Assembly (NCBI GenBank): GCA_030600545.1
Contig: JAUVLV010000020.1
Location: 1-42,888, forward strand
Length of the DNA: 42,888 bases
Reading direction: 5' to 3'
DNA from: Candidatus Aegiribacteria sp.
GTDB lineage: Bacteria; Fermentibacterota; Fermentibacteria; Fermentibacterales; JCC-6
In this document: piece after piece, positions 1 through 42,888 of the stretch
Position numbering within the stretch: position 1 is the first letter of the stretch
Layout of the letters: the number at the start of each line of letters is the position of its first letter
Notes under the pieces: model-generated
Told to the model about the DNA's origin: nothing
The model's input: only the letters and a program-made list of their open reading frames with translations
Databases searched by the model: none
Position numbers and translations under genes: made by a program

Positions 1-2438
1 ACGGAGACGATGATGATTACATGCAGGGGGCATGCCTGCTCTTTCGCGATGCTGTGCTGCTTGCCGATGAGGATGTGGATTACAGTCAGTATGACGCAGT
101 TATTATCGTACATGCCGGTGCCGGACAGGAGGCTGATATACTGAAGAACAGCCCCGGTGATATCGGGTCGGTTTTCCTTACCCTTACAGATATGATTTAT
201 TACCTTCCAGGAGCCGGACTGGATTATCAGGGCGTTCCTACATCCGATGGAGTATATGTCCGGGAAGCTGTAATAGTTCCCGAACAGGAGTCACAGGACG
301 GTTTTGGACTCGGTGTACTGGGAACCATCTGTCACGAATTCGGTCACCAGCTGGGTCTGCCGGATCTTTACGATACCAATACAGGTCATGTTGGAATTGG
401 CGGCTGGGACCTGATGGGTTACGGCCAGTGGATGATGAGCGGCTACTGGCCCTCATCACTCAGTGCATGGTCTAGAGTATTTCTCGGCTGGAATTCGCCT
501 TCTGAAGTTTCCGATGGAACCTTTACTCTGGCTTTCAACGATTCCATTCTAAAAGTTCCTTTGAACGGATCGGAGTATCTGCTGATTGAGAACAGGCAGC
601 GTGACCCTGACGGAGACCATATGTGCGGAATACACGAGCATGATTTTGGCCTTCCGGGTTCCGGGGTCTTGATCTGGCATATCGACGAAACTCGCCTTGG
701 AGACTATCTCGCTATGAACATGGTCAATGTAGACCCAGACCATAAAGGCGTAGATCTTGAGGAAGCGGATGGCATACAGGATTTCGACTATTCACTTCCC
801 GATATTTACGGTTACGAGGGCAGCGAGTTCGATCCATGGTTCCGGGGGGGTTACGCATGGGAATTTTCCCCCACCTCCGAACCCTCTAGCGACGCAAGCT
901 GGGGTGGAGAGACTTTTGTTACAGTTGAAGTCCTGGATGAACCGGCCAATGACATGAACGTACGCATAGCCAGAACAACAGTATGTGACGGATGGCCTGT
1001 TCAGGCATCCCTTCTGGAATGGGGACCGGTGATCTGGGAAAATGCTGATTCTTCAGGTGATCGGATCGTTGTGACAACGACTACAGGTTATGCAATCGCT
1101 TACACATATGATGGTATCGGTCCTGATCCCATGGGAATTGGAATCACTGCTCCTCCTGTGGCAGGTAATCCATCGGGAGGCTCACATCTCCTGCTGGTGT
1201 GCGGAAACGATGGTCAGGTTCATCTCAGGGATATACAGTGGAATGAACCTGATGGTTGGCCCGTAACTCTTTCAGGTGGCGGCACAGGTATAGCTGCATT
1301 TATCAGTTCCAGGCTTGGTATTGTAGCAGTGGCGGACGATAAGAATAAAGTACACCTTTACGATTCCGCGGGAATACAATTCAGTGAATGGCCTGTAGTT
1401 ACTCAGGCGCAGGTAGCAGGTATGGCCGTATATCCTGATGATGAGAATCCCGGCATTATCGCTTCAACGATTGACGGCCGCATTTATCTCTGGAACAAGG
1501 ATGGTACTAAAGCTGAGGGCTGGCCCGTTGTACCTGGTGATGAAAAGATCGGAATACCCCTTGCTGCTGATATAAACCGTGATGGTTCACCCGATATTAT
1601 CGCGGTCAGCGGTGATTACACCTATGCGTATGACCGACAGGGCAATATCCTGCCGGGATTTCCCTCGATGCTTGCAGCTTCCCCGCTTTCTTCACCCTGC
1701 CTGGGTGACCCGAATATGGATGGACGGATGGAGACTGTCATTCTGACGCATGAGGGTGTAGCTGCCGTGGGTGCTTCAGGGGCTACTCTCGAGGACTGGC
1801 CGGTTATGCTTGAGCAGGACAGTCTGGTTTCCGATTACAGCAGAAACAGAAGGGGTATCTCCGGCAGAGGATTTGCATTGATCTCAATGGATGACGGTCG
1901 GATATGTCTGTTCGATCATGAAGGCACACAGAGCGGAATATTTCCTGTATCGGTTGGAGATAACCCCATAGGACGTCCCCTGCTGTGGGACCCTGAGAGT
2001 TCAGGAAACTGGAGGGTAGTTGCGGCTGATAAGAGGGGTTGCATCTACTGCTGGAATACTTCGATAGTACCTGATGGATGGTTCTCCGGCCTGGATATGT
2101 CCGGTTCGAACTGCTGGTGGAGCGAGGATCTTCCCACCCTTCCGGTTTCCGGTGCCATACTCAGTGAGGGTTCCTTTTACGTTTATCCGAATCCTGTTCA
2201 GCAGGGCAGCGGAATCATCCGTTTCCAGCCCGGTGAGAACTGTTCATGGGAGATAAGAATATTTAACATGGGAGGAGACCTGGTATTCCTTGAAACCGGA
2301 ACAGCTTCAGGCGGTTCTGCATGGGAAGTACCCTGGAATACCGAAAACCTTGCTCCGGGTATCTATTTTGTCAGTTTACACTTGTCCTCCGATACCGGAT
2401 CAACGGATGATCTATTTCATGCGGCGGTGATAAATTGA
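1..2438 (+). CDS. Secreted M6-family metalloprotease with sorting domain (5' partial)
   Basis: The reading frame is open to the first base of the window, so the N-terminus and signal peptide are missing. Counting from the first in-window ATG at 21, the zinc site HEFGH lies at residues 105-109 and continues as QLGLPDLYD, the HExxHxxGxxD form typical of M6 (immune inhibitor A type) peptidases. A region rich in repeated WPV segments follows (roughly residues 320-690: DGWPV, SEWPV, EGWPV, EDWPV), which suggests an FG-GAP or PQQ-like propeller. The last 80 residues (YPNPVQQ ... LAPGIYFVSL) form a FlgD-like, T9SS type A-like sorting domain. The protein is therefore inferred to be a large exported protease. 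It overlaps the next gene by 4 nt (TTGA), so it heads, or sits inside, a coupled operon. Confidence 0.88.
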   Translation, partial: GDDDDYMQGACLLFRDAVLLADEDVDYSQYDAVIIVHAGAGQEADILKNSPGDIGSVFLTLTDMIYYLPGAGLDYQGVPTSDGVYVREAVIVPEQESQDGFGLGVLGTICHEFGHQLGLPDLYDTNTGHVGIGGWDLMGYGQWMMSGYWPSSLSAWSRVFLGWNSPSEVSDGTFTLAFNDSILKVPLNGSEYLLIENRQRDPDGDHMCGIHEHDFGLPGSGVLIWHIDETRLGDYLAMNMVNVDPDHKGVDLEEADGIQDFDYSLPDIYGYEGSEFDPWFRGGYAWEFSPTSEPSSDASWGGETFVTVEVLDEPANDMNVRIARTTVCDGWPVQASLLEWGPVIWENADSSGDRIVVTTTTGYAIAYTYDGIGPDPMGIGITAPPVAGNPSGGSHLLLVCGNDGQVHLRDIQWNEPDGWPVTLSGGGTGIAAFISSRLGIVAVADDKNKVHLYDSAGIQFSEWPVVTQAQVAGMAVYPDDENPGIIASTIDGRIYLWNKDGTKAEGWPVVPGDEKIGIPLAADINRDGSPDIIAVSGDYTYAYDRQGNILPGFPSMLAASPLSSPCLGDPNMDGRMETVILTHEGVAAVGASGATLEDWPVMLEQDSLVSDYSRNRRGISGRGFALISMDDGRICLFDHEGTQSGIFPVSVGDNPIGRPLLWDPESSGNWRVVAADKRGCIYCWNTSIVPDGWFSGLDMSGSNCWWSEDLPTLPVSGAILSEGSFYVYPNPVQQGSGIIRFQPGENCSWEIRIFNMGGDLVFLETGTASGGSAWEVPWNTENLAPGIYFVSLHLSSDTGSTDDLFHAAVIN

Positions 2439-3100
2439 TAAGAATTTCAGCGGTTCTTCTCTTTTCCCTCCTGATCGTACTGTCCGGCATTGCAGATGCG
2501 GACCCCGGATCCCGGAAGGGCGCGATGCTGAGATCCGCCGTGCTTCCCGGATGGGGACAGATGCATCTTGATCATTCGACCAGGGGTATTGTTTTCATGA
2601 GTTTTGATGCCCTTACCTGGGCTGGTGTCGGTCTGTCATACCTTGAAGGTACATTCGACAGAGATGACTACACCTGGCTTGCGATTTCCGAAGCCGGCAT
2701 TTCCGTTTCCGGGAGGTCAAACAATTTTCTTGATGACATATCGGATTTTTCATCAAGCACAGAATACAACGATTACATCCATAGGCTTGCAAGGTATTAC
2801 TATCCCGACGATCCCGATGCCCAGAGGGGATATTTCGAATCCCATGCCAGGTACGGAGAGGATGGATGGAACTGGTCATCGGATACCGCGAGGAACCAGT
2901 TTGCCGACAGATTGAGAGAAAGCAAAGAGTGGTTCAGAAGAAGCATGTACATTGCCGCCTTTGCCCTGGTCAACAGAGTTGTCAGCGTAATAGACGCATC
3001 ACTTCTGGATGAGAATCGACCAGGTGTTTACACATCACTTGCTTTTCCCGAGTCTCGCGACTTTTCATCCGTCAGGTTTTCGATTGGAGCAAGGTTCTGA
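2435..3100 (+). CDS. Small exported/membrane protein, DUF5683-like
   Basis: The 221-residue product starts at TTG, overlapping the preceding stop by 4 nt. An N-terminal hydrophobic stretch (ISAVLLFSLLIVLSG) looks like a signal peptide. It is followed by SAVLPGWGQMHLDH and a second hydrophobic stretch. The 'A.LPGWGQ' segment resembles DUF5683 proteins, which are common in Bacteroidota and relatives and have no firm function. The rest is rich in charged and aromatic residues and ends in a short beta-like stretch (VRFSIGARF). Its place between two secreted proteases suggests a role at the envelope, but nothing catalytic can be seen. Confidence 0.72.
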   Translation: MIRISAVLLFSLLIVLSGIADADPGSRKGAMLRSAVLPGWGQMHLDHSTRGIVFMSFDALTWAGVGLSYLEGTFDRDDYTWLAISEAGISVSGRSNNFLDDISDFSSSTEYNDYIHRLARYYYPDDPDAQRGYFESHARYGEDGWNWSSDTARNQFADRLRESKEWFRRSMYIAAFALVNRVVSVIDASLLDENRPGVYTSLAFPESRDFSSVRFSIGARF

Positions 3101-4764
3101 TGATAATACTGCTGCTTTCTCTGATTCTTCAGAGTTCAAGTCCAATGTGGTGGGTTGATGGAACCCCTCTGGTTCCAGGGATCATGGAAATAGAGAGACG
3201 CCATGATCCCTCATTTGAGGCTACCGGCCCCCTGAGTACCGGTAAGGGGCACAGCATAGGAGATACGATAAATTTCTGGTCCATCGATCATAGCGGTGAT
3301 TTCCCGGAATTCTACCTTACTTCAGCCACCTGCAGGTATGTTGGCGAAAACACCTACATTTTCGTGGAGGATACACAATGGGAAGCTCATCATTACGACC
3401 ATGATGCGGTAGACGCATTCTCGGAAGCGCTTGAGGACAGTACCCCATCGGGGCCGGGAGGAATTGTCGAAACCGATATTGATGTTTTCGGCCAGCCCCC
3501 CGATGCCATAGACGGTGACCCGAAGATCTACTTCCTGGTGCTTGACATCAGAGATGGTTTCGACCATCAGCAGGGTGGAGCTTACATTGCAGGATTTTTC
3601 AGCCCGTATAACCAGTTCACCGAAACCGAGGCTTACCTGTACTACGGAGGGCATTCCAACGAAGTTGAAATGCTTTACATCGACTGTTACCCGGCCGATC
3701 AATTCGATGCGGCCTACACTGCATCTCACGAACTTGTGCACCTTATTCAGTGGGGAATAGCGCCCTTCAGCTCCGAGGAATTATGGGTAATGGAAAACCA
3801 GGCCCAGTCGGGAACATTCGTTTGCGGGTATCCGGCTTTTCAGGTTGAGACATTTCTTGAGGTGGGGGGGATAACCCCTATCAAGTGGACGAGCATTGAG
3901 GATACAATAGAGTATGTCGCGGGTTACGGGTCAGGCTATCTTTACTTCGCGTATCTGTATGAGAATTACGGCGGGGAGGATTTTCTTTACGAGTCTCTCC
4001 GGTCTACAGAGCGCGGAATTGCAGGTATAAGTGAAGCCATCTGCAGCGCTACAGGTTCGAATCCTGATATGAACAGGATTCTTCTGGACTGGATGCTGGC
4101 ATGCTGGATAGATAACCCGAACGTTGGCAACGGGAAATACGGATGGGAATCCTTCAGGATTGCCGATTACGATACGGTATTACCCGGAAACAGACCCGGT
4201 CTTGATTACACGTTCGAGATCACAACCGACCCCTTTTCACATGCAGGTGACCATATGTCCTCCTACCAGGGCAAATATTACAGTGTTAATGAATCATTGA
4301 GAGGCAGCTTCCGCGCAGGGGCAGCAGGCCTGGGTGATATGAGGGCTTTCGTTTACAATGAAACCGGCGGGTTAATTGAGGAAATTGATGCCGGTTCAGC
4401 GAACGATGTGGCGATATCACTTCCTGAAACGGGTGATGTTCTACTTCTCTGCAATTCATTTTCCGGCCTTGACCTTGATGTATCGGCAGGCTCAGTCATA
4501 TCCTCGACGGATGCTTTTACATTTTATCCCCAGCCCTGCCGCGGTACGCTCTTCTTCCAGTTCAGGTCCAACGGAGGGAATGCTGCGTTTTCGGTGTTTA
4601 CGATTTCTGGAGGATATGTGGAAACTGTCAGCTACAACAGTGTTGCCAGCGGAGAAGCGACCTTGGCTTATCCCGGAGCATCCAATCTCGCATCGGGTAC
4701 ATACTTCTTCAGATTCAATCAGGGGAGCAGGATAGAAACCGGCTCGTTCGCAGTTGTGCGCTAA
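3100..4764 (+). CDS. Secreted M30-like zinc metallopeptidase with sorting domain
   Basis: The 554-residue product has a signal peptide at residues 1-15. The zinc motif HELVH is at 210-214, with a likely third ligand, E232, in ELWVMENQA. The HExxH ... W-x-x-E-x-A arrangement resembles M30 (hyicolysin-like) gluzincins. Family assignment beyond 'gluzincin' is tentative. The C-terminus (FYPQPCRGTLFFQF ... LASGTYFFRF) is the same FlgD-like sorting domain carried by the M6 protein upstream. The start ATG shares one base with the preceding stop (TGATG), so translation is probably coupled. It is inferred to be cargo of the same export route as the M6 protease. Confidence 0.82.
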   Translation: MIILLLSLILQSSSPMWWVDGTPLVPGIMEIERRHDPSFEATGPLSTGKGHSIGDTINFWSIDHSGDFPEFYLTSATCRYVGENTYIFVEDTQWEAHHYDHDAVDAFSEALEDSTPSGPGGIVETDIDVFGQPPDAIDGDPKIYFLVLDIRDGFDHQQGGAYIAGFFSPYNQFTETEAYLYYGGHSNEVEMLYIDCYPADQFDAAYTASHELVHLIQWGIAPFSSEELWVMENQAQSGTFVCGYPAFQVETFLEVGGITPIKWTSIEDTIEYVAGYGSGYLYFAYLYENYGGEDFLYESLRSTERGIAGISEAICSATGSNPDMNRILLDWMLACWIDNPNVGNGKYGWESFRIADYDTVLPGNRPGLDYTFEITTDPFSHAGDHMSSYQGKYYSVNESLRGSFRAGAAGLGDMRAFVYNETGGLIEEIDAGSANDVAISLPETGDVLLLCNSFSGLDLDVSAGSVISSTDAFTFYPQPCRGTLFFQFRSNGGNAAFSVFTISGGYVETVSYNSVASGEATLAYPGASNLASGTYFFRFNQGSRIETGSFAVVR

Positions 4765-5512
4765 CGTATTTTCCTTCCTGTTCGTGGTTATGAGTACTCT
4801 GCCGGTTTCTGATACTTCTGCGGAACAGACTGACACTGATTTCGGGTATATCATGGTTCCCGACGGAATAATTGACGCTGAGATAAACGGGGCAGGAGAT
4901 ATTTACATACTTCTGCCAGGACTGCCTCATCTGCGTATTTATTCAAATGATGGCACTGTTTCCGAGTATGATCTTTCCGATGTTATCCTTCCCGGCGGCA
5001 TGTGTATTGATGAAAGATGGGGATGGTTCGTTACTGGCGAGCTCACGGATATGGTATATCGTTACGATAATGCTGGTGAACTTACAGATTCATGGGATTC
5101 ACGAGGCTTGCCCGGTGATATCTGTCTTTCAGGTCTATCCGTTTTATATGTATCACGGACAAGTGGTACAGTTTCCAGCCTTGACGAACCGGATGATATT
5201 CTGGTTCGACTGGATGGTTCCTGTGAAGGACAGCTGTCCGCATCGGGGAGGGAAGCAGTTTACTCGAGCGAAAACGAATCGCTCCTTTTCGGTAATTTTA
5301 CAGCCCCCGAGCCGTTATCCGGAACAGGCATATGGACCGTTGCTGGAGAAGAGTTGCTGGTTCTGCAGGACTCCTGCGTACTGGATGGCAGTGGAAACAT
5401 TCTGTTTCGTCTTCCCCAATGCGGGGAGTTCTCACGCATATGCTGTTCGTTGAATGGTAATCACTGCCTGCTCTGGTCACCGGGGGAAGGCAGAATCCTG
5501 GTGCTTCAGTGA
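4754..5512 (+). CDS. Exported beta-propeller-like protein
   Basis: The 252-residue product starts at TTG 4754, inside the end of the preceding gene. An internal ATG at codon 13 is possible, but the TTG keeps the whole hydrophobic segment (VFSFLFVVMSTLPVS) and fits the overlapping operon style. The body has repeated short strands with IYxL, LRIYSNDG and VYRYDNAGELTDSWD segments, as in NHL or six-bladed propellers. This is a fold guess only; no enzyme motif is seen. It ends in GTGA, overlapping the next start. The context suggests a periplasmic or surface accessory to the large beta-rich protein that follows. Confidence 0.68.
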   Translation: MCANVFSFLFVVMSTLPVSDTSAEQTDTDFGYIMVPDGIIDAEINGAGDIYILLPGLPHLRIYSNDGTVSEYDLSDVILPGGMCIDERWGWFVTGELTDMVYRYDNAGELTDSWDSRGLPGDICLSGLSVLYVSRTSGTVSSLDEPDDILVRLDGSCEGQLSASGREAVYSSENESLLFGNFTAPEPLSGTGIWTVAGEELLVLQDSCVLDGSGNILFRLPQCGEFSRICCSLNGNHCLLWSPGEGRILVLQ

Positions 5513-8500
5513 GCCTTTTCTCCGCTTTGGTACTGATCCTTGCATCGATGTCCCTGGAGTTCGAAAGTGATGGTTCAGCCTTTTTCGAAACTCCTGATTC
5601 ACTCTGGATAATGCCCGGCACCATTACGGCCATCGCTGACGGAGATACGCTGAATGCGGTTTCGGGAACCTCAGGTGTAAAGACAGGTGTTATTTTCAAC
5701 CCGTCTCCGCCAGAAGGCAGCACAGTCGTGCTGAAATTTGATGTGCTTCAGTTGAATATCCCGTCTTCGGTTTCGCTTGATGTAAATTTTGCGGAAAGAC
5801 AACTGATCGAGCAATTGTCCGGATATACTGCTGATCCATTCCAGGAACACGGCCTGTACATATCAGGTTCGAAGAGGATAGGATTTTCTGTCGGTGACGG
5901 AGGAGGGCTTGACCAGGGAACAAGAATTTCGGTTGAAGGCACAGCGGCTCCCGGGATCACTGTTTCTGGAAGTGTAACAGATCGCAATATGGCTGCAGGG
6001 TCCTCTTCCTCGGAGCTTGTCTCACAGCTTGACAGGATATTCTTCCTCGTAGACGGAGGATCATGGAGGGCCAGGCTGGGCGATATGGAATGGATCAGCG
6101 GCAAATATGAAACCGGACCCCTTTCATGGAGAAGAGAAGTAAGCGGAGTTGACGCATGGGGGGAGATCTCGCAGTCCGTCACCACTGGTGCGGGATATGG
6201 AACATCAGGCGATTCCAGGCAGAGAACCGTATTCTTCACAGACGAGGGAATTCAGGGGCCTTACAATGTAACCTCAGGCTGGGAAGTCGTTCCCGGCAGT
6301 GAGAAGGTCTGGCTGGATGGACAGCTCATGTATCGGGGTTCTACCGAGGATTATCAGATGGAATATTCGGCCGGTCTCATAACCTTTACATCTGCGCGGC
6401 TCATAAGAAATGATCAGCGTGTTGAAATTACCTTCTTTCAGCGTGGTGACGGTTTCAGAAAAGATTTTGTCACAGCTTTTTCACAGTACTCCGGGAGTGG
6501 TCTGGAGATTGAATTGAAGGGATTCTTTAGTGAAGATGACAGGGAATCTTCACTGGGATTCGTACTCACAGAAGAGGCTGTGGATGTTCTCCGCTCCGCA
6601 GGTGAGAATCCGGCGGACGCATGGATCGATGGGGCTTCGAGTGTGGGGCAGGGCAACGGATGCTATATGCTGGATTCACTGGAGCATTACATTTACACAG
6701 GGCCGAACCAGGGTGACTGGGATATTGTGTTCGGAAGACCTCCTTCGGGGAAAGGAAATTACATTTTCGACAGTTCCCTTGGTGGTTACATCTGGATAGG
6801 AGAAGGCAGTGGAACCCACCTGCCCCGTCAGTACATACAGATACCATCAGGATACAGCACAGGTGGTTTTTCAGCTGAGTACACATCCAGTGGTTTTAAC
6901 CTGGGGCTGGAGGCTGCCTTTTCCGGAAGAACCGGAAACCTGTACAATCCGGATGAGACATCAAGGGAGGGCACCTGCTTCATCGGTTCAATGAACATGG
7001 AATTCTGGGAAGAGGGCCCCGGGCTCGGAATCGGCGGAAGACTGGTTTCCTCCGGATACGAAGCTCCCGGAGAACTCGAGCCGGACAGTTCACTTGCCGC
7101 GTGGTCTCTTCCCGCCGAATATGAAGGCAGGGACAATATCGCGGAAGTAAGTCTTGGAGGGAATAAACTTCTTGCGGCTGTTTCGGGCAGATTCATGGAA
7201 GCCGGTGGTATCCTTGAGAGGTATCGTATTACTTCGAAACCTGTTCTGGGGAATATTGGTGTAGACGCCGGAGGAACATTCCTTAAGCGGACAGGTACCC
7301 ATCAGATGGCCATGGGTCAGACCTCATCCATTTCAGTATCAGTCATACCGGTAACAGGTTCATTCAAACCCTTTGCAGGCTGCAGTTTCTCAGAAGAATC
7401 CTGGCAGGACAGTCTTGCGGGAGATGTCAACACGGGATTTGCGGGTATCTCCTTCAGCAGGAACACCACAGATGCACTTCTCCGGGTTGAGCTTCAGGAC
7501 GATTCAAGATCAGGGGAGAGTTTCGGGGAACCTTTCAACGTGTGGAGAACGCGTCTGGAGGGATCCGGTCCCACCGGGGAATTGAGGTACAACGGAAGTT
7601 TTGAGCATTCATCAACTTCCTACGACTGCGGTGGAGAACTTCAGGCGGATGCCATCAGAATATCACTGACCGGAACCACGGGGGATGTATGGATGGAGGC
7701 TGTTTATAATGGATCAGGGACCATTAGCAGATCCCTTGATGTAATGTACATTTATGTGGGTGAGGGGGAAGGAAATTACAGTTATGATGCAGAAAGCAGC
7801 CAGTACTATGCTGACCCTGATGGCGATTACGATGTAATCTACCAGCCGGGAACCGCTGGCGATGCAGTAACTTCCGGGTCACTTGAAACGACACTTTCCT
7901 ACTCCGGCACATCATCCGGTGTAAGTTCCGTAGTAAGGATCTCCGCCAGCAATTCCCTGGACAGAGAGAAGTCCCTGCTGCTGTACGGTGCGTTTGACAG
8001 CAACGAGGAAGGAGGATACAGCCTGAATCTCTCACCCTGGTTCCGCTGGGAAGAAGGTCTTATGAGCAGGCTGACTTTCACCGGGAGGCTCAGGAACGAA
8101 AGGATTTCCTACAGTGGAGCCGGATTGAAGAATGAAAGGATGTGGTCCCTCAGGGTGGGACCGGAATTGTGCCCTGCGGATATCCTTGTAATTGAATGCT
8201 CAGCGAGAATCTGGCGCGAGGAGGAGGAACTTTATTACCCACGGGATACGAGGGGGCTGAGACTGGAAATTGATCCGACCCTGGAGCCATCTCCCGGTCT
8301 GAAGCCCGGTATCCTGGCAGCTTGCGAATTCAGAAGAGAAATTGTTTCAGATCTTGATAAGTATATGCTTGAAGCCGGCCCGCACTTCTCATGGACAGGT
8401 GGAGGCTGGACCGCGATGGCCAGAGTATCCACGGGATACATACCTGGGGATGATGAACTTCCCGTCTGGTTCTTTGACGGCAATGATAGCGGCATCTCAT

Positions 8501-8631
8501 GGAGGACAACATCAAGGATAGGCAAGAGCCTTTCATCAGGGCTTGATATCAGTGTATTCTACTGGGGAAGAAAACCCGCAGGAAGCAGCTGGAATCAGAG
8601 AGCCGGCCTGGAGGGGACAGTGAACTTTTAG
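5509..8631 (+). CDS. Large outer-membrane beta-rich protein, possibly SprA-like
   Basis: The 1040-residue product starts at GTG within the preceding stop. An N-terminal hydrophobic stretch (LFSALVLILASMSL) serves as the signal peptide. The rest is dominated by alternating polar and aromatic strands typical of outer-membrane barrels or surface adhesins. Around residue 263 the segment GSEKVWLDGQLMYRG is followed by DYQMEYSAGLITFTSARLI. This resembles the 'VNG..L..G.DY..DY..G.I.F' motif that I recall recurring in SprA, the T9SS translocon barrel. An earlier segment (GLYISGSKRIGFSVG ... GTAAPGITVSGSV) also fits SprA-type N-terminal repeats. At 1040 residues it is far shorter than SprA (over 2000), so this is a resemblance and not an assignment. 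The TAG stop abuts the ATG of the Omp85 gene. Confidence 0.72.
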   Translation: MSLFSALVLILASMSLEFESDGSAFFETPDSLWIMPGTITAIADGDTLNAVSGTSGVKTGVIFNPSPPEGSTVVLKFDVLQLNIPSSVSLDVNFAERQLIEQLSGYTADPFQEHGLYISGSKRIGFSVGDGGGLDQGTRISVEGTAAPGITVSGSVTDRNMAAGSSSSELVSQLDRIFFLVDGGSWRARLGDMEWISGKYETGPLSWRREVSGVDAWGEISQSVTTGAGYGTSGDSRQRTVFFTDEGIQGPYNVTSGWEVVPGSEKVWLDGQLMYRGSTEDYQMEYSAGLITFTSARLIRNDQRVEITFFQRGDGFRKDFVTAFSQYSGSGLEIELKGFFSEDDRESSLGFVLTEEAVDVLRSAGENPADAWIDGASSVGQGNGCYMLDSLEHYIYTGPNQGDWDIVFGRPPSGKGNYIFDSSLGGYIWIGEGSGTHLPRQYIQIPSGYSTGGFSAEYTSSGFNLGLEAAFSGRTGNLYNPDETSREGTCFIGSMNMEFWEEGPGLGIGGRLVSSGYEAPGELEPDSSLAAWSLPAEYEGRDNIAEVSLGGNKLLAAVSGRFMEAGGILERYRITSKPVLGNIGVDAGGTFLKRTGTHQMAMGQTSSISVSVIPVTGSFKPFAGCSFSEESWQDSLAGDVNTGFAGISFSRNTTDALLRVELQDDSRSGESFGEPFNVWRTRLEGSGPTGELRYNGSFEHSSTSYDCGGELQADAIRISLTGTTGDVWMEAVYNGSGTISRSLDVMYIYVGEGEGNYSYDAESSQYYADPDGDYDVIYQPGTAGDAVTSGSLETTLSYSGTSSGVSSVVRISASNSLDREKSLLLYGAFDSNEEGGYSLNLSPWFRWEEGLMSRLTFTGRLRNERISYSGAGLKNERMWSLRVGPELCPADILVIECSARIWREEEELYYPRDTRGLRLEIDPTLEPSPGLKPGILAACEFRREIVSDLDKYMLEAGPHFSWTGGGWTAMARVSTGYIPGDDELPVWFFDGNDSGISWRTTSRIGKSLSSGLDISVFYWGRKPAGSSWNQRAGLEGTVNF

Positions 8632-9990
8632 ATGTTAAGAATAATTGTATCCATTGTACTCACGTTATCCTCGGTGGAAGGTTCGCTCACTGTTGAAATT
8701 GGGGGCAGCCCTCCCGTTCCCGTTATGTATGAGCTTGGGATTGACTCAGTTCTCGCTTCCGATTCATCTATCACAGTGCTGCAGGAAAGTATTTTGCAGT
8801 GGTATTTGGAAGAGGGTTACCCATTTGCCGGGGCGGGATATTATTTCGCGGCAGAGGATTCTCTCAGGGTCAATACCGTTCCCGGAAGACATGCCCTCCT
8901 CGAGGAAGTTCGCATTGAGGGAGCACCAGGAACCCGCACCAAGGTTTTTTCAAGACTTCTGTCAATGAAACCCGGTGATACATACGATCGAGAAGCAGTC
9001 AACACATGGATTGAAAGAATCGATCGACTGAAATTCGTCGAAGCCACAGGCGTTACCGAACTCTTTCTTGGAGAAGGCGGTAATCTTGTCCTCCTGCAGC
9101 ACATCCAGAAGGGGAAGTCAGGTCATTTTGCCGCGTCGATGGATTGGCAGGGAAAGAACCTTGAGGGAGCGGGAGAGGTACTTTTCCTGAATCTTGCGGG
9201 AACAGCGAGGGAGTTGGAGATTGCCGGCCAGACAACCGAATGGGGTGGTATAAACGCGTATCTGCGGTATAGAGAGCCGTGGCTGTTCGGCATACCTCTT
9301 TCAGCTCAGCTGGAAGCATCACAGGATACCCCTGAAAGCTCATGGGTGAACAGGGAGGGAAGCCTTTCCTTTATCTGGAGCATGAACCAAACCGAGATTA
9401 TGGGAGGTGCAGGCATATGGAGAGGTTATCCGCCGGATGGGGAGCGGCAAAGCTACGATTACGGTCTTGCGGGAATAGCCTGGTACACTGGTTACAGGGT
9501 TCCGCAGGGCTGGAATGGACTGGAGATGCAGCTGGAAGCAAGGTCAGGTAATAGAAGCGGGCAGGATTCTTCTGGTGTTCTGACCATGGCGGAACTGAAA
9601 ATTGACGGAAACATCTACAGGGGTTTCATGGGTTTCGGGGGCAGATTACTGACAGGAGGAGTTATGCAGGGAGATTGGTTCGAAGGGCTTCTTGAGCAGC
9701 TGGGCGGGCAGGAAACCCTCAGAGGTTATACTGAGAATGCTTTCAGGGCAGTAAGATATGTAATAGCAAAACCTGAGATATCAATCGGTGAAACCGAAAC
9801 AAGAATTTACCTGTTCTGTGATCTCGCAGCCATTCGAACCCCGGAGCAGGACATGAAATATCCTGTGGGCTGTGGAGCTGGAATAAGGGGAATGAGCGGT
9901 ATTTTCCTTGCTGACGCGTCAGCAGGATTTCCGTTCAGGGAAGGACTCGGCAGTGCCAGGCTATATCTTCGTGTTGTCGCTTCGATATAA
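8632..9990 (+). CDS. Omp85-family outer-membrane protein (POTRA plus barrel)
   Basis: The 452-residue product starts directly after the preceding stop. It has a short signal peptide (IIVSIVLTLSSVEG), then one or two POTRA-like modules. These include LEEVRIEGAPGTRTKVFSRL and the strand-helix pattern around MKPGDTYDREAVNTWIERI (about residues 85-140). A barrel follows, with the diagnostic GGQETLRGY at 358-366, equivalent to the conserved (V)RGF/Y loop motif of BamA, TamA and TpsB proteins. It is shorter than BamA, which usually has five POTRA domains and about 800 residues, so it is likely an accessory Omp85 (TamA/TpsB-like or patatin-type barrel). Its place at the end of a protease and surface-protein operon suggests a dedicated role in export or assembly. 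Confidence 0.86.
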   Translation: MLRIIVSIVLTLSSVEGSLTVEIGGSPPVPVMYELGIDSVLASDSSITVLQESILQWYLEEGYPFAGAGYYFAAEDSLRVNTVPGRHALLEEVRIEGAPGTRTKVFSRLLSMKPGDTYDREAVNTWIERIDRLKFVEATGVTELFLGEGGNLVLLQHIQKGKSGHFAASMDWQGKNLEGAGEVLFLNLAGTARELEIAGQTTEWGGINAYLRYREPWLFGIPLSAQLEASQDTPESSWVNREGSLSFIWSMNQTEIMGGAGIWRGYPPDGERQSYDYGLAGIAWYTGYRVPQGWNGLEMQLEARSGNRSGQDSSGVLTMAELKIDGNIYRGFMGFGGRLLTGGVMQGDWFEGLLEQLGGQETLRGYTENAFRAVRYVIAKPEISIGETETRIYLFCDLAAIRTPEQDMKYPVGCGAGIRGMSGIFLADASAGFPFREGLGSARLYLRVVASI

Positions 9991-10071
9991 ACTGCAATAT
10001 CGAAAGTTGCGACTTCCAGGGTGTTTTTACTCCTGCGGAAAGCCCCGGCTATGATCCATCGATTTATACTT

Positions 10072-10491
10072 TCATTGATGATTCAATTCCTGAATTACCG
10101 GAATTGACTCGAAAGTCTCTCCGTTCTTCCTTCTTCGTACCAGAGAATAGATTTCGTTGAATGCTTGATACAACTCCCCTGGTATATCTGTTATGCTTAC
10201 AGCACTTACTACTACCGGCTGATATTTCGTACCCTTTGCTATTTTTATGAAGTTAGGGCTTTTCTGTTTTGCCACAAGAATATCCGCGTCCATTACTATA
10301 CCGATAACTGCTTTCATCTTAGCAACTTTCGCATGACCCATATCTTTTGCCGTGTTTCTTCTTTTTTCAATAAATTCGTTATCGGAATTTTCAAAAAGAT
10401 CGTAGATATGGAAATACTCGGTATCACCCATGTGAGTATCCGCGATAGTTTCTCCATCGTTTGTACCTATGCAAAGCCTGATTTTTTTCAT
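10072..10491 (-). CDS. NifX/NifB-family iron-molybdenum cofactor-binding-like protein
   Basis: The 139-residue product fits the dinitrogenase iron-molybdenum cofactor biosynthesis fold: MKKIRLCIGTNDGETIADTHMGDTEYFHIYD at the start, then a central AVIGIVMDADILVAKQKSPNF. The usual internal cysteine or 'G.G' motif is replaced by MDADIL. Small members of this family bind Fe-S or Mo-Fe clusters and occur in many non-nitrogen-fixing anaerobes. No nif gene is nearby, so a nitrogenase role is not implied. The start is supported by AGGAG upstream (minus strand CAACAAGGAGACAA, then ATG). It is transcribed convergently to the preceding operon. Confidence 0.75.
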   Translation of the reverse strand: MKKIRLCIGTNDGETIADTHMGDTEYFHIYDLFENSDNEFIEKRRNTAKDMGHAKVAKMKAVIGIVMDADILVAKQKSPNFIKIAKGTKYQPVVVSAVSITDIPGELYQAFNEIYSLVRRRKNGETFESIPVIQELNHQ

Positions 10492-10543
10492 TTGTCTCCT
10501 TGTTGAATATACCCTCTATAAGAGGAAACATGTTTGAGGAACC

Positions 10544-10570
10544 TTCCCGGGTAAAGGATGTTCCCGGGAA
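10544..10570. repeat. 8-bp inverted repeat between divergent genes
   Basis: TTCCCGGG at 10544-10551 and CCCGGGAA at 10563-10570 can form an 8-bp stem around an 11-nt loop. It lies in the 261-bp gap between the NifX-like gene (minus) and the amidohydrolase gene (plus). A second short palindrome, CTATTA-T-TAATAG, is at 10647-10659. Either could be an operator. No T-run follows, so a terminator is unlikely. Confidence 0.5.
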
Positions 10571-10752
10571 TTATGGCTGCTGCAAACAACTTGTCCAATT
10601 GACGCAGCAGTACCAATACTTTTATTTAATCGAAGTAAGGGAAACACTATTATTAATAGTACCGGGATACTGTGTCCGGGTCTCCTGAATGAATAAGGCA
10701 CAGCCTGATTTCTCCAAGAGTATCCTGAAAGAATGTTTGAAAGGGGAACGGT

Positions 10753-11982
10753 ATGTCACCTAAGAAGCAGACGATTATATCTGCTGAAATTCTCTTCGAC
10801 GGCCATAAGAAAATGGAAAACTGCTCGGTGGTTGTTGAGGGTAAGAAAATCATCGATGTTGTTAAGAAAAAGATGAGATCCGATTATCACGGTTTCGTAA
10901 CACCGGGTTTCATAGACGCTCATTCTCATATAGGAATGGACAGGGAGGGGGAACCCTGGACCGAATCCGAAACCAATGATACTCTCGCTCAGATTCTGCC
11001 GGTTAACGACCCCATTAACAGTATCTACTTCGATGACAGGGCATTCAAAGATGCTGTGGATTTCGGCATACTCTACAGTTGCGTGGTCCCCGGGAGCGGT
11101 AATCTTCTTGGAGGCAAGGCAAAGATCATAAGGAATTTCATGCCGAACAGGAAAAACGCAGTTATAAAAGACTACGGCTACAAGATGGCTCTGGGGTTTA
11201 ATCCTCGGTCCACCACCGACTGGAAGGGTGACCGTCCCAATACCAGAATGGGAATCTACGCCCTGCTCGAGCAGAAATTCGATGATGTGCTGAACAAGCG
11301 GGACAAGGCGGAACTCGAGAAGGCGAAAAGCCTGCACAAGCTGTCGCAGGATGCAAAAGAGAAAAAGTTCTCGAAGAAGGAACAGGATTTTCAGAAGAAA
11401 GCTATTGAACAGGAATATCTCCAGACTTTCAAACCCGCTGAAAAGGCTGTGATTGAACTGCTTGACGGGAAAAAAACCGCCAAGGTTCATGTTCACAAAG
11501 AGGATGATGTTCTTTACCTTATCGAGCTGGTTTCGAAATACGGAATTAAAGCTACAGCTGATCACACCGGTGATGTTTTTCACAGGGAAATATTCAACGA
11601 TCTGGCAAACGCCGGTATTCCTATAGTGTACGGACCATTGGGTTCCGTTGGATACAAGGTTGAACTTAAGCATGCTTACTACCAGAACGTCGGGCTTCTG
11701 ATGAAATCCAGGGCATTCTACGGCCTGATGACCGACCACCCCGTTATATGGGCACCAGCATTGAGGGACAGTCTTAAATTCTTCCTGATAGCGGGAATGA
11801 GCCCTGAGGAGGCCATTTCACTGATTACCTTCAAGAATGCGAAGATTCTCGGAATAGATGATCAGTTAGGTTCCGTTGAAGCCGGCAGGACAGCGAGCCT
11901 GCTTGTATGGGACCGTCATCCATTGGACCTCGCGGCTTTCCCGAGAATGGTAATGGCAGAGGGGAAAATCATCAGGAAGTAG
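10753..11982 (+). CDS. Amidohydrolase-family metal-dependent hydrolase
   Basis: The 409-residue product matches imidazolonepropionase/dihydroorotase-like amidohydrolases. It has GFIDAHSH (H57 and H59 as metal ligands), later metal-site candidates H246/H248 in KVHVHKEDD and H271 in TADHTGD, and the catalytic Asp in LMTDHP (D328). The C-terminal segment (LGIDDQLGSVEAGRTASLLVWDRHPLD) is the usual composite beta-domain return. An insertion of charged helix around residues 180-225 (KRDKAELEKAKSLHK ...) is a little unusual. The substrate cannot be read from sequence. The RBS is AAAGGGGAA, 5 nt before the ATG. Confidence 0.87.
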   Translation: MSPKKQTIISAEILFDGHKKMENCSVVVEGKKIIDVVKKKMRSDYHGFVTPGFIDAHSHIGMDREGEPWTESETNDTLAQILPVNDPINSIYFDDRAFKDAVDFGILYSCVVPGSGNLLGGKAKIIRNFMPNRKNAVIKDYGYKMALGFNPRSTTDWKGDRPNTRMGIYALLEQKFDDVLNKRDKAELEKAKSLHKLSQDAKEKKFSKKEQDFQKKAIEQEYLQTFKPAEKAVIELLDGKKTAKVHVHKEDDVLYLIELVSKYGIKATADHTGDVFHREIFNDLANAGIPIVYGPLGSVGYKVELKHAYYQNVGLLMKSRAFYGLMTDHPVIWAPALRDSLKFFLIAGMSPEEAISLITFKNAKILGIDDQLGSVEAGRTASLLVWDRHPLDLAAFPRMVMAEGKIIRK

Positions 11983-12017
11983 TATTCCACCGAATTTTCA
12001 TCTTCTACAGCGGGATA

Positions 12018-12224
12018 CTATTCCTTCTTTTTACGCTCAGTTATAAAGTGATGTGCAAGGTATCCTATTGCAAAGCCGAGAAGGGCGACGAAGAAGAGAA
12101 GGATTATAATGGACATGCTTATCGTCCAGAAGAGAAGATGCACATCAGCTACATTTGTGTTCTGAACGATAAAGACAACAAGCACTATCACAAGGATCAG
12201 AATCGCGACCATCTTAGGTTTCAT
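12018..12224 (-). CDS. LapA-domain (DUF1049) small membrane protein
   Basis: The 68-residue product has two hydrophobic helices: residues 5-22 (MVAILILVIVLVVFIVQN) and 36-59 (MSIIILLFFVALLGFAIGYL). The N-terminal part ends in the FIVQNT signature of LapA/YciS-type proteins, and a basic tail (ERKKKE) follows. In enterobacteria, LapA helps control lipopolysaccharide assembly; that function is not established outside them. The RBS is weak (AAGGT). The gene converges with the amidohydrolase gene. Confidence 0.8.
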   Translation of the reverse strand: MKPKMVAILILVIVLVVFIVQNTNVADVHLLFWTISMSIIILLFFVALLGFAIGYLAHHFITERKKKE

Positions 12225-12418
12225 ATTACACTACCTTGTTTTGAGTATTTACTATACATACCGATTTTCCTTACATCGAATGTCCGGCATCAGCAGACTG
12301 CGAGGACGAGTCCATGATTCCTTTCGGTACTGTCTTAGTTATACAATGCAATCCGCTGTTCCAATCTCCTGATCATCATTTTCATAATGCTGGAAATTCC
12401 ACAAATCGTACACTGGAC

Positions 12419-14230
12419 TTATTCAACTTTGCGCAACGCTCTGTCGAAGAAGTCAAGAACCTTTCTCATGACATTGATCTGTGTGATTTCCTTGCGAAAG
12501 TAATGATCCTCGTCACCGTATATCTCGAGAGTGCATTTCCTGCCGTTGCTCTCCATCCGTTCCTTCAGCTGCTCCGCCTGTCCGAGAGGAACGCGCTCAT
12601 CCTTAGCGCCCTGCAGTATCAGAAGGGGAGCTGTGATCTCGGCGCAATGGTTAATGGGAGAACGCTGGTGGTAGAACACCGGATTCTCCTCGGGGCTGCC
12701 AATCTGATCCTCTATCCACTCCCTCATCCAGCCACTGGTGCTGGTGTGAAATGTCTCAAGATCGACAAACCCGAAGAGATCTACCCCCGCTGCCCATTTC
12801 TCCGGCGCCCTGGCCATGGCCATCAGCATCAAGTAACCTCCGTAACTACCACCCAGGAGAGCAATCTTATCCGGGGCGGCCTGTTCAGTTAACTAAAGCC
12901 AGTCGGCTCCCGCTATTACGTCCTTCAGATCTCCACCACCCCAGTCGCCAATGCTTCTCTTCTTGAACTCTTCCCCATACCCGGTGCTTCCACGGAAGTC
13001 TGGAGCCAGAACAAGATACCCGTGCGAGACCAGGAGCTGAATTCGAGGGTGCCACCAGTTATACGTTTGATAGTTGGGTCCTCCGTGAAGCCATATTACG
13101 GCAGGAGGTAACTCGCTGTTCACTTCAGCCGATGGTTTGTAAAGAAGTGCTGGAATCTCAAGCCCATCGAACGAAGCGTAGCAGATCTCCTCGGGAGCTA
13201 CCAGATCCTTCCTGTCGATGGAATCAGGGAGTGCGTTCGTCAGCTGCCGCAGATCACCGCTATCCAAATCCAAGTGCCACAGGTCGAAGGGATTCCGGGG
13301 TCCCTCATGAGTAAAGAGAAGCGCACTGCTGTCTGGAGTGAACTCCATGTCTGAACATAAACCTGATCTTGGCCCCACGGTCTTCATTTCCCCGGTCCCG
13401 ATTTTAACTGTGGTTATTCTTCGACTCCCGTTCTTTTCAATCTGGCATGCAAGCCGAGTTCCATCAGGTGACCAGACCGGGGTCCAACAATTGCTTTCTT
13501 TTCCGGTCAGCCAATTCGTTTCATTCGTTTGAAGATCCAGCAGCCCGATTCGAAAGCAACCGCATTTATTGGACCCGAATGCGATTATCTTCCCGTCAGT
13601 TGACCAACTGCCCCAGGCATTGCGATTCGCTTCCGGTCCGATGGCCTGCAGTCCCGCACCATCTCTGTTGATCAATCTCATCTCGTATCGTCCCATTGGC
13701 CCCTTGCTGAGGCGACTGTAGAAGAGCAGTCTTCTTCCGTCCGGAGACCACCGTGGGTCAAAGTCATTCTCCGAACCCGAGGTAAGGCGGTGCATACCTT
13801 TTCCATCTGACTGCACTACATAGATGTCAAATGATCCTTCGTAGTTTGAGCTGAATGCGAGATGGTTTCCATTAGGTGACCAGGAAAGGCCGCAGAAACC
13901 TCCTTTCCCGAGTTCTGTCAGTCTCCTGATTTCATAATTGGTCGGGCTGGTCGCAAACAGATCCGATTTACCCTCATCTACGCCGTGAATGAAAGCGATC
14001 TGACTACCGTCCGGAGACCAGCAAGGCAAGGAATTGGAACCAGGGCCTTCTGTCAGCTGCACCGGTCTGAATTCTTCAATCTGTGAGATGAAGATCTGCG
14101 TATTGACTTCTGTCTGCCTGGCGAATGCCACGAACTCGCCGTCGGGTGAGAGCGAAAATCCCTCAACAGTCCTAACCCCATTAATAAGCTCCTCGGGTTT
14201 GAACCGACGGTGTTTCATAGTTTTATACAA
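12419..14230 (-). pseudogene. S9 prolyl-oligopeptidase-family peptidase, interrupted by in-frame TAG
   Basis: Two stretches in one frame together encode a full S9 peptidase. Codons 1-445 (14230-12896) give the TolB/WD40-like propeller with many SPDG repeats (SWSPNGNHLAF, RWSPDGRRLLF) and the start of the alpha/beta hydrolase domain. Codon 446 (12893-12895) is TAG. The frame then continues without a shift into the catalytic part: nucleophile motif GGSYGG (Ser at codon 462), acid in GAKDERVP and His in GDEDHYF, ending at TAA 12419. The TTG start at 14230 has AGGAG 8 nt upstream; an ATG at 14218 is too far from it. Without suppression, only a propeller with no catalytic residues would be made. 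It could be a real nonsense mutation or a sequencing error. Confidence 0.87.
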
Positions 14231-14259
14231 TGATGCTACTCCTGTTGCGAAATTTTAGT

Positions 14260-15720
14260 TCAGGCATCATACTGCCGCGATTCGCTTCTGACGAGAATCC
14301 AACCTGTTGAAAGCAATATAAGGATCAGTAATATCCCAATAAAGACAGTAATGGGATTGGCAAGCCACCAGAAATCTAGGTTCTCCGAAAACAATGCCTT
14401 GAATTGAGGAACAATATCCGATCTGAGAATATGATCACCTGCGTTGCCAGGATTGTAATAGTCTGAAATAGCATCAAATTGATATGGAACAATTACTGCA
14501 ATTGACTGAATACATACACCGGCAAGGGCGAGAACCAGGATTAGCCAGCGTTTCCAGCGAGCATCAAACCGGATCAGTGAAGCGGGAAGCAGCAAGAATG
14601 GTGTAAGAATCACCAGGAAGCGGGGACCCCAACTGATGCCCCCATACCACATTGTAATCTTGCTGTACAGTAGGAGACCCGTACAGATAATCAAGGTTGT
14701 AACCAAGGCAAGTATTTTCCGGGATCTGTACAGGGCAGGAAATGCCAGAAGTCCAAGCAGGAGCGGGGGAGAGTACAGAAAAATGCTTCTGTTCAAACCT
14801 ATCAGATTTGCTGGAATGCTCGTTGTTAGATTACCTCTGAATGTACCGCTGAAGTATAGTTGATGACCCGCTCCTGTATTCAGCATTGAGCCAAAACGGT
14901 AGTAATTCCATAGCATTATCAGCAGAACAAAAAAACCAGATGCAGCAAGGATAAGCCCTGCAGTCCGGAAGATTCTGGAGCGATCTGGATACGATACTGC
15001 CACCGCATAGATTAAGAACCATGGAACAAACAACACTGTTTCGAAACGTGTAAGCATGCTGTATCCTAAAAGTAGTCCTGCGAATACTATGTATCGATGA
15101 AGAGATTCCTCTTTGAACCTGTAGAGGCAGTAAAGAGCGCTGAAGAGGCATAATGTAGTTAAAGGCTGAGTCCAGTATGAACTTGAGTATGGCCATATGA
15201 TGCTGCAGCACCCCAGCAGCATGGTCAGAACAAGTGCCCACTTTCTGTTCCCACCGATCCGATTCGAAAAGAGGAAGAATACGACCATAAGAAGCGCCAT
15301 AGCAAGCGGATTAACCATTGCAGCCATGGTTGCCGAGGGAGTGCTTCCAAGCTCTCGAACAGCGGCAGTCAAATCGATTCGCTCCTCAGTGTTGTCTCCT
15401 TCTGTATCGTGGGAATCATCACTGATAATGCTTTCGATCAAGAATCCCAGTGAACCAAGTGGAAGAGATGCAACTGCCAGCCCTGGAGGAAGTGTCAGGT
15501 ATGGTTTGTCATCACGCCCGATTGCAAAGAAAAGAGATATGCTTCTATCCGTCGCAAGTAATCGATTATTCTGGGGAAGTGAGAGTTGCTGTCTTTGAAG
15601 AATGCTCTTCACGAATTCATAATGATAGATGTTGTCTCCAGCAGATACACCTCTGAATGTCAGCATATAAATGGCAGCAAAGAAACAGAATAATGTGATT
15701 TGTAATTTCTTGCTTACCAT
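14260..15720 (-). CDS. Polytopic membrane protein, GT-C glycosyltransferase-like
   Basis: The 486-residue product has about ten hydrophobic segments. It begins VSKKLQITLFCFFAAIYMLTFRG and then SAGDNIYHYEFVKSILQRQ. This 'GD...H..Y..S.l' first-loop pattern is found in GT-C/PMT-like membrane glycosyltransferases that use lipid-linked sugars, with the acidic residue in the first periplasmic loop as the likely catalytic site. Later features (LTRFETVLFVPWFL, YGGISWGPRFLVILTPFLLLP) fit the same group. No donor or acceptor can be predicted. It lies just upstream of, and in line with, the broken S9 gene (30 nt between them), and just beyond the last attC-like remnant, so it is probably ordinary chromosome and not a cassette. 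Confidence 0.65.
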   Translation of the reverse strand: MVSKKLQITLFCFFAAIYMLTFRGVSAGDNIYHYEFVKSILQRQQLSLPQNNRLLATDRSISLFFAIGRDDKPYLTLPPGLAVASLPLGSLGFLIESIISDDSHDTEGDNTEERIDLTAAVRELGSTPSATMAAMVNPLAMALLMVVFFLFSNRIGGNRKWALVLTMLLGCCSIIWPYSSSYWTQPLTTLCLFSALYCLYRFKEESLHRYIVFAGLLLGYSMLTRFETVLFVPWFLIYAVAVSYPDRSRIFRTAGLILAASGFFVLLIMLWNYYRFGSMLNTGAGHQLYFSGTFRGNLTTSIPANLIGLNRSIFLYSPPLLLGLLAFPALYRSRKILALVTTLIICTGLLLYSKITMWYGGISWGPRFLVILTPFLLLPASLIRFDARWKRWLILVLALAGVCIQSIAVIVPYQFDAISDYYNPGNAGDHILRSDIVPQFKALFSENLDFWWLANPITVFIGILLILILLSTGWILVRSESRQYDA

Positions 15721-15761
15721 TTGGTTATACTTACTTTCTATTTTCCATCAAGTTTGAGCTG

Positions 15762-15805
15762 GCCCAACCATTATGTCTAGCGCAGTTCTGCTGAATTTGT
15801 TTGCG
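15762..15805 (-). other. Truncated attC-like site (H)
   Basis: Directly after the DUF1232 stop, the minus strand reads AAAC-AA-ATTCAGCAG and ends in GTTGGGC, a perfect GTTRRRY core. Its 5' half matches site D (ATTCAGCAG then ACTGCG), but the 3' stem arm is absent and the site is only 44 bp. I read it as a deleted attC at the far end of the array. Confidence 0.45.
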
Positions 15806-15811
15806 TCAGCT

Positions 15812-16210
15812 TTAGGAATTCTTGATCTTCCATTGCTTGTACTTTTCTAAATCCTGCTCAATCGCAAGTAAACAGACACCAACAACTGCAGCGTCATCAA
15901 GGTAACCGATAACGGGTATGAAATCCGGTATGATATCAACTGGATTCAGAACATACAGCAAGGCTGCTACAACAGCTGCAACTGTCCACCATGGCAGTTC
16001 ACGATAGCTACCATTGAAATAATCCTTCACTAGTGATATCATTAGTTTTACATCTTTGATGAATCGGCCTAATGGACCATGGGACTTGAACTTTTCCTCT
16101 ATCTCGTTTGCCTTTGAGATGACCTTTGCAAGGTCATCGTCCCCAACTTTCTTTGCTCCCTCTTCGAGAATCTTGGATGCCTCTTTTTTGGAGATATTCT
16201 TTTTAGCCAT
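15812..16210 (-). CDS. DUF1232 (YkvA-type) membrane protein
   Basis: The 132-residue product starts at the ATG at 16210. An upstream ATG at 16222 in the same frame has AAAGG touching it, whereas 16210 has that AAGGA at a workable distance. The signature LYVLNPVDIIPDFIPVIGYLDD at the C-terminal half is characteristic of YkvA/DUF1232 proteins. The N-terminal half is a charged helix (KKEASKILEEGAKKV). The function of the family is unknown. It is followed immediately by attC-like remnant H, so it appears to be the last gene of the cassette array. Confidence 0.8.
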   Translation of the reverse strand: MAKKNISKKEASKILEEGAKKVGDDDLAKVISKANEIEEKFKSHGPLGRFIKDVKLMISLVKDYFNGSYRELPWWTVAAVVAALLYVLNPVDIIPDFIPVIGYLDDAAVVGVCLLAIEQDLEKYKQWKIKNS

Positions 16211-16232
16211 CTGTTCAACCATCCTTTCGTGA

Positions 16233-16433
16233 TTACCAGTTCTTGGTTTCTGCATTCATTTTTGATTCGATCACACCCCAGGGGATAATAAAAGGCTTCT
16301 TCGTGAAAGTGAGTGATAATTCAGTACATGATGCTGTTTCAGACATTTTGTACGTACCCTCAAATCCCTTTCCTTTCACTTGACCGGATTTCTCATCGTC
16401 TGAGAACTCGATATCCAGGTGATCTTCCAGCAT
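16233..16433 (-). CDS. Short PHA-granule-associated-like protein (possibly truncated)
   Basis: The 66-residue product contains VKGKGFEGTYKM and a strand pattern ending KKPFIIPWGVIESKM. This resembles small 'polyhydroxyalkanoic acid system' proteins (usually about 90 residues). The N-terminal 20 or so residues of that family are missing. In the same frame, the stop of the upstream methyltransferase fragment is only three codons before the start, and the bases around it would read on as IKKMLEDH, a plausible continuation of the missing N-terminus. It may therefore be a decayed gene. No PHA synthase is in view, so the name describes the family and not a function. Confidence 0.45.
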   Translation of the reverse strand: MLEDHLDIEFSDDEKSGQVKGKGFEGTYKMSETASCTELSLTFTKKPFIIPWGVIESKMNAETKNW

Positions 16434-16442
16434 TTTCTTAAT

Positions 16443-16739
16443 TTACTCAAGGATCACCGTTGGTTTTGTCTTTACAGCGGTGGCTGTGACGCGAAACCCA
16501 TACAAAGCAAAAGCAATTGCGTGTCGACCAAGACCACATCCCAGATCAAGCACAGCAGGATGGGATTCGGGCGATTGAGACTCGATGAACGCAATGACTT
16601 CCGGGGCTGGCCGTTCCCACCACTCATGATTGTTCGTGTTGTTCCAGTATTTGTCCCAGATGTTGCTTTTCCTTCCAGGATTTCTGATTTCGAAACGCTC
16701 TGCATAACCTGTACAAGTGTCAGCGTAACCCATCCCCAA
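16443..16739 (-). pseudogene. Truncated class I SAM-dependent methyltransferase fragment
   Basis: The open stretch contains WDKYWNNTNNHEWWERPAPEVI and SAM-binding motif I (VLDLGCGLGRH), then stops about 15 residues later, where the rest of the Rossmann fold should follow. Only the first third of a methyltransferase remains. The ATG at 16739 lies inside attC-like site G, so the first 26 codons are probably not the native N-terminus. Past the site boundary there is a GGAAGG, but no normal start codon in frame. I infer a cassette gene damaged at both ends and joined to the short gene downstream. Confidence 0.62.
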
Positions 16740-16771
16740 GTATTTGTGACAGGTTCATGTAGTTGTAGAAT
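16690..16771 (-). other. attC-like recombination site G
   Basis: On the minus strand the site begins with a degenerate R'' (ATTCTAC), then AA and the arm CTACATGAACCTGT. The opposite arm is ACAGGTTATGCAG, then AGC and GTT. The arms pair with one extra G in the 5' arm. At 82 bp it is the same size as site B. It begins 20 nt after the stop of the propeller lipoprotein gene, the normal place for a cassette's attC. Confidence 0.65.
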
Positions 16772-16791
16772 CATTTCTATCTATTATTAAC

Positions 16792-17940
16792 TTAATTATG
16801 ATGTTCCTCTATCTCATAAATTATTACCTTTGAGAAATAAGCTGGATTATTATCAAATGCAAGGATTCGATCATTGCCGAAAACCATTTTCCAACATCCC
16901 CATCTCATCTCAGCAGGTAGGTTTGTATGAAAAGAAAAGATGTGGTTCCCTGAACTGTCATAGACTTCAAACTGAGGAGATGGATGCTCGCCGCTTCCTG
17001 TTGCAACCCAAAGTCTATCGTCTCCATCAATATGAATCGAACTGATAGCATTGCGAACGGGGTCGATCTCCCATCTGTCGCGAATCGCTCTTCTATCATT
17101 ACTATCGAAGCCAGGAGTATCCAGGACATAACCAAAATGGGCACAGGCCATTTCTTCTTCAGTCCTATACATTCTTGTATAGGGTTCTTGAATAGTGAAT
17201 ACAGTATCCCCTTCAGCAGTAAATTTCATAATAAGGTATTCATCTTTCGATGCCTCGGCACAATAGACGCTACCATCCGACCCTGTTGCAAATGCAAAGT
17301 ATGGAATTGTCACGGCTCCTTCACCGTTAAACGGATTGTAACGAGAAGCATATTCTATTTCAGGAGCAGTTGAATCGGTCCACTTTGCCAATCTGGTGCC
17401 AATTAAGAAATTCTCATCCTCTATAAAATAATGCATCTGGAGTCCAACAACGGATCCATCGCAACCACTTCCGATCAAACTGGGTGATTGTATTAAGAAT
17501 CCAGAGATTTCCCTCTGATAGTTTAGATCTGAATCAAAATATATTAGTTTCTGTCTCATGAAATCTGTGATACAAATTTCTCCATTAGAAAAGACTGTGA
17601 TTGATGCTGGTTCCATGAATTCGCCTGGTCCTGAGCCCTCTCTTCCAAAACTGGTTAAAAACTCTCCGTTTGGGCTGAATAAAGAAATCCTGTCTTTCAA
17701 AACATCAAGTAGTACTATCCTACCATCTGGCATGAAGTCGGCATCAATGATGTTACCAAAAACATAGTTTGAATCTCCAATTTCGATCCCAATTGAGTCC
17801 ACCTTTGTAAGTGAAAACCTGGCAGAGTTATCTGATAGGCTGTTGTTTTTTTCGATTAAGTCTGATTCTGATTCCGAGCATCCACAGATTAGAAAAATGA
17901 GATAGAACAATATCAGAAAAAGAGTACTCAGGGATTTCAT
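16792..17940 (-). CDS. Six-bladed beta-propeller lipoprotein (cassette copy 1)
   Basis: The 382-residue product has a lipoprotein signal (LFLILFYLIFLICGC), with Cys 21 as the likely lipidated residue, followed by a Ser/Glu/Asp-rich linker. The body has NHL-like strands with GREGSGPGEFMEPASI, ITDFMRQKLIYFD and DGDDRLWVATGSGEHPSPQF, as in 6-bladed propellers of Bacteroidota-type lipoproteins. It is paralogous along its whole length to the lipoprotein encoded at 20193-21326; shared landmarks are DSIGIE, DSNYVFG and GSGPGEF. It lies between attC-like sites F and G and so forms one complete cassette. The ligand and role are unknown. Confidence 0.8.
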   Translation of the reverse strand: MKSLSTLFLILFYLIFLICGCSESESDLIEKNNSLSDNSARFSLTKVDSIGIEIGDSNYVFGNIIDADFMPDGRIVLLDVLKDRISLFSPNGEFLTSFGREGSGPGEFMEPASITVFSNGEICITDFMRQKLIYFDSDLNYQREISGFLIQSPSLIGSGCDGSVVGLQMHYFIEDENFLIGTRLAKWTDSTAPEIEYASRYNPFNGEGAVTIPYFAFATGSDGSVYCAEASKDEYLIMKFTAEGDTVFTIQEPYTRMYRTEEEMACAHFGYVLDTPGFDSNDRRAIRDRWEIDPVRNAISSIHIDGDDRLWVATGSGEHPSPQFEVYDSSGNHIFSFHTNLPAEMRWGCWKMVFGNDRILAFDNNPAYFSKVIIYEIEEHHN

Positions 17941-17959
17941 TTCTTTGCTCTTTTCATTT

Positions 17960-17990
17960 ATCTACATTCATGCCGCGCGCAGGACGGCAT
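17960..17990. repeat. Hairpin upstream of propeller lipoprotein gene
   Basis: CATGCCG at 17969-17975 and CGGCATG at 17985-17991 form a 7-bp stem close to the start of the gene at 17940 and overlap the outer edge of attC-like site F. It may be part of the cassette's 5' leader. No function can be assigned. Confidence 0.4.
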
Positions 17991-18068
17991 GAACGTCCTG
18001 CATAAACAGAACAGTATTCACCAAGCAAAGATAATCAATACTGTTTCTGGTTGATGCAGTTGTTAACC
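17988..18068 (-). other. attC-like recombination site F
   Basis: The minus strand reads GGTTAAC, AA, then a long arm CTGCATCAACCAG-AAACAGTATT. The return arm is AATACTGTTCTGTTTATGCAG, then GAC and GTT. About 20 of 23 positions pair, with two extra bases in the 5' arm. Length is 81 bp. It begins 5 nt after the stop of the metallopeptidase gene. This is the longest and clearest stem in the array. Confidence 0.72.
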
Positions 18069-18073
18069 GCCCA

Positions 18074-18940
18074 TTAATATGTTTCAAGCACAGCTCTTAC
18101 TTCAGATTGGATATTTTCTAAAATTGCAATCTCTTCAATTGAGGATCTTTTCTCTAAGTCTTTAATTACTTCATGCCCCAAATAATACCCACATTGGCTA
18201 TATCCTTGAATGTCAAACCAAGAGCCAAAAAATGGTGTAATATCTTGTTTGTTATCAACGAAATGCAGAAATTGCTTTGCCAGCATTGTCTTGTTAGCAT
18301 GACACCAGCTCAACCATCCGGTTTTATTGTAACCATTTCCCGGATGCCAAGTATTACTTAACAATAGAATGTGTTCGCAGCGCTGAGCAAATCCTTCTGT
18401 ATACAATTGCCAAAATGGATCTTCAAATTGAGACAGATCGGGATCGTTTCTTAAGACACCATTTACTGCATGTCCAATTTCGTGAGCGATCAAACCTTTT
18501 ATTGATTTCTTGCCAGACCATTTACATTCAGCAATCATTTCTAGCCCAAATAACACCGAATGGAATTCATCAAGTTTTGTTACCCAACCTGCTCCACAAC
18601 CAATACCGACATATATGATATAGAGAATCTCAAGCTTTTCAATACCAAAAATATCAGAGGCTCTCGAATGAATAGGCTCTATTTCTTGCATTAGATTCTC
18701 ATGTGCTTCAGACATACACCTCATTCTGCTAGCAATAAATGGAAATACTTTTGTCTTAGCAATATCTCTCCAATTGCCATTATCTAACTTGTTGTAGTCA
18801 TCCTTTTGCAATTGTAGAAGGGTGGGCCATTTACACATATAATCGTTAGCCCAAGCGTCAATTTTCTGATTCAAAGATAATTGTCTAGATTCTTTCCAGT
18901 ATGAAAGAAACGCTGGATATGTATCAAGAATATTTTTCAT
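18074..18940 (-). CDS. Zinc metallopeptidase-like protein (DUF2268-like), cassette-borne
   Basis: The 288-residue product has HEIGH at 153-157 and a downstream TEGFAQ with E182 as the likely third zinc ligand, the gluzincin arrangement. SQCGYYLGHEVI near the C-terminus recalls the 'GY.lGy.i' segment of DUF2268 proteins. There is no signal peptide, so it is probably cytoplasmic, unlike the secreted proteases elsewhere in this window. The base composition is visibly AT-richer than the flanking operons. It sits alone between attC-like sites E and F. The substrate is unknown. Confidence 0.7.
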   Translation of the reverse strand: MKNILDTYPAFLSYWKESRQLSLNQKIDAWANDYMCKWPTLLQLQKDDYNKLDNGNWRDIAKTKVFPFIASRMRCMSEAHENLMQEIEPIHSRASDIFGIEKLEILYIIYVGIGCGAGWVTKLDEFHSVLFGLEMIAECKWSGKKSIKGLIAHEIGHAVNGVLRNDPDLSQFEDPFWQLYTEGFAQRCEHILLLSNTWHPGNGYNKTGWLSWCHANKTMLAKQFLHFVDNKQDITPFFGSWFDIQGYSQCGYYLGHEVIKDLEKRSSIEEIAILENIQSEVRAVLETY

Positions 18941-18956
18941 AGTTTCTTTCTTCTAC

Positions 18957-19035
18957 GGTTAACGTCTGGGCTTAGCTGATTGCAAAATCGTATTGATCGC
19001 AGCCTGACGCAATTCTGCTACAGCCCTTTTTGAAA
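18957..19035 (-). other. attC-like recombination site E
   Basis: Immediately after the radical SAM stop codon (TGA), the minus strand reads TTTCAAA (degenerate R''), AA, then the arm GGGCTGTAGCAGAATTGC. The return arm is GCAATCAGCTAAGCCC, then AGAC and GTTAACC. The arms pair with an extra G and one further base in the 5' arm. Length is 79 bp. Confidence 0.68.
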
Positions 19036-20079
19036 TCATCTTTTGGTATCACTTAGGCTAAGATTTCTAACTTCATCACTCATCAGATGCCACATGAACC
19101 AATAATCCTTCAGGTAACCTAATTTGCTGTTTTCCGTATTTCCATATTTCTCGGCCAATGCTGAAATATCAGATTTAAGCCAAAGTTGCATTCCAGGAGA
19201 CTTGTCATCGATTAGATAGATATCGCGAAGAGAATCTTCCATAATGTTTCCAAGTTGAAACTGAGGTAAGTCCCAGTGGTAATCGTAGAGAATGTTATTT
19301 CTCTGGTATATTGCTTTTGCTCTGCAGTCGGGATTTTCTTCAGAACTGCTAAGTTGTTTCTCTATCTCTTTCGGATCGGAACAGATATCAACCCATTGGC
19401 TCTCTGATCTGTAATAAGATTCTATCCACTGCATAAATTCCTTTGGCAAGGGAGCAAGATCTTCGATTGATGGTGCGAGGGCAGAGTTGTTATGCCAGGT
19501 TTCCGAGTAGAATGGAATCGAAATACTATGCCAGTCATCTTCAAGCTCTTCTGCAAGCCTAGCAATCTGATCTGCATTCTGGCTGGTTATAAACAGATTC
19601 CACTTAAGCCGGAATCCTATATCTTTTGCCCGTTGTGCAGCCCTGCGGATAAGCTGATATGAATCATTCCGTCCTGCAAACCAGTTGTGATAGTCCTTTT
19701 CTCCAAAAAGGCTCATATTCAGGATTTTCACACCACTTTCCCTGAACTCATCCAGTATTTCTTTCCATTCTGATCTCGTGACCAGTCCAATGCCATTAGT
19801 TGAAAGCAGTGGTAAGTGGACTATCCCCATTTCACGGGCGTAGGAAAGCAGCTCTATTATCTCCGGATACAAGGTTGGCTCATCCTGAATGCATATACGG
19901 GCGCTGTCTGTTATTGCAGGATCATCTAAAACTCCCGCATAGTTATCGACCATCTTTTTCACATCTTTAAATGGTCTGGGTTTTTCGATAAGTTGGGATA
20001 TAAAGCAATGCTTGCATTTCTGCGTACAGGGGGAGGTTTGAAGAATCAGGCTGGTATAACTGAACTTTGTGCTTTCCAT
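19036..20079 (-). CDS. Radical SAM protein, cassette-borne
   Basis: The 347-residue product has the [4Fe-4S] motif CTQKCKHC (C18, C22, C25) near the N-terminus. Radical SAM barrel landmarks follow: ARICIQDEPTLYPEI (in place of the usual GGEP) and PLLSTNGIGL. The second half has scattered cysteines (DICSDPKEIEK ... NPDCRAKAIYQR) and QLGNIMEDSLRDIYLID. This resembles the tail of SPASM-type enzymes, but a full SPASM cluster set is not evident. It could act on a peptide or a small molecule; no precursor peptide is seen. It forms one cassette with site E. Confidence 0.78.
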   Translation of the reverse strand: MESTKFSYTSLILQTSPCTQKCKHCFISQLIEKPRPFKDVKKMVDNYAGVLDDPAITDSARICIQDEPTLYPEIIELLSYAREMGIVHLPLLSTNGIGLVTRSEWKEILDEFRESGVKILNMSLFGEKDYHNWFAGRNDSYQLIRRAAQRAKDIGFRLKWNLFITSQNADQIARLAEELEDDWHSISIPFYSETWHNNSALAPSIEDLAPLPKEFMQWIESYYRSESQWVDICSDPKEIEKQLSSSEENPDCRAKAIYQRNNILYDYHWDLPQFQLGNIMEDSLRDIYLIDDKSPGMQLWLKSDISALAEKYGNTENSKLGYLKDYWFMWHLMSDEVRNLSLSDTKR

Positions 20080-20091
20080 GACCTCAGTTCA

Positions 20092-20174
20092 TTTCAACGC
20101 TCTAAATCAGCAGGCTGCAAAAGCATTAGCAACTATTAACATGACCGCAGTGCTGCTGAATTTAGTTGTTGTGA
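20092..20174 (-). other. attC-like recombination site D
   Basis: The minus strand reads CACAAC, AA, CTAAATTCAGCAG. The return arm is CTGCTGATTTAG, then AGC and GTTGAAA. The 12-bp outer stem pairs with one extra T in the 5' arm. Length is 83 bp. It lies 18 nt after the stop of the second propeller lipoprotein gene. Its 5' half is related to remnant H. Confidence 0.7.
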
Positions 20175-20192
20175 ATCAATCATCAACTTTCA

Positions 20193-21326
20193 TTATTGTT
20201 GATTTCTATCAACAAGCTCAAGAATGTATACTCGGGGATAATCAGCTGGGTTATGATCCCATCCCAATATTCCTGATTCCGTTACTTCGATATTCCAATA
20301 TCTGGCTATGGCTGGTAGTGTGGTTTCTATAGAAGTAATAGGTGAGCCATCTTCTATTGTATAAAGATCGAAAACCGGTGAAGCAGTTTCTCCTCTGCCA
20401 GATTTAACCCATAGTCTATTGTATTCATCCACACCAATTAGTAATCCAGCATTTCGAATAGAATCCGGTTCCCAGTCTGCGGTCAGTTCGGAGGATGTTG
20501 ATTCAGTTCCCGGTCCCGGAACAACAATCCCAGGACGAGCAGCATCAATTTCTTCGCTGGTCATATGCGTGACCTCCCAAGGAATTTCGTTAGTGAAGGA
20601 AGTGTCACCCGCAGCGGTGTATCCAGCGATAGCATACTCATCAATAGATGACGGACAGCAGAAAAGTCTTCCATCAAATGTGGATGTATAATTATATGAT
20701 ATCCTATCCTCGGATTGATGATCTGAGTAGTTCTCAAAATAAACCAGATCTGGTTCTGTAGAATATGACCAGACGCAGTATTCGCTGCCGCTTAAGACCC
20801 TCTCCTCTTCCTCATCGTAATAATAGTTTATTCTCTTGCCTATTATCGAACCATTTGCACCTCGTCCTATTGACATAGGGGCCATGGGATAAAATCCACC
20901 CAGATCCCTCACGAATGAACAGGTTGAGTCGAAAAATACTATTTTGCCTGCATGAATATCGGATACTGCAAACCCCCCATCCGAAAGTGCGGTTATTGTG
21001 AATGGTAGAAGGAACTCACCTGGTCCGCTTCCTCCGGATCCTGCCTGAGAAATGAAATCACCATCCTCGGAGTAGACCAAGACCTTCTTCCTGTTCATAT
21101 CAAGCAGAGCGATACGTCCATCGATCAAGAATGTTGCATCAATGATTGTCCCAAACACATAGTTGGAATCACACAGTTCTATTCCAATCGAGTCAGCCTT
21201 AATTAAATCATACCGGGGTTGAGAGTTATGAATTCCAACTTCGCTTGGATCTGAATCAGATTCAGCACAACTAAACAAGAAAAAAAGAAGTGGAAGAAGG
21301 AATGATGTTTCAATCACCTTTTTCAT
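20193..21326 (-). CDS. Six-bladed beta-propeller lipoprotein (cassette copy 2)
   Basis: I take the ATG at 21326, giving KKVIETSFLLPLLFFLFSC with a clean lipobox (LFSC). A GTG at 21347 is also possible but lies in the end of attC-like site C. The 377-residue body is paralogous to the product of 16792-17940: DSIGIELCDSNYVFGTIID, GSGGSGPGEFLLPFTI, DIHAGKIVFFDS and WDHNPADYPRVYILEL all have direct counterparts there. The copies are clearly diverged, so this is not a recent duplication. A surface or periplasmic location is inferred from the lipobox; the function is unknown. Confidence 0.8.
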   Translation of the reverse strand: MKKVIETSFLLPLLFFLFSCAESDSDPSEVGIHNSQPRYDLIKADSIGIELCDSNYVFGTIIDATFLIDGRIALLDMNRKKVLVYSEDGDFISQAGSGGSGPGEFLLPFTITALSDGGFAVSDIHAGKIVFFDSTCSFVRDLGGFYPMAPMSIGRGANGSIIGKRINYYYDEEEERVLSGSEYCVWSYSTEPDLVYFENYSDHQSEDRISYNYTSTFDGRLFCCPSSIDEYAIAGYTAAGDTSFTNEIPWEVTHMTSEEIDAARPGIVVPGPGTESTSSELTADWEPDSIRNAGLLIGVDEYNRLWVKSGRGETASPVFDLYTIEDGSPITSIETTLPAIARYWNIEVTESGILGWDHNPADYPRVYILELVDRNQQ

Positions 21327-21340
21327 TTGTTTCCCATTCA

Positions 21341-21414
21341 TATTCACTTCGAATGAGCCGCTTCATCCCAATTGCCAAATGCATTACAAAGTCGGCTCTA
21401 TTCGATCGTTAGAT
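21341..21414 (-). other. attC-like recombination site C
   Basis: The minus strand starts with ATCTAAC, a perfect RYYYAAC core. GA and the arm TCGAATAGAGCCG follow; the return arm is CGGCTCATTCGA, then AG and GTGAATA. The arms pair with one extra A in the 5' arm. The distal core has GTG in place of GTT. Length is 74 bp. The stem is nearly identical to that of site A. Confidence 0.68.
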
Positions 21415-21436
21415 TTATTATCGCTCCATATATCTA

Positions 21437-21769
21437 CTAAATCCAGCAATCTTGAACAAGATATTTTTGTCTTTTCTTGTAATGTTCCATTTTCGTATGG
21501 AAAGCGTTGCGATTTCGGAAGCCTAGATTAGTCTTAGGCCAGAACCTGATTTGAGCTTCTGCTCCAAAACCAGGAGTAAAGTCATAGTGTTGATTTAACA
21601 TGTAGGACTGTAGAGTGCCAAGGAATTCAATACTGTGATGGTTTTCTTGCGCAGATGCTGGCAAAACTGAAAGCAGGCATATTATCACAACTAGGGTAAT
21701 AGCTCTAAATGAGCGATACTTGACTCGGTTATCAAACCCAAGCGATTTTAGTATTTTAAGATTGGTCAT
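21437..21769 (-). pseudogene. Truncated outer-membrane protein fragment, cassette-borne
   Basis: The start is well supported (GAGGGGA 7 nt before ATG), followed by a signal peptide ending LLSVLPASAQ. The next 45 residues (HSIEFLGTLQSYMLNQHYD, GFGAEAQIRFWPKTNLGF) look like the first strands of an outer-membrane beta-barrel. After NLGF the sequence turns basic and non-barrel-like (RNRNAFHTKMEHYKKRQK) and stops at 110 residues. I infer a frameshift or 3' truncation before attC-like site C. A short genuine protein cannot be excluded. Confidence 0.5.
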
Positions 21770-21786
21770 GACTGTATCCCCTCTTC

Positions 21787-21868
21787 ATTCAACGTTTTGT
21801 ATAACCAGCAAAGATATTACCTTGGCTTATGGCTTTGCATTTTTGGCTGGTTCATGCGATTGTTCGCT
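21787..21868 (-). other. attC-like recombination site B
   Basis: On the minus strand, AGCGAAC then AA and TCGCATGAACCAGC pair loosely with GCTGGTTATACAAA, followed by AC and GTTGAAT, a perfect GTTRRRY core. The inner AACCAGC/GCTGGTT is exact, and the extra G in CATGAACC matches the extra base seen in the other sites. Length is 82 bp. It overlaps the last 13 codons of the antitoxin gene. Confidence 0.62.
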
Positions 21869-22231
21869 TCCGTATCTCAGATGCTCTTCTTTGATCTTGA
21901 GTGTCTTGCATAGACGCTTGATCATGGCATAAGAGTAGGTGCGTCGGCCATGCTCATAGTCACTGACCATATTCTGGCGGATACCCAGTTTCTCGGCGAG
22001 TTGGGTCTGAGTCAGACCGGCCTTAAGGCGAGCACCAGCAAGCAGGTTGCCGATACGATTCTTTTCCATCTCATGCCAGTATTCAGTACTCTCGATGGAA
22101 ACAGATTCGTCTTCTGGCTCGTTGACCAAGACGGTAACGTCGTACTTTTTCTTGATCCAGGCGAGCAATTCGTCAACATGTTCGCCGTGAATCGAAATCT
22201 CAATATGGGGCTTGTTCACGAGAGCTAACAT
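21827..22231 (-). CDS. XRE-family antitoxin (HigA-like)
   Basis: The 134-residue product starts at ATG 22231 with GAGGTG 5 nt upstream; a TTG at 22243 is less likely. A helix-turn-helix covers about residues 65-125 (RLKAGLTQTQLAEKLGIRQNMVSDYEHGRRTYSYAMIKRLC), typical of HTH_3 antitoxins. The N-terminal half is acidic and probably contacts the toxin. It overlaps the end of the toxin gene by about 30 nt, so translation is likely coupled. HigBA-type order (toxin first) is consistent. Autoregulation through the upstream hairpin region is expected of this family but not shown. Confidence 0.82.
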   Translation of the reverse strand: MLALVNKPHIEISIHGEHVDELLAWIKKKYDVTVLVNEPEDESVSIESTEYWHEMEKNRIGNLLAGARLKAGLTQTQLAEKLGIRQNMVSDYEHGRRTYSYAMIKRLCKTLKIKEEHLRYGSEQSHEPAKNAKP

Positions 22232-22466
22232 AATACACCTCAATCACTATTTCGTCTTTTTGGCATGTCCAGCATGCCACATATCTGTAATTCAAATGGC
22301 AATGGTATCGATCCTTACCCAGTGGTGAGAAGTTTCGCCATGTTTTTTGTATCGGGCCATCTGCCTGGAGATCCGCGATCAATAAGAAAAGGAGCTTCTG
22401 AACATCAACGGGCAGCTTCTTCAGACGGTGGCTGATTTTCTTCTTGATTCGAACTTCATATTTCAT
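22200..22466 (-). CDS. RelE/HigB-superfamily toxin
   Basis: The 88-residue product fits RelE/ParE toxins in length and pattern: KKKISHRLKKLPVDVQKLLFLLIADLQADGP, then WRNFSPLGKDRYHCHLNYRYVACW and a final strand EIVIEVYYVSSREQAPY. The basic and aromatic residues in the middle are where mRNA-cleaving members carry their active site. Its antitoxin gene follows directly. Toxin-antitoxin pairs are frequent in integron cassettes, where they are thought to stabilise the array. Confidence 0.83.
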   Translation of the reverse strand: MKYEVRIKKKISHRLKKLPVDVQKLLFLLIADLQADGPIQKTWRNFSPLGKDRYHCHLNYRYVACWTCQKDEIVIEVYYVSSREQAPY

Positions 22467-22514
22467 TGTAGTTATAATATAACCTATAACTTGGATTTCT
22501 GCAAGTTATATTTC

Positions 22515-22532
22515 TCGAAGCGAACGCTTCGA
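22515..22532. repeat. Palindrome upstream of the toxin gene
   Basis: TCGAAGCG-AA-CGCTTCGA is an 8-bp inverted repeat around two bases, about 50 nt before the toxin start. It overlaps the inner edge of attC-like site A. It could be an operator for the HTH antitoxin or just a by-product of the attC arm. Confidence 0.45.
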
Positions 22533-22586
22533 ATGAACCGCAAAACTTTTTGGCTACAAATCTGGAAAGTCGGCTCTATTCGATTG
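22519..22586 (-). other. attC-like recombination site A, main part (split by IS)
   Basis: The minus strand reads AATCGAATAGAGCCG, paired with CGGTTCATTCGA, then AGC and GTTCGCT. The proximal AAC core is missing here because the IS110-family element begins at this point. The core is found at the other end of the element (23840-23846). Joining the two parts gives a site of about 75 bp, like site C (74 bp). Confidence 0.62.
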
Positions 22587-22666
22587 ATACTCATTGAGGC
22601 CTCCCCCTCGGCATGCCATCATGGTATGCTGGGGGTGCGAACCCTAACCCAAAAGGAGGAGACCTA

Positions 22667-23362
22667 ATGAGATTCTATACTACCACACACCAATATTACT
22701 GCGGCATCGACCTTCGCGCCAGGGTGATGTATCTCTGCATCATCAGTTCAGATGGTGAAATCGTTCTTCACCGGAACATGAAAGCTGATCCGGAATCTCT
22801 TCTCAAAGCTATAAAGCCTTACAGACCGGATGTTGATGTTGGCGTTGAATACATCTTCACCTGGTACTGGGTGGCGGATATATGTGTTGAAGAAGAGATT
22901 CCATTCACTCTCGGGCATGCTCTGTATATGAAAGCCATTCATGGCGGAAAGGCCAAGAACCATGATCCCCAGTCATTATACCTGCTCCGAACCATTTACG
23001 GAATCGGGAAAATCTTGTCTCTGACGATCCTCTACGAGATAGGGGACATTAATCGCTTCCCGAGGGTATAGAACTTTGCTTCATACAGCAGGCTGGTGAA
23101 ATGTGCCAGAGAATCTGCCGGCAAACGTTATGGAACTTCCGGAAGCAAGATCGGGAATGTTCATCTGAAGTGGGCATTCTCTGAAGCTGCTGTACTGTTC
23201 CTGAGAGGAAATCCGGAAGGGATGAAATACAAGAAGCAGCTGGAGAGAAAACATGGCAAGGCCAAGTCACTCTCCATTCTTGCTCATAAACTTGGAAGGG
23301 CAACCTACTACATGCTTAAGCGTGAGAAGGCATTCGATATGAATAAATTCCTCAGGGCGTAA
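22667..23362 (+). pseudogene. IS110-family transposase, internally deleted with in-frame TAG
   Basis: The true start is the ATG at 22667 with AAGGAGGAG upstream. The N-terminal DEDD-like domain is recognisable (GIDLRARVMYLCIIS with D15; DVGVEYIFTW with E61; HALYMKAIHGGKAKN). The protein then jumps directly to the C-terminal Transposase_20 region (LLRTIYGIGKILSLTILYEIGDINRF), so the middle, including the later acidic residues, has been deleted. Codon 135 (23069-23071) is TAG in FPRV-stop-NFASYSRLVKCARESAG, where related proteins usually have Gln. The frame remains open afterwards to 23362 and has the serine region (YGTSGSKIGNVHLKWAFSEA). Total length is 231 codons against roughly 310-450 for the family. 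It is inactive. Confidence 0.85.
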
Positions 23363-23821
23363 GGGAGGGAGCGGCCAAGCCGAACAGCTAACTGTGACCG
23401 AAAGGAAGAAGCTGGATGAGTACCCTTGCTGAAAACTTCGAGAGAATCTGGCCTTGACCAGGATGAAGGTACCTCAGCGTATTCCTGGTAAACATCTCGA
23501 TTGATTGGATGGTCGTTCCGCTCCCGCAGAAATGATAAGTATTCGATGAAGTGTTCTGCTCCTCCCCCGAACCCGGAGCTAACTGGTGAATGCTACGGCA
23601 TTCAGCCCGACGTTTTGAATGGGACGGCATGAGGGAACGTATGTGTTTCTAGGACGCAAAGAATCATCTTTGCCAGTTCATTCAGGATGAGCTGCAGATC
23701 CTCGATAAGTGTTTGGGCAGAGCCAAGTATTGAAACAAAGACAGAACGCAAAAACTGAATACAAGACGATAAATGAAAACAGTTAGCACATGCTGTCGGT
23801 GACGAACTATGCCCCTTGACA
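23363..23821 (+). other. Non-coding end of the IS110-family element
   Basis: About 460 bp follow the transposase with no convincing gene on either strand. The position (downstream, before the terminal repeat) is where IS1111-type relatives carry the non-coding RNA that directs target choice. No conserved loop could be identified by eye. Confidence 0.35.
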
Positions 23822-24100
23822 GAGGGGGGCCTCATAAGTGTTAGCTGCCTGGGAAAGCATTTCTTCCCACTTCACATGATTAAATTGTATTTCATCGTAA
23901 CCAGAAAGGTCATCCTCAAAGAAATCCAATGGATTGTACAATCCCGGCGGGAAGGAACTCCTGAGGGTAAAGCTTTTCCCGGAGATTCTTCGAAGTTGGG
24001 CAGGCAGGGAGTATCGACCGTGATTGTACGAAAGCAAGATAGTCGAATAACCGATTATTCCTTCGAAGTGCTTCGTACACCTCTCGAGAGAACCCTGCAT
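23807..24100 (-). CDS. Hypothetical cassette gene, 3' end altered by IS insertion
   Basis: The open stretch of 97 codons is on the same strand as the cassette genes. Residues 12-88 look protein-like (HFEGIIGYSTILLSYNHGRYSL, LSGYDEIQFNHVKWEEMLSQAAN). Codon for AAN is exactly where the displaced AAC core of site A lies (23840-23846), and the last nine or so residues are encoded by the IS. I recognise no domain. If real, it is the cassette upstream of the toxin-antitoxin cassette. The start is uncertain: the frame is open for 13 codons before the ATG. Confidence 0.42.
   Translation of the reverse strand: MQGSLERCTKHFEGIIGYSTILLSYNHGRYSLPAQLRRISGKSFTLRSSFPPGLYNPLDFFEDDLSGYDEIQFNHVKWEEMLSQAANTYEAPLCQGA
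23840..23846 (-). other. Displaced core half of attC-like site A
   Basis: AGCTAAC on the minus strand abuts the end of the IS110-family element. It supplies the AAC core missing from the part at 22519-22586. Only seven bases support it, so its weight comes from the exact position. Confidence 0.4.
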
Positions 24101-24117
24101 TTCTGGAATATGAACCG

Positions 24118-24146
24118 TTGCATCTGGCTTCAGAAATTGTTATAAT
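24118..24146 (+). promoter_or_regulatory. Sigma-70-like promoter of the subtilisin gene
   Basis: TTGCAT and TATAAT are separated by exactly 17 nt, 56 nt before the start codon of the S8 protease. Both hexamers are close to consensus, and no other gene could be served on this strand. Confidence 0.6.
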
Positions 24147-24201
24147 TTAAGCTAATTACCAAATTCGTATAGTTTTAGTCAATAATTAAGAAGGAGGACT
24201 A

Positions 24202-25908
24202 ATGAAGTATATACTTATACTGCTTATCGCTGTTGTTTCATTGTTCGCAGGGACTATTCAGCCTGCGCTTCAGCAGGAGATGACGTCTTCATTCAGTACC
24301 GATCTGATACCGGTATTCATACTGGTTCAGGGAGAACTGGATACCGACTGGATCGATGCTGCTACTGCGAATATGACGAGGGCGGAAAAGCAGCGGTTCG
24401 TAGTTGATGCCCTCAAGGAAAGGGCTGAGATCTCTCAGGCACCTGTTCTTACGGAACTTGAAGCCTTCAGTTCGGAGCAGGTCGTTGAGATTCACACTTT
24501 CTGGCTTGCCAACGCAGTCTACTGCGAAGCAACCCCTGATGTTATAAGACAGATGTCGAACCGCTGCGATGTATCCCTTGTTGAGAAAGGTAACTACGAA
24601 AACAGCGGACTGATAGAGCCTGTTGAAGTTCGTGAGCCTTCGAGGGAAGAAGCAGGCAAGGCGCTTACATGGGGCGTATCAAAGATAAACGCAGATGATG
24701 TATGGGCACTTGGCTACAACGGCAGCGGAGTTATCGTAGGTGTGATAGACACCGGAACCGATTACAACCATCCTGATCTTCACAACAATATGTGGCATGA
24801 TACTGCAGCGGGATATCACTACGGATACGATTTTTACGATAATGATAACGATCCCATGGATACTTATGGCCATGGAACACACACTTCAGGAACTATCTGC
24901 GGTTCAGGTACAAATGGAACTCAAACGGGTGTAGCGCCGGGAGCCACCTGCATGGCTCTCAGAATCAATTACTATGTTGGCGGTTACCCAACCTGGATCC
25001 AGGCCATGGAGTTCGGAACGGATCATGGCGCGGCTGTGCTTTCAATGTCCATGGGCACTACTAATAACTCGACACTGAGAACCGCTGAGGAGAATCTTTT
25101 AACTGCTGGTGTTTTTCACAGTGTTTCAGCTGGTAATTCTGGTCCGGGCTCAGGTACTATAGGCTGCAGTGGCGACTGTCCACCGCCATGGTTCCACCCC
25201 GACCAGACATATCATGGAGGGCAGAGCGCTGTCATTACTGTGGGTGCAACGGATAGCGGTGATAATATCGCCAGCTTCTCAAGTCGTGGACCGGTAACCT
25301 GGTGGAGTGATTACAGTGACACCTCACCATTGATCGATCCTGATATCAGCGGACCGGGTGTTGATGTGGTCAGTACTGAGTGGGGTACAGGCGGATATAC
25401 GACCATGGATGGAACATCAATGTCCGCTCCGCATATTGCCGGTGTTGCTGCCCTCATGCTTTCTGCTAACCCAAGCCTTTCAGTTGCCAAGCTTGACAGT
25501 CTTATTGAGGTTACCTCCATGGATCTTGGATCCAGCGGGAAGGATAATACCTACGGTGCAGGCAGAGTAGATGCTTATCAAGCTGTTCTGGGTGCTCTTT
25601 CTTTGGTTGGTATTGCAGATAATCCACAGGGCGTTGATCCTTCAGGACTCCTGATGGGTTCGATCAATCCCAACCCTGTTCATGGCCTGGCTTCTTTCGA
25701 GATTTGCACAGAGAATCCAGGAATGGTTGACATAGGTGTTTTCGATTTATCGGGCCGCAGGATTGCGATTGTCAGTTCTGAAGAGATAGCCGCCGGAACC
25801 CATGCCTACAGCTGGATAGTTCCTGAAACAGTGGGGAACGGTATCTATTTCGTTCGTGCCAAAGTAAACGGTATTACTGTTTCATCAAGGATGACAATCA
25901 TTAAATAG
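24202..25908 (+). CDS. Secreted subtilisin-family (S8) serine protease with sorting domain
   Basis: The 568-residue product has a signal peptide (YILILLIAVVSLFAGT) and a prodomain-like segment to about residue 155. The catalytic domain has D183 in VIDTGTDYNHPDL, H224 in YGHGTHTSG and S406 in GTSMSAPHIAG. The Asn oxyanion region is SVSAGNSGPGSG. From about residue 480, INPNPVHGLASFEI ... GNGIYFVRAKVNG is the FlgD-like, T9SS-type C-terminal domain seen on the other three proteases. The RBS AAGGAGG is at ideal spacing from the ATG. A strong terminator follows at 25931. It is predicted to be exported, and processed at the C-terminus if a T9SS-like machinery exists. Confidence 0.93.
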   Translation: MKYILILLIAVVSLFAGTIQPALQQEMTSSFSTDLIPVFILVQGELDTDWIDAATANMTRAEKQRFVVDALKERAEISQAPVLTELEAFSSEQVVEIHTFWLANAVYCEATPDVIRQMSNRCDVSLVEKGNYENSGLIEPVEVREPSREEAGKALTWGVSKINADDVWALGYNGSGVIVGVIDTGTDYNHPDLHNNMWHDTAAGYHYGYDFYDNDNDPMDTYGHGTHTSGTICGSGTNGTQTGVAPGATCMALRINYYVGGYPTWIQAMEFGTDHGAAVLSMSMGTTNNSTLRTAEENLLTAGVFHSVSAGNSGPGSGTIGCSGDCPPPWFHPDQTYHGGQSAVITVGATDSGDNIASFSSRGPVTWWSDYSDTSPLIDPDISGPGVDVVSTEWGTGGYTTMDGTSMSAPHIAGVAALMLSANPSLSVAKLDSLIEVTSMDLGSSGKDNTYGAGRVDAYQAVLGALSLVGIADNPQGVDPSGLLMGSINPNPVHGLASFEICTENPGMVDIGVFDLSGRRIAIVSSEEIAAGTHAYSWIVPETVGNGIYFVRAKVNGITVSSRMTIIK

Positions 25909-25930
25909 CAGTATTTCGACTGTTGTGAGA

Positions 25931-25962
25931 AGAGGGCACCGGGTCAGGGTGCCCTCTTTCTA
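25931..25962 (+). terminator. Rho-independent terminator after the subtilisin gene
   Basis: AGAGGGCACC at 25931-25940 pairs perfectly with GGTGCCCTCT at 25948-25957 around a 7-nt loop, and is followed by a short T-rich stretch. It is 22 nt after the stop. Confidence 0.85.
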
Positions 25963-26013
25963 CCTCTCGGTACGAACAGGTATTTGAAAAACAAAGAGTT
26001 ATCTATTATCCGG

Positions 26014-26131
26014 TTAGTGAATAATACTCACAGTTTCTGTTATTTCCGCTGTCCCGGTTGTTATTCTGAGCAGATATACTCCCGATGGAATATTGCTTAC
26101 ATCAATATCAAGTCTGGATGCTCCGATGGGC
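26014..26131 (-). pseudogene. Remnant of a sorting-domain C-terminus
   Basis: On the minus strand, one frame reads IGASRLDIDVSNIPSGVYLL, followed by RITTGTAEITETVSIIH and a stop (TAA at 26014-26016). This is the final half of a FlgD-like sorting domain of the kind found on the proteases nearby. The rest of the gene is absent upstream; the sequence there changes to an unrelated coding remnant. It is the stump of another exported protein. Confidence 0.6.
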
Positions 26132-26324
26132 CTCTACAGGCAGATACGTTCTTTCAAAGGCTTATCTTGAGGAGCTTCTCAGGCACGATTCCAGGGAGGT
26201 AAGGATCGCAGCTGCCAGAACAGTCATAAGCCTTGTGAGAAACAGGCGAAACAGAACGATTGATCTCATGCATAACCTCTTGCATCCGGTATCAGGTTTT
26301 GTTATTTTTACTAATGTAAGTTAA
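26118..26324 (+). pseudogene. HEAT-like repeat gene fragment
   Basis: On the plus strand, the frame with SKAYLEELLRHDSREVRIAA, then ARTVISLVRNRRNRTIDLM, looks like one or two HEAT/armadillo helices. It has no proper start, no RBS and no continuation, and it abuts the sorting-domain stump on the other strand. I infer gene debris left by a rearrangement. From here to 26473, I see nothing else apart from the leader of the next gene. Confidence 0.4.
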
Positions 26325-26473
26325 CCAATTCTATTAATTTATCCTTGTATATCCGCTAATGAATAAGGAGACAATACAGGAACTGTAGAGAGCCTCAGGT
26401 GTTATGGCTTTATAGAAATCAATCTAAAACATAATTGCAAACAAATACATTATCCATATGAAAGGATGTGAGA

Positions 26474-28852
26474 ATGAAATATCTTTTTACCATTATACTG
26501 TTTATATCGGCGTTTTCCGCTTCTGCAGGCCAGATGATCGTACCGGTTTCACTGGACGTTTCCGCGATCAATTTCGATGAAGCCGGTATTTATACAAGAA
26601 TAACTGGCACTGGAATGCGACTCATGGGAGCTGAGGGAGAACCGAGTCTTCCCGAGTTTACTGCCAGGATAGCCCTTCCAACCGGATGCGCGGCAACCGG
26701 CATTGAAGTGGTGGACGCGGTTTATACAGACATCCGCGGCCGCTACACTGTATTGCCGGCATCCGCGCCTGTTCCTCTTTCGGTCGAGCAGGAAATACAT
26801 CCGGTTGAACCTGACCCGCATATTTACAGTTCAAGCACTCCATATCCTCAAAGACCGGTCAAGTTTGCCGGCTCAAGTGTTATTATGGGAATCCCGGTTA
26901 CTTACGTGAACGTATTCCCTGTAAGATGGAATCCTGCCAGCAAAACTATCGAAATTCTTACAGACCTTACGCTGAATGTAACCTACGAGAACAGCCCCAC
27001 AGCATCCACAGTATTCAGAAGAAGCATACAGAGCGAACTGCGCTCGCAGGAGATAGTCAGGAATTCAGTTGTGAACCCGGAAGCCGTTTCAAGCTCGGGC
27101 GCCGCAATAGTTGACTCGAAGGATCTGACCTACGGTGAATACGTAATCATCACCTACCCCAGTTACGAAAGCTACGCACAGAATCTGGCCGACTGGAAAG
27201 CCTCAAAGGGTGTTCCCACAAACGTTTACACAACCACCTGGGTACAGAGCCAGTATTCATGTTATGATTTGCAGCAGGAGATCCGCGCATTCCTGACTGA
27301 TTGTCGAGATGAGGGTGTTGAATACGTTCTCATATATGGAGATGACAACAGAATAGCCGGAAGAGACGTAAAGATCTCTACCAGCGGCTACACCGAGTAT
27401 CCACCAGTTGACCTTTACTGGGCTGACATCAACGACACCGGCCCCGGTGTTGACCTCTGGGATAGCAACCACAACCATATCTGGGGTGAATACGGTATCG
27501 ATAACGTTGATTACCATCCGGACCTCTGGGTTGGAAGGGCAAGTGTAAGCGATTACGTTGATTGCACCACTTTCAATGAGAAGGTTTATGCATACGAACG
27601 TATCTCAGCCACAGACTATTTTGACTCAGCTCCCATAGAAATAAGAATCGGTTACACAACAGGTTTCCTTTTTGACGCTACTCCTGATGTTTGGGGGTAC
27701 ACTGGTGCTGAGATGATCTCAGCCATGGTTCCCTCTTCAAGCTGGAAAGAAGAAAAATGCTACGAACATAGTAGCAATAACAGCAGCACAATCACCATAA
27801 ATATGATAAATGCCGGCCCCCATCATGTGTACCATGCAAGCCATGGCGCCAAGACATCGATGTACACGTCGTACGGAAGTGATTACACTACAACCAATAT
27901 ACTGGCTCAAACCAATATTTCAAGCGGTAATCTTCCGGCGATCTGGAACTCCATCTCTTGCCTTATCGGCCATCTTGACGGTTACGAATGCTGCGGTGAC
28001 GCCTGGCTTAATTCCCCCAACGGAGGTGGCTTCGGAGCTTTCAACGCCAGGTACGGATGGGGATCCTATACCGCCGGTTATGGCCCCAGCGAGATCCTCT
28101 CAAGGAACTTCTACGATGTGATGTGGAACGATGACCTTTACAACCTTGGTGTGGCTCACCTCATGGGCAGCGACGCGATGTGCCCGCCTTCCGATGATTG
28201 CGATGACTGGTGCGTAAAGGAATACAACCTCTTCGGAGAACCTGAATTACCTATGTGGTTTATTGACGCTTCGGATCTTTCCGCTTCTTATGACGGTACT
28301 ATCTCAGTCGGTCCCGGCAATGTTACAATAACTGTGACTGACCCATCAAAGGGTAATGTCAGTGGTGCCAGAGTCTGCCTTCAGAAGGGCAACTGGCAGA
28401 CCGGAGAGGTCTACGAAGTTGGAACAACCAACGCAAGTGGTTCTGTAACACTTTCTGTCAATCCAACATCAACAGGCTCCATTTCCGTAGTTGCTTGGGC
28501 AAGGGATCATATATCCTATCAGGGCAGCATCACTGTAGTACCTACTGGAATTGAACGTGATGATACTCCGGTATTTGTCAATAACGTAAGCGCTGTTTAC
28601 CCAAGTCCCGCCATGAGCAGTGCTACAATACCCTTCAACCTTGCATCTGCAGGTGCCGCCAGGATCGATGTCTACGATATAACAGGCAGGATTGTAACTA
28701 CCCTTGCTTCAGAAGAGATGGCAGCGGGTCAGCACAGTCTTGTCTGGAACCTCGAAGATAGCAATGGCGCAGCAATTCCTTCCGGTGTATACCATGTAAG
28801 GATTGTTACCGCTGACTGGACTGGCACAACAAACCTTGTTGTAGCAAGATAG
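26474..28852 (+). CDS. Secreted gingipain-like (C25) cysteine protease with sorting domain
   Basis: The product is 792 residues from the ATG at 26474, which has AAAGGA at good spacing; a GTG two codons earlier is possible. The signal peptide is KYLFTIILFISAFSASAG. A C25-type propeptide and Ig-like region (to about residue 215) precede the catalytic domain beginning YVIITYPSYESYAQNLADWK. The dyad is H457 in YHASHGA and C496 in NSISCLIG. After about residue 600 come an Ig-like domain and the FlgD-like sorting domain (YPSPAMSSATIPF ... IPSGVYHVRIVT). Gingipains are classic T9SS cargo, so this protein is the best hint that the shared C-terminal domain is a secretion signal. A terminator follows. 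Confidence 0.92.
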   Translation: MKYLFTIILFISAFSASAGQMIVPVSLDVSAINFDEAGIYTRITGTGMRLMGAEGEPSLPEFTARIALPTGCAATGIEVVDAVYTDIRGRYTVLPASAPVPLSVEQEIHPVEPDPHIYSSSTPYPQRPVKFAGSSVIMGIPVTYVNVFPVRWNPASKTIEILTDLTLNVTYENSPTASTVFRRSIQSELRSQEIVRNSVVNPEAVSSSGAAIVDSKDLTYGEYVIITYPSYESYAQNLADWKASKGVPTNVYTTTWVQSQYSCYDLQQEIRAFLTDCRDEGVEYVLIYGDDNRIAGRDVKISTSGYTEYPPVDLYWADINDTGPGVDLWDSNHNHIWGEYGIDNVDYHPDLWVGRASVSDYVDCTTFNEKVYAYERISATDYFDSAPIEIRIGYTTGFLFDATPDVWGYTGAEMISAMVPSSSWKEEKCYEHSSNNSSTITINMINAGPHHVYHASHGAKTSMYTSYGSDYTTTNILAQTNISSGNLPAIWNSISCLIGHLDGYECCGDAWLNSPNGGGFGAFNARYGWGSYTAGYGPSEILSRNFYDVMWNDDLYNLGVAHLMGSDAMCPPSDDCDDWCVKEYNLFGEPELPMWFIDASDLSASYDGTISVGPGNVTITVTDPSKGNVSGARVCLQKGNWQTGEVYEVGTTNASGSVTLSVNPTSTGSISVVAWARDHISYQGSITVVPTGIERDDTPVFVNNVSAVYPSPAMSSATIPFNLASAGAARIDVYDITGRIVTTLASEEMAAGQHSLVWNLEDSNGAAIPSGVYHVRIVTADWTGTTNLVVAR

Positions 28853-28872
28853 ATTCTTCGAAAAGCGGAGAG

Positions 28873-28899
28873 GAAAGGGCGGTTTTTTCCCGCCCTTTC
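28873..28899 (+). terminator. Terminator after the C25 protease gene
   Basis: GAAAGGGCGG at 28873-28882 pairs with CCGCCCTTTC at 28890-28899 around a T-rich loop. It may work in both directions, for the protease gene and for the tRNA-Leu gene transcribed towards it. Confidence 0.82.
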
Positions 28900-28901
28900 T
28901 T

Positions 28902-28988
28902 TGGTACCGGAGGAGGGACTTGAACCCTCAAGTCCACAAGGGACAACGGATTTTGAGTCCGCCGCGTCTGCCATTCCGCCACTCCGGC
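28902..28988 (-). tRNA. tRNA-Leu (anticodon CAA)
   Basis: The minus strand folds as a class II tRNA of 87 nt. The acceptor arms are GCCGGAG and CTCCGGT, and CCA is encoded at the 3' end. The D-arm starts GTGGCGGAATGGCAGACGC, the anticodon loop is CTCAAAA, the variable arm is long, and the T-arm is GGGTTCAAGTCCC. The anticodon CAA reads the UUG codon. Confidence 0.93.
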
Positions 28989-29096
28989 AATGACTCTAAA
29001 CGTTCATCGATTGTCGGCAATCTCAGTTCTGCGGAATATGAACGATTGCAGAGAGGAAATGCAAGGGGTGCGAACACGGTGAAGGTATATTTCATC

Positions 29097-29125
29097 TTGA
29101 CAAATGAGACTTTTTGAGATAAATT
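29097..29125 (+). promoter_or_regulatory. Sigma-70-like promoter for tRNA-Met and tRNA-Val
   Basis: A perfect TTGACA is followed after 17 nt by TAAATT, 12 nt before the 5' end of tRNA-Met. Confidence 0.72.
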
Positions 29126-29137
29126 TGTTCACTTATC

Positions 29138-29214
29138 GGGCCCATAGCTCAGTTGGCTAGAGCCACCGGCTCATAACCGGTCGGTCCCTGGTTCGAGTCC
29201 AGGTGGGCCCACCA
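29138..29214 (+). tRNA. tRNA-Met (anticodon CAT)
   Basis: A 77-nt cloverleaf: acceptor arms GGGCCCA and TGGGCCC with encoded CCA, anticodon loop CTCATAA, and T-loop GGTTCGAGTCC. The first acceptor pair is G-C, so this is not an initiator tRNA. It is either elongator tRNA-Met or the tRNA-Ile whose CAT is modified; sequence alone does not decide. Confidence 0.92.
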
Positions 29215-29232
29215 GTCTCCTTTTGCCTGGAA

Positions 29233-29309
29233 GGGCGGGTAGCTCAGTTGGTTAGAGCACAAGCTTCACACGTTTGGGGTCGCAGGTTCAAATCCTGTCC
29301 CGCCCACCA
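29233..29309 (+). tRNA. tRNA-Val (anticodon CAC)
   Basis: A 77-nt cloverleaf with acceptor arms GGGCGGG and CCCGCCC, encoded CCA, anticodon stem CAAGC/GTTTG and loop TTCACAC, giving anticodon CAC. It lies 18 nt after tRNA-Met and is probably co-transcribed with it. Confidence 0.92.
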
Positions 29310-29384
29310 TTCCATGAAGCGGAATAAGCGGTGTTGTGATTATGTACTATGATGCATGCATTACATTTGAAACCGATTTTAACG

Positions 29385-29415
29385 GGGTACCCTCTGGGTA
29401 CCCTATTTCTTTTTG
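29385..29415 (+). terminator. Terminator after the tRNA pair
   Basis: GGGTACCC, TCT, GGGTACCC forms an 8-bp stem with a 3-nt loop, followed by TATTTCTTTTT. Confidence 0.78.
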
Positions 29416-29437
29416 TTGAACTTGCGGGGTGGAACTG

Positions 29438-30163
29438 ATGAAAGAAGATCTAAAAAAAATATTGCTTTTGCAGGATGTTGATTCCCATATTGATCGAGTA
29501 TCTGCGGAAATTGATGAGATCCCGCGTGAAAAGCTTATCCACGAGCGGGAACTCGAATCGCAGAAAACCGATTACGAAAAGGAAAAGAAAAAGCTGGAGG
29601 AAACAAGGGAATCAGGCAGAAAATACAATGCTGACATGGAAGTAAATGAGAATAGACTGGCTGAGTTCAAGACAAAACTTCTGGAGATGAAAACAAACGA
29701 TGCCTACAGAGCCATGATGGAGCAGATAAAATACACAGAGAACAGGATCAACGATCTTGACAGTAAGATAATCGAAAATATGTACGAAGAGGAAAACGGT
29801 GAAAAAGATCTTGAAGAAGCCAGAAAAATATGGGAGCGGAATAAAAAACGATCAGAAAAAAGGCAGGATATCCTTGATGGTCAGCTGGAGGTTCTGAAGG
29901 AGAACATTGAAGAACTGATGGCTGAAAGAAAAGAGATAGCCTCAGAGATCGGTAAGCGCCTGCTTGATAAATACGAACAGCTCCGTACGGCAGGCAGGGG
30001 GCTGGTGGTCGTGGGGCTTGAAAAGGGAACCTGCGGAGGCTGCCTTACTAATATTCCACCACAGACCACTGTTGAGATAAGCCAGGGTGAGACTTATATC
30101 TGTCCTATCTGTGGACGATTTGTAATCTGGAAAGATGACAGCTCCATGGCTGGGGCAAAATAA
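29438..30163 (+). CDS. Coiled-coil protein with C4 zinc ribbon (COG1579/CT398-like)
   Basis: The product is 241 residues from the ATG at 29438; a GTG three codons earlier lacks an RBS. Residues 1-175 form a long charged coiled coil (EIDEIPREKLIHERELESQ ... NEIEELMAERKEI-type repeats). Four cysteines follow as a zinc ribbon: C199/C202 in CGGCLTN and C222/C225 in CPICG. This layout matches the CT398/COG1579 family, whose members bind nucleic acid or sigma-factor partners in some bacteria; the role is not settled. It lies directly before the RNase P RNA gene on the same strand. Confidence 0.88.
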   Translation: MKEDLKKILLLQDVDSHIDRVSAEIDEIPREKLIHERELESQKTDYEKEKKKLEETRESGRKYNADMEVNENRLAEFKTKLLEMKTNDAYRAMMEQIKYTENRINDLDSKIIENMYEEENGEKDLEEARKIWERNKKRSEKRQDILDGQLEVLKENIEELMAERKEIASEIGKRLLDKYEQLRTAGRGLVVVGLEKGTCGGCLTNIPPQTTVEISQGETYICPICGRFVIWKDDSSMAGAK

Positions 30164-30180
30164 CTATATTTTAATTATGA

Positions 30181-30582
30181 GGGTCAGGTGAGTGGCCGCC
30201 CCCCAGGGGGAGGAAAGTCCGGGCTCCACAGGGTGGGACACCGGGGAAATCCCGGTTCCGGTGACGGAAAGAATGTGCCACAGAAACGAAACCGCCTCCG
30301 ATGGTATTCTGCAGATCTATTCCGTATAGATAACGAAGCCTTTTTCGGAGGTAAGGGTGAAAAGGTGGGGTAAGAGCCCACCGGGATGCTGGTAACAGTG
30401 TTCGCACGGTAAACCTTGTCCGGTGCAAGGCCGAATAGAGAGGGAGGTCTCTTAGAGACCGGGGAGTTACTCGTTCCCTTTGACCTCCGGGTTGGCTGCT
30501 AGAGGTGTCAGGTAACTGGCATCCCAGATGGATGGCCACTGCCGCCCCAGGGCGGAACAGAACCCGGCTTACAGCCTGACCC
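30181..30582 (+). ncRNA. rnpB: RNase P RNA (type A-like)
   Basis: The catalytic RNA of RNase P, about 402 nt. The 5' signature GAGGAAAGTCCGGGCTCC and the 3' signature ACAGAACCCGGCTTA are both present. GGGTCAGG at 30181 pairs with CCTGACCC at 30575-30582 to close helix P1. Internal landmarks such as GGTAAACCTTGTCCGGTGCAAG also fit. The exact ends are set by P1 pairing and could be off by a few bases. recJ begins 21 nt further on. Confidence 0.93.
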
Positions 30583-30603
30583 TTATTACATTTTGGAGGA
30601 TTT

Positions 30604-32307
30604 GTGAGGAAACGCTGGACAGCCAGACCTGTGCCAAGATTGAACATTGAAGAGGCTGATAATCCTCACAATCTTCCGGATTCCATCTCTCTTCTTCTTG
30701 CCAGACGGGGTTTCTCGGGAGAAAAACTGGACAGATTTCTCCATCCTGATATGGATTTCCTGTCATGCTGGCAGGATATAGGAGGAATTCAGAAGGCTGC
30801 CGAAAGGATTGTTTACAGCATTCAGAATTCTGAAAACATTATGGTTCATGGCGATTTCGATGCCGATGGAATTACAGCTACCACAATAGTTTACATGGGA
30901 TTGCGGTCACTGGGAGCCAACGTCGATTATTTCATTCCGGACAGGTTCGAAGACGGATATGGACTGGGCGAATCCAGTATTGAAGCATGCAAGGCTGCTG
31001 AAACCAATCTGTTCATTACCGTTGACTGCGGTATTACCGCAGCCGGATACGTTGATGTTTTAAAAAGTATGAACATCGATACCATCATCACCGATCATCA
31101 TCAGCCCGGAAGTATACTGCCTGATGCGGAGGCTGTTGTTGATCCCGTACTGGATGGCGATACTCCTTACGCAAAACTGGCCGGTGCCGGTGTTGCCTGG
31201 ATGGTTCTAAAGGCCGTTTACGAATTGTTGGGTGCCGATACCGATTATCTTCATGAACTGCTCCAGCTTGTAGCTATAGGTACAGTAACGGATGTAGTGG
31301 ACCTTGTCGAAGACAACAGAATTCTGGTTTCCGAGGGGCTGAAGCTACTCCGCGCGAAAGCATTTCCCGGCATATCCGCACTTGCTGAATCGGCCTCGGT
31401 GAATATTAAGAAAATCAGTTCAACGGATATTGCGTACTACCTGGGCCCAAGACTCAATGCGTGCGGCAGGATAGGCCATGCGGCGGACGCGGTCAAGCTG
31501 CTTCTTGCAGGCAGCGGTGAAGAGGCTGCGGAACTGATGGTAATCGTGGAGGAAAACAACAGGATACGTAGAAAACTTGACCGCAGCATTGAAAAGCATG
31601 TCGTTAAGCTTGTTGATGATCTTGATGATCCGCGCTGCATAGTAATGGCGGACGAAGGATGGCATCGGGGTGTAATAGGTATTGTTGCGTCAAGGCTTGT
31701 TTCAAGGTACGGTGTACCATCGATTATGATTTCCATCGAGAACGGTAACGGTTTTGGCTCCGCGCGGAGTGTTCCGGGAATACCAATTCATTCAATTCTA
31801 GCCGGAATACAGGCGGAACATGGGATAATGGATAGTCTGGGAGGTCATCCTATGGCTGCGGGGTTCAGGATTCCAGGAAGTAATATCTCCATTCTAAGAG
31901 AAGAGCTGAACAGAATTTTTTCCGGTAAAGAGTGGGAATCCCGTCTGGGTTCGGTTCTGTACATTGACGGTAAACTTGAGGAACAGGATTACAGCGCTGA
32001 AACTTTGCGAGCTATGGAAAACATCGAACCATTTGGCGAGGGCAACAGAAAGCCTGTATGGCTGGCAAGGGGAGCCTATCCGGTTCAGTGGAGAGCGGTA
32101 GGAGAGAACGCGAAACATCTGAGCTGTAATTTCAGAATAGGTTCTGGTATCTATAAGGCTATCGGTTTTAACATGGTAAACAGCCAATCCCTGTTCAACG
32201 GAAAAGTTGATCTCGCGTTTATTCTGGCACTGGATACATATCGCGGGGACGGAAGTATACAGCTTATTCTCAAGGGTATCCGAAAGCATCGGAGGGCTGC
32301 GAATTGA
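30604..32307 (+). CDS. recJ: Single-stranded-DNA-specific exonuclease RecJ
   Basis: The 567-residue product degrades single-stranded DNA 5' to 3' in recombination and mismatch repair. The DHH-family motifs are intact: HGDFDADG (H82-G89), VDCGIT, the DHH triad D164-H165-H166 in TDHHQPG, and the DHHA1-type GGHPMAAG at 413-420. Length is typical. The GTG start has GGAGGA just upstream. The end overlaps the next gene by 4 nt (TTGA), so RecJ and the helicase are probably made together. Confidence 0.95.
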   Translation: MRKRWTARPVPRLNIEEADNPHNLPDSISLLLARRGFSGEKLDRFLHPDMDFLSCWQDIGGIQKAAERIVYSIQNSENIMVHGDFDADGITATTIVYMGLRSLGANVDYFIPDRFEDGYGLGESSIEACKAAETNLFITVDCGITAAGYVDVLKSMNIDTIITDHHQPGSILPDAEAVVDPVLDGDTPYAKLAGAGVAWMVLKAVYELLGADTDYLHELLQLVAIGTVTDVVDLVEDNRILVSEGLKLLRAKAFPGISALAESASVNIKKISSTDIAYYLGPRLNACGRIGHAADAVKLLLAGSGEEAAELMVIVEENNRIRRKLDRSIEKHVVKLVDDLDDPRCIVMADEGWHRGVIGIVASRLVSRYGVPSIMISIENGNGFGSARSVPGIPIHSILAGIQAEHGIMDSLGGHPMAAGFRIPGSNISILREELNRIFSGKEWESRLGSVLYIDGKLEEQDYSAETLRAMENIEPFGEGNRKPVWLARGAYPVQWRAVGENAKHLSCNFRIGSGIYKAIGFNMVNSQSLFNGKVDLAFILALDTYRGDGSIQLILKGIRKHRRAAN

Positions 32308-34214
32308 AACCTGCTATTTCAGAGATGATCGAGGATGTTTTCAATGGGAATATTCTGAATTCAGCAATTCCGGAATATTCGGTAAGGCCCCTCCAGGTAA
32401 AATTTGCCAGGGCGGTAGGTTCCGCAATGAATACCGGGGGCATTTATCTCTTCGAAGCCGGTACCGGGATCGGAAAAAGCATAGCTTACATTATTCCCGC
32501 TATCCTTTCCGGCAGAAAGATATTCATATCCACAGCAACGATAACACTGCAGGACCAGCTGGCCAACAAGGATGCCCCGGCTGTGCTTTCGGCACTGGAT
32601 TCCGATGCCAGGATAAGTGTGCTGAAAGGTAGAAACAACTACCTGTGCCTGAGGAAATGGAAATCGGGAAGCCCATCGTTCAAGATAGAGAGCGATTTCG
32701 AAAAATGGGCTAAAACAACGAAAGATGGTGATATATCTTCCTATTCGGAAGAACTTCCATTTTCCGTATGGAGGCATTTCAGATCCGACCATCTTGACTG
32801 TACCGGGTCTTCCTGCAGTTTCAGGGGTTCCTGCTATTTTTTCAGGGCAAGGAATCAGGCCAGGAAATCGGATATCCTGATACTGAACCATCACCTGCTC
32901 ATATCAGGACTTATGGCCGATGAAGTACTTCCAGGAGCGGATGTGCTTGTAATAGATGAGGCCCATCGCCTTGAGGATGCAGCCAGTTCCTGCCTTGGAT
33001 TGTCACTGAATGAAGGTATGCTTCTGCCGATTTTCGACGGAATTGCTTTCAGTGAGTTGGATACGGAGAAAAAGGCTTCTCTGCTGGAAAGAACCAGGCA
33101 GCTTTCCGCAGCGATTGCTGATCTTACCGATGGGGTAAAAGAAACATCCGTTTGGGATCCTGTGGATAACAGTGATGGGCTTTCCGAAGTCCAGAATATT
33201 GCCAGACAGCTTGTTTCCGATGTTGAAACAATTGAGGATATGCTTCCAGTTGTGCAGGCTGCATCTGCTGTTGTGCTTATTACCGGTGGATTTCTTGATA
33301 TAAGTACCGAGGAGTACTGCTGTTTCGTTGAAACAGGTCGGAAACAACATGTTTTAAAGGGTGTTCCACTGGATATCGGACCTGATCTGATCGATACCGT
33401 ATACTCGAGGTTCGATACTACTATTCTGACTTCAGCCACGCTGACCGTAGCCGATGAATTTGATTTCTTCCGCAGCAGGCTCGGGGCATGGGATGCCCTT
33501 TCAAAGAGTTTTGGAAGTCCTTTTGATTACTCATCGCAGGCTATCCTGTCGATACCTGACAATCTTCCCCATCACAATTCACATGAAGATCTGGCCATGG
33601 CCGCATGGCGATGGGGCAAAAGACTTGCAGAGCAGCTGAACGGAAGAACTCTCATGTTGTTCACCAGTTACAGGAATCTGAAGCTGGTGAAACAGATAGC
33701 TGAAAAGGAGCTTCATCCCGACATCAGGCTTTTTGTCCAGGGTGAGATGTCAAGAAACGGTATACTCAGGAATTTCAGGGAATCCAGCAGTGCGATTATT
33801 CTTGGTACTTCCTCATTCTGGGAAGGTGTTGACCTTCCCGGCAGCATGCTTCAGGCAGTTGTTATTGACAGGCTTCCCTTTGCCTCTCCAGGACATCCGC
33901 TTATAAGGGCAAGAATGGATCTGATCGAAAAACAGGGTGGAAGCTCCTTCGGACAGTATTCCCTGCCCCTGGCTGCGGTGCGCCTCAGACAGGGGGTGGG
34001 CAGGTTGATCAGATCGCTTGATGACACGGGAGTCGTAATGATCATGGATAGAAGAATTCTTACCAAGAATTACGGCAACGTATTCCTCCGATCCATTCCG
34101 CCGTTCAGAATGGTCTCAGAGAATCAGGTTATGGATTTTGTAATGGAACACTGTTCCACCTCAGGTGTATCATCAATGAAGGGTGCAAAGGAAAAAAAGG
34201 GTGAGGATAAATGA
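32304..34214 (+). CDS. DinG/XPD-type Fe-S helicase
   Basis: The 636-residue superfamily 2 helicase carries Walker A GTGIGKS (53-59), DEAH box D218-H221 (VIDEAHRLED), and the late motifs FWEGVDLPG and LRQGVGRLIR. The Fe-S cluster cysteines of the XPD/DinG group are present as C115, C166, C171 and C177. These enzymes unwind DNA 5' to 3' and resolve R-loops or damaged forks. The start is TTG inside the recJ stop, with GGAGG 8 nt upstream. dinG is the closest familiar name, but related YoaA-type helicases look the same at this level. Confidence 0.9.
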   Translation: MKPAISEMIEDVFNGNILNSAIPEYSVRPLQVKFARAVGSAMNTGGIYLFEAGTGIGKSIAYIIPAILSGRKIFISTATITLQDQLANKDAPAVLSALDSDARISVLKGRNNYLCLRKWKSGSPSFKIESDFEKWAKTTKDGDISSYSEELPFSVWRHFRSDHLDCTGSSCSFRGSCYFFRARNQARKSDILILNHHLLISGLMADEVLPGADVLVIDEAHRLEDAASSCLGLSLNEGMLLPIFDGIAFSELDTEKKASLLERTRQLSAAIADLTDGVKETSVWDPVDNSDGLSEVQNIARQLVSDVETIEDMLPVVQAASAVVLITGGFLDISTEEYCCFVETGRKQHVLKGVPLDIGPDLIDTVYSRFDTTILTSATLTVADEFDFFRSRLGAWDALSKSFGSPFDYSSQAILSIPDNLPHHNSHEDLAMAAWRWGKRLAEQLNGRTLMLFTSYRNLKLVKQIAEKELHPDIRLFVQGEMSRNGILRNFRESSSAIILGTSSFWEGVDLPGSMLQAVVIDRLPFASPGHPLIRARMDLIEKQGGSSFGQYSLPLAAVRLRQGVGRLIRSLDDTGVVMIMDRRILTKNYGNVFLRSIPPFRMVSENQVMDFVMEHCSTSGVSSMKGAKEKKGEDK

Positions 34215-34252
34215 TTATAATGTATAACGAAATAAAAGGTTCTTGCCTGAAA

Positions 34253-34328
34253 TGTCTAATAGTGCAATATTTGCCATCTACTACTCGAGCTATACTTAAC
34301 AGTGCATTATTTGCATCATATGTCTAAT
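34253..34328. repeat. Short direct repeats before the TPR gene
   Basis: AGTGCAATATTTGC (34261-34274) and AGTGCATTATTTGC (34301-34314) differ by one base and start 40 bp apart, i.e. about four helical turns. Each side is flanked by TGTCTAAT (34253-34260 and 34321-34328). The spacing suggests paired binding sites for one regulator. Confidence 0.5.
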
Positions 34329-34338
34329 GGAGGAAAGA

Positions 34339-35904
34339 ATGATAAGAATAACGTTTGTGATAACATGCCTGATACTCTTGGCCTGTGGCACCGCACTTGC
34401 TTCAGGGGATTCTGAAGCTGCCAGAGTCGGTATAGTGCCCTTCGGCTACAGTGGTTCTGATGCTCGCTGGGTAAGCGAGAAACTATACGATGGTCTTGAG
34501 GATATTTTTGAGGAAAGTCCCGAATTTTCCTTCATTTCCGATGATGATCTTGATGAAGCATTTGAGAATCTGGGTTTTAATCCATCTGACTTCGAATACG
34601 GCGTTCCGCCAGACTTTGTGGCTGATGCCGGTGTTGCACTGGGAGCTGAGATGATAATTTACGGTAACATTGCTCCTGCTGGAGATGAATTTCAGGTTTA
34701 CTGGAATGTGAGTATACCCGCTTCGGGTAACACGATTAACGCTGATCCTGCCATGGTCGCGAAAAACTCCGATCCAGTGAGGGAACTTGCCGAAAGCATG
34801 GTCGCCGAGCTTTCGGAGCTTGTTGGCGGCAGAATCCAGCAGGCACTGGACCAGGCCACGTTCAGTATCCATATGAATAACTGGTCCATGGCTATCATGT
34901 TTTTGAATCAGGCACTTTCGGTTGATCCGACGCTGCTTGAGGCAAGGTTCCAACTTGCAGATATCTACCTTGAAGCGGACGTGGATTCAGTAGACAAAGC
35001 CCTTGAAATGTACGAAGGAATTCTCGCTGAAGATGAAACAAACGCAGATGCATTAACAGGAATCGGAAATGTACATCTTGCACTTGATGATGCCGCCAGC
35101 GCAAAGACTTACTTCGAGAACGCTGTTGATGTTGATCCGGAGAATGCGGATGCTTATCTCGGCTTGGCTGAGGCATATCAGGCACTTGGTGAGCTTGATC
35201 AGGCAATTTCCAGTTTTGAAACAGCACTTGCGGCCAACCCGGATAACCTTTCCATCAAATTCCCGCTTTGTCTTCTCTATTTCCAGACGGAAGAGTATTC
35301 CAAAGCTATACCGTACATGGAGGAAATACTTGCTATAAACAGCAATATGAGTGGCCTCAGACAGCGCCTTATCCAGTCCTATGTAAAAATAGGCGATTAC
35401 GGTAAAGCTGCGGACAACGCTGTTATTTATCTGGAATCGGATTCGGGCAATTCACAGAAGATTCTCTACACTGCACAGATTGAATCCTGGGCAGGCAGAA
35501 CCACCAGTGCTGCCAACAGGCTGGAGTCTCTTATCTCCAGTACCGGAAGCAGAGAAGCTTATATACTTCTTGCGTCTATCTACCGTGACAGCGGACAGCG
35601 GGGCGCAATGCAGGGAGTATTTTCCCGCCTAAGCAGTTCCTATCCCAATGATCCACTTGCCAACTATATGATGGGGGCATTCTACTACCAGAGTGGCTCA
35701 AACAAGGCTCGAATATCGGAACTCGTTTCCGAGAATATTCCAACCTGGCAGGGTGCCATAAACGATCTTAATACCGCAGTATCATACCTGTCGAATGTAA
35801 CCGGATACAGGGCAAGCAGCGCACAGAGCATGATTCAGGCAGCCAACAATTCGATCTCTCTCTGCGAAGAGAAGATCGACAGAGTCGAGAGGTACAGCCA
35901 GTAA
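34339..35904 (+). CDS. Exported TPR-repeat protein with CsgG/TolB-like N-terminal domain
   Basis: The product is 521 residues from the ATG at 34339, which has GGAGG at ideal spacing; the earlier ATG at 34327 lies on that RBS. The N-terminus (ITFVITCLILLACGTALAS) could be a lipoprotein signal (LLAC) or an ordinary signal peptide. Residues 25-150 resemble periplasmic 'VGIVPFGYSG...' domains of the CsgG/FlgO type. Then five or more TPR units follow (EAYQALGELDQAISSFETAL is a textbook example). It probably scaffolds an envelope complex. It stands alone, between the direct repeats above and a terminator below. Confidence 0.82.
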   Translation: MIRITFVITCLILLACGTALASGDSEAARVGIVPFGYSGSDARWVSEKLYDGLEDIFEESPEFSFISDDDLDEAFENLGFNPSDFEYGVPPDFVADAGVALGAEMIIYGNIAPAGDEFQVYWNVSIPASGNTINADPAMVAKNSDPVRELAESMVAELSELVGGRIQQALDQATFSIHMNNWSMAIMFLNQALSVDPTLLEARFQLADIYLEADVDSVDKALEMYEGILAEDETNADALTGIGNVHLALDDAASAKTYFENAVDVDPENADAYLGLAEAYQALGELDQAISSFETALAANPDNLSIKFPLCLLYFQTEEYSKAIPYMEEILAINSNMSGLRQRLIQSYVKIGDYGKAADNAVIYLESDSGNSQKILYTAQIESWAGRTTSAANRLESLISSTGSREAYILLASIYRDSGQRGAMQGVFSRLSSSYPNDPLANYMMGAFYYQSGSNKARISELVSENIPTWQGAINDLNTAVSYLSNVTGYRASSAQSMIQAANNSISLCEEKIDRVERYSQ

Positions 35905-35931
35905 GAACATTCTGAGCGATCTATAAGCTAT

Positions 35932-35967
35932 CGCCGGTATGGTTACGCCCAGCCGGCGGTTTCTTTT
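35932..35967 (+). terminator. Terminator after the TPR gene
   Basis: CGCCGG at 35932-35937 pairs with CCGGCG at 35953-35958, followed by GTTTCTTTT. The loop is long (15 nt), so strength is uncertain. Confidence 0.6.
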
Positions 35968-35999
35968 CCATTCGCTTACATTTAACTGAAATCATGATA

Positions 36000-37583
36000 T
36001 CAGGTTATGTAATTTGAGAAAGCTGTTCTATCCTTTTGTACGGATATGTTTTCAAGTATCTCAACGATGTCCGGATCGTAGATGAGTCCTGCTCTTCTTT
36101 TAAGCTCGAGGATTGCGTTGTCAAGTGACTGGTTGGAGAGATTTGCAGCGAAATTACTTGAGACTGATAAAATTCTTGAAATGGCAGGGATTGATTTCCC
36201 ACGCAGATTATCAGGTTTTCCAGAACCATCGTAATTCTCGGTCAGATGTCTTATTCCTTCGACGACTTCAGGGGGCAATTGAAACTGGATTCTGACGGGA
36301 TCGGATGAGAAAGCTTCATGCCAGTCTTCCTCCGCCTTTTCCAGAATTGCAGCCGTTAGATGAAGCATGGCCGCCATTTCAATATCTTCCAGGATATTGC
36401 TTGGCATGCCCATTTCCCGTCCTATTTCCTTCGCTATATTCGCAACGATCTTACTATATCCAGTCTGCCTGCTATCTGACATATCAAGTGAGTATACCAT
36501 CGCCTCAAGACATTTCCAGCCACTTTTGAACACACTGTCCCGAAGTTCGAGATTTTTCAGCACCGTCTCGGTCTGCAGTATGAAGATTTCAATACGTTCT
36601 TTATCCAGCGACGTCTTTGGTGAAGGCCAGACTTCCAGGATGAGACCTTCCTTTCCCTTTCGAGACAAGGGGGCTGTTCTGGTGGTTTCAAAGCCGGTGG
36701 GGTATATCAGAGAGATGTTATTCCATGTAACTCTGACAGCTTCCGGTTCGGATGCTTGATACCAGAAATTTGCAAGGATTCTCAGAGCTTCGATTGGAGT
36801 GTCCAAACTGGTGAGAATTTCCGAATGCTTGCCCAGTTCTTTCTCAAGAAATCTGGTTCTTGATTGGGAAAATCTTGCTTTGTCCAGAAGTATTGACAGC
36901 CCTGTCTGAATAACAAGTATGGTAACAACCCCTGCTATAAGATTCCATTCCCACACATTTGAGTAAAGTTCTTCAGTCTGTAATGCGGCAGGAAGGAGAA
37001 AGAGGACGAAGAATCCGGGATAGATAACTGATTTAACATATTTTATGAAAGCCTGTTTCAGACCTTTGAGTCCAAAGGTTTCGATCAGGAATCTGAAGAG
37101 TTGATTCAGAAACACCGCTATCAGTACTGCGCCTGAGAGTGCTGCTGCAGTCAGATATTCGTTTTCAAATATCCTATCGCGGAATTGGTAAAATATGAGA
37201 GTTGTAATTCTTAATGACAGAAGACAGATCAATGTGGTTTTCAATGAATGGAGAAAACAGTTTCTGGATGTTTCCCCAATTCTAACTGTATGAATGAGCA
37301 TACCCATGAAAACAGATATGACGAAGCCCGTTTCCTGTAGAACCGTATATCCTGTAACTGCTATGTATCCCTGAAAAACAGGGAACAGAGTTACGGGATA
37401 TCCCGTTGTTTTTTGGCTCTGTATCCCTGTCGTGTATATAATCCCGATCCATATGCAGGACAGCATGAAGTATTCATTGACACCCGGATGCAGAACATAA
37501 TAAACCGGTACCCACATGATAAGCAGAAGCACTGCGGCTCCGGTGAAAAGCGTCAATCCGCTGCTGGTATCGTTTGATGTCAT
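36000..37583 (-). CDS. Membrane protein with degenerate HD-GYP domain
   Basis: The 527-residue product has eight or so N-terminal membrane segments, a GAF-like middle, and a C-terminal HD-GYP-type domain that has lost its catalytic residues. HDIGK of active enzymes is HLTAA here (H408, then L for D). HHERLDGNGYPDG is HLTENYDGSGKPD, and VADTYD is VSSNFA. It therefore cannot hydrolyse cyclic di-GMP by the known mechanism and may act as a sensor or partner. It overlaps the intact HD-GYP gene by 4 nt (ATGA), is of near-equal length and has the key His at the same residue number, so the two are a tandem duplication. Confidence 0.85.
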   Translation of the reverse strand: MTSNDTSSGLTLFTGAAVLLLIMWVPVYYVLHPGVNEYFMLSCIWIGIIYTTGIQSQKTTGYPVTLFPVFQGYIAVTGYTVLQETGFVISVFMGMLIHTVRIGETSRNCFLHSLKTTLICLLSLRITTLIFYQFRDRIFENEYLTAAALSGAVLIAVFLNQLFRFLIETFGLKGLKQAFIKYVKSVIYPGFFVLFLLPAALQTEELYSNVWEWNLIAGVVTILVIQTGLSILLDKARFSQSRTRFLEKELGKHSEILTSLDTPIEALRILANFWYQASEPEAVRVTWNNISLIYPTGFETTRTAPLSRKGKEGLILEVWPSPKTSLDKERIEIFILQTETVLKNLELRDSVFKSGWKCLEAMVYSLDMSDSRQTGYSKIVANIAKEIGREMGMPSNILEDIEMAAMLHLTAAILEKAEEDWHEAFSSDPVRIQFQLPPEVVEGIRHLTENYDGSGKPDNLRGKSIPAISRILSVSSNFAANLSNQSLDNAILELKRRAGLIYDPDIVEILENISVQKDRTAFSNYIT

Positions 37584-39208
37584 GACATGCTCATTTTTTC
37601 GTCTGAGAGTATCGATTCAAGTGCACTGACGATCCTTGAATCGAATTTACTGCCCCTTTCTGCTCTTATCGCCTCGAGTGCGTTTTCGCATCCGGATATT
37701 GAATGGTATGATCTATTGCTTGTAATAGCGTCATACGTATCGGCTACTGCAACAATTCTTGCCATGAAAGGAATGTCTCCATTACGCAGGCCATCTGGAT
37801 ATCCATTTCCATCGAGTCTTTCATGATGGCTTCTGATTATTTTTGCCACTTCTTCGTAACCTGATAATCCCGAGACTATTCTCGCACCTTCTTCGGGATG
37901 AGCCTCCATGATTTCCCGTTCTTTATTTGTTAGCAGGCCTCTCTTTGTGAGAATTGCTGCCGGTATTGCCAGTTTTCCAATGTCGTGGAGTATTGCTGCG
38001 ACCCGCAGAGTTTGAATCTTCTCAGGGGAAAGGTGCAGATACCTGCCGAGTGAGTATGATAGACTGGCAACTCTCAACGAATGACCATGTGTATAATTGT
38101 CTTTGGAATCAGCAAGCCGCGCAAGCATAACCGCGGCAGCCAGAAATGATCTTTCGCTTCGCAGTGAATGTCCTACTGCTTCCCAGGTATGAAGCAGCAG
38201 AAGTACAAGGTTTTCGAGGAGGTTGAACGGCATCTTCTGGAGAATCTCTTTTTCAGGGCCGGAAAGCACAATTATCAGATCTTTTCTGTCCGTTAATCCC
38301 AGAGCTGTTCCCTTGATGTTCTTCACTGTAAAGTTCCCGGTAAACTGGCATTTACCAGGTATGGTACTCAGAACATCGTCTTTCTTACAACCGGTCTGTT
38401 CATCCGAGCTCCATAAAACCCAGTCAAAGGCTCCGGTCGATTTTGTGAGCGCTCGAATGCGACTGCTTGGATACCTGAACAGGTTATCCTGTAGTATGCG
38501 AAGAAACTCTTCATAGGAAGATGAATTCATCAGGCGCGTGGCCAATCTGTCCTGCTGGCTGATCTCCCTGATTCTCTGTGTATTCCACTGATTCTTCCTG
38601 CCGATAGATCTTCCGATGAAAGAGAAACCGGTCAATCCAACTAATGCCAGTGCGGCTCCGAAGATATGGGTATGGATAACCATGATAAGAGTCATGAGTG
38701 AGAGAGGGATGGCAGCTATATACGAAATCAGTATCCGTCCAGACAGTTTGCTGTAATCTGAACCTTTCAGCGAGAATATTATGCTGATGATGATATCCAT
38801 TAAAATAATAACCGGTAAAACAAAGATGATCATGATCTGGTCAGATATTCCGGGTCGAAGTCTCTGGTATACGGCAGGACCGAATTCAAGCAGTAGAACC
38901 ATAAGAACTGCGGAGGTAACGTACCGCCAGAATTTTCTATCTGATACATTTCTTCGAAGAACAGCACCTGCGATAACGGAAGCAAGAGCAAAATAAACAG
39001 TCGGATTATGCGGCCAGAGAAAGAAGAGGGCTAGAATAAAGACTCTATTCAGTGAAAATTCGAAGGAAGATGAGGACAGCATCGGAAATCCTCCGGTCAC
39101 AGCACTGCCGAGGGCCATTATTGCAAGAAAGATCATGGAATCCTGCCCGATTCCAATTACTGTTTCAAAGCTGCTGTTGCCTATTATTTCGGATATCTGC
39201 ACGATCAT
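37580..39208 (-). CDS. Membrane-anchored HD-GYP phosphodiesterase
   Basis: The 542-residue product has an N-terminal block of about eight hydrophobic segments, a GAF-like middle around residues 215-340, and a C-terminal HD-GYP domain. Catalytic and metal motifs are complete: HDIGK with H408/D409, EAHPEEG, HHERLDGNGYPDGL and VADTYDAITS. HD-GYP domains hydrolyse cyclic di-GMP, and some hydrolyse other cyclic dinucleotides. The membrane part probably senses an envelope signal. The ATG shares one base with the stop of the CAP-domain gene upstream, and the end overlaps the degenerate partner downstream. Confidence 0.92.
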   Translation of the reverse strand: MIVQISEIIGNSSFETVIGIGQDSMIFLAIMALGSAVTGGFPMLSSSSFEFSLNRVFILALFFLWPHNPTVYFALASVIAGAVLRRNVSDRKFWRYVTSAVLMVLLLEFGPAVYQRLRPGISDQIMIIFVLPVIILMDIIISIIFSLKGSDYSKLSGRILISYIAAIPLSLMTLIMVIHTHIFGAALALVGLTGFSFIGRSIGRKNQWNTQRIREISQQDRLATRLMNSSSYEEFLRILQDNLFRYPSSRIRALTKSTGAFDWVLWSSDEQTGCKKDDVLSTIPGKCQFTGNFTVKNIKGTALGLTDRKDLIIVLSGPEKEILQKMPFNLLENLVLLLLHTWEAVGHSLRSERSFLAAAVMLARLADSKDNYTHGHSLRVASLSYSLGRYLHLSPEKIQTLRVAAILHDIGKLAIPAAILTKRGLLTNKEREIMEAHPEEGARIVSGLSGYEEVAKIIRSHHERLDGNGYPDGLRNGDIPFMARIVAVADTYDAITSNRSYHSISGCENALEAIRAERGSKFDSRIVSALESILSDEKMSMS

Positions 39209-40242
39209 TATTTATCCACTCCCGACGCGAATACCTGGACCAGAACCAGCTGCCATTCGTATTCAGAGGAATCTACGGCTCCCGATATTCCAACATGTGT
39301 ATAAGCTTCAGACATGCAGGTCTGAAGATGGAACGGGCTTATAAGAATCATTGACCAGGCCTCCTGGTATCCTCTTCCTCTTCCGATATTCTCACCGTAT
39401 ACCGATATGCTCTGTGGAAGAATTTCGGGCAGGCTGCTGGTATTCAGACCGAAATGTGAAAACGATCCGGAAAACGCAAGGTCTTTCGCTCTTATAGAGG
39501 CAAGACTGTCAAGTATTTCGCTGGGTTCCAGAGCCTGTATTCCTCTGCTATGTCTTATACTGTTAAGTTCATGAAATACTTCCAATGGACTATCGGCCTC
39601 GGAACCAGCTATTCCTATGATGCCGTTGAATACGTCTGCGGCTGTTCCACCTGCAATAATGGGAAAGAGAAGCTCAATGGACGGTCCTGAAGCAGTCTGC
39701 TGCATCACCTCTACCCAGTACACTCCTACTGTTGGAGTATCGAATGAGAATCGACCTGCTGAATCGGGGAAGATCTCAAAAACATCGAGATCTGGTGAGC
39801 AGACAGCTGTCTGAGGGTTACTCAGGAATTCGTATCCATCAATGTTAAAGAACACTTGAAAGCCAGCTGCAACTGCTGGCTGCAGATTAGAAGGCAGACA
39901 GATGTGCTGGGGAGCTGTAACCAGAACCATATCTCCATCGGAAGTCCAGGGGGCAGCTCCGTAATACCTGCATTTTTCCGAAGTATCCGCAAGTAAAGAT
40001 GCCAGTTCATCACTGTCCCCCGGAAGCAGCCTTACACCGGAAAGAAGCCCGAACCAGTTATTAGAAGCAGCCAGGATGGGAAATCTTCCCGCTGAAGGAA
40101 TATATCCCAGAAATGATATGTCAGAGGCAAGGCTGTCCAGCTGCGGGATGCGTTGTGGAGATATATTCGCCTCAACCCTCACCGGACAGAGGAATATTGA
40201 TATCAAAACTGCTGAGTAAAAACAAATTTTCATATATTTCAT
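39208..40242 (-). CDS. Exported CAP-domain (SCP/PR1-like) protein
   Basis: I start at ATG 40242, giving the signal peptide KYMKICFYSAVLISIFLCPVRVEA; longer versions run into the gene on the other strand. The C-terminal 120 residues are a CAP domain: EVFHELNSIRHSRGIQALEP, SFSHFG, ISVYGENIGRG, and the final strand WQLVLVQVFA. The N-terminal 190 residues are unique and beta-rich. CAP proteins are secreted and have varied roles. Direct translational coupling to a c-di-GMP phosphodiesterase gene is notable and suggests that the exported protein may be the signal or ligand of the membrane sensor. Confidence 0.82.
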   Translation of the reverse strand: MKYMKICFYSAVLISIFLCPVRVEANISPQRIPQLDSLASDISFLGYIPSAGRFPILAASNNWFGLLSGVRLLPGDSDELASLLADTSEKCRYYGAAPWTSDGDMVLVTAPQHICLPSNLQPAVAAGFQVFFNIDGYEFLSNPQTAVCSPDLDVFEIFPDSAGRFSFDTPTVGVYWVEVMQQTASGPSIELLFPIIAGGTAADVFNGIIGIAGSEADSPLEVFHELNSIRHSRGIQALEPSEILDSLASIRAKDLAFSGSFSHFGLNTSSLPEILPQSISVYGENIGRGRGYQEAWSMILISPFHLQTCMSEAYTHVGISGAVDSSEYEWQLVLVQVFASGVDK

Positions 40243-40290
40243 TATACTTGAAAATACTCCTTGACAAAAGAAAGAAAAGAGGGCTTGAAT

Positions 40291-41538
40291 TTGAGAATTC
40301 TTCTGGTACAGTCCCCCACAGGCCGTCCCGAGGTTCCGATATTTCCCATCGGTCTGGCCTTTATTGCCGGGCAGCTTTCGCGTCACGAGATCAGTGGATT
40401 AGATCTAAGCCTGAACAATGAATACAAAACGACGCTGCAGGAAGAAATTCGTACCTTCAACCCCGATATTGTAGCGATATCTCTGAGGAATATTGATGAC
40501 AGTTCGTATCCTGTCACCTACTCTTATATCAAACCTTTCACTGAAATAATGAAGGTACTGGAATCCTGGGAAGGAACTGTAATTGCCGGAGGCACCGGAT
40601 TCTCGATATATCCTGAATTGATAATGGACCAGTATCCCAGAATCGATTACGGAATACCCGGTGAGGGGGAGATAGTGTTCCCTGAACTGGTCGATCATAT
40701 CGAAAAGGGTACAGCAATAGAAGGATGGAGCGGCGGAAGGATACTGCCCTGGAAACAGACGGATCTCAGCGAACTGTCACCTCCGGATTACAGATTCATT
40801 GACATATCCCGTTATTGCCTTCCCGACGCAATAGGTGTACAGAGCAGAAGAGGCTGTGCATTCAGATGCACTTATTGCACGTACAGCTATCTGAGCGGGT
40901 CCCGTTTCAGAGAGAGACCTGTAGACCGGGTTGTAAAAGATATCAGTGAACTTGCGAGTCTCGGAGTATCTCGATTTCAGTTCGTTGATTCTATTTTTAA
41001 TGTTCCGGAAGACTACTTTGAAGAACTGCTTGCAGCCCTTGAGGAAGCTGACTGTAAGCTGTCCTGGAGTGCCTGGATCGATGAGAACGTAACACGGAAA
41101 CAACTGGAGAAAATGAAAAATGCCGGTGCTGTAAAGGTTGACTTTTCTCCGGACGCCATAACAGATAAGGGCCTGAAAAGGCTTGGAAAGAGGATGAGAG
41201 CTGCGGATCTTCTGCCTGCTGTCAGATCCGCGAGGGAAGTAGGGCTTCAGGTTGGTGTTAATTTCTTCAATGGCAATCCCGGTGAGGGATTCTGGGCTTT
41301 CCTTAAAAAAATATGGTTCATGCTCAAAGTAAGACTTACACTTGGATGGAAGTCGACATTTGTGAATATCGGTACGATAAGAGTATACGCGCATTCTCCA
41401 CTTGCGGGATATATGAAACAAAAAGGCCAGGTAGACGAAGACTGCACCTTTTTCGAACCGGTATTCTACAAGATATGTGGCCCCGGAGACTGGCTTTACA
41501 GACTTTTCCAGAGGATACGAAGGCTGAGACATGGATGA
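40291..41538 (+). CDS. Radical SAM protein with N-terminal B12-binding-like domain
   Basis: I take TTG 40291 (RILLVQSPTGRPEVPIFPIG), with GAGGG 7 nt upstream; TTG 40261 would add ten unlikely residues. The 415-residue product has a cobalamin-binding-like Rossmann domain (to about residue 130, without the DxHxxG motif) and a radical SAM core with C189, C193 and C196 (RGCAFRCTYCTYSYLSG). The pattern PPDYRFIDISRYCLP before the cluster is typical of BchE-like B12-radical SAM enzymes. Substrate unknown. It overlaps aroE by 8 nt. It diverges from the CAP-domain gene with only about 50 bp between starts. Confidence 0.83.
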   Translation: MRILLVQSPTGRPEVPIFPIGLAFIAGQLSRHEISGLDLSLNNEYKTTLQEEIRTFNPDIVAISLRNIDDSSYPVTYSYIKPFTEIMKVLESWEGTVIAGGTGFSIYPELIMDQYPRIDYGIPGEGEIVFPELVDHIEKGTAIEGWSGGRILPWKQTDLSELSPPDYRFIDISRYCLPDAIGVQSRRGCAFRCTYCTYSYLSGSRFRERPVDRVVKDISELASLGVSRFQFVDSIFNVPEDYFEELLAALEEADCKLSWSAWIDENVTRKQLEKMKNAGAVKVDFSPDAITDKGLKRLGKRMRAADLLPAVRSAREVGLQVGVNFFNGNPGEGFWAFLKKIWFMLKVRLTLGWKSTFVNIGTIRVYAHSPLAGYMKQKGQVDEDCTFFEPVFYKICGPGDWLYRLFQRIRRLRHG

Positions 41539-42340
41539 TACCGAGAATGGGTTTAAATTCGGTCTGATAGGATGGCCGATAGTTTATTCTCTGTCTCCAC
41601 TGATTCACGAAGAATTCTTCAGGTCATCAGGCCTGAGTGGCGAATATGCGCCCTATCCCGTTTTTCCTGACAGATTCAGAAAGTCAGTCCTGGAATTGTT
41701 CAGAAATGGCGTCACCGGCCTGAACGTTACTTATCCCCATAAGGCAGCGGCTGCGGAAATATGTAATGAGATAAGTGGTGACGCGGAGGTTCTGGGAGTA
41801 ATAAACACGATAAAAACAGATGGCCGGCGTATTGCCGGTTACAACACAGATACTTACGGTTTCAGCCGTTATATCGACGATAATGACCTTTCAGAGCCTT
41901 TCTTCGTTGTTGGCAGTGGTGGCGCTGCAAGGGCAGTTGATTACATTCTGCGCGAAAGACGTCTGCAATGCGAGCTGTTCTGCAGGAATCCCGGTAATTG
42001 GACAGGTTTTTCTTCCGCGACTAAACTGGATGAACTTAACGATGCTTTAAGAAAAACTGACGGCGGGACTGTGGTAAACGCGACCACAATTGGATGGAAA
42101 AATGATGATGTATTCCCGGTGGATAGATCTTTGCTCGAAAATAAGATTTTTGCGGATCTGAACTACAACGGATCCTGGCAATGGAGGAACAGCTTGCGTA
42201 GCGACAGTGCTGCCGTATATACCGGTGAAATAATGCTTGTGCATCAGGCAGCCAGGTCCTTTGAAATATGGACGGGCACTATGCCCGAGATTGCTGAGGT
42301 TCTTGAAATAGTGCGCAAAAGACTTGAAGAAGGGTTGTGA
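41531..42340 (+). CDS. aroE: Shikimate dehydrogenase
   Basis: The 269-residue product reduces 3-dehydroshikimate to shikimate with NADPH in aromatic amino acid synthesis. Landmarks are SLSPLIH at the substrate site, NVTYPHK with catalytic K71, NTDTYGF with catalytic D107, the nucleotide-binding GSGGAARA starting at 128, and VHQAARSFEIWTG near the end. Length is normal. The start ATG lies within the last 8 nt of the radical SAM gene. Confidence 0.95.
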   Translation: MDDTENGFKFGLIGWPIVYSLSPLIHEEFFRSSGLSGEYAPYPVFPDRFRKSVLELFRNGVTGLNVTYPHKAAAAEICNEISGDAEVLGVINTIKTDGRRIAGYNTDTYGFSRYIDDNDLSEPFFVVGSGGAARAVDYILRERRLQCELFCRNPGNWTGFSSATKLDELNDALRKTDGGTVVNATTIGWKNDDVFPVDRSLLENKIFADLNYNGSWQWRNSLRSDSAAVYTGEIMLVHQAARSFEIWTGTMPEIAEVLEIVRKRLEEGL

Positions 42341-42346
42341 TGACCG

Positions 42347-42888
42347 TTGAAAATAGACGATAGCTGGATTGAAAAACGTTTGAATCACGGTTTCGAAAGA
42401 GATGACCTGAAAGCTGTTCTTCTATCATCAGATTCCGAAGCCGAACTGCTTTACGGAGCTGCCAGGAAAGTAAGAAATAAACATTTTGGAGAAAGAGCCT
42501 TTATAAGAGCTGTCATAGAATTCGCGAACAACTGCAGGTGCAGCTGCCTGTACTGCGGCATGCGCGTGGAAAATACTGATACACCAAGGTTTATTCTTGA
42601 ACCGGACGAGATAGTTTCTGTTGCCCGGAGGGCGAGAGAAAACGGTATCAAGACATTCTTTCTGCAGGCTGCGGAAAGTGAAGAGTACAATGCGGAATGG
42701 CTGGGCAGCGTAATCGGCAGAATATCTAAAATGGGAATGATGGTTTTGCTATGTGTGGGTATTCATGATGTGAATGACCTTGATATATGGTACAGAGCGG
42801 GGGCGCGGAAATTCATACTGAAGCATGAAACCTCCGATGCAGAGCTCTTTGCGAAGATGAAACCCGGGTTTACTCTTTCCGAGAGAAT
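42347..42888 (+). CDS. hydE: HydE-like radical SAM protein (3' partial)
   Basis: The frame from TTG 42347 runs to the window end. Residues 1-45 are the helical lead (EKRLNHGFERDDLKAVLL). The cluster motif C63/C67/C70 sits in FANNCRCSCLYCGMR, and LKHETSDAELFAKMKPGF follows later. Both segments match [FeFe]-hydrogenase maturase HydE (BioB-like barrel). HydE makes part of the diiron cofactor. A close relative such as a PylB-like enzyme is the main alternative. If correct, it points to a hydrogen-metabolising anaerobe; hydF and hydG would be expected outside the window. Confidence 0.75.
   Translation, partial: MKIDDSWIEKRLNHGFERDDLKAVLLSSDSEAELLYGAARKVRNKHFGERAFIRAVIEFANNCRCSCLYCGMRVENTDTPRFILEPDEIVSVARRARENGIKTFFLQAAESEEYNAEWLGSVIGRISKMGMMVLLCVGIHDVNDLDIWYRAGARKFILKHETSDAELFAKMKPGFTLSER

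Follow-up and report, generated by a model that had tools for sequence, protein, structure and literature searches.

The type IX secretion system (T9SS) has been surveyed chiefly in Bacteroidota, where its genes are dispersed, so that missing parts are hard to find by gene neighbourhood. A 2016 survey placed the system only in Bacteroidetes and modelled several of its components as scattered (PMC4793230). In P. gingivalis the T9SS genes are scattered except for porPKLMN and no gene adjacent to them encodes cargo; the genes for PorU and PorV are themselves adjacent, 75 bp apart (PMC5445135). The SprA barrel of F. johnsoniae has 36 strands and opens laterally at the site where PorV docks and extracts the C-terminal domain (CTD) of the substrate (PMC10994853), and the unusual outer-membrane proteins of Bacteroidota require a heavily modified BAM (PMC12611786). 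We found no report in the open literature of type IX secretion in Fermentibacteria or Hyd24-12.

Here we analyse a 42,888-nt stretch of DNA from Candidatus Aegiribacteria sp. (the window), which is contig C3 of a 73%-complete genome (G000, 2.29 Mb), together with a comparison set of 42 genomes of the Fermentibacterota (candidate division Hyd24-12), whose named members include Candidatus Aegiribacteria, Sabulitectum and Fermentibacter. An earlier note on the window had proposed that six genes at its start, here called A to F, join secreted proteases to a SprA-like protein and an Omp85 barrel in what may be a compact or divergent T9SS.

Results

The six open reading frames are closely packed, as the earlier note had said: those from A to E overlap by 4, 1, 11 and 4 nt in turn, and E and F abut (Table 1). 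Similar overlaps are found again at the orthologous loci of relatives and hence are not due to chance. They support a single mRNA, while the assertion that the genes must form one translational unit is too strong where translation is concerned. Nor is the unit confined to six genes, as had been supposed. The window opens with 141 bases that are identical to the last 141 of another contig of the same genome (C64), the overlap lies inside A, whose reading frame runs through it, and C64 ends with the genes for PorU and PorV. The search for PorV and PorU that the note had recommended thus has a positive outcome, the gene next to A on its upstream side being that of a PorV shuttle, preceded by one for a PorU-like sortase. 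A itself grows from 811 aa within the window, where its 5' end is cut by the contig end, to 943 aa once joined to C64. The window therefore truncates the unit, and the full block is PorU-PorV-A-B-C-D-E-F, preceded by YggS-DivIVA. A scan for a terminator after F returned a single site, no better than chance expectation and located inside F.

We note that YggS and DivIVA lie directly upstream of PorU, in the same order, in both families for which upstream DNA was read (L103 4259-5616; L123-L126, L128), a position that links two cell-division genes with the T9SS operon.

Table 1. Positions in the window of genes A to F and of the SprA-like motif within E.
Feature	Position	Strand	Description
A	3-2438 ORF (feature 1..2438)	+	M6-type metalloprotease-like protein with T9SS C-terminal sorting domain
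B	2435..3100	+	221-aa envelope protein, signal peptide-like N-terminus, LPGWGQ motif, weak DUF5683 similarity
C	3100..4764	+	HExxH (HELVH) putative metalloprotease with T9SS C-terminal domain, distantly MXAN_6640-like
D	4754..5512	+	252-aa secreted protein, no family
E	5509..8631	+	1040-aa predicted outer-membrane giant beta-barrel, unnamed family, C-terminus GLEGTVNF
SprA-like motif in E	6274..6435	+	residues 256-309, PGSEKVWLDGxL...DYxMEYxAGLITFT
F	8632..9990	+	452-aa short Omp85 protein (mini-BamA): 2 POTRA domains + 16-strand barrel, LRGY loop motif

The order of the eight genes, all on one strand, is kept on every relative contig long enough to cover the block, so that the conservation of gene order put forward as a check in the earlier note holds across three families of Fermentibacterota (in the third, G006, E and the PorU-PorV pair were seen on separate contigs). 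E is present in 38 of the 42 genomes. In at least one genome without it (G024) the PorU-PorV pair sits close to a contig edge, and the missing cases are therefore at least partly assembly gaps. E and F are always neighbours in the loci of relatives, and at the few loci where D is too diverged for tblastn the space left between its neighbours has the expected length. Identity outside the genus is ~66-72% for PorV, 53-63% for B, 53-59% for C, 43-55% for A, 37-56% for PorU, 38-46% for E, 38-47% for F and 22-28% for D, the fastest-evolving gene of the block, which keeps its place despite this divergence. The position of B is likewise unchanged across the phylum, at 53-93% identity. In Candidatus Sabulitectum silens JCC-6 (L093) most genes of the block match in pieces only, as if frameshifted, perhaps through sequencing errors.

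The wider genome provides a context for type IX secretion, since it encodes many CTD proteins (64 matches to Por_Secre_tail at E<=0.001, most of them above the family cut-off) and a true SprA (434 bits, contig C16). Across the comparison set a full SprA of ~1,870 aa scores above the cut-off and is encoded away from the block in 40 of the 42 genomes; the view that the operon amounts to a whole T9SS in compact form is not supported. PorV_fam is above its cut-off in 42 of 42 genomes, the window's own genome having several proteins of this family; the operon PorV scores 234 bits against PorV_fam (cut-off 90) and 169 bits against the strict PorV equivalog, below the cut-off of 250. The PorU profile NF033707 finds matches in all 42 genomes, above cut-off in 10. 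The operon PorU scores 349 bits, below the strict NCBI equivalog cut-off of 420, and when aligned with P. gingivalis PorU (6za2) it keeps the GHG and SCD motifs, the catalytic His/Cys pair. Profiles for GldL and GldM (TIGR03517, TIGR03513) matched none of the 42 genomes and were equally without a match in the control genomes. One genome of 98% completeness (G014) was considered as a SprA-less genome and was not used as evidence; its apparent lack of SprA is probably due to a masked stretch, because BamA, whose gene is close to that of SprA (within ~20-25 kb) in several other genomes, meets at its end an artificial open reading frame 24,259 aa long (contig C11).

Further genes of this kind occur outside the block. 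Within the window, a gingipain-like protein with Propeptide_C25, Peptidase_C25, FlgD-like Ig and T9SS CTD domains (26468-28852, + strand) is one of the genome's many CTD proteins, and an S8 subtilase with a weak T9SS CTD is encoded near it (24202-25908, + strand). On contig C55 two PorU-like proteins of ~1257 aa each are encoded in tandem (L104 4973-13297), with a Sir2-type deacetylase-like gene as their sole separator, and a CotH-kinase/lamin-tail/NosD protein with a CTD lies downstream of the pair. The genes for canonical BamA (11818-13971) and SprA (32624-36250) lie within ~20-25 kb of one another on C16, as they do in several relatives.

A and C had been read as metalloproteases with a T9SS-type CTD, and their domain content fits that description. 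A matches Peptidase_M6 (E=1.4e-10) and Por_Secre_tail (E=1.7e-6, above the Pfam cut-off). Its metal site, HEFGHQLGLPD, is intact in the window's genome and HExxH is intact in 16 of 18 orthologues; in two genomes of genus g4 (L061, L062) it is replaced by AKLLR or HKLMR within a surrounding region that is conserved. Against NF052323 ('T9SS-dependent M6-like inactivated metalloprotease') A scores 314 bits and a full-length orthologue 342 bits, where the cut-off is 600; judged both by score and by a metal site that is mostly retained, A would stand close to that family and not inside it. Since A is conserved in the same operon position despite loss of the active site in one genus, it would more likely be a machine part, or have a structural role, than be simple cargo. 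In C, HELVH is accompanied by a weak CTD (18.6 bits with Pfam and 19.6 bits with NCBIfam, both below cut-offs); the CTD of one orthologue (L056) reaches 24.4 NCBIfam bits, above the cut-off of 23, and HExxH is kept in 19 of the 19 orthologues checked. The similarity of B to DUF5683 (E=3.5e-4) is below cut-off, and D, for which no Pfam match was found, is beta-propeller-like at best.

The AlphaFold2 model of E, built from 25 sequences, has ~40 barrel-type strands of at least 7 residues from residue 115 onward. The 30 strands past residue 448 are mostly confident, with residues ~450-1040 mostly above 70 pLDDT, in a model with a mean pLDDT of 66 and a pTM of 0.49. E ends in an aromatic barrel signature that is conserved, and it is predicted to be a giant barrel of the outer membrane. 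It is single copy, with no paralogue in 13 genomes. Its orthologues matched no Pfam family, the family itself being absent from Pfam and NCBIfam; a sequence search against the PDB gave no match, and no relatives of E were found in viral contigs and plasmids. Foldseek pairs E best, at low TM-scores, with large barrels of the outer membrane, among them an S-layer barrel of Deinococcus, TonB-dependent receptors and LptD, and SprA appears at rank 28 (E=1.6e-6, TM-score 0.25), behind unrelated barrels. The structural check proposed in the earlier note thus yields a large predicted barrel and does not single out the SprA fold.

The SprA-like motif that had been pointed out in E is present. Against the SprA model TIGR04189, E scores 17 bits (cut-off 200; E=5e-4 in the window), its motif aligning with model positions 600-651, and all of the 15 orthologues of E give a match (best E=2.4e-6), those listed falling at model positions ~600-650. 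An hhalign comparison of E with 13 Fermentibacterota SprA proteins aligned only 36 columns (E=2.8e-4, probability 41%), and a profile of the motif, run against the genome that the window comes from, had no match besides E and the true SprA (E=0.019 for SprA). As judged from these comparisons, the shared motif of ~36-54 residues is real. We considered E as a SprA orthologue and rejected this, and the reading of E as a divergent SprA is not supported, given 17 of 200 bits, 36 aligned columns and a true SprA encoded elsewhere in 40 of 42 genomes. Scoring under the cut-off and aligning along a small part of the model, E would fall outside the SprA family, and the idea that it replaces SprA is not supported, the likeness being a short motif only and the fold search favouring other barrels. 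The N-terminal domain of E as a repeat of the SprA-like motif was also rejected (hhalign probability 0.6%).

F, which the earlier note had described as a short Omp85 protein, does contain GGQETLRGY, and its POTRA domain is above the Pfam cut-off. Its AlphaFold2 model (pLDDT 78) has two POTRAs, 16 strands and the LRGY motif. Foldseek finds BamA at E=6e-20, and a profile comparison with BamA in the PDB (E=4.7e-19) aligns F most closely with the region of BamA that spans its final POTRAs and initial strands. With its POTRA domains, 16-strand barrel and [VL]RG[FY] loop motif, F is a member of the Omp85 superfamily. It is not a canonical BamA, which has five POTRAs, and it scores 42.6 bits against TIGR03303, whose cut-off is 297; the canonical BamA of this genome is a separate protein of 744 aa (contig C16, 453 bits).

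Discussion

The conserved eight-gene block suggests an outer-membrane arm of the T9SS that has so far gone undescribed. We lean towards the view that the block is the cell-surface and outer-membrane end of a T9SS arranged as one operon, in which F would assemble E and E would belong to a PorU/PorV attachment complex; this is the single mechanism we consider most likely, and we hold it to be somewhat probable. Cargo would pass through the SprA translocon, encoded elsewhere, to be received by the operon PorV and processed by the operon PorU. A and C may be exported by their own CTDs and act at the surface as fixed parts of the machinery and not as ordinary cargo. E could be an accessory giant barrel that provides, with PorV and PorU, a docking, attachment or exit platform, and F could be a dedicated Omp85 factor that folds or inserts E, and perhaps other large barrels of the system too. 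We place E and F at the receiving or attachment end because the shuttle and the sortase keep company with E and F, whereas the SprA gene is located away from the block. A dedicated insertase is plausible, if not proven, given that a modified BAM is documented for Bacteroidota (PMC12611786). There are points against this explanation: co-location is not interaction, and what ties F to E is adjacency alone; the model of E has a pTM of 0.49 and generic fold matches; the operon PorU and PorV fall under the strict equivalog cut-offs; and the profiles for GldL and GldM, silent in the controls as well, gave no match.

There are other readings of E and F. The best fold matches of E, among S-layer, TonB-dependent and LptD barrels, together with the shortness of its SprA motif, would suit an unrelated outer-membrane adhesin or uptake barrel, with F as a general TamA-type helper and both retained in the operon solely so that they are expressed together with surface proteases; we think this not likely, in view of an invariant, phylum-wide linkage to PorU-PorV, the single copy of E, and a motif that is otherwise found only in SprA in its own genome. 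F has two POTRAs and a 16-strand barrel, which is also the layout of TpsB, and it might accordingly be an export pore of the two-partner-secretion (TpsB) or TamA kind that moves D or a surface domain of E, the T9SS genes being mere neighbours. That would sit poorly with an F profile that is nearest to BamA, in its final POTRAs and initial strands, with a block that has no TpsA-like partner and with the resemblance of the E C-terminus to that of an outer-membrane barrel, and we regard it as very improbable.

A further possibility is that E is itself a pore. It might be a second, smaller T9SS translocon, SprA-like in action, served by the operon PorV as its shuttle and handling part of the cargo, A and C for example. 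The ~40 predicted strands compare with 36 in SprA (PMC10994853), the motif occurs in this genome only in SprA and E, PorV is encoded in the same operon, and SprA is among the Foldseek matches of E (E=1.6e-6); but the profiles have only 36 columns in common, SprA comes 28th at a TM-score of 0.25, after unrelated barrels, and a SprA is already encoded elsewhere, so that we find this reading unlikely. Alternatively, and in our estimation quite unlikely, E could be a type IX exit channel of a second kind, a giant barrel with ~40 strands and an origin other than SprA, which works with the operon PorV and PorU and has F as its own Omp85 insertase. If that were true, translocons of more than one architecture would serve the T9SS at the outer membrane.

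An operon fixed across the whole phylum nominates at least four uncharacterised proteins as T9SS parts, including a giant barrel whose family is missing from Pfam and NCBIfam and a mini-BamA that might be the assembly factor for the giant barrel. The block offers a directly testable case for the insertion of very large outer-membrane barrels, and for M6-like and HExxH CTD proteins as parts of a machine and not its cargo.

Among known systems, SprA/Sov (TIGR04189; PDB 6h3i, 8gl8) resembles E in being a very large outer-membrane barrel, as E is predicted to be, and in the one motif of ~36-54 residues that they have in common, whereas E, at 1040 aa, with 17 of 200 bits and 36 aligned columns, coexists with a true SprA. 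F shares POTRAs and a 16-strand barrel with BamA/TamA, including the extended BAM of F. johnsoniae (9n2d), but has two POTRAs only, is 452 aa long and is additional to the canonical 744-aa BamA. The families NF052323, NF052324 (PorU2) and NF052325 (PorV2) have adjacent accession numbers, which suggests that they were curated together, and A matches the first of them at 314-342 bits; it does so below the 600-bit cut-off and with HExxH kept in most genomes, however, and the sortase and shuttle of the operon score much higher with the PorU and PorV_fam models than with those of PorU2 and PorV2. The PorU-PorV pair of P. gingivalis (PG0026-PG0027) is alike in that a C25 sortase, PorU, with conserved catalytic His and Cys, is followed by PorV. 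Here, in contrast, six further genes follow the pair in a fixed order, CTD proteins included, and the suggestion that this layout is unusual for a T9SS is upheld, as CTD proteins and barrels are joined in one operon, unlike in P. gingivalis (PMC5445135). To our reading, no eight-gene operon that unites CTD proteins with a new giant barrel and a mini-BamA has been described before.
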